Both the position numbers and the translations under genes were made by a program. A stretch of DNA of 64,000 nucleotides, taken from Selaginella tamariscina (taxonomy: Eukaryota; Streptophyta; Lycopodiopsida; Selaginellales; Selaginellaceae). The stretch is from assembly GCA_003024785.1 (NCBI GenBank), contig PUQB01000050.1, positions 150,001 through 214,000 on the forward strand, in the 5' to 3' direction. Numbering within the stretch: the stretch's first letter is position 1; each line of letters opens with the position of its first letter. The notes below the pieces were generated by a model that was given only the letters and a program-made list of their open reading frames with translations, made no database searches and had not been told where the DNA came from. This document shows, one piece after another, positions 1 through 64,000 of the stretch.

Positions 1-19
1 CCTTCAGGCATGGGTGAGC

Positions 20-1486
20 GGCGGGATTAATCCCGCCGCCGAGGCCCTTCACGCAGGCTATGGGCGGCGGGATTAATCCCGCCGCTCTACGACAAACCGA
101 AGAGCGGCGGGATTAATCCCGCCGCCCATAGCCTGCGTGAGGGGCCTCGGCGGCGGGATTAATCCCGCCGCTCATCCATGCCCTGCGCGGAATGCGGCGG
201 GATTTATCTCGCCGGCAATGGCCTGTGTGAAGGTTCTAATGGGCGGGATTAATCCCGCCGGATTCCGCGCAGGGCATTTACAGGGAATGGGCGGCAGGAT
301 TAATCCCGCCGCTCTTCGGTTTGTCGTAGAGCGGCGGGATTAATCCCGCCGCCCAGGGAATTCACGCAGGACATGAACGGCGGGATTTATCCGGCCCCAC
401 GCTCATGCCCTTCGCGGAGGCGGCGGGATTAATCCCGCCGTTCATGTCCTGCGTGAATTCCCTGGGCGGCGGGATTAATCCCGCCCCCACCCATCCCTGT
501 TCAAAAATGCCGCAGCCAATATATATGTGTGAGCGCATGATTTACGAGAGGGCGGCGGGATTAGCCTCCGAACCTTCATTACCCGGTGGCGAGATTAATC
601 TCCGAACCTTCATTACCCCATTGGTATGTTGAATCAATCCCGACTAACTCTGTCTGAGACGGAGAAGGTTTACAAAATACCAATGGAGGGAACCGAGAAG
701 GGTGGTGGGATTAATTTCACCATCCCTTACATGGTGGGCGGGATTAATCCCGCCGCGTACGCATGCCCTGCGCGGAATCGGGCGGGATTTATCCCGCCGC
801 CATTGGCCTGCCTGAAGGGCCTAGGCGGCGGGATTAATCCCGCAAGATTTCGCACAGGGCATTGGCGTTCGGCGGGATTAATCCCGCCGACTAAGGCCCG
901 AGTGAAGGGCCTGGGAGGCGGGATTAATCCCGCCGGACGCCAATTCCCTGCTCGGAATCGGGCGGGATTAATCCCGCCGCCATTGGCCTGTCTGAAGTGC
1001 CTAGGCGGCGGGATTAATCCCGCCCGATTCCGCGAAGGAAATTGGCGTCCGGCGGGATTAATCCCGCCGCATAGGGACCGAGTGAAGGCCATGGGCGGCG
1101 GGATTAATCCCGCCGAGTCTTCAATGCCTGTTGGAGAAATGAATCTCGCCACCCTTCCTTTTTCCTCCATTGGTGAGTTGGACCAATCCCAAACGTTTCT
1201 GTCTAAGACGTAGAAGGTTTACAACATACCAATGGAGGGACTGGGAAGGGTGGCGAGATTCATTTAACCATCCCTTACATGGTGGGCGAGATTAATCCCG
1301 CCCCTTTCTGGAGTCACTGAAGGGGTGTGAGAAATAAATCCTGCCCAGTTCTCTCTGAGACCGAGAAGGGTGGCAAGATTAATTCCGCACTCCCGTTCAA
1401 GGCCTCCAGAAAGGTGGCGAGATTAATCCCGCCCACTCTTTCAGGAGGCATTGAAGGGGTGGCGAGATTAATCCCGCCGCACCTTC
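20..1486. repeat. Right palindrome array of copy A (18-bp palindrome, ~45-bp period)
   Basis: The perfect self-complementary 18-mer GGCGGGATTAATCCCGCC starts at 20, 66, 106, 152, 242, 333, 422, 468, 737, 871, 917, 961, 1007, 1051 and 1097 (15 exact copies counted by eye). One- and two-base variants lie between them, and GGCGAGATTAATCCCGCC-type variants run from about 1240 to 1486. Start-to-start spacing is 40-46 bp, alternating 46/44 bp from 871 to 1097. Spacers are shared in inverted pairs, making larger nested inverted repeats. A segment at about 630-755 recurs diverged at about 1180-1303. The array ends about 330 bp upstream of the ParB-like gene start. All long open frames here are translations of the repeat, not genes. 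Confidence 0.95.
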
Positions 1487-1592
1487 CATGTGAATATATA
1501 TGTGTATTAGTATATATAAGTTGCATATCTCATTTTATTTACTTTTATCATCTTCATATTATTTCGAGTAAAAGCTAGGAATCTATGTAAAA

Positions 1593-1675
1593 CTGTCCAG
1601 AGCTCACATTTGTGGTGGTTCTAAAACGAAATGTTATCTTTCTTTTGCACTAACACAAATGTGAGCTTCGGACAG
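1593..1675 (+). repeat. Conserved leader hairpin upstream of the ParB-like gene (copy A)
   Basis: The arms CTGTCC(AG)AGCTCACATTTGTG and CACAAATGTGAGCT(TC)GGACAG pair over 22 bases with a two-base internal mismatch, around a loop of about 39 bases. The same hairpin is at 28976-29058 in copy B and 63196-63278 in copy C. It lies between the palindrome array and the first coding exon, so it is either in the 5' leader or in a 5' leader intron. A small embedded MITE or an RNA fold are both possible. Confidence 0.6.
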
Positions 1676-1818
1676 TTAATTACGTCTACTTCTCTCTGTG
1701 TATTATTTTTGTATATTCGGGTTTATACAAGTGTGTGTGCGTTTTTATATAATTTTATTTATAGTGTATTATTTTGCAGAAGGACGATTTGATCAAACAA
1801 GGAGATCGAGTCATTAGT

Positions 1819-4800
1819 ATGGAGTCGTCGTCAAATTCTGGGTAAGAATTAAAATAAAATCTGTTATACTCGGATACTTGAACTAATCATTTTTGTATTC
1901 AGATGTGGAATTGAGGTGACATTAAAGACAAGAGCAGGAGAAGAGATGGGCAGGGGGATTCTGGAATCAACTTGGCCATATTTTAAGATAAATGGGAAGC
2001 GCATTGGAGCAACCATGGCTGCTGTCAAATTAACCTCTGTCACATCTCATGGACAAGCAAAACAATGGAAAGTTGATTCGCTAGTCAAGCACCCGAAAGC
2101 AGGCTGCGAACCCAGATTGGACGATGCTCGACAGATATGCCTTGTTCCATCCAATGTCACGTTTCGGATCCAGAGGTCGTCAGTTACAACATTAATCTCG
2201 GGTGGTTTTGTCGACTTGTGGATAATGACGTTCACGTGTTCACTAATGATGTTGACCTTGGAGTTCTTCTTCAACTCAACGAAAGCCCATCTATGGAGGG
2301 GATCCATCTGGATGTCTACTTCGAAGATCTTCAGACTCATCGAGTAGGTGTATTGTCAGGAGATATTGTTTCACAATACAGAAAATCAGCAAGTGGAGCA
2401 ATCTTCCCTCTTGACATTGAAGAAGAACACAGCGACATCATAAGGGAGATTGAGAAGGTGGCTCGGTCTCAGGTTCTCTACAGATCACGTTCAATTTGCT
2501 TAGGAAGCTTCGGGAGCTGGAGCAGTGTGCCGAGAACACTAGAACAGCTGCAGTCGGGGATCACACATGTTGATTCGGATCGCAAAAGAAAATCATCAAT
2601 CGTTTTGTCAGCTGCACCTGTGGCATCTCATGCTGCAATAAGTCACAAGGAAATGATGTTGGATGATAAGATTTATCCTTGTAGGGTTAAATATTGCAGC
2701 GTCAACCCAAACTTCAATTACAGGCCACTCAACCAGGAACGTGTAGCTGAGCTCATGGAGAAGATGAAGGACGACAATTCTTATACCGTTCCACATAATG
2801 CTGTTTTGTGTCCATACTATGAAAGAAGGAAGGGTGCTGACAAAGTCTGGATCACAACACCAGAACAACTCATGAAGATTCAGACGGAGAATAAAAGATC
2901 TATCAAGTACTACATCATTAGTGGCCAGCACACAATAACGGCAGCCCAACGACTTCTCGAAGAACACAACAAAGGAACGATGGCAACAAAACTTTCCGAG
3001 CATACCCGTGAGAAGCTGACAAAAAGATCGGCGTTTTTAGCTAAGCCGAATCTCACAATCGAGCAGTACCATAAGTTATCGGCGGAATGGGACGCTGCCG
3101 ACACCAACCACTACAACAGCAAAATATGGGAGAAGTTTAAACACACGCGAGCCGTGTGGGAATCTCTTCAGCGACCACAAAGAGCTACCGCAGGGAATAC
3201 ACAATCTGCGGAATACCGGGTAAGCAAATTGTTTGGGCGGGATTTATCTCGCCGGTATATTAATCTGTCTTTTTCCTCAGAGAGTTGAAGAAATTGCAGC
3301 AGTTGATTTTGCCCAGGTGGGCGGGAAGGAAACATCATTTCTGATGATGTTGATTTCTTGCCCCGAAGATAGGATCTTTGCCAAATGGTTGGGGATTATG
3401 GAATCCTTTTCAAAAGGAACACTGAAGAAGAAGCAGACAAGTGAAGGGGAGCCCTCAGAAAAGTCTGCAAAGAAACCCAGTAAGACGCCGAAGGCTAAGT
3501 CTGTTCAATCTACAAAGGATGTAGACAACGATTTCAAGCTCACATGGTTGAAGCCTTTAAATGGAACAACGATGGAGGAGATGGAAATCTTGGCTGATTT
3601 GGTGATCGATGGCAAACTACAAATCAATAACAGCAGCCCAACCTCTCCTTTTCATCTCAAGGCAATGGAGTTGAAGACGGTCAGGCATTTCAAGGAGTGG
3701 TTGGGAATACACTGCCACAAACTGGGTTGGACCTCGACTTCAACATATGAAGAGGTTAGCAAATATTTGCATGTGACGAACGATGATATGCTTGTCGAAT
3801 GGGTGAACCAATCGGAAGATCTGGCAAGAATCTATTGCACGCCAACGCCAAAAAGGAAAACATTGGGATGACGCCTTCTCTTATGGCAGTCCTTCAGCAG
3901 CGGAGAACCGAATTGAACCTTATAAAGGAGGATGCTACGAATCACGACAAGCCCTACAGATGTTTGTTGTTAGATTCGGAGACTTTATGGGGTAACATCA
4001 CTGCTTGTAGGAAACCGTTTCAATTGTTCGTGATGGATCGGCGGGTGTCAAAAAATCTTTCGACAGATAGGGCACTAGAGGATCTGGTGGAGAAACTTAG
4101 CCGTGCAAGCATATACATAGAAGGTATTTATTATTGAATTCATGCTTGCGCTCTTCACTGATACCTACTTTTTCAGGTATTTATTTCTTGATTCTTGCTC
4201 ATGTCACCGATACTTTTGCCTTCGCCTTCGCCAAGAAGAATAGACATCGTTGGACAGGATTTTATATGAACGATGCTAATCCCAAGTGCATTGATACTGT
4301 TACTTGGTTGTTAGGAATGCGCCAAACAATTTCAAGCTTCCAAATGACTGGCCAGGCATCTGTTTGCACTCCAACGGCCCTGAACCTCCATCCGATACAC
4401 CGATAGGTATGAGTGACGTATTCGGCAATGTACGTTATCCAAACATCACAAGTCAAGCGGCACGGAGCATCGTCAACTTGATCAGGGGTCCTCACAGTGA
4501 TGCGTGGGTTTTTGACTACTGCACTAGGGGGTCCGTCTTGAAGGAGTGTTACCTTCGGCATACATGTGTGTTTGCCGTTGAAGGATAAGACCATGGTTGA
4601 GGACCTGAACAAGTGGATAGATTGGGTCTCAACTGAGTACCCCAACGATTCCATAAAGGCGTATTTGAGAAAGTTCCCTCCAGATAAGTGCGATAGCTCT
4701 GAAGGTGAATCTGGTTCAATCTCGGAGTCTGAGAACGAACATCAATCAGATATTAGACCGGAAGTTATCTCGAGGAGTACAGAACATTCGCACACTCCAG

Positions 4801-4907
4801 GACCCATGGAAACATCAATAGAAGATGCAGAAGATCTTGAACCATCTCACAAGCGGCTTAGACCTTCTTCGCCTCACTCAGAAGGTAATAGCGAAGAAGA
4901 ATTGTGA
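1819..4907 (+). CDS. ParB-like / SAM-methyltransferase-like protein, copy A (frameshifted)
   Basis: Four exons are inferred from GT-AG borders shared with copy B: 1819-1841, 1903-3219, 3281-4123 and 4177 to about 4907. The first exon is tiny (MESSSNSG). Exon 2 carries a ParB/sulfiredoxin-like stretch at about 2680-2965: an NP motif, a helix LNQERVAELMEKMKDD, then YYIISGQHTITAAQRLL, where GQH stands in the place of the family's G-x-R/H-R motif. Exon 3 holds a Lys/Ser-rich linker. Exon 4 holds the methyltransferase-like motif WVFDYCTRGSVLKEC followed by an acidic/Ser-rich tail. Compared with copy B, small indels at about 2162, 3826, 4302 and 4580 shift the frame, so this copy is probably dead, whereas the region near 2520 is open here but shifted in B. 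No target-recognition or DPPY-type catalytic motif is seen. Confidence 0.6.
3220..3280 (+). other. Intron carrying a palindrome variant (copy A)
   Basis: A 61-bp GT-AG intron (GTAAGC to CCTCAG) interrupts the ParB-like gene right after the ParB-like domain. It contains GGGCGGGATTTATCTCGCCGG, a one-step variant of the array palindrome, also found in the array itself at about 197-218. The same intron is at 30604-30664 in copy B. Confidence 0.65.
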
Positions 4908-5183
4908 ATTGATAGAGTGATGAATAGTTGTAAATGAGTGTAACATAAGGCATTTTTGTATATTTCTTTTATATTTGTACAGAAAATAAATTCTCAAGGA
5001 TTAATGAAGCTTTTAGTTCAAACATGGGTCACACATTAACAAGGTAAATAATATACCTTGATAATTTTAAGGTCAGCTAATTATCATTTTGCAGATGTAA
5101 TGAAATAATTGAGAACATGGATTTTCAGCATTGCATGAGGTAAGAGAGGGGTTTGGCGACAATTTCTTGTGCCACATGTCAGA

Positions 5184-6326
5184 ATGACAGAGTTCATGCA
5201 GGAAATGGATAATAATGCAGCTCAAAACATCGTTACCATGGGGGCCACTTCAGTTTTTGCATCATCATTTTTATTGGCTTCAGTTCCGAAATCAATTTCT
5301 TCAGCGCATGCAATATCTGAATCTTGTAAGGATGATGTACAATTAAATGATGAAGGGATAGTGGGCAACGGATAAATGTGAAAGGGAGCAAACAAGTGAT
5401 TTGCAAAGTATTCAAGAGGCAACGCTATCTCACGTTACTCATGGCCATATTGTGTTGTTGGATGTCAATGGTGTTCTGCTTCATCGACAAAGGCCCGAGA
5501 TAGAAAAACAGAAATCAAACAAGGAGATTTCATTCCTTGTCATGGTAAATTTCGATATGATATTATTTTTCGTCCAGGGTTGGATCGTCTCTTTCAAAAG
5601 CTTAAGGAGATGGGTGCGCTTGTGGGGATTTGGTCATGCATGCAGATTCATAACTTAACACCGCTGTTGAGTTTACTTAAGAAACATTGTAGTGTTGCAG
5701 AAGAGGTGATTCGTAAAGATTGGATTTTTGACCAGCGAATGTGTCATAAACCTCTCGAATTTCACAATATAAGAAAGGAAAGCAAGCCATACTTCTTCAA
5801 GAATGAAAGAATAATTGGGACTCATGGGGAGATCAGTCGCTTAAGGATAACGAAGAATGCACATATCTTAGTAGTAGACGACTCTCCTCAGAAGGCTATG
5901 CTCAACCAAAACATTGCTTGTATTCATCCAATCACTTTCGATCCATATTCTGATATCGATATCATGGATGAGCTAGTGAACTACTTGGATACGTGCCTCA
6001 GAAAGAAGAATCTCGAAAATTTTTGTGAGCAGTATCCACCGTATCATACATTTCCTGAAGCTTTTCTTTCTCGTGATATTGAATTTTATAAAATGAAGGA
6101 TAGCAACCGGGCGCTTTATAATATTATTCTTAAGGAACGTCAGTTTTTAGATGAGCCTTTATGCAGACCTTCTCTTATCACATCTTATGTATTAACAAGG
6201 ATGGCAACTCCCAATTGCATTCGTGAGAGTGTTAAGTGGTGGCAACAACATCAAGATATTGACCAAAATGATTTGATTAATCCGGAGAGTGATGATTTAG
6301 ACAAAATGAAAGATTTCTTTGTATGA
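5184..6326 (+). CDS. FCP1/NIF-like HAD phosphatase-like cargo protein, copy A
   Basis: Translation from the ATG at 5184 gives a Ser-rich N-terminus, then IVLLDVNGVLLHR at about 5450-5490, which is the HAD/FCP1 motif I position with the second aspartate replaced by Asn. In the next frame follow KFRYDIIFRPGLDRLFQKL, GALVGIWSCMQIHN, KDWIFDQ and HILVVDDSPQKA, the normal order of an FCP1/NLI-interacting-factor domain. Proteins of this family remove phosphate from RNA polymerase II tails or SMADs. Here the Asn suggests weak or no activity, although DxN forms are known in plants. The frame changes once near 5490-5510, identically in copy B, so an unrecognised intron or an old shared frameshift is likely. 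It lies about 280 bp after the ParB-like gene on the same strand. Confidence 0.65.
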
Positions 6327-6624
6327 TAGAAGAAAGTATTTATAAAAACATGTTGATAAGAAAATGATTTCATTTGTAATTATGTTTGATAGTATTTCTT
6401 CATTATTGTAAACTATTTTTAGAATAATATGAATATTCTAAGATATTTTAGGAATATTCCTTACTAAGTAAGGTTATTGAAGGATTTAATTAATTAATTA
6501 ATTAATATTTAAGGCTTAATTACATATTAATTAAATGATTAATTAATAATTAAAACTTAAGTATTAATTAGTAATTTATTTTATATTCCCATTTTCACGT
6601 ATCATGCCCACTTTAGTTACAACG
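6327..6624. repeat. Right subterminal region and terminal inverted repeat of copy A
   Basis: This is non-coding AT-rich DNA with TTAATTAA runs and GAATATTC-type motifs (about 6430-6460), ending in the terminal inverted repeat at about 6603-6624. The same sequence closes copy B. Confidence 0.8.
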
Positions 6625-9136
6625 TGCATCCTTCATCCTTCACTTCCTTTATTCGGCAGGCGCATATGGAATCAATGGACGAGTACACGGATACGACAAG
6701 TACTTCTACAACAGCGGTCAATACGGCATCTCAATCAGAACCGGCGGTTTCAATTCCTCTTACACCAGTCCTTTATCGTATTGTCCGTCCAGCACCAAAC
6801 TCATTTCGGATATACGAGAATGGATCTAGAGGATGCAGTTGGAGTGATATTTCAAAACGTTTGTACACAAACGATTGGATCAGCAAGGTGAACACTTAGT
6901 CGACCAGGCGATCAAGGCATACCTACCGCAATACAAGGCTCTACAACTATAGGGCGGCGCATTTGCATTCACAAGTAAGCTTATTTGAGATGTCTTTGAA
7001 TTCCCAGATCCAGACATCTCCTATGATCCAATTCTACAAGTCAACACATACGTTCATCACTACACCGATAATTTGGACAAGTTTTGCCAGAAGCAGAAGA
7101 TGGCGAATGCGGCACCAACGTCAATCCTACGCGAACCTCATAAGAGTCATATAAGGCTATTACTATTGCATTCGCTTTCCACAAAACGCCGACAGGATTC
7201 AATAAGGAGATCGGGTATGTATATCATCAATCTGAACAGGGACAGAAATCGGATTGGGGGAGCTAGTCGTAGTAGGGCTACAATGTGAGTTGAACACTCT
7301 GCACAACCCCAAAAGCAAGGACAAGGAGACGTCCGTATTTTCGGTGCTTCATCACATTTTGACAACTATCAACATTACATATGCGGACTTAGCACTAATA
7401 GGTACACTGGTACTCACAACAAGGATGGGCTTTTGGTTAGATCTTACCAATTAGTACCCGGATAATGTGTTCAACGTCCATAATTTGGATGCGCCACTAC
7501 CAACTAAGTTGAAGAAACAGCCACGTACACAAGCAAAGAAGCCAGAGGAGCCGCAGTCAAAGGAACCCAAGATCATACTTGAGTTTGTGGACAAGGAGGA
7601 AGACGATGATCGAGTATTGCAGAGGAGACCTTTACCTCGAGGAGACTAGTGGAGGATGCAAAACAGGCCCATGGCATCAACTTCTGTACCACACACGGAG
7701 TGTGAAGACACAGCACTACCAGATCACAATTAGCCCATAGGACTGACTTCAACAACACCCATGGAGTGTGGGGATTCTGCGCCATTCAACAGTACGGGTC
7801 CTACCGTAGTTCCGTCACCACCATCAGTTCAACATCAAACTACGGCAGGTACATCTTCTCATATCATACCACCACAGGTAGTACCTCCAGCACAACAAGT
7901 ACGGGAATCAGTAGTACGGCAGTCAGGACAAGAACCGAATTCAGCAGAACCGGCACCTGGACAATCTGCCAAAAACGACATCCATGATAAAGAGTAGGAC
8001 CAACAACAGCCCTATTCACCAATACAACAGATGGGACATCACGCTTCGGATCATCAGGAGCGGGACATTTCAAGGAGTTCGAAGCACACTCGTGATCAGA
8101 TTGCTTCACCCAGACTCCCACTGTAGGACCCACCACAAGATATGACTCTCAAAGGTCAGCTTTCCCACCTTCGCAGTGTCGTTGATTCTATTACGCAATA
8201 GGTAGCACTTCAACGAGCATATGCTACTTTCAATCAGCAACTTCATGACCATTGTAATATGATTGACAAGAAGTTCTTGGAGCAGTCAAACATCATACGA
8301 CGTCTATATGACCAAAACAAGGTACTCATGGACAATGTCACACACTAGTTGACCAAGTCCGTAATATCCATGAGAAGATGAGCGAGTTCAATCCAACAGC
8401 TACTCCAACATCAGATGACGCGGACGAAGTACGTAAGTTACGCGAGGAGAACCTCAAGCTGAAGAACTTCGTCGCTTCTCTGTGTGGAACTGCGGGCACA
8501 TCATAAGGTTGCATCGGGGTGATGCAACACTTCCAGTCTGGGGGGATGTTAGGATCATAGTTAGACATTGATAGAGTTTCTTGTTATTTCATGGGCAATA
8601 TAATGGGAAATATCAAAAACAATATATATTATGGAAAACCGAGAGTGGGAAGGATATATCGGAGTACGAGTTATTAACGCAATACCGCAATACGAGTCAT
8701 CACCACAATATGATACTAGCGGAGTACGGCGTGTTTGGATAAGGATAAGAAGGAGTTACAGTAACTGAATGGATAAGGTTGAGAGGCAGTTGCGATAATT
8801 GCTAGTACGGCACCTAGAGTACGGGTATAAATAGACCAGATTAGGACTAGAAGTGAATCCCGAGTATATTGTTATTTTGTACCATGTGCCGTGTGCGGAC
8901 ATAATATAAGTTTCCTTTCAATACGTCTTTTTCTTACTCGTATTTCTGATTTGTGGTATACTATTCTTATTTCCAGTACTGTGATGGGATCCATAGTACT
9001 GTTACCTTGCCATCTTTACCCTTTTCCAACCTTCTAATGTCTGATTTCTGCTCTATTTTATTCCGGTAGACCCTTAATACGAGTTTATCAAAAGCAATCT
9101 TACCTTGGTGCAGTGGGTAGATTTTATGGTTCAACA
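6625..9136 (+). mobile_element. Fossil Ty3/gypsy-type LTR element 1, 3' part
   Basis: This is the 3' section of an LTR retrotransposon on the plus strand: internal DNA (6625-8546), a polypurine tract just before 8547, and a 3' LTR (8547-9136). The internal part shows no recognised domain; its open pieces are rich in Thr, Ser, Gln and Pro. The element is broken in several places. Its LTR is the same family as the minus-strand LTR at 15678-16270. Copy A of the DNA transposon abuts it at 6624, which suggests nesting. Confidence 0.7.
8547..9136 (+). repeat. LTR of gypsy family 1 (3' LTR, plus orientation)
   Basis: It begins TGTTAGGATC and ends GGTTCAACA (TG...CA borders), 590 bp, preceded by the purine run TCTGGGGGGA. 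The whole length matches the reverse complement of 15678-16270 with scattered differences, so the two belong to one family but are not identical. Confidence 0.85.
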
Positions 9137-9750
9137 CTATAGACAAAGTACATAATATTATGCAATCAAGGGCTCCAACTCTTTGCCTTCTAAAAGGTTG
9201 TGCAAGTGTAAGGTGGAAACTTGGAAATGGTTACCTTCATTGTGTGACTAAAGGAGGAGACAATAAATAATTCTTGTCTTCCATGTTGCTCCACTCTGTA
9301 CCATTAATATGTCCTTTGAACATATGAATCTTTTTGCTTGGATGTAGTTCTTCTCCTACTCTTTTGACATCTTATTAGGCATTCTGACAGAACTTTCGTT
9401 GTAACTTGGCACTTAAGCAACCCCAGGGGCGATGGAGTCTTCTCCTTGAGTGTGGCAGCTTGACACACATATGGTCCTCTTGGTGGTGACAGAGTTTTCT
9501 CCCTGAGTGTGAAAGATGGTTGTACTACTATTTGTTCAACTCCCTTTAGCTTAAATCTTGATTCATGTAAAATTGTAACCTCCTCAATTGTCAAGTTTGT
9601 TCCTTTATGAACATGTCACACATTAAGCACATGGACAACCTTTGTTTGAATGATCCCTTACATAGGGATGTTTGTAACATGTAAAGGATGGGGGCAAAAC
9701 TACATTATTTAGCACACATGTTCAACATTTTCGAAGACATTTGTATAACA
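9137..9750. other. Intergenic, no gene recognised
   Basis: I see no known domain here. A minus-strand open stretch (9304-9594) holds two copies of a short motif (TLREKTLSPP and TLKEKTPSPL), which may only be an internal duplication. Confidence 0.4.
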
Positions 9751-9754
9751 TGCA

Positions 9755-9958
9755 GGTTATAACTAAAATGGGCATGATACATGAAAATGGGAATATAGAA
9801 TAAATTGCTAATTAATACTTAAGTTTTAATTATTAATTAATTATTTAATTAATATATAATTAAACCTTTAAATATTAATTAATTAATAAATTAATCCTTC
9901 AATAACCTTACTTAGTAAAGAATATTTCTAAAATATCTTAGAATATTCATATTATTCT
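9755..9958 (-). mobile_element. Isolated right end of the giant DNA transposon (inverted fragment)
   Basis: The sequence GTTATAACTAAAATGGGCATGATAC and the following AT-rich 200 bp are the reverse complement of the right ends of copies A and B. TGCA (9751-9754) flanks the terminus, as in the other copies. Similarity stops at about 9958. It is an older truncated relative or the stub of a lost copy. Confidence 0.8.
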
Positions 9959-11790
9959 CTGTCACCCGACGCACACAACACAATGGTTAATTTCTTTAAT
10001 TAACTAGAATTTATATTGGAGGCCTCTAGTTAGTGTTGTTGCCAGCCCCTTGGTTAACAAGAAATAAAGATTTACTTTATTTCTTAATAATAAACGCTGT
10101 TGATGACCCTTGTCGTCTAGAACCCAACAAGCAGTTTGAGTTAATCTCAAATGTTTAACCAAACACCTTCACGTTTCTCCAATTGTTCCACATGTCCACA
10201 TGTCACTGTATTATAGCCTCACTTTTATGTATCCCTCGGTGTTTCTCATTACCCCTTTACATAATTATACCTATCCCTTGTTAGTATATAGCTATGCCAG
10301 ACTAAGTATAAGACTTTTATCAAAATCAAGCTCTTTTCCGATATAAAAGTACTATTCATAAAACCATATTTTTTGTAAACATGTCAATCTGGCTAGAGGC
10401 GATCATAGAGGCGCATGGTTGTACACATGCATACAACAAGGTCATGCTAACCTGCTAATTGCTATCCACTTAGTGTGTTATTAACATAAATTTATTCTTG
10501 ATAGGAATTAAATTCAATCAAATTTGTAACAAAGTGTGATAGCACTGCCATTCGTCTTTCGCAACTAAACTAATGAGTACAAATGAGAGTGTTAGTTAAG
10601 ACACATGCTATCTAAAGATTGCTGTTTGAAGCACTAGAGATGGGTTGAATTTTCTAGTTTCCACATTGGTTTGTACGAATGGTATGTTAGCTTATCTGTT
10701 CCTTGAACTAGTCGGTGTTATTAAAGAGTACACCTCAAAGAGCACATTATACTAAATGCCATTCAATAATTCCTAACTCTTTATTAAGTTCAAAAATACT
10801 AAATTTTAAAACTTAATTTCCGCGATAAGAGTCTCTCTAAACTCAAAATATTGCACGCCTTTGCAATATTATATTTATTTCCAACTCTTAAACTGATTAT
10901 GTCAATGTCCACTAACACTATACCACGTATAGCATTTCCACTAATTCGAGCAATTAATGTTTTTGACAAGCAACCTCAAACTAATCTTAAATCCATAAAC
11001 AGTTGTAATTTTGATTTGATACTCTCGAATGAATAACGATTGTTTTAACGTTCAAATCTTAAGTTTACCAACTAGTTATTATACTAGCGGATATAACCTT
11101 ACAATCATCATTTTATCGAAATGCTACAACTATAATATACATAGTCTTAGTTTACATGAATTGAACTTCAGTTTAAGATGGAAATATATTATTATAATAG
11201 TATTCCGAGGAACTTGTTCAGAGACTAAGAGGAATCATGTACTAGTGTCTGGTTTTTAGTTGATTTAGTAAGATAATCAATCTCCACAAATGTTATCATA
11301 ACATTGAAGTGTTATATCAACTTTATGTTTTAGTCATACCTTATAATTGAATAGATCTCCCCAAACATGAATAAGATATTTAGTTTAGTACATCGAATTA
11401 AGATACATTATTCATTCTAGACACACTAACAATCATCAAAGTATCACATTACTTCCTCAAGCAATGTATTGAGAAACTTCTCATTTCTTAGCTAACTTGA
11501 AAACATGTTTTAAGTTACAACACTAAGGTACTACCTTACCAAAGTGTAGGACTCATATCCGCTTGAGTTTTTATATTTTATGATTATAATCACCTTATGT
11601 GATCATAACCAAGTTTCGATATTGAGTGCTCCAAACTCAATATTAAAGAGATAGTATACTATACTTTGACAAGTCATTTATAACCAATTTTGAAAAGATT
11701 GTTACAAATCCTTCCAAAGTCTAACATATGAATATCTCAATGATGAGGTGATAGGATACCTCATATTCTCGAACTGGATATTGGACCATA
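9959..11790. other. AT-rich DNA, no gene recognised
   Basis: No convincing coding frame or known repeat is seen. Because it sits between a truncated transposon end and gypsy-type internal DNA, it may be part of another decayed repeat, but no borders could be found. Confidence 0.4.
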
Positions 11791-11930
11791 CATTAGGAAC
11801 ATCGTATTAAGCAGACTAGCTAAAATAGGAACCTTCATTAATGCCTACTTTAATGTATTGAAGCTCTGTTCGCATTGCGCATCCCATTTGAAGGGTTGCG
11901 TTTTTCTCAAAAGCATAGTTAATGGCTTTG

Positions 11931-12503
11931 CTATTGCTGCGTAATTTTGATAAATCTTCGATGATATTCCATTTTCCCAAGAAGCTGTCGTACTCCGCTT
12001 ACGTCTTTAGGAGGTTGCATTATTTGTATGACTTTGATTTTATCTTGATCCACTATTATTCCATCCTTGCATATAATATGTCCGAGTAAAATTCCTAATC
12101 TTATGGAAAACACGCACTTCTCCGGATTAAGAGCTATATTATTTAGTTGGCATTTCCCAAAACACTTCATTAAACAGTTCAGGTGTATATCTTGTGCTCC
12201 ATAAATGTTAAAATCATCCAAGAAAACTTTCATAAATGTGGTTAAATAATCCCGGAATGTTTCACTAACCAAACGTTGAACGGTAAATGGTGCATTGCAT
12301 AGACCAAAAGGCATAACGCGATACGCATATGTACCCCAAGGACTAATGAATGCCGTTTTCGGTTGATCCTCTAGATCTACTTGTACTTGGTTATATCCTG
12401 AAAATCCGTTTAAAAAGGAGTATATTTCATGTCCTGCTACTGTATCCAACAATTCTTTAGTGAATGGTATTGGGTACGTGTCCCACTTCGTTACATCGTT
12501 CAA
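11931..12503 (-). pseudogene. Reverse transcriptase region of gypsy element 2
   Basis: This stretch shows the typical Ty3/gypsy reverse transcriptase blocks: GYNQVQVDLEDQPKTAF, a PFGLCNAPFTVQ block and the FLDD motif standing in for Y/F-x-D-D. It is a fossil piece of element 2. Confidence 0.85.
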
Positions 12504-13878
12504 TTTCTTGTAATTGACACAGATACGTAATTTGTCATTCTTCTTTGGGACTACGACAATTGGTGATAACTATTGCGGATTTTCAATTTGATATATGAAT
12601 CCGGCATGTAATAACTTATCCACTTCTTCTCTAACTTTCGCCAAAAATGTTGGATTCATTCGGTATGCTTGTTGTTTCCTGGGGATTGCATGTGGTAATA
12701 ATTCTATCTTATGGGTACAAATTGTGGGTAGAACTCCTTTAAGATCTTCGTACCTCCAGGCAAAAACATCTGCATTTTGGCGTAGTACTGCTATCAGCTG
12801 TCTTTAGTATTCTGGCTCGAGATCAACTGTTATTCGTACTTTTCGTGGTTCATATTCACTTGCTTTAATTTCAACTTCTTCAGTCTTCTCATTCGTAGTA
12901 ATTTCCAGTTTTTGTTAAGTCCGTATTCTCTGTTCGTGAATTATTGTAAAAGTTGTTTAAACTTATCCATTAGTCCGAGAGTATTCATATGTTGCTATTG
13001 TTGATTAGTAATAGCCACCTTTTCCAAGTTTTCTTCCTTCGGCATCATCTGGTATAAATCCGCTTGTGCTATCTCTATGAGGTCTGGATTACTTTCGAAT
13101 AGGAGTTTTTCTTCTTCCTTGTTCAAGCCGTAATGCCAGTCAAAATTCTCCATTTGTAATGGTCGAGTTGGTCGTCCGATTGGCTTTTTCTGCTATGTTC
13201 GAACAATTGCTTCTTGTCCACTCTTATAGAGTACCATTTCATCATGCTCCCAATTATGTCGTACTTTTGCATCTCTTAACCATGGTCTTCCTAGTAATAT
13301 CTGGTATGGTTTACTGGTTTGCTCAATACGTAGTACGACCAAAGATACCTTAAACTTGATTCCTACAATTTCCATACATACAGATCTGATTATACCAATG
13401 GGTCTTACTTTCCTCTAATCAGCCATCCATACCAAGAAAGGCGCATTTTCAATAGACCCAAGACCCAATTGTTTGCAAGTCTGCTCTTCAATTATGTTCA
13501 CTCCTGAACCTCCATCAATAGGTATATTCTGAATATTGTTTTTGCCAATCCGAGCCGTAATTATTGCACCTCTTCATCCAGTCCTTCTCGTCTGTAAGAA
13601 CTTCACTCCTACTTAACTTATACTAGTTTGAATATTACTTACGTCCAAAGCATTTGTTATTTGTGTTCGCAAAAATGGTGCTAATGTCAATAACTCCCTT
13701 ATAGTTAACTGTACAAGTTGTTGCAGAATTACAACAACAATACAATCTCCAAGTGGTACTGTTGATGTGGATTGCTGTGAATGCATGCTCATTTTGTTAG
13801 TCATAGAGTCTTGATTTTCCCCTTGTTGCATTTTTTGAATTTGATCAGTTACTCGTTGTACTATAGCCTTTTTTTTTC

Positions 13879-14281
13879 TCAATTCTTGCATATTGGTTCT
13901 TCTTTGCTTGGTTCCATCCGTACTCGCTTGGCTCGTGTTACCGCATACGTCTCAGTTGAGGGTAGTTCTGTATCTTGCTCCCATTTGCACTCGTAATTTT
14001 GCTCGTGATGGTCATCTGCTAGATCATTCTCTTGTTGAACTTCAATTCTCCGTGTCGCCGGTTCCAGTGTTAAATTCACGTTGTGGACATTCTGGTGAAT
14101 AATGTCCCATCTCACCACATGTGTAACAGTGAATACTGCTGAGTCGATTACATTCAGTAGAATAGTGTCCTTTTCCTCCACATCTAAAACATGTCACATT
14201 AGGATTCTGGACTTCGTAATGCTGGTGGAGGTGGTATTGGTGGTAATAACGGTTGTCCTGGCTGCTTGGGGCTGGTAACAA
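13879..14281 (-). pseudogene. Gag nucleocapsid region of gypsy element 2
   Basis: Two CCHC zinc knuckles (CFRCGGKGHYSTEC and CYTCGEMGHYSPEC) mark the nucleocapsid part of a gag-like protein. Fossil piece of element 2. Confidence 0.75.
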
Positions 14282-15677
14282 AGGTTGTCCTCTATGTGCT
14301 ACTTTCGTATTATTATTCTTGTTGGTAAAATGTCCGGATTCACGGGGAAATCTCCTTCCTTACCTTTCTGCGTTCCCCATTATACGATCTTTGTGGATAG
14401 TTCGTAGAATTAGCATTTGTGGTTGTGGATAATTGTATGGGTTAGCATTTCTGGTTATTGTTCCATCTAGGTGGTGGGTGGGAAATTATCAGTACGTTCC
14501 CATGTTTCCGACATTGTCTCGCTTCATGGCCTATTCCTCCACACATTTAACACTTGGATACTTTACATTCAGAGCATTATGTCCTTCATTTTTGCATGTT
14601 GTAAAATATTGCTTTAGTTCTTGACCGTATTCGCTCTCCTTTGGTATTGTCTTCTTGTTTCCCGTTCATCCTCATTTATGTATCTCGAAGGTATCAATAC
14701 GTCAAGTTGTTCTACTTCTTTAATTGCTTCACCTAAATCAGGCGATTTTTCAGTCGTACTGAAACTATAAGTTGTCACATAGTCCATTTATATACCATTT
14801 CTTTGCCAATTTATCACTGACATCTCCGACCTCACAGCAGTTGTATAATCTCCGAAATCGTCGAGTGTAATCTTCCACTGCCTCAGTCCCTGCCGTATTT
14901 CCTGTAACTGCACTGTCGGGTCTCGCTTCCGATATTTCGTACATAATAATTCCTGAATAATGCAAGTAATACACTGTACTTATTGATTGTGTTAGCATTT
15001 TCGTAATACCAATCGCTAACATCTCCCTTCAACGTAAATGGAAATATTCGTAGTTTCTCATCTTCATCCTTGATTTCGTTGGCTTCACACGCCTTCTCAA
15101 ACTGCTGACTATGCCGATTCGTATCCTCATTCTCAAGACCTAAAAAAGTAGATGGTATAACCTTCCTCGTAATTGTTAATGTTCCCATCTCGTCCGGTAC
15201 TTCCACTAACAATAGATCCCAGTTTCCTCGCGTTGATATTCGTGGCTCGTGATCGTCACTCCCCTTATAATATCCTTTTCTTCTGTAACCTCGTCATACT
15301 TCATTGTTTGTTGCTCCTGTCCTTGAGCTTCAACTTGTTCCTTTCTTCTCTGTTCCTCACGCTCTTCAATCCTCTTCTGTGTCTCTATTACTGCTTGTCG
15401 CCGTAAAATCGCTCCTCGCGCTCTCTTTGCTGTCTCTACTTAATTTCTTCGTATCTTTGTCGTTCTGCAAGAATACGTCAATAATCATCCATTTACTTAC
15501 TACTATATGCTGCAGGTCCATTCTCATGCGGTCTTCGGTGCACTTTCTTCCATGAAAGTAGCTGCACTGATCGTATTAAGAACTCTCAGCCTCGATCTTT
15601 TCCCTTCGTCACAGCTCCTTTTACATTCTACAAACATATTATCAATTTACAACGACCATCCCTCCGTGGTCGCCATA

Positions 15678-16270
15678 TGTTGAACCATAAAATCCTACCC
15701 ACTGCACCAAGTAAGATTGCCTTTGATAAACCCCTATTAAGGGTCTACCGGAATAAAATAGAGAAAAATCAGACATCAGAAGGTCAGAAAAGGGTAAAGA
15801 TGGCAAGGTGTTTAGCAGGTAGCAGTACTATGGATCCCATCATAGTACCGAAATAAGAATAGTATACTCAGAAATACGAGTAAGAAAAAAGACATATTAA
15901 GAGAGAAAAGAAACTTATATTATGTCCACACACGGCACATGGTACAAAATAACAATATACTCGGGATTCACTTCTAGTCCTAATCTGGTCTATTTATACC
16001 CGTACTCTAGGTGCCGTACTAGCAATTATCGCAACTGCCTCTCAACCTTATCCATTCAGTTACTGTAACTCCTTATCCTTATTCAAACATGCCGTACTCC
16101 GCTGGTATCGTATTGCAGTGATGACCCGTATTGCGGTATTGCGTTAGTAACTCGTACTCCGATATATCTTTCCCACTCTCGGTTTTCCACAATATATTTG
16201 TTTTGATATTTTTCATTATTGCCCATGAAATAACAAGAAATTCTATCAATGTCTAACTATGATCCTAACA
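15678..16270 (-). repeat. LTR of gypsy family 1 (5' LTR of element 2, minus orientation)
   Basis: The reverse complement begins TGTTAGGATC and ends GGTTCAACA, 593 bp. It matches the plus-strand LTR at 8547-9136. A tRNA-complementary-looking site follows on the internal side. Confidence 0.85.
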
Positions 16271-17104
16271 ATAGTCATGTTCATGAATTGAATTCAAATG
16301 CACATCTCCAGTAGTGACATTGAGGTTTATCACTTACTGATTAGATGTCAAAGGAACATATATTTTCGTAATCTTTTACTTTATTGATATTCATTATACT
16401 ACATTGATAATAATAGTTGTTGTTCTTGTTGTCAGATTTTTATTTTTTTTCTTATCTATTTGTATTGTAAAATTCATAAATTTGAAATTGTATTATTGTA
16501 TAGTACGTGCTAATTATTTGTAAAATCTGACTAGATAATTGGACACCCACCCTTTTGCTATTTATGCACTCCTTTGTATTAATTTAATTAACTTTACTTA
16601 ATTAATTAATAAAACATTAAAAACTAATTGAAAACATATATCTATAAAAAGTTTATTAATAAAAATCATATGAATAAATAAATGTATGAAGTCAAAAGAT
16701 TCTTTTTTATTCAAATATTTAAAATATATGTGGGGTGGGTGTTCGCCTATACACACACACACCAATGAGGTTTACCCCTTGCTGTGCTGCTTTGGTAGCC
16801 ATTATCATCCATTTAAATATATAAAGTTATTTATACTGATTCATATGATAATTTAGATCGATTTATTGGGAGGTCTGTGTTATTAGCTCGCTAGGTCGCA
16901 AGTTCTTGATCTGCATTGCCATTTTTAACTTGATTAAACACGATGGTTAATCTGTTTTACACTACGTTTCTTCACTAAATTCCTTGGGATGGACACTCTT
17001 CACTAAGACTTAGGTATACTTATAATTTTCTGTGACAAATTATAGCGTGCATAAGCTAGAAAATGTTAATAAGGAGAAAGACTGGGGACAAGGGCAGCTT
17101 GTCA
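16271..17104. other. AT-rich intergenic DNA
   Basis: No gene or recognised repeat is seen. It contains short TTAATTAA runs and a small CA repeat at about 16752-16762. Its right edge is the flank of gypsy element 3. Confidence 0.4.
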
Positions 17105-17109
17105 AGGGA

Positions 17110-17340
17110 TGTAACAGTCCTGCCCACAACAGGCCTAAAAGTAGTAAGCTACCTCACTCACCACCCAATCGTAGAGCAAGAGCTCACCCCCGAGCTAGGC
17201 AACTCCCTGCAATTCTCCATGCTCCTAGCTCCTCGTAAGCTCTCAGCCCTCTCTCGTTACTCCCCAAAAGCCCCTATACTATATTTATATATATTATATT
17301 ATAAATACAGTGTGCTATTATGGGCATACAGTCTCTCACA
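17110..17340 (-). repeat. 3' LTR of gypsy element 3
   Basis: It starts TGTAACAGTCC and ends GTCTCTCACA on the plus strand and matches 35891-36112. AGGGA flanks it on the outside. Confidence 0.9.
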
Positions 17341-18151
17341 TTTCTCCCCCTTATTGAAGTCCTTGTCCTCAAGGACGTACTATGCACACATTCAAGTTCT
17401 GCGACGTTGCTTTGGAGGAGGTGGGACTGGACTATCATCATCTTGGGTTCACCCTTGTGTCCATCATCCGTCTCTAGATTCACATGCACGTCATCACGTA
17501 CAAGAGCAGTCTTCAACTAACTCACATGAAGACCGGATGAAGTTGCACTCCTGCAAGTAGGTGCAACTTATACTCTACTTCATTAACTTGCGCAATAACC
17601 TCAAATGGACCGGCATAACGAGGTGCAAGCTTGTTTGACTTGCTGGCTTTGAGCTGAGATATAGATCCCTGCTTAAGAGATGAAGGAAATACCACTCGTA
17701 GATATACCTTATTTCCAACCTTGAACTGCCGATAAGAGCGTTTGCATTAGCATACTTGAGTACTCTATCCTGAGCTTTAAGCAAATTCTTCCTACAAATT
17801 AGTAGGATTTCTTCCAGTTCTCCAACAAGGCTACGAGCTTGTTGATTAGTACCAAGCTTACTCCACTGAATACCACATCGGCTGGAGTTCTTGGATGCCT
17901 ACCATGATATGCATAATATGGACTGTAACCCAAGCCACTATGCATACTGTTGTTGTAAGCAACTCTGCTAATGGCAAAACTTATCCCACTGCCCCGGCTT
18001 CTCCCAACACTTGCTCGTAACATATCCTCCACAATTTGATTCACCCACTCAGTTTGCCCATAGGGTGATCTCCACTAAAAAAATTCAATCCGATTGATAA
18101 CGCTCGACAGAACGACACCAAAAAGAACTGGTGAATTTGGAGTCACGGTTG

Positions 18152-18685
18152 CTAATCAACGGCATTCCATGCTCCGAAAACACTTGAGTCAAATAGACCA
18201 TAGCTAACTCCTTGCTGGTTACATTCCCCCAGAATGAACTTAGCATACTTGGTTAAGCGATCAATCACCCAGATTTGCTCGTTCTGCCTCACCGTGCATG
18301 GCATATAAGTGATGAAATCCATCGAGATGCTCTCCCATCTTTGGTGCAGAATCTCCAAAGGCTTCAATAAACCTGGAGTAGCAACTCGCTCAGCCTTAAT
18401 CATTTGGCAATCTTGACATGTCTTAACATGATTCAACACATCTGCTTTCATGTTCTTCCAATATAAGCGACGTTTCACCAATTCATATGTCTTATTTTCT
18501 CCGAAATGTCCAGCAAATGGACTATCATGCATCTCATACATGATGGTTGCGATCAACTCTGTCTTCTTTGAAACAACAAGTCTGTTCTTATAAAGTAGCA
18601 AACCATCAACTTTTGAATATAGTTCCACCAGATTGTTCAAGCGTTGTTGTATATCATCATCCTTTAATTGAGCTTCCCCAATCAT
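18152..18685 (-). pseudogene. Integrase region of gypsy element 3
   Basis: This minus-strand stretch contains the HHCC zinc-binding block (HDSPFAGHFGENKTYELVKR, then CQDCQMIKAERV) and the start of the integrase catalytic core (WESISMDFITYMP). It is a fossil piece of element 3. Reverse transcriptase/RNase H remnants lie to its right, up to copy B. Confidence 0.85.
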
Positions 18686-19409
18686 ATCCCCACAGCATTT
18701 AGTTGTCTTATTCTTGATAAAGCATCCGCAACTACGTTCTCCTTCCCCTCCTTATAGAGGATTGACATTCGTCCACCAAACTCATGTAGTGAGTCAAGAA
18801 ATGTCGTAGAGGTTTATGATCGGTAAAGACCTTAAAGTCTAACCCATTATGTAACTAATGCCTCCAAATACGAACAACATGCACAATAGCAAGCAACACT
18901 TGGTCATATGTAGAATAACGCTTCTCCACATCATTCAACTTCCGACTCTCAAAGCTATAACATGACCAGCTTGCATCAACATGGCTCCAAGTGCATACCG
19001 CATGCATCTGTGTACACTCGAATGGTGTATCAAGAGCAGAAGTAAGTACTTACTTCAATCTCTCAAAAGTTGTTGCTTCCTTGGCTGTCCACACAAACAA
19101 CTTGTCCTTCTTTAACAAAGTTGTTAGTGGAAGTGCAATACGAGAAAGTTCAGCACAAATCTCTGATAGTAATTGGCAAGTCCCATGAAACCTCGCAACT
19201 CTCGAACATCTTTTGGAGCTAGCCAATTAGTCACAACCTCAACTTCTTGGGATCAGGAGCAATGCCATGTGCTAAAACAATGTGACCAAGGTATTCTACC
19301 TCCTCCTTGAAGAAGTCACATATAGATTCCTTTGCATAAAGCTTATGCATTCTCAACACAGTTAGAACTATTCGCAACTATTGCACATGCTCCTCCCATG
19401 TCTTATGCA

Positions 19410-19910
19410 AGTTGTAACTAAAATGGGCATGGCTATAGTCCCATTTCCTAATAATTAGCAATTTTAGCTATTTAATTAGCATTTTCTAATATTAAAGGAA
19501 TATTCTTTAGAATATATGTTTGAAAAGAGAATATTCTTTAGAATATTCTATTTTGTATTCTACCCTTTAATAAATTATAGCATTCATTGAACAAAAATTA
19601 ATAACATTAAAAAGTAGAATGTATTAAATTATATAATATATTGCCTAATATAACAATTAAGGAAGAGCATAAGAGGTACATTATATAAATATTGATGTTG
19701 TTATTAAAATATTAATATTTAAATATAACATTATTAATTAAAAATTTGTAGTAGTAATAATATATATATAAAATCCTATAATAATATAGTCAATCTTCCA
19801 TATCATTTTTTAAATTTATATAGTTAAGTATACAATTTGGTACTATTATTAAAGAGTTTATAATAATTATGAATATTAAATATATGATATTTTATAATTT
19901 TGTAATTGCT
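19410..19910. repeat. Left terminal inverted repeat and subterminal region of copy B
   Basis: The terminal repeat (19410-19431) is followed by AT-rich DNA with AGAATATTCT-type inverted motifs at about 19497-19550. Similar GAATATTC motifs lie at the right end (about 33830-33860), which fits subterminal transposase binding sites. Copy C has the same sequence from 55133. Confidence 0.75.
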
Positions 19911-22900
19911 TTAAGCTTCAGAAAACATACATTCCCTTGCAGTTTTGTTAATCGTGACTTTATCAACGCTTCTTGACATCCACCCATATCGAATGGATTT
20001 AACATTTATAAAACATGCTGGGTCTTTTTGATTGGGAGACCATGTTTTCTCTAGGCATCCATTATATCTTTCGCTCTCCTTCTCGTGTCGCCTTTTTTGT
20101 GGTTTGAACCATGCAACCTTAACAATACTATTTTTTGTGATTACTTCAGGTGTGTCGATAATTTGACCCATCCAAATAGGCTGATTATATGACGCATCTG
20201 GAGTAATGAGAACCATCATTAGTTTTTGAAGATCCTTGCAGCAATCAAAGTATGCTTTAGGTTTTTGGTTCCTTTGTCCAACAAAGTGTGGGGTTTGCAC
20301 TTCCACATCACTACTGGCTTCTATGTCGTCTGTGCTCAGTGATGTCATTTCAATCTCCTCTCGCCACCTTGTTTTAGGCCAGAAAGGGTGTTGCAATTCT
20401 GTACTTGTGACAGTAGGCCCTTCCAACTCTCGAACAACAGTCTCCCAATAGTTGACCACATGCTTATATAGTTCTGAGTAACCAGTTGCCTTATCAGAAT
20501 TCTTTGGCATCGATTTTTGAACCCATGCCACATATTTTTTGATGCCATCAATAATAACCTCTTGTTCCTTGAGCTGGGCACTCAATGGAATAGGGTCTGG
20601 TTGTCCTTCTGGGAGAAGTGGCTTTCCATCCTCTCCACTTTTGAAGAGCATTAAGCCCTCTTTCGGTAACCACTCCTGCTCTGATGGCCGTAACTTGTAC
20701 TGCATAATAGGTATACCATCTCGTATGGAGAAAAAGAATTGTAGCGGCACAAGGTGACCAACTAAAGAATCACTCCCTTCTTTTATATACTCCTTGAGAA
20801 ATTTTTTGAAGTCTGGCACCTCAGTCACAAGCAAAGCACAACTTTTTTTGGAGATGCAATTTTCAAAAAGATTCATCATATGCGGTAAGGTAAGTGCACT
20901 TGTCCTTTTTGTAGAGTTGGAGACCTTGCTGAAGAACGCATCAATATCTTCATGAGTGTGACCAACCATAAGGAAACTGAGCGTGATTGTTTCAAACACA
21001 CCTTTGGCAACAAGCATTGACAAGTATGCTAGCACATATCTAGAAAATAAAAGTAAGTATGAGCTTGAGAAACCCTTAAGTAAAATGATTTACCTATTTT
21101 TGTTCTCGCCTGCACAATTATCCATCTGTAAAAGCAAATGACGAGGAAGCTTATTTGATGTTGAGGACACATGTACACTATTTGAGCTAGATCCCTCCAC
21201 TGAACCTGAACTCTCAACAGGGCCATCTGTTTTTTGTGCAGGTTGCTGACAATGCCTCTCATATTCCCAAGTAGCCTCAAGTGCAGACGTGTTCATGAGA
21301 GCATTATGTAAAGGTTGAAGGTGTTGTTTCTTCACTTTGAGATCACTGATAGGATTTGTCTGTGAGTGGGCTTCAAGGTTTCTGAAACACATGGCTAACG
21401 ACCCAATAGTGAAATTGGAGTCGCTAGACCAATGTGGAAGTGAAAAGTGTCCATATGACTCACAACCGTGTCCATGTGTTAGCACACCTGTTAAAGAAAT
21501 CGGAAGTTTCATGACATTTCCAAGGCACTTTGGTGTTGCAAAGAGCTTTGGAATGCTGGTCTTTGAATGATCCATCTTGTCATGGATCAAGCACAGATAC
21601 TCTGATGGGCGTGACACAGAAAGCATGCGGTGTGCATAGTACTGAGACCGACAAGTTTGTTGTGCAATCATGTGGGCCTCCATCTTCCTTTGAATGGTAG
21701 TGATCTCCACCAAGGTTTTTGCACAAGCCTCTGCAGCCTTCAATGATGTACAAGTGTCACACTTAGAAAAGCTAGAGTGTTTTGCAATCTCCACATCCTT
21801 AAAATGAGTATTCCATATGTTGTTGAAGGTACCAGTGCAGATTGCTTGGAGCCCCATCAAACTGAGGCACTTGTTCACATGTTCACACAGTTTCAATTGA
21901 GTGTAGATTGAAGGTAAAACCTTGAGATTTTCCCTGACCCCTGCATTTGTGGTTCGGCATTTGTGAGGCATCCTGTCTGCATTTGCTTCCACAAAAGCCT
22001 TGAGTATCTCTATGGCTGCCATGATGTGAGAGCGGGTTTTGACCAAGCCAGTGTTCCCATGAACTGAGGTTCGCGCTCCATCTAGCCACTCATCCCTCCG
22101 ACGGTAGAACGTGGTCTTTGGGATCCCGTATATACTGTACCAAGCTTTGAAGCAGATGGCCACCTTATTAAATACCATGGATGTACTCTGATAACCTGTG
22201 TCCGAGGCCATTCCATCAATACACCCAGTTAGTGCAGCATATACAAACTCATGCCTTTGCTTTTGGGTGAGCATACGAAAGACATGTCTACATTGGGTAA
22301 TTTCATTCCGGTCTGCCATCTGACAACACTTCTTCTTGCAACAGTCAATCGTGGAAATGCTCGTAACACTTTCGGAAGATGTAGGATCCATCTTTACCCT
22401 CTTGCTGAAACTTGCAGGGGAAGATCTACAACCCATGAATCGCCTTTTTCTTACAATAGGACCAATGCAAGGAACCTCTTCAAATATGAGTTGTTCTTCC
22501 GGGTTGTTATTATTGAAATCCAACCCAGAATATGTTGAACCATCTTGCCGTCTTAATTCAGATGTTCGCCACCTCACGAGGGATCCAGGATACAATGTGC
22601 CATTAGGTGAAACCTCTGTCACAACTACACCCACGAAGTCGGACCCTAGTTTCTCTTCTGACACTGCTTCCATTGGATTTATAGCTGTGATGATGCCTCT
22701 TCCGACTTCAATCTCACGAAGAAAGAGAATCACCTCATCCATCACAGCAGGCAAGCCATCATCTGGTAAACTCGTGCTACTATTTGTTTGTGACTCTGCA
22801 TATTTTGTGTCAGCCTTGACTTCATCCAAATTCCACAATACAGGAGAACCCTCCTCAAAATTCCATTCCCAGAACCTCAACATGCTTGAAAATGTGTTCA

Positions 22901-23001
22901 CCCATACGTACACACAAGATCCTTGGGAAATATTGTACATGATGCATTATCTCGAACTCCACAGTTCCAATGCCAACTATCTCGTTGTCCGAAGAAGACA
23001 T
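19911..23001 (-). CDS. DDE-type transposase (DUF7869/Sola-like), copy B
   Basis: This is the probable transposase of the element. It has two main exons, 23001-21094 and 21039-19911, with a 54-bp GT-AG intron that splits an Arg codon (NKN-R-YVLAYL). Visible parts: a Cys-rich stretch CCKKKCCQ; a helix-turn-helix-like block (YGIPKTTFYRRR); then three acidic motifs spaced like a D-D-D/E core, IHDKMDHSKTSIP, LLLQMDNCAGENKNR and FLMVGHTHEDIDAFF. The C-terminal 370 residues follow in exon 2. The expected start MSSSDNE at 23001 is out of frame with the main frame because of small deletions at about 22930-22980 relative to copy C, so copy B may start at an internal Met (22940) or be N-terminally damaged. 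The rest is open. Transcription diverges from the ParB-like gene, with a palindrome array just upstream. Confidence 0.75.
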
Positions 23002-23162
23002 ACTTATCTCCAGTATTAAACAATTGTCTGCACATAAATAAGTATTATTTATGATATCTGTATGCAATATTTTTAAGAAATCTGAATTACGTTACTTAAT
23101 AATATGCATATGCAATAATACATATTATGTTAGAGATAATATCTCATGATTAATACAACTGA

Positions 23163-23935
23163 TGGGCGGATTAATCCCGCCAACGAATCCCTCCGACGAG
23201 GAACGGTCGGGGATTAATCCCGCGCCGACTCAACCCCTTCGGAGAGAGTCGGCGGGATTAATCCCGCCGCCGACTCAACCCCTTCGGAGAGAGCGGGATT
23301 AATCCCGCCTTGGACTCCCTCCGACAAGGAAGAGCGGCGGGATTAATCCCGCCGCCTCTTCCTCCTCGGGGGAGTCCGGCGGGATTAATCCCGCCGACTC
23401 TCTCCGACGAGGAAGGGAGTCCGGCGGGATTAATCCCGCCGACTCATCCTCGCCGGAGAGAGTCGGCGGGATTAATCCCGCCGACTCCCTTCCTCGTCGG
23501 AGGAAGAGCGGCGGGATTAATCCCGCCGGCTCTTCCTTGTCGGAGGGAGTCCAAGGCGGGATTAATCCCGCCCACAATTCTTACGACGGGGAATGGGTGG
23601 CGGGATTAAATCCGCACATAACTCTCTCCAAAACTATGATTTCAAAGAGATCTCGGGATAAATCCTGTCCCCAAATCTTTAAAACAGTGAAGTGGTGGCG
23701 AGATTAATCCCGCCACCCCTTCCCTGCCTCCTAAAACGGTTGGCGGGATTAATCCCGCCGACAACTCTTTCTAATAAATTCTGGTAACTCTTCATCAGTT
23801 GAGAAGGTTATCGACGGGATTAATCCCGCCACTCTTTTTCAGTGGCGGAGAAGCATTGCCCGGGAGATGGTGGCGGGATTAATCCCGCCACTTCTTCAAA
23901 GAGGCGAAAAAGAAATGGCCGGATTAATCCCGCCG
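23163..23935. repeat. Left palindrome array of copy B (upstream of transposase)
   Basis: Perfect GGCGGGATTAATCCCGCC copies start at 23251, 23336, 23378, 23423, 23464, 23510, 23555, 23742 and 23872, with imperfect copies between. Spacing in the regular part is 41-46 bp. The spacers, rich in CTCCCTCCGACGAGGAAG-like sequence and its complement, are unrelated to those of the right array, although the palindrome is identical. It lies about 160 bp upstream of the transposase start. Confidence 0.95.
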
Positions 23936-23939
23936 CCCC

Positions 23940-25320
23940 AGTTAACCTAGAATATTAAGTTAAAAGGATATTTAAACGTGATAAATCCCTAACGGAATAT
24001 ATTATAATCCTAATGCATTTCTAAACCCCTAAATTGTAATTTTAAGAGAGAATGTAAGAGAGTGAATCTTAATAAGTATTTTTAAATTTGTTTATAATAC
24101 TTACTTGTAAACAGCACTGAAGGCGCCGTGCTTTCCTATAAAGAATAGCACCCAATTTAATCTCGCTCCTGAGATGATCACTATGAAAAAAGAAGATCTA
24201 AAGAGTGAAAAATACAGAAATGAAGAAACCCTTGCCGGAGAAAGAACCAGATCTGAATTTGAGTGGGAAATTAAATGCATTTTCAAATTTATATGTCAGA
24301 CCGACAATACATATGTCAGAAATTCAAAATTTTTAAAAAGAACAGAAAATAAAATTTAAGATGAGTTGACACAAATATCCGACACTCTGACATATATACT
24401 CTCCAGTTCCAATGAGTATTTTAAAATTGCATTTAATGTTATTCAAGTGATTCAAGCTGTTTAATATTACGAAATTTTAGACTATATTCTACATTCTTAG
24501 TATTCAAGTATATTTATATTATATATATATATAAATATATACTTATACAATAAATAAATTGATATATTATTATGTATCATTTAAAATATATTCATAGTCT
24601 GTTTATTATTATTATTTTCTTAATTACTCGAGTATTTAGTTTTCATTTCCTAGTATCAATGGGATATTCTTTAATATTTTATTAATATTTGAAGAATATT
24701 CTAATATTAAACCTGATTATCATAATTAAATTAGTCTTGTTCTTAATTATTGCAGTAATTATTCTACATTTGTATATATTAATGGGATTTTCTCAATTAA
24801 TTTGTTATTATTTCAAGAATATTCATGTGTTAAACCTTATTATCAATATTAAATTAATACACACTATGAACATATTTTAAATTATACATAATAATACATC
24901 ATTTTATCTAATATATAGTCATATATATTTAATAATATATATATAATATCATTTCCTTAATTACTTGAGTAATTAATCTTCTTTATATTAATGGGATATT
25001 CTTTATTATTTTCTTATTATTCCAAGAATATTCCAATATTAAACATGATTATGATAATTAATTTAGTTAATTATTTGAGTACTTAATTTACATTTGTATA
25101 TATTAATGGGATTTTCTCAATTAATTTCTTATTATTTCAAGAATATTTCAATGTTAAACCTTTTTATCAATATTAAATTAATATATATTATTAAAACTAT
25201 ATATGGCTATATATTAGATAAAATCATATATTATGTATAATTTAAAATATGTTCCTAGTGTGTTTATTAATTTTATTTTCTTAATTATTCGATGTTTGTT
25301 TTGCACACATATATAAACAC
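23940..25320. repeat. AT-rich core with diverged ~330-bp tandem units
   Basis: There is no gene. From about 24590 to 25260, two diverged units of about 330 bp lie head to tail. Each contains two sub-blocks with TATTAATGGGA, AAGAATATTC and ATTAAACC(T/A)-type segments. The same pair is in copy C at about 60225-60910. Confidence 0.65.
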
Positions 25321-25524
25321 AATCATAAATTTACACACGCATTACAAGAACTTACAAAAACACATATGCACACACATGCACAACCCTAAACCAAACTGAA
25401 GAAATATGTTGCTTCTTTATTGAAAACATCATGTTCAACGCATGTATGATATATGTACTCAATCTGTGTATATGTAACACATTGAATTTACATGTGTAAT
25501 ATTTATATTAAGCTTGTTGGGAGC

Positions 25525-25554
25525 AAACCCTAAACCCTAAACCCTAAACCCTAA
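25525..25554. repeat. Interstitial telomere-type repeat block
   Basis: About four AAACCCT units in tandem, the Arabidopsis-type plant telomere motif. A second block is at 25991-26018. Copy C has a shorter one at about 61293-61323. Inverse TTTAGGG motifs are scattered at 26225-26340. Confidence 0.85.
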
Positions 25555-25559
25555 TATGT

Positions 25560-26150
25560 AACACAATGAATTTACTCATGTAATATGTATGTATGTCTGT
25601 GTGTATACACGTGTGCATGTATATATGTGTACTCTGTATGTATATATGTGTACTTTCTGTCTTCTCTCATACATACACACCATGCATGATCCATATTAAT
25701 ATGTACTGTCTCTCTTCTCTCAAACATACACACCATACATGATCTATAATATGTACTCGGTCTCTCTAATATTATGTACTAATATGTATGTATGTCTGTG
25801 TGTATAATACACACCATGCATGATCCATATTAATATGTACTGTCTCTCTTCTCTCATATACTATGTATGTATATCTGTGTATAATATGTGTAAGTATATA
25901 TTGTACTAATATATGCAATGTGTACAAAAATAATTTTTCAACACTCTCTTCTCTCATACATACACACCATGCATGATCCATCCTAAATCCAAAACCCTAA
26001 ACCCTAAACCCTAAACCCATGTAATATGTGTGTATGTCTGTGTGTATACACGTGTGTATGTATATATTATGTGTATTAATATATGCAATGTGTACACATG
26101 AAACTTTAACACTCTCATGGACACACACATGTTAAATCCCTGCATGATTT
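25560..26150. repeat. Minisatellite with CATACATACACACCATGCAT motif
   Basis: A loose tandem array of segments containing CTCTTCTCTCATACATACAC, ACCATGCATGATCCAT and TGTGTATACACGTGTG. Copies occur at about 25665, 25715, 25805, 25950 and 26025. A similar array is in copy C at about 61060-61690. Confidence 0.65.
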
Positions 26151-26387
26151 ATATTTTTGAGGTGTATGTGATACACCCACACACACGCACGCGCTAATAA
26201 TATAATGAAAGAATATTCGTTTAGGGCGAATCTATATTTTATTCTTTTTAGGGTTTAAGTATATTCTCAGAAGGAATATTCTATTAGGGTTGATATATAT
26301 ATTTAATTCCTTTAGGGTTTAGGTATATTCTTAGGGTTTCAAGAGGCGGCGGCTGTGAAATCGGCGGCGGCTGTGCACACAGGTGAG

Positions 26388-26390
26388 ATC

Positions 26391-26421
<31 letters not shown>

Positions 26422-26600
26422 ATATGTATAGGAGTGTGCGTATAATTTTTTTTCTTAGTTTTATCTCTCGCACACACACGCACACTCCTGTGTATGTATA
26501 TGTGTCTGTATGATTTATTTGTTTCGCTCACACACGCATACACACGATATAACATATATTATGTGTACCAGTATCTGTAAATTTTTTTTATTGATCTTGC

Positions 26601-26684
<84 letters not shown>

Positions 26685-26771
26685 GTGTACCAGTATCTGT
26701 AAATTTTTTTTTATTGATCTATCTCTCCCACACACACGCGCACTGCTTTACACACACACACACACACACAC

Positions 26772-26806
<35 letters not shown>

Positions 26807-27480
26807 CAATGCATATTAACAAATAGTATACAACACTAGTTTATATATATGCTTATATATTCATAATATACACACATATATATATGTGTGTGTTTATCTG
26901 TATAATTTTATTTATTTATTAGTTTTATCTCTCGCACACACACGCACACTCCTGTGTATGTATATGTGTGTGTGTGTGTTTGTTTATCTGTATGATTTTA
27001 TTTGTTTCGCTCACACACGCATACACAATATACATATACACATATATATATACCTATATACATATATACATACATACAACACTAGTTTATATATATGCTT
27101 ATATATTCACAGACTCTCTCTCTTTCTCTATAGATTATATATCTATATACACACATATATATGTGTGTGTTTATCTGTATAATTTTATTTATTTATTAGT
27201 TTTATCTTTTGCACACACACGCACACTCCTGTGTATATATATATGTGTGTGTGTGTTTGTTTATCTGTATGATTTTATTTGTTTCGCTCACACGCATACA
27301 CACGATATACATATACACACATATATATACCTATGTACACACATATATTAGGTGTACCAGTACTGTATAAGTTTATTTATTTATCTATCTCTTGCACACA
27401 CACGTACACTCCTATACATACATACATACATACATATATATACACACACACACATATATATGTGTGTGTTTTTATCTCGC
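26388..27480. repeat. CA / TA / TG microsatellite block
   Basis: Long (CA)n, (TA)n and (TG)n runs, for example TG at about 26391-26411, CA at about 26603-26651, TA at about 26653-26682, CA at 26751-26771 and TA after it. A unit with CTCGCACACACACGCACACTCC and GTTTATCTGTAT is repeated several times. It ends directly at the first palindrome of the right array (27495). Copy C has the same layout at about 61960-62420. Open frames here are artefacts. Confidence 0.8.
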
Positions 27481-27494
27481 TAAGCCCCTCGAGC

Positions 27495-28864
27495 GGCGGG
27501 ATTAATCCCGCCGCTATATAGTTGGGGCCATGGCGGCGGGATTAATCCCGCCGCCGAGGCCCTTCAGGCATGGGTGAGCGGCGGGATTAATCCCGCCGCC
27601 GAGGCCCTTCACGCAGGCTATGGGCGGCGGGATTAATCCCGCCGCTCTACGACAAACCGAAGAGCGGCGGGATTAATCCCGCCGCCCATAGCCTGCGTGA
27701 GGGGCCTCGGCGGCGGGATTAATCCCGCCGCTCATCCATGCCCTGCGCGGAATGCGGCGGGATTTATCTCGCCGGCAATGGCCTGTGTGAAGGTTCTAAT
27801 GGGCGGGATTAATCCCGCCGGATTCCGCGTAGTGCATTTACAGGGAATGGGCGGCAGGATTAATCCCGCCGCTCTTCGGTTTGTCGTAGAGCGGCGGGAT
27901 TAATCCCGCCGCCCAGGGAATTCACGCAGGACATGAACGGCGGGATTAATCCGGCCCCACGCTCATGCCCTTCGCGGAGGGCGGCGGGATTAATCCCGCC
28001 GTTCATGTCCTGCGTGAATTCCCTGGGCGGCGGGATTAATCCCGCCCCCACCCATCCCTGTTCAAAAATGCCGCAGCCAATATATATGTGTGAGCGCATG
28101 ATTTACGAGAGGGCGCGGGATTAGCCTCCGAACCTTCATTACCCGGTGGCGAGATTAATCTCCGAACCTTCATTACCCCATTGGTATGTTGAATCAATCC
28201 CGACTAACTCTGTCTGAGACGGAGAAGGTTTACAAAATACCAATGGAGGGAACCGAGAAGGGTGGTGGGATTAATTTCACCATCCCTTACATGGTGGGCG
28301 GGATTAATCCCGCCGCGTACGCATGCCCTGCGCGGAATCGGGCGGGATTTATCCCGCCGCCATTGGCCTGCCTGAAGTGCCTAGGCGGCGGAATTAATCC
28401 CGCCCGATTCCGCGCAGGGAATTGGCGTCCGGCGGGATTAATCCCGCCGCATAGGGATCGAGTGAAGGCCCTGGGCGGCGGGATTAATCCCGCCGAGTCT
28501 TCAATGCCTGTTGGAGAAATGAATCTCGCCACCCTTCCCTTTTTCCTCCATTGGTGAGTTGGACCAATCCCAAACGTTTCTGTCTAAGACGTAGAAGGTT
28601 TACAACATACCAATGGAGGGGACTGGGAAGGGTGGCGAGATTCATTTAACCATCCCTTACATGGTGGGCGAGATTAATCCCGCCTCCTTTCTGGAGTCAC
28701 TGAAGGGGTGTGAGAAATAAATCCTGCCCAGTTCTCTCTGAGACCGAGAAGGGTGGCAAGATTAATTCCGCACTCCCGTTCATGGCCTCCAGAAAGGTGG
28801 CGAGATTAATCCCGCCCACTCTTTCAGGAGGCATTGAAGGGGTGGCGAGATTAATCCCGCCGCA
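27495..28864. repeat. Right palindrome array of copy B
   Basis: The first perfect palindromes start at 27495 and 27535 and the array then follows copy A closely. Compared with A, copy B lacks 180 bp, equal to four 45-bp units, in the 840-1000 stretch of A. This points to unequal exchange or slippage in register. The promoter-proximal end has GGCGAGATTAATCCCGCC variants. Confidence 0.95.
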
Positions 28865-28975
28865 CCTTCCATGTGAATATATATGTGTATTAGTATATAT
28901 AAGTTGCATATCTCATTTTATTTACTTTTATCATCTTTCATATATTTCGAGTAAAAGCTAGGAATCTATGTAAAA

Positions 28976-29058
28976 CTGTCCAGAGCTCACATTTGTGGTG
29001 GTTCTAAAACGAAATGTTATCTTTCTTTTGCACTAACACAAATGTGAGCTTCGGACAG
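28976..29058 (+). repeat. Conserved leader hairpin (copy B)
   Basis: The same 22-bp arms with a two-base bubble as in copy A at 1593-1675. It lies about 145 bp before the ParB-like start codon. Confidence 0.6.
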
Positions 29059-29202
29059 TTAATTACGTCTACTTCTCTCTGTGTATTATTTTTGTATATT
29101 CGGGTTTATACAAGTGTGTGTGCGTTTTTATATAATTTATATTTATAGTGTATTATTTTGCAGAAGGACGATTTGATCAAACAAGGAGATCGAGTCATTA
29201 GT

Positions 29203-32200
29203 ATGGAGTCGTCGTCAAATTCTGGGTAAGAATTAAAATAAAATCTGTTATACTCGGATACTTGAACTAATCATTTTTGTATTCAGATGTGGAATTGAGG
29301 TGACATTAAAGACAAGAGCAGGAGAAGAGATGGGCAGGGGGATTCTGGAATCAACTTGGCCATATTTTAAGATAAATGGGAAGCGCATTGGAGCAACCAT
29401 GGTTGCTGTCAAATTAACCTCTGTCACATCTCATGGACAAGCAAAACAATGGAAAGTAGATTCGCTAGTCAAGCACCCGAAAGCAGGCTGCGAACCCAGA
29501 TTGGACGATGCTCGACAGATATGCCTTGTTCCATCCAATGTCACGTTCTCGGATCCAGAGGTCGTCAGTTACAACATTAATCTCGGGTGGTTTTGTCGAC
29601 TTGTGGATAATGACGTTCACGTGTTCACTAATGATGTTGACCTTGGAGTTCTTCTTCAACTCAACGAAAGCCCATCTATGGAGGGGATCCATCTGGATGT
29701 CTACTTCGAAGATCTTCAGACTCATCGAGTAGGTGTATTGTCAGGAGATATTGCTTCACAATACAGAAAATCAGCAAGTGGAGCAATCTTCCCTCTTGAC
29801 ATTGAAGAAGAACACAGCGACATCATAAGGGAGATTGAGAAGGTGGCTCGGTCTCAGGTTCTCTACAGATCACGTTCAATTTGCTTAGGAAGCTTCGGGA
29901 GCTGGAGAGTGTGCCGAGAACACTAGAACAGCTGCAGTCGGGGATCACACATGTTGATTCGGATCGCAAAAGAAAATCATCAATCGTTTTGTCAGCTGCA
30001 CCTGTGGCATCTCATGCTGCAATAAGTCACAAGGAAATGATGTTGGATGATAAGATTTATCCTTGTAGGGTTAAATATTGCAGCGTCAACCCAAACTTCA
30101 ATTACAGGCCACTCAACCAGGAACGTGTAGCTGAGCTCATGGAGAAGATGAAGGACGACAATTCTTATACCGTTCCACATAATGCTGTTTTGTGTCCATA
30201 CTATGAAAGAAGGAAGGGTGCTGACAAAGTCTGGATCACAACACCAGAACAACTCATGAAGATTCAGACGGAGAATAAAAGATCTATCAAGTACTACATC
30301 ATTAGTGGCCAGCACACAATAACGGCAGCCCAACGACTTCTCGATGAACACAACAAAGGAACGATGGCAACAAAACTTTCCGAGCATACCCGTGAGAAGC
30401 TGACAAAAAGATCGGCGTTTTTAGCTAAGCCGAATCTCACAATCGAGCAGTACCATAAGTTATCGGCGGAATGGGACGCTGCCGACACCAACCACTACAA
30501 CAGCAAAATATGGGAGAAGTTTAAACACACGCGAGCCGTGTGGGAATCTCTTCAGCGACCACAAAGAGCTACCGCAGGGAATACACAATCTGCGGAATAC
30601 CGGGTAAGCAAATTGTTTGGGCGGGATTTATCTCGCCGGTATATTAATCTGTCTTTTTCCTCAGAGAGTTGAAGAAATTGCAGCAGTTGATTTTGCCCAG
30701 GTGGGCGGGAAGGAAACATCTTTCTGATGATGTTGATTTCTTGCCCCGAAGATAGGATCTTTGCCAAATGGTTGGGGATTATGGAATCCTTTTCAAAAGG
30801 AACACTGAAGAAGAAGCAGACAAGTGAAGGGGAGCCCTCAGAAAAGTCTGCAAAGAAACCCAGTAAGACGCCGAAGGCTAAGTCTGTTCAATCTACAAAG
30901 GATGTAGACAACGATTTCAAGCTCACATGGTTGAAGCCTTTAAATGGAACAACGATGGAGGAGATGGAAGTCTTGGCTGATTTGGTGATCGATGGCAAAC
31001 TACAAATTAATAACAGCAGCCCAACCTCTCCTTTTCATCTCAAGGCAATGGAGTTGAAGACGGTCAGGCATTTCAAGGAGTGGTTGGGAATACACTGCCA
31101 CAAACTGGGTTGGACCTCGACTTCAACATATGAAGAGGTAGCAAATATTTGCATGTGACGAACGATGATATGCTTGTCGAATGGGTGAACCAATCGGAAG
31201 ATCTAGGCAAGAATCTATTGCACGCCAACGCCAAAAAGGAGAACATTGGGATGACGCCTTCTCTTATGGCAGTCCTTCAGCAGCGGAGAACCGAATTGAA
31301 CCTTATAAAGGAGGATGCTACGAATCACGACAAGCCCTACAGATGTTTGTTGTTAGATTCGGAGACTTTATGGGGTAACATCACTGCTTGTAGGAAACCG
31401 TTTCAATTGTTCGTGATGGATCGGCGGGTGTCAAAAAATCTTTCGACAGATAGGGCACTAGAGGATCTGGTGGAGAAACTTAGCCGTGCAAGCATATACA
31501 TAGAAGGTATTTATTATTGAATTCATGCTTGCGCTCTTCACTGATACCTACTTTTTCAGGTATTTATTTCTTGATTCTTGCTCATGTCACCGATACTTTT
31601 GCCTTCGCCTTCGCCAAGAAGAATAGACATCGTTGGACAGGATTTTATATGAACGATGCTAATCCCAAGTGCATTGATACTGTTGTTCACTTGGTTGTTA
31701 GGAATGCGCCAAACAATTTCAAGCTTCCAAATGACTGGCCAGGCATCTGTTTGCACTCCAACGGCCCTGAACCTCCATCCGATACACCGATAGGTATGAG
31801 TGACGTATTCGGCAATGTACGTTATCCAAACATTACAAGTCAAGCGGCACGGAGCATCGTCAACTTGATCAGGGGTCCTCACAGTGATGCGTGGGTTTTT
31901 GACTACTGCACTAGGGGGTCCGTCTTGAAGGAGTGTTACCTTCGGCATACATGTGTGTTTGCCGTTGAGAAGGATAAGACCATGGTTGAGGACCTGAACA
32001 AGTGGATAGATTGGGTCTCAACTGAGTACCCCAACGAATCCATAAAGGCGTATTTGAGAAAGTTCCCTCCAGATAAGTGCGATAGCTCTGAAGGTGAATC
32101 TGGTTCAATCTCGGAGTCTGAGAACGAACATCAATCAGATATTAGACCGGAAGTTATCTCGAGGAGTACAGAACATTCGCACACTCCAGGACCCATGGAA

Positions 32201-32305
32201 ACATCAATAGAAGATGCAGAAGATCTTGAACCATCTCACAAGCGGCTTAGACCTTCTTCGCCTCACTCAGAAGGTAATAGCGAAGAAGAATTGATAATGA
32301 ATTGA
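29203..32305 (+). CDS. ParB-like / SAM-methyltransferase-like protein, copy B (light frameshifts)
   Basis: Exons: 29203-29225, 29287-30603, 30665-31506 and 31560-32305, all with GT-AG introns of 53-61 bp. The start ATG is just after an acceptor-like TTTTGCAG, so a 5' leader intron is possible. The protein is about 960 residues. The N-terminal 230 residues are unrecognised. Then comes a ParB/sulfiredoxin-like domain (VNPNFNYRPLNQERVAELM ... YYIISGQHTITAAQRLL), then a basic linker. The C-terminal YPNITSQAARSIVNLIRG plus WVFDYCTRGSVLKECYLRH and FAVEKD resemble the K-P-x-x-L / motif I / motif II order of beta-class N4/N6 DNA methyltransferases. The glycine-rich loop is degenerate and no DPPY motif is seen. 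Phage and bacterial ParB-methyltransferase fusions have this order. Small indels near 29908, 30719 and 31138 relative to copy A shift the frame. A polyadenylation signal AATAAA is at 32378. Confidence 0.65.
30604..30664 (+). other. Intron with palindrome variant (copy B)
   Basis: GT-AG intron after the ParB-like domain, holding GGCGGGATTTATCTCGCC, a variant of the array palindrome. Confidence 0.65.
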
Positions 32306-32577
32306 TAGAGTGATGAATAGTTGTAAATGAGTGTAACATAAGGCATTTTTGTATATTTCTTTTATATTTGTACAGAAAATAAATTCTCAAGGATTAATGA
32401 AGCTTTTAGTTCAAACATGGGTCACACATTAACAAGGTAAATAATATACCTTGATAATTTTAAGGTCAGCTAATTATCATTTTGCAGATGTAATGAAATA
32501 ATTGAGAACATGGATTTTCAGCATTGCCATGAGGTAAGAGAGGGGTTTGGCGACAATTTCTTGTGCCACATGTCAGA

Positions 32578-33741
32578 ATGACAGAGTTCATGCAGGAAAT
32601 GGATAATAATGCAGCTCAAAACATCGTTACCATGGGGGCCACTTCATCATCATTTTTATTGGCTTCAGTTCCGAAATCAATTTCTTCAGCGCATGCAATA
32701 TCTGAATCTTGTAAGGATGATGTACAATTAAATGATGAAGGGATAGGCAACGAAATAGTGGCAACGGATAAATGTGAAAGGGAGCAAACAAGTGATTTGC
32801 AAAGTATTCAAGAGGCAACGCTATCTCATGTTACTCATGGCCATATTGTGTTGTTGGATGTCAATGGTGTTCTGCTTCATCGACAAAGGCCCAGGATAGA
32901 AAAACAGAAATCAAACAAGGAGATTTCATTCCTTGTCATGGTAAATTTCGATATGATATTATTTTTCGTCCAGGGTTGGATCGTCTCTTTCAAAAGCTTA
33001 AGGAGATGGGTGCGCTTGTGGGGATTTGGTCATGCATGCAGATTCATAACTTAACACCGCTGTTGAGTTTACTTAAGAAACATTGTAGTGTTGCAGAAGA
33101 GGTGATTCGTAAAGATTGGATTTTTGACCAGCGAATGTGTTATAAACCTCTCGAATTTCACAATATAAGAAAGGAAAGCAAGCCATACTTCTTCAAGAAT
33201 GAAAGAATAATTGGGACTCATGGGGAGATCAGTCGCTTAAGGATAACGAAGAATGCACATATCTTAGTAGTAGACGACTCTCCTCAGAAGGCTATGCTCA
33301 ACCAAAACATTGCTTGTATTCATCCAATCACTTTCGATCCATATTCTGATATCGATATCATGGATGAGCTAGTGAACTACTTGGATACGTGCCTCAGAAA
33401 GAAGAATCTCGAAAATTTTTGTGAGCAGTATCCACCGTATCATACATTTCCTGAAGCTTTTCTTTCTCGTGATATTGAATTTTATAAAATGAAGGATAGC
33501 AACCGGGCGCTTTATAATATTATTCTTAAGGAACGTCAGTTTTTAGATGAGCCTTTATGCAGACCTCTCTTATACATCTTATGTATTAACAAGGATGGCA
33601 ACTCCCAATTGCATTCGTGAGAGTGTTAAGTGGTGGCAACAACATCAAGATATTGACCAAAATGATTTGATTAATCCGGAGAGTGATGATTTAGACAAAA
33701 TGAAAAGATTTCTTTGTATGATAGAAAGAAAGTATTTATAA
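32578..33741 (+). CDS. FCP1/NIF-like HAD phosphatase-like cargo protein, copy B
   Basis: The start ATG at 32578 is preceded by a short upstream open frame (MDFQHCHEVREG, 32510). The main frame gives a Ser-rich N-terminus and IVLLDVNGVLLHR (HAD motif I with DxN in place of DxD). After one change of frame near 32880-32900 it continues KFRYDIIFRPGLDRLFQKL, GIWSCMQIHNLTPLL, KDWIFDQ, and ILVVDDSPQKA, typical for FCP1-like CTD-phosphatase domains (about 215 residues). The frame change is also in copy A. The C-terminus differs from A by a late indel near 33567. The role in the transposon is unknown; it may be a captured host gene. Confidence 0.65.
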
Positions 33742-34024
33742 AAAATTAACATGTTGATAAGAAAATGATTTCATTTGTAATTATGTTTGATAGTATTTCT
33801 TCATTATTGTAAACTATTTTTAGAATAATATGAATATTCTAAGATATTTTAGGAATATTCCTTACTAAGTAAGGTTATTGAAGGATTAATTAATTAATTA
33901 ATTAATATTTAAGGCTTAATTACATATTAATTAAATGATTAATTAATAATTAAAACTTAAGTATTAATTAGTAATTTATTTTATATTCCCATTTTCACGT
34001 ATCATGCCCACTTTAGTTACAACG
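33742..34024. repeat. Right subterminal region and terminal inverted repeat of copy B
   Basis: AT-rich, with GAATATTC motifs at about 33832-33860 and TTAATTAA runs. The terminal repeat is at about 34003-34024, followed by TGCA. Confidence 0.85.
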
Positions 34025-34314
34025 TGCATCTTGCTATAGATGATGTCTTATGAACGAGCAACACCGGTGCTTCATATGGTGACTTACTAAGATGAATAAA
34101 TTCTTGAGCAAGTAATGCCTCAACTTGCTTCTTTACTTCAAGCTCCTCTAAGTAGCTTAACCGATATGGACTTCGCGACATTCGTTTACTCCCCGATTCC
34201 AACTCAATCTCGTGTTGAACACCCCGTTCATGTGGGACTCCCTTAGGCAATTCATCAGGAAACACATCCCTGAATTCTACCTTCAGTCGCAAAATCTTGA
34301 CGCCCTCGGTCAAT

Positions 34315-34388
34315 GTTGACCATTGACCATTGACCACAGTCAACGTTGACCATTGACCATTGACCATAGTCCTGTTGACCAGTCAGCA
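34315..34388. repeat. TTGACCA minisatellite (W-box-like)
   Basis: The hexamer TTGACC recurs about seven times within 75 bp, inside the protease-to-reverse-transcriptase spacer of gypsy element 3. TTGAC is the core bound by WRKY factors in plants; the match may be by chance. Confidence 0.7.
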
Positions 34389-34697
34389 ATGGTGACCCCG
34401 TGTCTACATCTTTTAGCTGAACCAAAAAGTACTCATCTTCCCCATCAGCTGCAGCTCTCTTTTCAATGCTCTTACAAACAGACTTCATCGCAGTAGCAAA
34501 AAGTAACTTCATTGGTGGAGTATAGGATTCACCATGAAAAGTGATCTTCCGACCCTCAACATAAAGAGTAACCTCTTTCGTCCTCTAGTCAATTCGAGGG
34601 TTAAACTTCTCCAACCAAGTCATATCGAGTATAACATCATATCGTTTCATCTTCACAAAATAGAATTGCTCGCAAATAGGAGTTAGAAACTCAAAAT

Positions 34698-35867
34698 TCA
34701 TAGCTCACTCCAAGTTTGTTGTTCCGTAACAACTCCTTCAATGCTATATGGAAGAACCTCCATAGTGGGAATGCTCAACTTCTCCACTAAATCCTTGGAA
34801 ATGAACTCATCGCTGCTCCCTGGATCAACTAGCACACTCAAGCGAGTGTCATCTACAAAACCACAAAGACGAATCACTTGTCCATTTGTTTGATGTGTCT
34901 TGGTGTTACCAGCCACACAACTCAGCTCCCTAACAATCTGCGAGATAGCCACCTTCTTAGTAGAAGTGCTTACTTCAGCTGGCTTTTCTTTTGTCATTTC
35001 TCGCACTGACTTGCCATGATTGTTCTCTTTCCTCCGTTGAAGACAATCACGCTGATGGTGACTTGGATCACCACAGATATAACATCTCCAATTCCTTTGC
35101 TCTTCCCGTCGTTCCAAAGAATGTTTATTCCCTCTCTCTCCATGTGAGCCTCGATGCTCCTTCCATGAATGATAAGGCTTATAATACGACCTCTTATAAG
35201 ACTTATAAGAGAGATTCTTCTTCGAAGATTAATTGGAAGATTCAGGAACATACACCTTGCTGCTCAAGAAGTGCACTGCCTGCTCCCTGGCATTTGTCAA
35301 AATCAGTAGGCTTTTGATTACTCAATTGACACTTCAATTGATGATTCTTCAAACCATCAAGGAAGTAATCAATGTGCATCGCTGGAGGAATCAATGGAGG
35401 TCTCGCAACTCATTGAAAGATAGCTTCCCTTGCATAAAGTTTCTCAAAGTTAACCTTGCCTGCTGCATATAGCTAGTAGCAAACTCCTCCTTAAATGCCT
35501 CGTTGAATCGTGCCCAAGTGGTAATTGGCTTAGGTGAGTGCGTGGTAACACAATTCCACCACCGATCCGCTCATCCCTTCAATGCCAAGGACACTTCCAA
35601 AAGTTTGCCTTCATTGCTGCTAAAGCATTTCACATCCAAAAGTTTATCGACCTTCTCTAGCCAAGGCAAGGCTTCAGTCGAATTCACTTTCTCCCCAGTA
35701 GGGAACTTAGATAATGTCTTCTTCTCAAAGAATCGAAGCTCAGAGCCCTTTTTCTCATTTCCCCGTTGAGTTTGAACTAGGTCCTTTAACTCATCAAGTT
35801 GTTGCTTGAGATAATCCATGTTCTGGTGGAGAATGGCCACATGGTGACACAAAAAGGCAACCACCAA
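34698..35867 (-). pseudogene. Gag and protease region of gypsy element 3
   Basis: Minus-strand open stretches show a gag-like coiled segment (35571-35867), a CCHC knuckle (CYICGDPSHHQRDC) and an aspartic protease-like motif (VLVDPGSSDEFIS). Fossil piece of element 3. Confidence 0.75.
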
Positions 35868-35890
35868 GCCTTAACTGGCTCTGATACCAA

Positions 35891-36112
35891 TGTAACATTC
35901 CTGCCCACAGCAGGCCTAAAAGTAGTAAGCTGCCTCACTCACCACCCAACCGTAGAGCAAAGCTCACCCCCGAGCTAGGCAATCTCCACGCTCCCAGCTC
36001 CCCGTAAGCTCTCAGCCCTCTCTCATTACTCCCCAAAAGCCCCTATACTATATATATATATATAATTATATTATAAATACAGTGTGCTATTATGGGCATA
36101 CAGTCTCTCACA
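35891..36112 (-). repeat. 5' LTR of gypsy element 3
   Basis: Matches 17110-17340; the initiator-tRNA-Met-type primer site (TGGTATCAGAGC on the minus strand) lies next to it. Confidence 0.9.
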
Positions 36113-36117
36113 AGGGA

Positions 36118-37420
36118 GCAAGCAACTCAATATGATATCAACTTCCAAGGTTGATTAAATTTATTAAGCGGCGTTTTAAAAGAAGATGTGTGTGTGTTTT
36201 AAATATATTTAAAAGTATAGGAGTGCATTGTTCTACCACCTTATCCACTCAGCAGAACCATGAAGATGCTCATATGATAGATTCCCATCCTGTTGTGAGT
36301 TCACTTCTCTTGTGTATTATTACGTGATTATTGGTACTTTGATTAAATCCACGCTCTCAACTATGTTTGACCTCTTGTATTATCATTTTGTCTGCATGTG
36401 CGTGTGCGCATGTGCGTTGTATATACTAACATAATCAATAATACAGAGCAGTACTTCATTTTTTTTAATAAATCTGCTGTAGTCTGTATATATGTAGGTA
36501 TAATGTCTGTGAATGTGTTCTTAAAAACCAATTATTGTCTATTATTATAACATATTCTTATATTTGTTATAATATTTTTAAATATGATGTATACTTATAT
36601 TATATTAAAATGTTTTAATATGATAAATTATTTATTTAATTATAATTTTAAACTAAACAACATTATTAAATATAAGAAACATGTTTTAAAATGTTTTTTT
36701 TGTTTTGTTTTTAAACAATATGTGTCCATAACGAGGCTGTATGACGATGTGCTTGTCACTTCACTACAGTTCTTTGATTTTAAACGCCACTAGGCCAGAA
36801 ACATATATTTATCTCATTCAGTCGCATGAAGTATATTTCTTTTGCTTAAAAACAAGTTACGCTAAGGTTAAACAAATCATCGATAATGACAAGCTTGATA
36901 GTCAATTAATGAATATATTAATTAGTAATTTGCGTTTGCAACTACCGTTATTAATATTATTAAAACATAAACGTTTGAAATCAAACGTGTTTTAAAAGAA
37001 GTTTGGGTGACCCTAAACACGTTTGCATACTTTTGTAATAAATTAATTTTTAAAAATTCAAAAACAACAAAAACTAAATACCACACAAACTCCCCGACTA
37101 CTCTTTAAGTGTAAGAAATGTTAAACATAGTTTCTAATTTATATTTTTAAAATCGTTTTTAATTTATTATAAAAAATTTAGAAATTTTTTCTAAACGCAT
37201 TTGCAAACGGGTTTAAGAAAACGTTTGGGTAACCCGTTTTGCAGCTACAGTAAGTATTATTATACATTTGATATTAACTTTTAAACCAGGTCAAATTAAG
37301 AGAACTTTATCAATTGCCCCCATGATTCATCCTCATCCAGGAATAAGGAGAGTGCACAATTAAATAGCCGATACTGCATCCATGAATCTTGCAGCTGAAT
37401 AAGCTTCTCTGGTTTGTGAA
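36118..37420. other. AT-rich intergenic DNA left of the LRR-like gene
   Basis: No gene is recognised. Low-complexity TTTAAAA and a short TG run are seen. Confidence 0.4.
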
Positions 37421-37441
37421 GGTATACTATCTCTCTCATAT

Positions 37442-37709
37442 TGGCTTTGCTCAAGTTTTGCTTGTTGCAGATTTGAAACTCAAACTGTGTCGAGCACGTC
37501 TTCAGACGAAAAGACAAGTAGAGAAAGTGAGTGGGAAGATCTATATAAGCAAGAGAAGCAAGGCGGCTCCAAATCCAAGCTCACAAAGATCTTGAAAAAT
37601 TTCACATATTATGAAGCCCTCAGAGCTTACCAGATCTAAAATCCCACGGCCAAGGCAACTCATAAGTCACATGAAAGGATCTCAGAAAGCCCCACCTCCC
37701 CAGCAGCAT
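37442..37709 (+). other. Possible upstream exon of the LRR-like gene
   Basis: After an acceptor-like TTGTTGCAG, a frame rich in Ser, Glu and Lys (FETQTVSSTSSDEK...) runs to 37640. Another frame, in phase with the next ORF, runs to 37709. Either may be a 5' exon or leader; the sequence does not decide. Confidence 0.3.
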
Positions 37710-37775
37710 TGAAATTCACGGCAGACGACAGGAAGAAAAAGGTATCGTATATTGAGGGAGTTTTCAAAGGCTAAA

Positions 37776-40366
37776 ATGGATGTCTCTCCAGATCGTCCAG
37801 ACTTGCTACCTCTAGAGGTACGCAGTCTAGACGATTTGGAGAAAAATCTGATCAAAATATGCCCCGTTAGAGTGGCAATTTTGAATCGTGGTTTCAAAGA
37901 TTTTGCTGGACTGCAACACTTGCTCAGGGCCGAGGATAATGTCATCGAGCACATTGACCTTATCGAGATTTCATCTCCTGAGGAAGGCTTGCTTGAAATG
38001 GTTATCACTAGCGTGAGTAGTCTAGGATTAGGCCTTTCAAGTACAGGAGGAGTTACTGCTTTGAACGAGGCCTTTGACATTGCCATAAAGAACAACAAAC
38101 CAATCAAGTTGAAGACCCTCGTACTAAGGACCTACTCTGATTTGGATCTATCTAAGTTGGCCATCATCACAAAACACATTGAACGCCTTATGATTCATGG
38201 TATTAGGTTTCACGGGATTGATCAATTACTATCTGATCCAACTTGCAGGATTCGGGATCTCTATATAGAAACTTTGAATGCAGAGTGGATCAGTGATGTG
38301 GTTGACAAGGGTAGAAGCCTACGCAAGCTGGGACTTCATGTGTATTATAGCACGCCAATTGAGTTCTTGACCAACCCCAAATGTACCCTTGACGGACTTG
38401 AAATGAGGATTGACAACACCGAACATGATTTGCAGGAGAGAGCCAGTGCTATTGCCAGATCTAAACTGTCTTCCCTTTCTATAGAGCTGTTCGATCTGTT
38501 CGATGACGATGGCATTGAGGATATTGAAATCATACTAAAGGCTGTACAGACTGCACCTTGCCTAACCCACTTGGTTTTACAAGCTGAATATTTTGATGAC
38601 GACGCTATAACTCGGATTGAAGAGTTTCTAACTAATCCGGACTGCAAGCTTAAGGGTTTTGGTTTGAGAGGAAATCTTGATTCCAGCTTTCAAGAGACAA
38701 TCCTCAACAAGTTAATTACAAACTACAAGATTTTGGAGCTGGATTTGCCTTGGGATTCAACTGAACTCAAGACAAAGTGGTTGGGCCTACAACAACGCAA
38801 CATTGCCGTCCAAAAGAGCCCCATCAAGTACAAGTTTAAACGTGGAAAGCTGGCTTTAATGTTCTCCAACACACTGCAACAGTGTGAAATTTTTAATGTT
38901 GGATGTCAAAGGGCACGCATTCACATGTTTCCAGATGGTAGAACAGGTATTAAAGCTTAGTTGTAAGTGTGCGTGATTAACTAATCACCTTTTATGCAGA
39001 GATTCACGTTCTCAGTGATGAAGAGTGGAGCAAGGAATTTTCAGCAATGGATTATGAAATACAATTTGACAAGCTCATGGCAATTTGTGGTCAAGGAGGC
39101 ACTAGTGGAGACTCAGGTAAAACAACTTCTGACCCGAGTGGCAGTGGAGATGGACAAGACGCCAAACAAAATCAGGAACAGGAGAAGCAAAACAACAAGG
39201 GGAAAGGCATAGAACAGAGAGATGATGAGCATGGCGAGGATGATGAGGATGACAAAAACGACAGAAATAAGAGGAATTACATTGCAAAGGGACGTACAAA
39301 GAAGAGCGTGAAGGAGTTCACCGTGGACGTGCACTTTGATGGAACAGACAACAAGGGACGTTTAATCGAAGGCAAACCAACGCAAGCAGTCTTCCCACGC
39401 ATGTTACTCACGTTCAAACATTACAAGACAGACCATCCGACTCTAAATGTGCAGGTGCATGTGACTTATCAAATAGCAAGCGAAATGGAAGCAGGCCCTA
39501 TCCATGACAAGTTTTTTGTCATGTTCAAACCAGAAAGCGATGGCAACACATCCATAACTGGTAAGCCAAGACTGAAGAATGTACAGAATATCAACAAGAT
39601 GGAGAAGTTTTTAAAGAGATTTGAGATGGGAAATGAATTCAACATTGGAGGTAAGGTAGGAAAAAATTTGTACATACTAGATGCAAAAGGGCAAGGTGGA
39701 TACAAGCGTAATACATTGACAGGGAGCTCTACTGAAGAACAAATCTCACGTGATGTCTTGCATCTGGAGGATTCACAGCTCACTATCAAAAGTTTAAATG
39801 ACCTTGCCGTGCAACAGTTTGGATTCATGGCTCACAACCCAAAATTGAAAGTCAAACAACTGGACAAAAACACAATTGAGAAGTATGTATCAGAAGCTGA
39901 TGAAGTGTGTCTGCATTGTGAAGCTGACTACGATCTTTTAGACCACCATGGACACACTCTCCATCCTTACGAGTTGACAGTTGGAAGGGATGTCATCTTC
40001 TTTGATGATGAAGGATGCCTCCATCCCTTCACAAGGACCACCAAATACTTCTTGGAGATCAAGCACAAAATCAACTGGAATATGTACAAGAATGGACATA
40101 AGATGATTTGGAAGAAGATGGAAAGTGAATTTTTGAATGGCATTCTCAAACGGGGTAACATAATTCCTCCTGAGGAACGTAAAGAATTCGATGACCTCTG
40201 TGAACAGGTTCAAGCCCTGCAGAAGAAAGATCCATCAAATAGCAACCAGGATCAGTTTGTGCAGTCCATCACCAACAGGGACCAGCCATCTGCCAGTGAG
40301 AATCCTAATACGTTAACAGGGTGGTTTCAACAGTGGCTAACTGAACGTACAGAACAATATTTTTAA
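37776..40366 (+). CDS. LRR-like protein with unrecognised C-terminal domain, two exons
   Basis: Exon 1 is 37776-38946 and exon 2 is 39000-40366, joined by a 53-bp GT-AG intron that splits a Glu codon (GRT-E-IHVLSDEEW). The product is about 845 residues. Residues 1-390 contain irregular leucine-rich repeat-like segments (LKTLVLRTYSDLDLSKL, LRKLGLHVYYS, LTHLVLQAEYFDDDAI, LKGFGLRGNL) of the ribonuclease-inhibitor style. An acidic/basic linker follows (about 410-470). The last 370 residues are a domain I do not recognise, with Cys/His at VCLHCEADYDLLDHHGH and a terminal Gln/Asn-rich tail. The start is the first ATG of the open frame; upstream exons are possible. An AATAAA lies at the stop codon. 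Both exons are open, so it is probably a working host gene. Confidence 0.75.
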
Positions 40367-40370
40367 TAAA

Positions 40371-41620
40371 ATTCTTCATTATTATTATTATTATTTACAA
40401 TGTTCATTTTGATTATAAATGTTTTTAATATTATTCTACACATTAAAATACGTGTGGGCATAATCAAAATATTTATTTCTAGTTACAATATGATATGTAC
40501 AGAATAGATCTGTAAATAGCATGAGCATTGTACGAACACACGCAAAGTAGTCTATAATCATGCTGTATCTAAAGTGGTTTATTATTATACTAATCAATAT
40601 TAGTCTGGAGACGACCCATAGATGTTTTATTCTTAAAATGTATATTTTTATTTAAATTATAAATTTAAAACCAAATTTACAATACATATATTAATACATC
40701 TATACATATAATAATGTTTTGAATAAAAAAGAATTTTTCTTCAAACAAAATTAACATTAACCTGAACATTTTCAAAATTTTAAAAAATTCTTATATGTTT
40801 TATATAGTATAGGTGATTGTAGTCGCAGAAAATATAAATTTAAGATATAATTACTATACATATTACAAAATCTGCTTAAATTTATATATAACAAAAGTAA
40901 ACATAGTTATATATAAGAAAATATAAATTTAGCAATGTCATTAAATAGCATTGATAGGACAATAAGAAATGCAATAAAACTTAGTTTTTTCTTATATAAG
41001 CAATTTTAACATTTATTTAACTAACGTATGGACGTTGAGGCCCATCGCATACGGAAGCTGACTCGTGACATTAACTAATCAAAATTACTCAGTAACGGAC
41101 GGACAAGGGAAATAGTAAGAAAATGCATATTTTTAATGTTATATTTTATTTAAAAATATCATACACATAATAAGAATAAGAATAAATAATACATCTAAAT
41201 TATGTGGTAAAATTGTTTCACATGAATGCAAATTCTTCACGTTACACACCATTTTAAAATAAAATTCAAACTAAATAAAATGTAGCTATTGAATTAAAGT
41301 ATACTCTACATAAAATATTATTAAAATAGCTTTAGTTTTTTCCAAGTTATTATTTATTTAACAAAATCTAAATTTGAAATAAAATCTAAATAAATCAGTT
41401 AAAATATATTTTTATATAACAGAGAAAATATTTTATTTACAGAATAGTGAAAAAAAAATGTTCTAATTCATATTAATCTACAGTCATGTAAGATTTCTTT
41501 ATTTTTAAAAAGAAATTTATTTTTCTCTTATTTTTTTATGTTTTCCTTGATTTTACTCCACATTAGATGAACACGTGAAAGAGAAAAATAATAATATTTT
41601 ATTAAATTATATCATAATAA
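40371..41620. other. AT-rich intergenic DNA
   Basis: I see no gene; A/T runs dominate. Confidence 0.5.
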
Positions 41621-41621
41621 T

Positions 41622-41945
41622 CTCGTAGCCCCCAATCAAGAAAAGAAGCAAAAGAGGGACATAGAGTAAAGCAGCCTTGCCCCAGTGGTGTGCATGCGGT
41701 ACCACGGGCCCTAACAACCCCATACACCACTAGAGCATCCTCGCTTAGGATGCTGCATGCTCGGGGAAACCCAGGCATCGTTGATGCCAAAGGGCCATAT
41801 AGCAAGCAAGCATGATCTGCTCAAAGATCTCAATACACGGGGTGCGCCAAATTAGGAATCGAGTCTCCATCCAGCTCGAGCTACGCGCGCAGAGTCGTGG
41901 GCGGGTCTTCTCCGCCCCAAGGGAGGAGGACAACGTATACGGCAG
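41622..41945. other. GC-rich island of unknown nature
   Basis: A sharply bounded GC-rich block of about 320 bp within very AT-rich DNA. It contains an inverted pair CCAGTGGTGT / ACACCACTAG around 41675-41735. No tRNA A/B boxes, protein domain or target duplication could be recognised. It could be a SINE-like or other short insertion, or a non-coding RNA. Confidence 0.35.
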
Positions 41946-43420
41946 AATCACCATCGTATCATTTCAATTACAAATTATAAAACATATTCATCCACGTATA
42001 CAGATTTTAACGAATATTAATATATAATAATTTTTAATTTAGAATATAAAATAAAACAAAATATGTGCCTTAATATTTAACATAGAAAAATTGCCTATTA
42101 CTAATTTTTATGAAATTATCATCTCGTAAACAAAATATAAAATTTAAAGTGAAAATAAAATCTAAACTATATAAACATATGATATATCATCCCTTCTTAT
42201 ATTATTACAATATTATAGTGTGTGTTTTATAAGTTTATCATAAACATGATTTCATTATTAAAATATTCTTTTGTATTAGAAATATTTTACATTCTTATTA
42301 ATTGTTTTTAACGAATCTCAAGTCAGGATAACTTATGTTGAGTCCCTATAAATGTTAGGGATCCATTTCTAATTATTGTTTACGTAAATATAATAAAAAA
42401 GAGATTGTCACACTTATCAAATTTGAATTTAATTTATATTATTTAATTTAATTTAATGCATTAACTTTTATAAATGATTCTAAAATTTCAAATGCAATAT
42501 CCATTTTTGTATCTTTTATTACAAAAATATTTAAAAAGACATTAGATCGGGAATCACTCAAATCTATCAAAATGAGCACAAAAATTCATTATTATGATAC
42601 ATAGTTGAGGTCCACCTTTAAAGAACACGTTGTTATTTCACTTTTTAAGTACTTGTTTAATCTTTCATATTAAGACGATGGTTTAAATAAAAAATGTATG
42701 ATCACCATATCACAATATTTTAAATATAATTGCATGTTTTGAAGGTACAGATACACCTTATGAAAACACATGTGATACGTCGTGTGTAAAGTCTTAATAA
42801 TTAATGTGGAAAATTCATGACTCAAACACTCTCTCAGTACTAAGTTAACACGATGTGATGTTACTTTATGTGACAATTGAAAATTAAAAATACATATTGC
42901 TTTCTTTTATATAAAAGAACCATTTCAATAGCTACGATTCAATGTCATTGTTTATACATGTTTGGGTCTACGTGTGTATTAACACAAAATTAGCCATCCC
43001 ACAGAATTGCCATGTGGAATTGTACGGGATTATATGGAACTGTTAATTTAAACTATTTGAACTGTATTAAACTATTTTAAGTATTCAAACTTCAATATTT
43101 CCATATTGAATTGTACGGAACCGTACAAAACGGTTTAATATTTTCATGGTGCCATTTTATAAGGTTCATCCTTCAAACACATTTTGATTCATCGACCTTT
43201 GACCATTAACAAACCTTTATGAATTTAAGGTATTAATATTTATAACAAAAACAGGTAGGGAATGGTACAGATTTAGGGTTAGGGTGACATAACAATATCT
43301 ACTAATAAGCTGCCACACACATTCTCAAATATGTACAATCAAAACAACTGTAATTTACGGATGTATATCATATATGTTCTTCTAAGTTTTGAACAAATTC
43401 ACTTTCTCTATCTAAAATGT

Positions 43421-43518
43421 AACATTGTAAATACATAGGAGTTCAATACATCCTGTTCTAAGTTCTCTTTTAACACTGTGAATACATAGGAGTTCAATAC
43501 ATCCTGTTCTAAGTTCTC
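43421..43518. repeat. 51-bp tandem duplication
   Basis: Two copies of AACA(T/C)TGT(A/G)AATACATAGG plus the following sequence, ending AAGTTCTC, start at 43421 and 43472. Confidence 0.85.
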
Positions 43519-46500
43519 ACATCCGCAGACGCACACACACAGGTGATTGAGTCTAAGAGATGTCTTCAAGAATCCATCTTGACAGACCTTTACCCATTTC
43601 CAAGCTTGTATTGATTCTAAATGTTCATTTTGCATAAGTTATTTTCTTATAAAATTCTTTTTTTTTTTTTTCCTTCAATTGCGGTGTTAATCTCCAGTGG
43701 CTAAAACACCTAATATATATATATGAATGTATGCATGTCTGTATATCGAAATGATGGATCATGCAGATATGTACGTTGTATGTAAGTGTATAAGTGTGTA
43801 TGCATATGTTTAGACCATTCAAAGAAACCTATCATGCTTCTTATATTTATAAAATACACTAGTATTATAAGTTTACACTTACATATAGACATCCACAGTG
43901 AAAGAGATGGGTGAGACAGATGTGCACATTTATTCTTGTTATTTACGTATGCATTGAAAAAAAAACATAGCATGAAAAACATATATATTGTGAAAAACAA
44001 ACACACACACGCACACCCTACCTATTGGAGGACAAGTGCAGATGTACGTATGTACGTGTATATGTATGTATATGTATTTATATCTATATCCTATATGTAT
44101 GTATGTATTCTCTCTCTCTCTCATATATATATATATTCACATTGTCAATTTTAAAATTAAATTTATAATTTAAGAATCATGTATTTGAATTTAATTAAGG
44201 ATTTTTAATTTAAATTAATACGACTGTTAACTTAAACATAAAATAAAAAATATTAAAACATTTTATATTTTAAATTTAAAATAAAATCTTATTATGTCTC
44301 AATTATTACATACTTTTAACATACTTTCCTTGTACATAGTTGCTTTTGCCTAATCCTTTTTTTACTTATTATTGCTTAATCTTCTATAATATTATAATAT
44401 ATAACCATTAAGACACAAATAAAGAGTATTTAAAAATATGCGAATATTTATTTATAAACTTCAGTTCAAAACTCAATTTTTAAGTCTTAAGTTTTCTCCG
44501 TTGGTTACCTAATTCATAAATTACCTTTTATTTTAGTAAATACTATATCCATGTACATACACAATATTCCTATATTCCAACTTAACATACAAGGAATCAT
44601 TCTTATGACAGCAAGTGGGTCATTAATAATAAACGAAGAAACAACGGTAAACTCTAATACCTACTCTCTTTCACACATGTACACATGCACACACACCTGC
44701 ATATTCATTTGCACACCGTTGAAATCTCAGTAACCTCACACACCACACATATATATAATCCTTACAATGTTATTGTGTTGTGAATACATTCTTGATTACC
44801 TGTCATTTCGGGGGCGACTGGCATATTTATACACGACAGACATATGTGCATGTGCGTTTAGGTAGGTGCGTGTGCGTGAGAGTCTTTAAATATACTAAAA
44901 ATTAATTAATAAGAGTTTATCCTTGTGTTCATGCATATACAGATACATACATATACATTAGTACGTGTGCGTGTAAGATTCCAAGACATTAACAGAATCC
45001 TTAACTCTTATTAATAAAATAAATATGATAATAATCACAAAATGATATATTGATATTAAGCCTCAGCACTTCAGAACCAGAGTCTATAAGTATATTTATT
45101 ATATTTATTAAGAATTTTTAAATTAAATGAAATCAGATTTAAAACGTTTTGTGAATTTATATCGAAAGGCAAAAATATTTATTCAAATATCTAGTGGCAA
45201 CGATTCCACGCTTGTTTTGAAATAGGTTGTGATTAAAGTAATTATATATTAAATGGTAATAAATAAAATATAAACTATTAACAATATTAATCCAATAGTG
45301 TCATGTTAATTTCACATGACATTATGTGCCACCAAATTCACATTCTTCCTGTGCTCCTTTACTCCGCAGTGTATATATGTGTGTGTCTATATACATAGAG
45401 AGGGAAAGTTTAAGATAAACTTTTATGGAATAACATGAGAAATAATGATGTTTGATTAAGAATACAAACTTATGAAACTAGTTAAGAAATTAATGATGAA
45501 ATAAAATTAATTAGCACTTTAATAATCTACATAAGCAAGAAACTTGCATTAACTAAAAGAACTTTTTATTTGAAAGCTATTAATAAGAATCTTCTACACT
45601 TAATAACTTCAACTATAATGATATAATATTATATATATATATATAAAAGTACATATATGTATATAGACATATATCTGTGAGTAATATATATGTAAATATT
45701 TAAATGAAAATATAACTAATGAGCAATATTAAATAAACTCAGAGTTAAAAGAACATCAAAATTTCAAATATAACTCAACTTCCTTGAGATAAATATAAAA
45801 CTTAAAACATTTGAATTATCAATAATACAGCATAATAATTTAATTTAAAGCATTAATTATATCTATATCTAAGCTTTTGTGTATATATGCAAATTTGTAT
45901 ATGCGTATGGCATTGATTAAAATAGTGAAATTTCCTGGCAGATGATATCTATATCTATATCAGATACTATATCTCTATCTATCTATATATGTGTGTGCGT
46001 GTGTATACAAACACAAGAGAGAGGGAAATACTTTGTATACTGCAATATGCACATGTATATGCTCCGTAGGTGCATTGCACACACGCATGCACGCTGGATT
46101 GAGATATGAATGACAGATGTATAAGTCTTCTGTACAAAGTTGTGTTCTTTATTGTAATAGGACAGTAAGTAAGAATGTGTTCACCATGTACAGTCATCAA
46201 AAGTTTTAAACGATGTTATTACAATTTGAGTCTTCATTAAAAACAGATATAAGACCTCAAGAATTTGAATTATCAATTTTAATAAGATTGCATATAAATG
46301 AAATGAGTTGTTAACAATCATTAGACAGTCTATTATATTTAATCAAAACATTATTCCAAGGATTTAGTATATCAGCTGCATCTGTCTCCATGATATATAT
46401 ACTTATAAACATATAGAAGAATTCATAACTCAAAAATCGTCTGTGTATGCGTGCGTGTGCATGTGCGTGTGTGTGTTGCTGGTTCTTAATGACAGACACT

Positions 46501-47739
46501 TACACGCACACATATACCTTTTGTATACACTATATATGCCAAAATTTAACATAATCTTTGTCTCTTGATCATAAGACAATCACAAAAAGATTTCTTAATA
46601 CAAACTCACAGATATTAAACTTAAGCACTTCGTAGTGGAGGTGACACTAGAATAACTCCATCCCCTCTCAAACAAGAACGGAACCTGTTTCTTCGTGGTC
46701 TACGAATAAGTGTATACTAAGTGTTTCATATATACAGATGTACACACACACATGCATACAACTTACTCTTACAATCTCGTCGTCAATCTCCACGGTGGTG
46801 ACAACCTCCTCCACTTCGCCAAGTATCATGTTTAAGTGCTGGTCATATGCCTGTATAATATACTTATTAGCTCACAGTACTGTATACATACATACATTCA
46901 CAGCTACACTTACACGTATTTATCGGACATACAAAACAAAGATAGATGTCATTCTCCCATATTAAACTCAACAATATATGTAAATGCCGGTACATACTGT
47001 ATCTGAAATTAAACAATAAACCCTAAACCCTAAATATGAAACACACCAGTTTCTAATCTTATGCTCGCTACTTTTTAGATATGACAACGATTCATATACA
47101 TTTATTTTCTTTGAATTTTACATAGTTACAATACATTCACATGGATTATGTATATAAATTCACTTTCCAATCTTGATATAAACAAGAATTTCTTTCATAT
47201 GAGTAGGAAAAATTGATATACACTAAGACATGGATACAACCCAGGCATTTATAATCACGAACGAAGGTAAGAGTTAAGGTTTGCTTTTGTATATTTTATT
47301 TATTTGCTTTAAACTTACATTCTTGTGTGTAAATGTGTAGATTCAAAATGTCCAAGTACAAAGGATTTGTTACTATGAGGTGGTACATACTTAGGCATGC
47401 ATTATAAAAACTTCATACCTCACTACCGACTACTTCATAATTACAATTTAAGATCACAACACATCCACATAAGCAATATAGTCCCTTGTTATGATGCATA
47501 TCTAACATTATGTAAAAGATGTTATAATGATGTCTCAATATTTAATTAATATACTTAGTAAGTAAGGAAAAAAAGAACATGGCCACTATGATGAGATTGC
47601 ATTGCAATGGTAAAGACTTTAAAATACATTAACAATGCAAATAAGTAAAAATTTTTCTTAATATTGCTTGTTCTTCTTGAACTTGTTTCTTTTTTTACTT
47701 TATCAAATATGTGGAGTTTTACTTCATAAGCTTGGAGTT

Positions 47740-48030
47740 TTTTTCGTGGGGTTGGACTCTCACTTTTTTAATTTATAATGTCGCTTTGTGAGCTTGAAAT
47801 CTCAATTTGTATAACATGACTTTCTTTTTTAGCTTAGAGTTTCACTCATGGTCCTTCACCCTCACTTTGTGAAACATGACTCTCACTTTCTAAGGCATGA
47901 CTCTCATTTTGTGGAGTCTCACATGGTAAGGTTGGAGTCTCACTTCATGGGATATAACTCACACTTTGTAAGCTTAGAAACTTACTTTATGAAAGAGTCT
48001 CACTTCGTAGGATATATGGAGTCTTATTTT
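47740..48030. repeat. Degenerate short tandem array (TCTCACTT-type)
   Basis: Repeated units of about 20-25 bp containing GA(C/G)TCTCA(C/T)TT. The translated HDSHFV-like peptide is a by-product of the repeat. Confidence 0.6.
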
Positions 48031-50164
48031 ATATAAATAGCTATTGCCAATTTCTTTTATCTAATGGATGATAATGAGAATAATTAAATTTATTTTTCCA
48101 CATTTAGTAATGTAAAGGTCTTTAAAGAAATGAAAAACAAGTTTTTAAGTATTATCTGCATTGTTGACTCAAATGCTATTATGGGTCACAAAGTAAAACA
48201 AATGAGCTCTTTAAATATTTCTAACTGACTTAATCTTCACGTAGTAACGTAAATTTTCAATGTGTTAATTATTCATTTGCAAAATGTTTTCAAATAAGTT
48301 TTTTAAAACTTTTTCATTTATAAGGAAAGACATGTTCTTATATATTTAATTACACTAAGTGATCGAGAACTTTAAATCTAACAATTTGCATCATTCACAC
48401 CAATTAAATTGAACGATTACATAGCAATTAAATTTCACTTAATAAGATATGGATTGTTTAATTATTTAAATGTAATGATTAAAACTTTTATGCATATAAT
48501 ATTGCCATGTGATGACCATGTCATGGCCATGTATGTATCGTGGTGCACCATCATCACTTTTTTTTAAAATTCAAATTTTATTTATGTGAGTATAAGTGCA
48601 TAAGATTTTCTATTAGGATATAGAAGTTTATTTTGTTCCAACATGAATCTCTTCTATAGTTTTATAATCATTTTGTTTTTGTTTTGGATTAATTGATGAC
48701 TTTTATAGTTTTATAACCTAGTCACTTTAATTCTAACTAATCTCACTTTTATAATTTTATAAATTAGTCACTTTATAATCTTATAAATATTTTGTTTGTT
48801 CTTTCATTTTAACTGGTCTTTCAATCTTCTAGTTGATTTAGTTATTTTAATATTCAAATTTTTATTTAACCTTATTTTATTTGTTTTGTTATTGAGTTTT
48901 AATTAGTCACTTATATAGTTTTATAATCTTTTTGTTTATTTTATTTTTAAATTTAATACTTTAAATATCTTGGTTGTGTTATAACCATTCCTTTATAAGT
49001 AACTTCTTATGTACAATGTAAATATTAAGTAAACTCGATTACATAGGAGACTCTACTAGCATTTCTTTTGACATCACCATGCTATGTGGAATACCACCCT
49101 TATTGCCATTTATTACTTTCATCATACCACACCTAATTAATTTATTGTAAAAATTATGTATATTGTAAAATATTGCCATATCCAAATGTTCAATCTAATT
49201 AACTTTATCACCTTAGTCTTCTAATTGCCAAATTAACATTTTTAGTTGACTATTTGGTTGTGTTAATATTTAAATTTCTATGTTGAGTTTGAATCAATTG
49301 GTAGTTCTAATATTTTAAATTTTAATTTTGTTTAGCACCTAATGGTACTTTATTTGATTATTTTGATATTTTAAGTTTAGTTTTCATATTTTAAATTTTA
49401 AATTTTGATTTTGTTTATCTAATGGTACTATATTATATTTTCTTTTTATTGATTTAATTTTAAGTTTAAATTCCTTTTTTATAAGATTTTTTTTTTCATA
49501 ATAAATTTAATATGTAGGGAATATTTTATTCAAAGTATAGTATTTATAATAGTTTGAAATGAAATTATATATAAGTTAGTTACCATGTCAATTCATTTGG
49601 GTTATATTTTAAATTAATACAAGGATAAAAAAACTCACATATTTATAAACACTTTGTGTTTAAGATTATTTACATAAATGGTATTAATCTTGATCAAACT
49701 TACTCATTTAAATTTGTAATTCTTATATACTAATACTTATTATGACTAACTCATACATTGTGTAAAGATTTTAATTAACATGGTAAGTGGCATTGGAACG
49801 AAATAGAATCTTATATCTGAACACTTGTTAATATAATTTTTCTATAGTACTATATGCATACATGCAATGTGAAGATGTTAATTAATGTTAGTACTTAATA
49901 ATATTCACCTAATACAATCTTATGTATTTACAACTATTTAACTTACAACTTATAAATATATCCTCAACAAATAAAAACACATTAATATAACCATACAACC
50001 ATAAAATGGTAATTAATAGTCAATATTTATGACTTCATGTGCTACATTCACATATGATATAGACCATGTGTGCTCCCTATGATATGCATACTCGTGCATA
50101 AAATATTCTTTATAATTAATATTAATTATTCATGTTTATATTAAATATAGCATGTTAAAATATA

Positions 50165-50196
<32 letters not shown>

Positions 50197-51049
50197 ACAA
50201 GTATAATTTACGAAAGGAATGGTGTAAAATATTTTTTTTGTAATTGCACCATTAAAAGAACTAATAATAGTAACAGTTTTTCAAATTTATTCATATTTGA
50301 TAATTAGCTAAAGAGCCAGCAAAAATAAAGAAACTTTAATACTTTAATATGCATATAGGGTTTTATATATGGATTAGCAATTATTATCTTTAAATTGAGA
50401 ACTCTTGAAAAATATTAAATAGTTTAGTTCATATGAAAAATAATTTTTAAATAGGCAATATTATAAATAAATGACATTATGTATAATGATAAAATAATTT
50501 AATTAAATATGTTGCTTTAATTAAATATGTTGCTATAGTAATCACAAGTATATACAAGTTTTTTTATTATTATTCATCATTTTAATATGTAATTCTTTTT
50601 TAAATATTTCATAAGTAAGATTTTTGTAAGTGATGTATTAAACTTAAATTTGGTAGTATTTGTCTTTTATTTTGGATTTAAGTACTTTCAAAAATATTTA
50701 TGTGTGATAATATTATCTAATATCTATGAAGGTATGTGAAATTCTTTTCATGTGTGCAAATAATTAACCAAGTCCCAAATAAGTCAAATGACAAATAATC
50801 ATAAATAAATGATAATAATCTTAGAGATCTTATATAATAAGTTTATTCAGTGTGTTTGTATGTTTGTCTATACACCCATCAATTTAATAAACCATTCTAA
50901 ATCCGCCATTCTAAACCTAAACATGTGTCATTAATACTCATTAGTGGCTATCCTAAATTATATTTAGCATAACATTCTAAAACCACATGATTTCATCCAA
51001 CGGTTAATATTCTATATATATTAAGATAAATAGGATAAATTACTAAAAT

Positions 51050-51086
<37 letters not shown>

Positions 51087-51382
51087 ATGGTTATTTAGTG
51101 TGTAGTTGTGTCTATCATCAACGTCCTATCAATAGCCATCTTAAATCCTAAATCCATGTGGCCTCATCATAGCCATTGATTAAGCATGAGTAATGCATGG
51201 TTATCTTAAATCTTTCTTAAATTTCATTAATTAGTTAGTCTAAATTTTATTTATAATTTTATAAATTCAATTCAATAGATTCATAAAGTTAAGGTGGGTT
51301 ACTAAGTCCAACTTAAATTAAAGATAATTTAAGATTAGGGTTTATATACCTTCTACTTTTATAATATTATTAATTTTTTGTC

Positions 51383-51584
51383 CACTGATGTTATAATTTA
51401 TTAAATGGTCAATTACAAAAATATAATGTTCTAAAGAATATTCTATCTTTAAATATATTTTTAAAGAATATTTTCTTAAAAAAAATATATTATTTAAAGA
51501 AATATTTTTTTTTTTGTTAATTAAATAACTAAAATTGCTAATTATTAAAAAATGGGACTATAGACATATCCATTTTAGTTACAG
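51383..51584 (-). mobile_element. Isolated left end of the giant DNA transposon (inverted fragment)
   Basis: The reverse complement starts TGTAACTAAAATGGATATGTCTATAGTCCCA and continues with AATAATTAGCAATTTTAG, GAATATTCTTTA and an AATAAATTATA segment in the order of the left end of copies B and C, with many differences. It is an old truncated relative. Confidence 0.75.
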
Positions 51585-51889
51585 TTAATAATAATTAAAA
51601 TTAATTTGTAAAAATCATGGCAAGGAACACAATTTATTAACTAACATACAAACTTAAATACTTTCATATGTTAAATTTAAGTTGAAATACTTTGAAATTA
51701 CTTATTCAATAACAAACTTTAAAAAACTTTAAAAAAAAAGTAAACTTCATTGTTATATTTATGAGACAAAATTCTAGAATGATTGAATGCTTATCATCCT
51801 TTAATTTTTTATTCTTAGGAGGTTGACTCGCTTACTGATCTTTTTTTTTTTTTGTGTTTTGTAGTTGAAGCAATATGTTGTGGCAATAT

Positions 51890-53069
51890 GCAGAGTACTT
51901 TCCCACAACTCGAGATTGTGTTATTATCAGCTCAATCACATGCACTAAATTCGTAAATGTTTGTTAATTTGCTGTTATTTATTTGTTACTTAGTTTAACA
52001 TACTTGTTTATGAAGATTGAATAATTTACGAATTTAAGGTACTTAATAACAAGTTAACTTCATTATTAAAACAGATGTGCAAACTTTTTTAAATTGGAGA
52101 GACTAGATGCCGTCAATAACAAGTACACACACTATGAGAGAGAGAATTTATGATGTTTAATGAAAATATGTATATAACAGATTAAGTGTACATTCGTATC
52201 CCCCTATACTATTAGAAATACGGCGCACACACACACACACAAACACATATATATAGCTGCTTTTAAGTTGTTTTATGTAACATACTACATTCACCCACCC
52301 AATGTGTTATGTGCCTTATGTACTTTATACTTATGTAATATTAAGTATATATATTTATATTGTTAATATTGATTTTATTTTAAATTGTTATTAATTTTTT
52401 ATATTTCTTTTGAAAGGCCACGTAAAATACTGTTATCTATTGGGTTTGCTACTTTTCTTCTGGAGGTAGGAATCGTATACATGTCTATATAAGTTTGTGT
52501 GTAGTCTATGTACAAATGTGTGTTTTTTTATGTGTATATACATGCGTGTGTATCATATATTAATGTTTAATACCAGGTGTACATTTTTCGACGTCCATTT
52601 CATCATCCTTTGGCAATTTGCCACAACTTAAGGTAAATGTTTTAATTCAAATCATTTATATTTCATCTAATTATCATTTCAGGTTTTAAACTTGGAAGAA
52701 TAATGCTTTAAAGGGCTTCACACCAGAAGTATTAAAAGGTTGCATTGAGCTTATCACGCTTTACTTGCAGGGAAATGAAATCACAATGGAGTCTCTTAGA
52801 GAGGTAAGCTTTATATACACAGCCTCTCTCTAAGTAAGTAAATTCTTAAGCACTTAAATATTAATCTTGAGTATTAACTTCATTTTTCTAAGTGTGTATA
52901 TATATATATATATATATTCGAAATGTGTTTTAAAGGAATAACATTTTAATATTTCCGTAGAATTTCTAAACAATTTATGAATATGGTTTAACTAGTGAAT
53001 ATTCTTTTTCTATTATCTAAGACCTCCGATGCCGGAAGTAAGCAAAGAAGCATATCTTTGAGAGTTTGA
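51890..53069 (+). pseudogene. Degenerate LRR gene exons
   Basis: Short segments flanked by AG and GT read as single leucine-rich repeats: STFPQLEIVLLSAQSH (about 51895), SISSSFGNLPQLK (about 52596-52634), VLNLEE (about 52683), CIELITLYLQGNEITMESLRE (about 52741-52803), and a last segment TSDAGSKQRSISLRV followed by a stop (about 53020-53069). One exon per repeat is common in plant LRR genes. In-frame stops, for example after VLNLEE, suggest a decayed copy. It converges on the membrane protein gene. Confidence 0.4.
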
Positions 53070-53091
53070 ACAGAGCTGGTAAGAAAGCAGG

Positions 53092-53742
53092 TCACTTAGT
53101 AAATGCCTCCTCCGTACGTAGCCCGGAACAGTATACGTTCTTGTATACTCTACCTCTTGAGGCTATAAACAACCTCATGTACTTGTTAAACTCGTGATCT
53201 TTGCTAAACCTGCTTAACCTTGGACTCTCGTAGCCCATTGATTTTTCATCCCCAGAGGACTCATCCTCACCGCTTGTAGATTCTTCCCCTTTAGAATATC
53301 CCATTTTCAAATTTGAAGTCTCGTCCAGAGATTCCTTGGCATTGCTTGCTTGGCTCTCGCTCTCAGAAGTTACCGATGAACTATTGGAGCTAAGATCGTC
53401 TTGTTTATCACGGTCTTTGATCTTGATGATCATTGGGGGATTTACAGGGAGCTCTTGTATAACTACCTCACTGATGCTACCATTACATACTGGTGTGTGT
53501 TTTGCATTATATATTACCTCTCTCAGGGATTCATGGAGGTGAGCAGGACGCCAGTACATGGGCTTCCCTTGGGTATGGAACTTGGGTGGAACTAGCCTGC
53601 CGAGACTAAGGAACGCGAGGGCACACAGCAGCGTGGAGATGATCAACGGTGAGAAGAAGAGAACGACTTGGTGGAAGATTTTGATGGACATTAAGAGGAT
53701 GAGGAGAGTCAATAAGAACCTATGTTTGTTTGGAAGATCCAT
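53092..53742 (-). CDS. Small two-helix membrane protein, function unknown
   Basis: A single open frame of 216 residues from ATG at 53742. Residues about 8-26 and 28-48 are strongly hydrophobic, forming a likely membrane hairpin. The rest is soluble: a Pro/His-containing stretch (PPKFHTQGKPMYWRPAHLHE), then a Ser/Glu/Asp-rich tail (SSNSSSVTSESES) and a basic/aromatic end. I do not recognise the family. The stop is 22 bp from the end of the convergent LRR exons. Confidence 0.65.
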   Translation of the reverse strand: MDLPNKHRFLLTLLILLMSIKIFHQVVLFFSPLIISTLLCALAFLSLGRLVPPKFHTQGKPMYWRPAHLHESLREVIYNAKHTPVCNGSISEVVIQELPVNPPMIIKIKDRDKQDDLSSNSSSVTSESESQASNAKESLDETSNLKMGYSKGEESTSGEDESSGDEKSMGYESPRLSRFSKDHEFNKYMRLFIASRGRVYKNVYCSGLRTEEAFTK

Positions 53743-54426
53743 TTGTTTATAGAAAAAACCAATGTATTTCGAACTCCCTCTTGTTTAAGTTCGAAATGAA
53801 TGGGGGCTTTTGTTAACTTAAGTGGTGTGCTATTCTTTGCTTGTAAGTTGAGGTGTTAATGTGTCTGGACGTAATTTACATTGCATTTGGAACAGAGATT
53901 GACGTGCCGTTTCTACGGGGGTAAGGTCGGCAGAACTGCCATGTTTACGTGCATACTGCAGTCAAGGGTGCTATCTCACCGTGCAGTTGGTTAATGCAGT
54001 GTGACTGGTGTGCCTACTGTAGATCTGCCTATGGTTGCTGATAATTAACATTTAGAAGCTCTCAATCTCTCTCTCAAGTACACAAGTTTAATTTTCATTT
54101 ACAGGTGAAACATGTGCCAAATTCATGAGGATTACTCCGAGCTTAGATTCATATCCGGCGAGGAAGGTCCACACTACTGCATATTGTCCAACGCGTTACT
54201 GCATAGAATATATTACTAGAAAATTTAACATAGGATAGACATATTAAGTGGAAATTAATTGACCTTCCTTGGTCAATAAGAAAGCTTACCCTGCTGTCAT
54301 AATCTTCATGCCTGGTTTGCTCTCGGTTTTCGCATGCTTAGCAGAACTGCAACAAGTTATATACTGCGGTTTAATATATACATATACATACATGTGCTCT
54401 CTCTCTCTATGCGTGGTCTTGTTCAT

Positions 54427-55035
54427 TTACATTTCATAAGAAGGATGCAGAGGATGCATTATAGGCACCAGCTCGCTCCAAGAGAGCTCCTCCTCATCAT
54501 CGTCTTCATACAGAACCTGTTAAATGGTCAACTCTTCATCAAAAAACTGTGTGCGTGAGACAGTGAATGTATGCACACCTTATACCAGTTAGTCTCAGGA
54601 TCGAAACTAACCACTTCTCCACGATAAAACCTCCTTCCGAACTTCTTCTGCACTTTCTCTCCTATCGCATCTTTCCCATTCCCATGCTCTGGTTCCTGCA
54701 TGACAGAAACATTATACACATGGACAAATAACACAACATAGGCGCAAGCATGTATCCACGCACAGGCACAGGCGCACACACACATGTATATATAATGAGA
54801 AGGAAAGAGTATACTCACGTTAATTCTCTGAGGTGCTCCGTCACCATCTAGTAAACACATGGTTAGTGCCTCATATCAACAAACATAAAGCATAGTTCTT
54901 TACCAGATTGTTTCCTGTCTATCTTCTTCTCGGTGGCTTTGACTCTGAGGAGTTTTCCACTAGATTGTTTCTTGTCTATCTTCTTCTCGGTGGCTTTGAC
55001 TCCCGGGAGTTTTCGACTCTGCCTCGCAGGACTGC
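54427..55035 (-). CDS. PTM/DIR17-like Tudor-domain protein, four exons
   Basis: Minus-strand exons: about 55035-54904, 54847-54819, 54695-54578 and 54516-54427, with GT-AG borders. The last two join into IGEKVQKKFGRRFYRG, EVVSFDPETNWYKVLYEDD and DEEELSWSELVPI, the compact Tudor fold seen in plant PTM and DIR17-like proteins, thought to read chromatin marks. Exon 1 holds an in-frame 57-bp tandem duplication (KATEKKID(K/R)KQS twice). The protein end is HPSYEM. The true start is uncertain: an ATG at about 55035 is in a different frame from the repeats, so another 5' exon may exist. Copy C begins about 100 bp upstream, at 55133. Confidence 0.7.
54905..55018. repeat. 57-bp in-frame tandem duplication in the Tudor gene
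   Basis: Units start AGATTGTTTC at 54905 and 54962 and differ at a few bases. Each encodes 19 residues on the minus strand. Confidence 0.85.
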
Positions 55036-55631
55036 ATTAAGTTCTATGGTACTTATATTAAACAATGAACTCATAAAATATATATATATATATAGTAATA
55101 GTATTATGATCTCTCTTTATATGTTAGATGTAAGTTGTAACTAAAATGGGCATGGCTATAGTCCCATTTCCTAATAATTAGCAATTTTAGCTATTTAATT
55201 AGCATTTTCTAATATTAAAGGAATATTCTTTAGAATATATATTGAAAAAGAATATTCTTTAGAATATTCTATTTTGTATTCGACCCTTTAATAAATTATA
55301 GCATTCATTGAACAAAAATTAATAACATTATAAAAGTAGAAGTATTAAATTATATAATATATTGCCTAATATAACAATTAAGGAAGAGCATAAGAGGTAC
55401 ATTATATAAATATTGATGTTGTTATTAAAATATTAATATTTAAATATAACATTATTAATTAAAAATTTGTAGTAGTAATAATATATATATAAAATCCTAT
55501 AATAATATAGTCAATCTTCCATATCATTTTTTAAATTTATATAGTTAAGTAAACAATTTGGTACTATTATTAAAGAGTTTATAATAATTATGAATATTAA
55601 ATATATGATATTTTATAATTTTGTAATTGCT

Positions 55632-58600
55632 TTAAGCTTCAGAAAACATACATTCCCTTGCAGTTTTGTTAATCGTGACTTTATCAACGCTTCTTGACAT
55701 CCACCCATATCGAATGGATTTAACATTTATAAAACATGCTGGGTCTTTTTGATTGGGAGACCATGTTTTCTCTAGGCATCCATTATATCTTTCGCTCTCC
55801 TTCTCGTGTCGCCTTTTTTGTGGTTTGAACCATGCAACCTTAACAATACTATTTTTTGTGATTACTTCAGGTGTGTCGATAATTTGACCCATCCAAATAG
55901 GCTGATTATATGACGCATCTGGAGTAATGAGAACCATCATTAGTTTTTGAAGATCCTGGCAAATCAAAGTATGCTTTAGGTTTTTGGTTCCTTTGTCCAA
56001 CAAAGTGTGGGGTTTGCACTTCCACATCACTACTGGCTTCTATGTCGTCTGTGCTCAGTGATGTCATTTCAATCTCCTCTCGCCACCTTGTTTTAGGCCA
56101 AAAAGGGTGTTGCAATTCTGTACTTGTGACAGTAGGCCCTTCCAACTCTCGAACAACAGTCTCCCAATAGTCGACCACATGCTTATATAGTTCTGAGTAA
56201 CCAGTTGCCTTATCAGAATTCTTTGGCATCGATTTTTGAACCCATGCCACATATTTTTTGATGCCATCAATAATAACCTCTTGTTCCTTGAGCTGGGCAC
56301 TCAATGGAATAGGGTCTGGTTGTCCTTCTGGGAGAAGTGGCTTTCCATTCTCTCCACTTTTGAAGAGCATTAACCCTCTTTCGGTAACCACTCCTGCTCT
56401 GATGGCCGTAACTTGTACTGCATAATAGGTATACCATCTCGTATGGAGAAAAAGAATTGTAGCGGCACAAGGTGACCAACTAAAGAATCACTCCCCTTTT
56501 ATATACTCCTTGAGAAATTTTTTGAAGTCTGGCACCTCAGTCACAAGCAAAGCACAACTTTTTTTGGAGATGCAATTTTCAAAAAGATTCATCATATGCG
56601 GTAAGGTAAGTGCACTTGTCCTTTTTGTAGAGTTGGAGACCTTGCTGAAGAACGCATCAATATCTTCATGAGTGTGACCAACCATAAGAAAACTGAGCGT
56701 GATTGTTTCAAACACACCTTTGGCAACAAGCATTGACAAGTATGCTAGCACATATCTAGAAAATAAAAGTAAGTATGAGCTTGAGAAACCCTTAAGTAAA
56801 ATGATTTACCTATTTTTGTTCTCGCCTGCACAATTATCCATCTGTAAAAGCAAATGACGAGGAAGCTTATTTGATGTTGAGGACACATGTACACTATTTG
56901 AGCTAGATCCCTCCACTGAACCTGAACTCTCAACAGGGCCATCTGTTTTTTGTGCAGGTGCTGACAATGCCTCTCATATTCCCAAGTAGCCTCAAGTGCA
57001 GACGTGTTCATGAGAGCATTATGTAAAGGTTGAAGGTGTTGTTTCTTCACTTTGAGATCACTGATAGGACTTGTCTGTGAGTGGGCTTCAAGGTTTCTGA
57101 AACACATGGCCAACGACCCAATAGTGAAATTGGAGTCGCTAGACCAATGTGGAAGTGAAAAGTGTCCATATGACTCACAACCGTGTCCATGTGTTAGCAC
57201 ACCTGTCAATGAAATCGGAAGTTTCATGACATTTCCAAGGCACTTTGGTGTTGCAACGAGCTTTGGAATGCTGGTCTTTGAATGATCCATCTTGTCATGG
57301 ATCAAGCACAGGTACTCTGATGGGCGTGACACAGAAAGCATGCGGTGTGCATAGTACTGAGACCGGCAAGTTTGTTGTGCAATCATGTGGGCCTCCATCT
57401 TCTTTTGAATGGCAGTGATCTCCACCAAGGTTTTTGCACAAGCCTCTGCAGCCTTCAATGATGTACAAGTGTCACACTTGGAAAAGCTAGAGTGTTTTGC
57501 AATCTCCACATCCTTAAAATGAGTATTCCATATGTTGTTGAAGGTACCAGTGCAGATTGCTTGCAGCCCCATCAAGCTGAGGCACTTGTTCACATGTTCA
57601 CACAGCTTCAATTGAGTGTAGATTGAAGGCAAAACCTTGAGATTTTCCCTGACCCCTGCATTTGTGGTTCGGCATTTGTGAGGCATCCTGTCTGCATTTG
57701 CTTCCACAAAAGCCTTGAGTATCTCTATGGCTGCCATAATGTGAGAGCGGGTTTTGACCAAGCGAGTGTTCCCATGTACTGAGGTTCGCGCTCCATCTAG
57801 CCACTCATCCCTCCGACGGTAGAACGTGGTCTTTGGGATCCCGTATATACTGTACCAAGCTTTGAAGCAGATGGCCACCTTATTAAATACCATGGATGTA
57901 CTCTGATAACCTGTGTCCGAGGCCATTCCATCAATACACCCAGTTAGTGCAGCATATACAAACTCATGCCTTTGCTTTTGGGTGAGCGTACGAAAGACAT
58001 GTCTACATTGGGTAATTTCATTCCGGTCTGCCATCTGACAACACTTCTTCTTGCAGCAGTCAATCGTGGAAATGCTCGTAACACTTTCGGAAGATGTAGG
58101 ATCCATCTTCACCCTCTTGCTGAAACTTGCAGGGGAAGATCTGCAACCCATGAATCGCCTTTTTCTTACAATAGGACCAATGCAAGGAACCTCTTCAAAT
58201 ATGAGTTGTTCTTCCGGGTTGTTATTATTGAAATCCAACCCAGAATATGTTGAACCATCTTGCCGTCTTAATTCAGATGTTCGCCACCTCACGAGGGATC
58301 CAGGATGCAAAGTGCCATTAGGTGAAACCTCTGTCACAACTACACCCACGAAGTCGGACCCTAGTTTCTCTGACACTGCTTCCATTGGATTATAGTTGTG
58401 ATGATGCCTCTCCCAACCTCAATCTCATGAAGAAAGAGAATCACCTCATCCATCACAGCAGGCAAGCCATCATCTGGAAAACTCGTGCTACTGTTTGTTT
58501 GTGACTCTGTATATTCTGTGTCAGCCTTGACTTCATCCAAATTCCACAATACAGGAGAACCCTCCTCAAATTCCATTCCGGAACCTCAACATGCTTGAAA

Positions 58601-58716
58601 ATGGTGTTTACCCATACGTACACACAAGATCCTTGGGCAATATTGTGACATGATGCATTATCATCTCGAACTTCCACAGTTCCAGTGCCAACTATCTCGT
58701 TGTTCCGAAGAAACAT
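55632..58716 (-). pseudogene. DDE-type transposase, copy C (frameshifted)
   Basis: Same gene as in copy B, with the stop at 55632 and a start-region ATG at 58714-58716 (MFLRNNEIVGTGTVEVRDD). The acidic motifs HDKMDHSK, DNCAGENKN and VGHTHEDID are all present, and the 54-bp intron is at about 56757-56810. Small indels relative to B near 55960, 56370, 56500, 56960 and 58370-58390 shift the frame, so this copy is probably inactive. Its N-terminal region keeps bases missing from B, so together the copies show what the family start looks like. Confidence 0.75.
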
Positions 58717-58894
58717 ACTTTATCTCCAGTATTATACATATTGTCTGCACATAAATAATTGTGTTATTTATGATATCTGTTTATGCAATATTTCTAAGAA
58801 ATCATAATTGCGGTTGCTTAATAATATGCATGTGCAATAATACATAATTATGTATAAAGATAATATCTCATGCTTTATTAATACAACTGATGGG

Positions 58895-59590
58895 GGATTA
58901 ATCCCGCTGCAGACTTTACCCCGAGTGAGTCGGGGGATTAATCCCGCCGTCGACTCTACCCCATCGGAGAGAGTCGGCGGGATTAATCCGCCGCCGGTAC
59001 TTCCTCGTCGAAGAGAGGCGGCGGGATTAATCCCGCCGCGGGCTCCCTCCGACGAGGAAGTACCGGCGGGATTAATCCCGCCCGGATTTCCTCGTCTGTG
59101 AGAGTCGGCGGATTAATCCCGCCGCAAATTCCTCCACGAGGAAGAGGGGGCGGGATTAATCCCGCCCACAACACTGACGACGGAGAATAGGCGGCGGGAT
59201 TAATCCCGCCCACAACTCTGACGACGGGGAATAAGCGCGGGATTAATCCCGCCCACAATCTCTCCGAAATTATGATTTCAAAGAGATTCGGGATGAATCC
59301 TGCCCACAAATATTTAAAACAGGAAGTGGTGGCGAGATTAATCCCGCCACCCCTTCTCTGCCTCCTAAAATGGTTGGCGAATTAATCCCGCCGACAACTC
59401 TTTTAATAAATTCAAGTAAATTTTATCAGTTGAGAGAGTTATCGGCGGATTAATCCGCCGCTCTTTTTAAGAGGCGGAGAAGCATTGCCCAACTAATTCT
59501 GCATAGTTATGAAAGAGATGGTGGCGGGATTAATCCCGCCACCTCTTCAAAGAGGCGAAAAAAAATGGCCGGATTAATCGCCGCCCGGCT
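58895..59590. repeat. Left palindrome array of copy C
   Basis: Perfect and decayed GGCGGGATTAATCCCGCC copies at 40-46 bp steps with CTCCGACGAGGAAG-type spacers, matching the left array of copy B but with more small losses inside the palindromes. Confidence 0.92.
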
Positions 59591-59599
59591 AACCGAGAA

Positions 59600-61290
59600 T
59601 ATTAAGTTAAAAGTATATTTAAACGGATAAATCCCTAACAGAATATATTGTAATCCTAATGCATTCCTAAATCCCTAAATTTAAAATTTAAGAGAGAATG
59701 TAAGAGAGTGAATCTTTATAAATATATCTAAATTTGTTTATAATACTTACTTGTAAGCACTGAAGGCGCCTGCTTTCCTATAAACAATAGCGCACCCAAT
59801 TTAATGTCGCTCCTGAGCTGATCACTAAGAAGAAAAAAGAAAATCTGAAGAGTGAAAAATAAAGAAATAAAGAAACCCTTGCCGGAGAAAGAACCAGATC
59901 TGAATTTGAGTGGAAATTAAATGCATTTTCAAATTTACATGTCAGACCGACAATACTTATGTCAGAAATTCAAAATTTTTGAAATAACAGAAAAGAAAAT
60001 TTAAGATGAGTTGAAACAAATAACCGACTATATATTCTCCAATTCCAATGAGTGTTTTAAAATTGCATTTAATGTTATTCAAGTGCTTCAAGCTGTTTAA
60101 TATTACGAAATTTTTGTAATTGTTCTACATTCTTAATATTCAAGTATATATTATTAGTTTATATTATATATATATACATAATAAATAAATAAATTGATAT
60201 ATTATTATGTATCATTTAAAATATATTCATAGTCTGTTTATTATTATTATTTTCTTAATTACTCGAGTAATTAATTTACATTTCCTACTATTAATGGGAT
60301 ATTCTTTATTATTTTCTTAATATTCAAAGAATATTCCAATATTAAACCTGATTATCATAATTAAATTAGTCTTATTCTTAATTATCTCAGTAATTATTCT
60401 ACATTTGTATATATTAATGGGATTTTCTCAATTAATTTGTTATTATTTCAAGAATATTCTAGTGTAAACCTTATTATCAATATTAAATTAATATATATTA
60501 TTAAAACTATATATGACTATATATTAGATAAAATGATGTATTATTATGTATAATTTAAAATATGTTCATAGTGTGTATATTAATTTCATTTTCTTAATTA
60601 CTTGAGTAATTAATCTTCTTTATATTAATGAGATATTCTTTATTATTTTCTTATTATTCCAAGAATATTTCAATATTAAACATGATTATCATAATTAATT
60701 TAGTTAATTATTTCAGTACTTGATCTACATTTGTATATATTAATGGATTTTCTCAATTAATTTTTATTATTTCAAGAATATTCTAATGTTAAACCTTATT
60801 ATCAATATTAAATTAATATATATTATTAAAACTATATATGGCTATATATTAGATAAAATCATATATTATTATGTATAATTTAAAATATGTTCATAGTATA
60901 TTAATATTATTTTCTTAATTAAATTATTCGATGTTTGTTTTGCACATATATATTACACGTGCACACGCATGTAATATATATGTATGTCTGTGTGTATACA
61001 CGTGTGTATGTATATATGTGTAGTAATATATGCAATGTGTACGATTTTCATTTATTAACACTCTATCTCTTCTCTCATACATACACAGTGTCACCATGCA
61101 TAATCCCTTCTCTCATACATACACACCATGCATGATCATGATTCATAATATGTAGCCTGTCTCTTCTCTCATACATACACACCATGCATGATCCATAATA
61201 TGTACTGATGTTACAATATTATGTAATATATATAATGTATATCTGTGTATAACACTCACTCCTCTCATACATAAACACCATGCATGATCC
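59600..61290. repeat. AT-rich core and minisatellite of copy C
   Basis: Counterpart of 23940-25980. Two diverged units of about 330 bp occur at about 60225-60910, followed by TATACACGTGTGTATG and CATACATACACACCATGCAT minisatellite copies. No gene. Confidence 0.65.
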
Positions 61291-61292
61291 AT

Positions 61293-61323
61293 CCTAACCC
61301 TAAACCCTAAACCTTAAACCCTA
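61293..61323. repeat. Telomere-type repeat block of copy C
   Basis: About four AAACCCT-type units, with one changed base. Confidence 0.8.
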
Positions 61324-61959
61324 TGTAACACATTGAATTTACACATGTAATATGTATGTATGTCTGTGTGTATACACGTGTGTATGTATATGTGTGTACT
61401 AATATATCCAATGTGTATGAATTTAATTTGTTAACACTCTTTCTCTTCTCTCATACATATACACCATGCATGATCCATGTAAATATGTATTGTCTCTCTT
61501 CTTTCAAACATACACACCATGCATGATCCATAATATGTATTGTCACTCTTCTCTCATACATACATACCATACATGATCATGTACTCTGTCTCTGTAATAT
61601 TAATATGTACTAATATGTATGTATGTCTATGTGTATAATACTATGTGTGTATATATGTATCGTTGCATGTGAAACTTTAACACTCTCATGGACACACACG
61701 TGTTAAACCCTTGCATGATATTTATTCTTGGGGTGTATATGATACACCCACGCACACACACACGTTGATAATATAATGAAAGAATATTCATTTAGGGCGA
61801 ATCTATAGTTTATTCTTTTTAGGGTTTAAGTATATTCTTAGAAAAAATATTCGATTAGGGTTAATATATATTCTATTCCTTTTAAAGTTTAAGTATATTC
61901 CTAGGGTTTGTAAGGCGGCGGCGGCGACGGCGGTGAAATCTCCTTCTCTCTCTCACACA

Positions 61960-62103
61960 GGTGAGATCTCTCTCTCTCTTTCTCACACGCACACTCCTCT
62001 GAGTTTATTTATTTATTTTTATTTACATATATATTTATATGTGTGTGTATCTTAATAATATAATTTAAATCTCTATCTCTCGCACACACACGCACACTCG
62101 TAT

Positions 62104-62191
<88 letters not shown>

Positions 62192-62234
62192 TCTATTTAT
62201 TTATCTATTTCTCGCACACACACACACACTCCTG

Positions 62235-62267
<33 letters not shown>

Positions 62268-62351
62268 ATCTGTATAATTTTACCTAATTTGTCTATCTCT
62301 GGCACACACACGCACTCTCCTACACACACATATACATATACATATACATAC

Positions 62352-62411
<60 letters not shown>

Positions 62412-62420
62412 GTGTGTGTA
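61960..62420. repeat. CA / TA / TG microsatellite block of copy C
   Basis: A (CA)n run of about 65 bp at about 62105-62170, then (TA)n, then (TG)n at about 62361-62405 ending directly at the first palindrome of the array. Same layout as 26388-27494 in copy B. Confidence 0.9.
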
Positions 62421-62422
62421 GC

Positions 62423-63085
62423 GGCGGGATTAATCCCACCGCTATATGGTTAGCCCTCGGCGGCGGGATTAATCCCGCCGCCTAGGGCCCGAGTGAAGGG
62501 CTTGGGCGGCGGGATTAATTCTGCCGCGTACGCATGCCTTGCACGGAATCGGGCGGGATTTATCCCGCCGCCAAAGGCCTGCCTGAAGGGCCTAGGCGGC
62601 GAGATTAATCTCGCTGGATTCCACACAGGGCATTGGCGTCCGGCAGGATTAATCCCGCCGCATAGGGCTCGAGTGAAGGGCTTGGGCGGCGGGATTAATC
62701 CCGCCGAGCCTTCAATGCCTGTTGGAGGGATGAATCTCGCAACCCCAAATGTTTATGTTTGAAACGTAGAAGGTTTACAACATACCAATGGAGGGGACTG
62801 GGAAGGGTGGCAAGATTCATTTCACTATCCCTTACATGGTGGGCGAGATTAATCTCGCCGCCTTTTTGGAGTCACTGAAGGGGTGTGCTAAATAAATCCT
62901 GCCAAGTTCTCTCTGAGACCGAGAAGGGTGGTAGGATTAATTCCGCACTCCGTTCAGGGCCTCCAGAAAGGTGGCAAGATTAATCCTGCCCACTCTTTCA
63001 GGAGGCATTGAAGTGGTGACGAGATTAATCCCGCCCACTCTTTCAGGAGGCATTGAAGTGTGGCAAGATTAATCCCGCCGCACCT
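62423..63085. repeat. Right palindrome array of copy C
   Basis: Palindromes and variants with the spacers of the right arrays of A and B, but fewer units; the higher-order inverted part (41-485 of copy A) is missing here. Confidence 0.92.
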
Positions 63086-63195
63086 TCCATATGAATATAT
63101 ATGTGTATTAGTATATATAAGTTGCATATCTCATTTTATTTACTTTTATCATCTTATCATAATATTTCGAGTAAAAGCTAGGAATCTATGTAAAA

Positions 63196-63278
63196 CTATT
63201 CAGAACTCACATTTGTGGTGGTTCTAAAACAAAATGTTATTTTTCTTTTGCACTAGCACAAATGTGAGCTTTGGACAG
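63196..63278 (+). repeat. Conserved leader hairpin (copy C)
   Basis: Same hairpin as in A and B with a few more mismatches in the left arm. Confidence 0.55.
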
Positions 63279-63421
63279 TTAATTCCGTCCACTTCTCTCT
63301 GTGTATTATTTTTGTATATTCGGGTTTATACAAGTGTGTGCACGTTTTTATATGATTTGTATTCATAATGTATTATTTTGCAGAAGGACGATTTAATTAA
63401 ATAAGGAGATCGAGTCTTAGT

Positions 63422-64000
63422 ATGGAGTCGTCGTCAAATTCTGGGTAAGAATTAAAATAAAATCTATTATACTCGGATATGTGTTTGAAGAATTAATCAT
63501 TTTTGTATTCAGATGTGGAATTGAGGTGACATTGAAGACGAGAGCAGGAGAAGAGATGGGCAGGGGAATTCTGGAATCAACTTGGCCATATTTCAAACTA
63601 AACGGGAAGCGCATTGGAATAACCATGGTTGATGTCAAATTAACCTTTGTCACATCACATGGACAAGCAAAACAATGGAAAGTGGATGTGTTATAAAGCA
63701 TCCGAAAGCATGCTGCGAACCCAGATTGAGCGATGCTCAACACATATGCCTTGTTCCATCCAATGTCACGTTCTTGGATCCAGAGGTCGCCAGTTACAAC
63801 AATAATTTCGGGTGGTCTTGTCGACTTGTGGATAATGACGTTCACGTGTTCATTAATGATGTTGACCATGGAGTTCTTCTTCAACTCAACGAAAGCCCAT
63901 CTATGGAGGGGATCCAATTGGATGTTTACTTCGAAGATCTTCAGACTCATCGAGTAGGTGTATTCTCAGCAGAGATTGCTTCACAGTATAGAAAATCCAC
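63422..64000 (+). CDS. ParB-like / methyltransferase-like protein, copy C (5' part only)
   Basis: Exon 1 63422-63444 (MESSSNSG) and exon 2 from 63513, running off the window. It matches the N-terminal region of copies A and B with more substitutions. A small indel near 63685-63700 changes the frame. The ParB-like domain would lie beyond the window. Confidence 0.6.

Follow-up and report, generated by a model that had tools for sequence, protein, structure and literature searches.

A high-copy DUF7869-type DNA transposon of Selaginella tamariscina with arrays of an 18-bp palindrome in predicted first introns of two divergent genes

RESULTS

Structure and abundance of the transposon

The stretch of Selaginella tamariscina DNA analyzed here (hereafter the window) is 64,000 nt long and holds three copies of one element, A, B, and C. 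Copy B is a complete copy of a 14.6-kb DNA transposon that has terminal inverted repeats, a high copy number, and a DUF7869-type transposase. Its ends were set by comparing the three copies. The element copies and their genes are as follows.

1 to about 6629: copy A, right half
19402..19404, unstranded: target duplication, left copy, CTT, 3 bp
19405..34029, unstranded: copy B, complete DNA transposon, 14,625 bp
19405..19431, plus strand: left terminal inverted repeat, ATGCAAGTTGTAACTAAAATGGGCATG
19911..23001, minus strand: left gene, DUF7869-type transposase, with large coding exons at 21093-22946 and about 19914-21041
29203..32305, plus strand: right gene, no known relatives, about four predicted coding exons
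30040..30375, plus strand: region called ParB/sulfiredoxin-like by the first-pass annotation, from motif reading
32563..33741, plus strand: third gene region, NLI-interacting-factor-like (FCP1-type) phosphatase (PF03031, E = 2.1e-8), frame broken in copy B
34003..34029, minus strand: right terminal inverted repeat, reverse complement ATGCACGTTGTAACTAAAGTGGGCATG
34030..34032, unstranded: target duplication, right copy, CTT, 3 bp
55128 to window end: copy C

Two outward-pointing genes flank a central AT-rich region of the element, the transposase gene on the minus strand and the right gene on the plus strand, in agreement with the divergent arrangement proposed in the first-pass annotation. That annotation had also called a large DNA transposon at 19410-34024, a span correct within 5 bases. 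The call is borne out by the complete element, its inverted repeats starting ATGCAMGTTGTAACTAAARTGGGCATG, the CTT duplication, and an empty-site reading: the flanks of copy B, joined with a single CTT, restore the reading of a reverse transcriptase (DIIYSKTWEEHVQ). The target duplication and the empty-site reading both come from this one insertion. Perfect matches to the 36-bp left end, GTTGTAACTAAAATGGGCATGGCTATAGTCCCATTT, number 1,090 genome-wide (568 + 522 in 300.7 Mb), and a reversed-pattern control gave 0.

The left gene matched the Pfam family PF25273 (DUF7869) with E = 1.7e-12 (47.8 bits) and E = 1e-26 (94.1 bits), for a cut-off of 26, and contains the conserved transposase blocks IHDKMD, LQxDN, NKNR, and VGHTHEDID. 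Its two relatives in the protein database, P0001 and P0002, align to 87 and 77% of the query with 35 and 34% identity. In copy B, the left gene has a frame break close to its start. The right gene also has frame breaks in copy B and is open across 477 codons in copy L017. The protein database searched yielded no homolog of the right gene, and neither Pfam nor NCBIfam gave a match to a known DNA-binding domain, helix-turn-helix included (Pfam). A search for relatives in phages and plasmids returned three matches in total (E 4 to 10), and two PHROGs families of unknown function (E 0.07-0.31) were judged to be noise. No relatives of the right gene or the transposase were found on viral contigs. 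The palindrome described below occurred once on one viral contig.

Palindrome arrays within predicted introns

The 18-bp palindrome GGCGGGATTAATCCCGCC occurs at 77 sites in the window with ≤2 mismatches, for 0.00 expected from 100 shuffles, and all 77 lie within the three element copies (24 in A, 36 in B, and 17 in C). Twenty-two of the 36 sites in copy B are perfect. Apart from one site at 30620, the 36 form two arrays with dozens of sites between them, as the first-pass annotation had described. Across the 300.7-Mb genome, there are 27,128 perfect palindromes, with 0 for the reversed-pattern control. The motif-bearing features of copy B are as follows.

23028..24104, minus strand: predicted 5'UTR intron of the left gene, donor CAA/GTAAGTATT, acceptor TTATGTGCAG, containing the left array
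23164..23934, unstranded: left palindrome array, 14 sites with ≤2 mismatches and 17 with ≤5
26383..29163, plus strand: predicted 5'UTR intron of the right gene, donor ACACAG/GTGAGATC, acceptor TATTTTGCAG, containing the right array
27495..28861, unstranded: right palindrome array, 21 sites with ≤2 mismatches and 25 with ≤5
30604..30664, plus strand: predicted internal intron of the right gene, 61 nt, GTAAG...AG boundaries retained in most relatives
30620..30637, plus strand: single palindrome-like site GGCGGGATTTATCTCGCC within the 61-nt internal intron

The motif is an inverted repeat of the form GGCGGGAT-N2-ATCCCGCC, with a center that is TTAA at most sites; the divergent copies L049 and L050 have TTTA/TAAA instead. 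Within the arrays, the information content of the 18 motif positions is 0.6-2.0 bits, a figure inflated by the choice of sites for their likeness to the motif, and that of the adjacent bases is 0-1.3 bits. The arrays hold higher-order repeats, and the mean step in the dense part of the left array is 44.5 bp. Helical phasing at 10.5 bp was not found in the arrays (resultant 0.13-0.19). One nine-site stretch had a phasing peak at 11.2 bp (resultant 0.92), which mirrors its regular 45-bp step.

Both genes are predicted to start with an untranslated exon followed by a long first intron packed with the motif. The splice signals of the two 5'UTR introns are identical in copies B and C, a comparison of two copies whose adjacent DNA is mostly similar too. 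The arrays had been described as standing in front of both divergent genes. They do accompany both genes, but the conserved splice signals would place them inside the predicted 5'UTR introns. A single copy of the motif in the internal intron is present at 50 of the 54 loci with both flanks, and remnants are found at the other 4; its asymmetric center reads ATTTAT on the sense strand.

The position of the palindromes close to the predicted transcription starts is also what might be seen if they were sites for a host transcription factor, such as an E2F-like protein, that the element had amplified for expression of its genes in dividing cells. There is a resemblance between the arms GGCGGGA/TCCCGCC and one half of an E2F site (compare GGCGGGAAA). 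The E2F consensus carries an AAA run, however, whereas the arm is followed here by ATT. In addition, palindrome sites with ≤2 mismatches are absent from the window outside the element copies, indicating that the host genes there do not use the motif. We consider a host factor unlikely, though it deserves serious thought.

Association of the motif with element genes and its retention in a divergent copy

Thirty loci with a right-gene fragment were fetched among the 150 matches listed of 2,348 candidates; among them are copy C of the window (L054) and the locus of the query itself (L049). All 30 had at least two sites with ≤4 mismatches and 29 had at least four, compared with a maximum of one site in shuffled controls (20 shuffles per locus). 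The palindrome thus accompanied the right gene, as proposed, at every fetched locus, in one genome and mostly one family, and relatives commonly free of palindromes were not seen among these loci. For 27 of the 30, the N-terminal part shares 74-90% identity with that of copy B. Most fetched copies therefore represent one recent family, and much of their likeness is shared descent. Where array regions were sampled on contig C1 (seven stretches), six of six adjoined an element gene. Since the arrays are also found alongside the transposase gene, co-occurrence with a gene cannot reveal which protein would bind.

Copy L050, apparently a fragment, is more divergent, with an N-terminal part 52% identical to that of copy B, and it retains the motif arms. 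Its motif sites lie between the first two coding exons and again within the internal intron, and 3 of 10 steps are exactly 45 bp. A centre-plus-arms criterion gave 11 sites, with 0 in 100 shuffles. The 7.3 kb upstream of L050 contained neither a transposase nor palindrome sites. With the motif masked, the first intron of L050 had no significant similarity to the introns of copy B (best E = 0.14), and the same comparison between copies C and B reached E = 5e-30. That the motif was kept despite unrelated spacers is indicated mainly by this one copy.

These observations bear on whether the arrays could be tandem repeats that expanded without function. The copies are recent, the arrays contain higher-order repeats, and repeat turnover alone is able to homogenize units. 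Against this, the motif stays constant while the spacers vary, both between adjacent units and between copies B and L050, and a single motif persists in the 61-nt intron distant from the arrays. Expansion without function is thus distinctly doubtful.

The motif might instead act in RNA, as intronic hairpins with a 7-bp stem and a 4-nt loop, which would control splicing or label transcripts. Its presence within three predicted introns would fit such a role, as would the perfect hairpin pairing that can be read from the sequence and the sense-strand center ATTTAT in the internal intron. In the first intron of L050, however, the asymmetric center occurs both ways round (4 ATAAAT and 6 ATTTAT), a pattern to be expected if the motif is recognized as double-stranded DNA. 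Compensated changes in the palindrome arms were also without excess (48, compared with 48.6 expected, over 493 distinct sites), a weak argument, since most copies decay neutrally and the test has limited power. We regard an action in RNA as doubtful. A hairpin or cruciform constraint on the palindrome was rejected for lack of an excess of compensated changes over the 493 sites.

Comparison of the right-gene protein with ParB

The first-pass annotation had read a ParB/sulfiredoxin-like domain in the right gene. The sequence on which this was based, YYIISGQHTITAAQRLL, is present at 30292-30342 on the plus strand, but profile searches failed to confirm the domain, one weak alignment aside. The right-gene protein had no match in Pfam, NCBIfam, or PDB sequences, and ParB_N (PF02195) did not match it at E up to 10. 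A six-frame search of the 300.7-Mb genome with ParB_N gave 0 matches, and the same profile was positive in 11 of 14 control genomes. The weak alignment came from a profile comparison with phage ParB domains and covers 17 columns around GQHTITAAQRL; its score of 18.7 exceeds the best of 100 shuffles (16.7), with an HH-suite probability of only 2.3%. A narrower profile comparison scored 19.2, within the range of its 40 shuffles (best 20.7), and pairwise alignments with five phage ParB proteins were equaled by 6-29 of 200 shuffles. An AlphaFold model of the protein, made without an alignment, had low confidence (mean pLDDT 38.5, pTM 0.28).

A ParB-parS-like partition or nuclear-retention system on a transposon, as first proposed, would account for the arrays of palindromic sites, and GQHTITAAQRL does align in register with the phage domains at a score above all 100 shuffles. 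It is opposed by the absence of ParB_N from both protein and genome, by the low HH-suite probability, and by the shuffled pairwise alignments. Moreover, none of the ten reading frames of copy B that were scanned, which cover the element incompletely, gave a ParA-like Pfam match, and a chromosomally integrated element would need no partition. Recognition of parS by genuine ParB proteins falls to a helix-turn-helix domain and not to the N-terminal domain, so a ParB-like N-terminal domain alone would not predict palindrome binding. We consider such a system extremely unlikely, and a nuclear-retention role was without support in this analysis.

Phage ParB-methylase fusions (e.g., L079, phage AcaML1) have a residue run similar to that of the right gene (IISGQHTITAAQRL against IVAGHGRLAAARKL). 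They have no significant similarity to the gene, and its methylase-like end scored under the best shuffles. The methylase-like reading of the last exons, made by eye from WVFDYCTRGSVLKECYLRHTCVFAVEKD and motif I of amino-methylases, was rejected as evidence, with no Pfam, NCBIfam, or PHROGs match; in a profile comparison with 76 aligned phage ParB-methylases, the end of the gene scored 15.7, with shuffles up to 23.1 (n = 40). It is a long shot that a plant transposon took in a gene like the phage ParB-DNA-methylase fusions, whose product gave up catalysis to act as a sequence-specific reader of the 18-bp palindrome. The element would have spread this site through its first introns as a self-addressed anti-silencing code before amplifying to roughly a thousand copies, with perfect palindromes numbering some 27,000.

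DISCUSSION

We give about even odds (a probability of roughly 0.5) to the reading that this DUF7869 transposon carries, in the motif, the binding site of a dimeric element-encoded protein that controls both genes from their first introns. Such a DNA-binding protein, for which the right-gene product is the first candidate, would recognize the palindrome and, bound across the first introns, might keep the genes active or unmethylated (VANC-like) and/or damp them (TNPA-like). In this proposal, we infer the splicing, the protein binding, the identity of the binding protein, and the effect on transcription or methylation. Among the roles first suggested for the element, self-regulation or evasion of silencing appears, by analogy, to be the most plausible class.

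Should an element-encoded protein prove to read the palindrome, it would add an independent case, outside VANDAL and CACTA, to the plant transposons that use a short sequence code to address their own copies. A clean site with thousands of natural targets would then make the escape from silencing, or its tuning, testable on a simple motif. Even without an element-encoded reader, a DUF7869 element of great success is described here, and its second gene is unexplained, the protein database searched having yielded no relative.

By analogy, the best reading is one of inverted-repeat sites for an element-encoded regulator that would work like TNPA or VANC, in an element that by the features tested belongs to neither family. 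Two reports on the Arabidopsis VANDAL elements describe VANC as an anti-silencing protein family and a short motif that is repeated in the element's own non-coding parts, including introns, in repeats that diverge fast (PMC5735166, PMC10398659). The element described here is similar in pairing a protein family of its own with a motif repeated in non-coding parts, here predicted introns. The present element differs in its DUF7869-type transposase, with no Mutator-type family reported by Pfam, in its 3-bp target duplication, and in its 18-bp palindrome, whose arms are common to a copy at about 50% protein identity.

En/Spm (CACTA) elements are described as having a 3-bp target duplication, a transposase with a second protein, and a repeated motif, with TNPA binding the repeats and able to affect expression (PMC2613891). 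The duplication, the pairing of a transposase with a second gene, and the repeated motif are alike here, and the profile Transposase_23 (TNP1/EN/SPM) matches one of the transposase's database relatives below threshold (E = 0.023). In contrast to CACTA elements, the termini are ATGCAMGTTGTAAC and not CACTA, and the arrays are set 3.8 and 5.2 kb in from the ends rather than in subterminal positions. The location of both arrays inside predicted 5'UTR introns is new relative to the first-pass annotation. The left gene is DUF7869 by Pfam, with no tnp2-type match, and at the protein level the DUF7869 relatives P0001 and P0002 have the same conserved blocks as the transposase described here.

Structure and copy number of the element

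Copy-to-copy comparison placed the ends of copy B, the complete 14,625-bp element, at 19405 and 34029, where it carries inverted repeats (ATGCAMGTTGTAACTAAARTGGGCATG) and is flanked by CTT on either side. When the flanks are joined with a single CTT, one frame reads DIIYSKTWEEHVQ, a stop, and LRIVLTVLRMHKLYAKES, which we take to be Ty3/gypsy reverse transcriptase; the host retrotransposon has stops of its own. Because the flanks and one CTT restore this reading, copy B, judging from its sequence, inserted itself into a retrotransposon and duplicated 3 bp of the target, target duplication having been examined at this one insertion. The inverted repeats, the CTT duplication, and the complete copy bear out the large DNA transposon proposed in the first-pass annotation.

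The palindrome GGCGGGATTAATCCCGCC occurs at 77 sites in the window at ≤2 mismatches, compared with none in 100 shuffles, and all 77 lie inside element copies. The dozens reported earlier for copy B are thus 36 at this threshold, 22 of them perfect.

Features of the element copies in the window
Window start: copy A, right half, 24 sites
19405-34029: copy B, complete, 36 sites
24104-23028, minus strand: predicted intron of the left gene, one array inside
26383-29163, plus strand: predicted intron of the right gene, one array inside
32563-33741: third gene-like reading inside the transposon, FCP1/NIF-type phosphatase-like (PF03031 match, 2.1e-8)
55128 to window end: copy C, 17 sites

Across the assembly (300.7 Mb, 1,391 contigs), the 36-bp left end has 1,090 perfect copies (568 + 522; reversed control, 0), and there are 27,128 perfect palindromes (control, 0). 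Both counts agree on roughly a thousand element copies, fragments included, the palindrome count fitting this number because copy B alone has 22 perfect sites.

An alignment of copies A and B (1500-6629 versus 28880-34029) spans 5.1 kb and shows about 18 indels and 20 substitutions, and this unusually high share of indels may come from assembly error rather than decay. Older isolated end fragments of this element lie in reverse orientation outside copies A to C (9747-9958 and 51341-51583). The AT-rich center between the two genes holds a tandem repeat of 324-325 bp in about two copies, in both B (24568-25292) and C (60189-60921).

Genes of the element

Encoded on the minus strand, the left gene matches PF25273 (DUF7869; E = 1.7e-12 and 1e-26). 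This transposase has two database relatives (35 and 34% identity) that share its IHDKMD, LQxDN, and NKNR blocks. Searching a database of ~5.8 billion sequences with the right gene turned up no relative at E ≤ 1, either among the 8,000 candidates scored with the composite protein or among 466 with its 246-residue middle part; the search needs common short exact words, so remote relatives can be missed. The right-gene frame is broken by small indels in copies A and B, at different points in each, and is open across 477 codons in another copy (L017).

Palindrome arrays within predicted introns

Splice signals are predicted upstream of both start codons: donor CAA|GTAAGTATT and acceptor TTATGTGCAG for the left gene, and donor ACACAG|GTGAGATC and acceptor TATTTTGCAG for the right gene, each identical in aligned copies B and C. 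The arrays, first described as standing in front of both genes, precede each start codon and lie inside predicted introns rather than simply upstream of the genes. Conservation lends this placement modest support, since B and C resemble each other over much of the surrounding DNA as well. At 27598-27711, spacers reappear as inversions of each other, giving the right array a higher-order inverted structure.

The right gene also has a predicted 61-nt internal intron (30604-30664) with a single site at 30620, far from the arrays. We surveyed 69 loci of the genome (L010-L078), 30 of which (L010-L039) came from a search yielding near-identical copies, including copy B itself (L037). Both intron flanks were present in 54 (25 distinct intron sequences), and the site was found at ≤4 mismatches in 50 of these; the other four (L067, L070, L074, and L076) carry shortened or changed remnants of it. 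The corresponding intron of the divergent copy L050 (L050:2452-2575) holds several palindrome-like sites, partly decayed.

Possible constraint on the motif and its association with the element genes

Within arrays, the 18 motif positions carry 0.6-2.0 bits versus 0-1.3 for flanking bases, at sites chosen by motif likeness. The strongest evidence for constraint on the motif comes from L050, which shares 52% identity with B in the N-terminal part. Between its first two coding exons are eleven sites (≤6 mismatches) whose arms are unchanged and whose center is mostly TTTA/TAAA, exactly 45 bp apart in three of 10 steps; by a center-plus-arms criterion, the locus has 11 sites versus 0 in 100 shuffles. 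With motifs masked, the L050 first intron showed no significant similarity to the B introns (best E = 0.14), whereas copy C, masked alike, matched them down to E = 5e-30. L050 is probably a fragment, as neither sites nor transposase were found in the 7.3 kb upstream. An older copy (L048/L049) has the same pattern, though decayed.

Thirty right-gene loci were fetched with the L048 fragment from at least 150 matches listed; among them are the locus of the query itself (L049) and copy C of the window (L054). All 30 had at least two sites at ≤4 mismatches and 29 had at least four; the highest number in 20 shuffles per locus was one. Co-occurrence of gene and palindrome, as anticipated in the first-pass annotation, thus held throughout this sample from one genome, with no fetched relative free of sites, although the loci mostly sample one family, 27 of them having 74-90% identity to B. 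On one contig (C1), seven stretches beside six array regions each carried an element gene, either the right gene or the transposase; four more regions in that contig's list were left out.

DNA site or RNA hairpin

Pairing within one strand, if important, would lead to changes in one arm being matched in the other. Among 493 distinct sites, matched arm changes numbered 48, versus 48.6 expected from independent arms, a test weakened by neutral decay. Centers in the L050 first intron occur in both orientations (four ATAAAT and six ATTTAT). The lack of excess matched changes and the two center orientations favor a double-stranded DNA site read by a symmetric protein over an RNA hairpin. Array sites showed no helical phasing at 10.5 bp; the peak at 11.2 bp in a stretch of nine sites comes from its regular 45-bp step.

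Most likely, the element encodes a dimeric protein that binds the inverted repeat all along the two genes' first introns, and such binding would control expression of the element itself. The first candidate would be the right-gene product, being the family-specific second protein; the transposase gene, too, accompanies the arrays.

Published accounts describe VANC proteins, whose binding to motifs in the non-coding sequence of VANDAL elements, including introns, leads to methylation loss (PMC5735166, PMC10398659), and TNPA, which binds En/Spm repeats and acts on expression (PMC2613891). The present element resembles the VANC/VANDAL system, as so described, in having motif repeats in non-coding parts, including predicted introns, but has no Mutator-type match; unlike En/Spm (CACTA), it lacks CACTA ends, and its arrays are not subterminal. 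By the features tested, it belongs to neither system. Among the matches listed, titles and abstract openings on DUF7869, on ParB with eukaryotic transposons, and on giant or moss transposons described no such element.

The ParB-like stretch

The ParB/sulfiredoxin domain originally assigned to the right gene (ParB-like stretch YYIISGQHTITAAQRLL, 30292-30342) found no support in profile searches: neither Pfam, NCBIfam, nor PDB sequences indicated ParB, and ParB_N had 0 matches across the whole genome (11 of 14 controls positive). When profiles were compared with phage ParB domains, GQHTITAAQRL aligned with the corresponding ParB segment; the score exceeded those of all 100 shuffles, but the probability was 2.3%. 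Against a narrower phage profile, the score fell within the range of 40 shuffles, and for five phage proteins aligned one at a time, 6-29 of 200 shuffles did as well. An AlphaFold model made without an alignment had a mean pLDDT of 38.5. The domain call is thus unproven.

Other features

Outside the element, two adjoining long open frames of 415 and 461 aa (37713-40366) had no Pfam match above cut-off. A PTM/DIR17-type Tudor match (E = 1.9e-9) and AAACCCT repeats point toward a plant genome.
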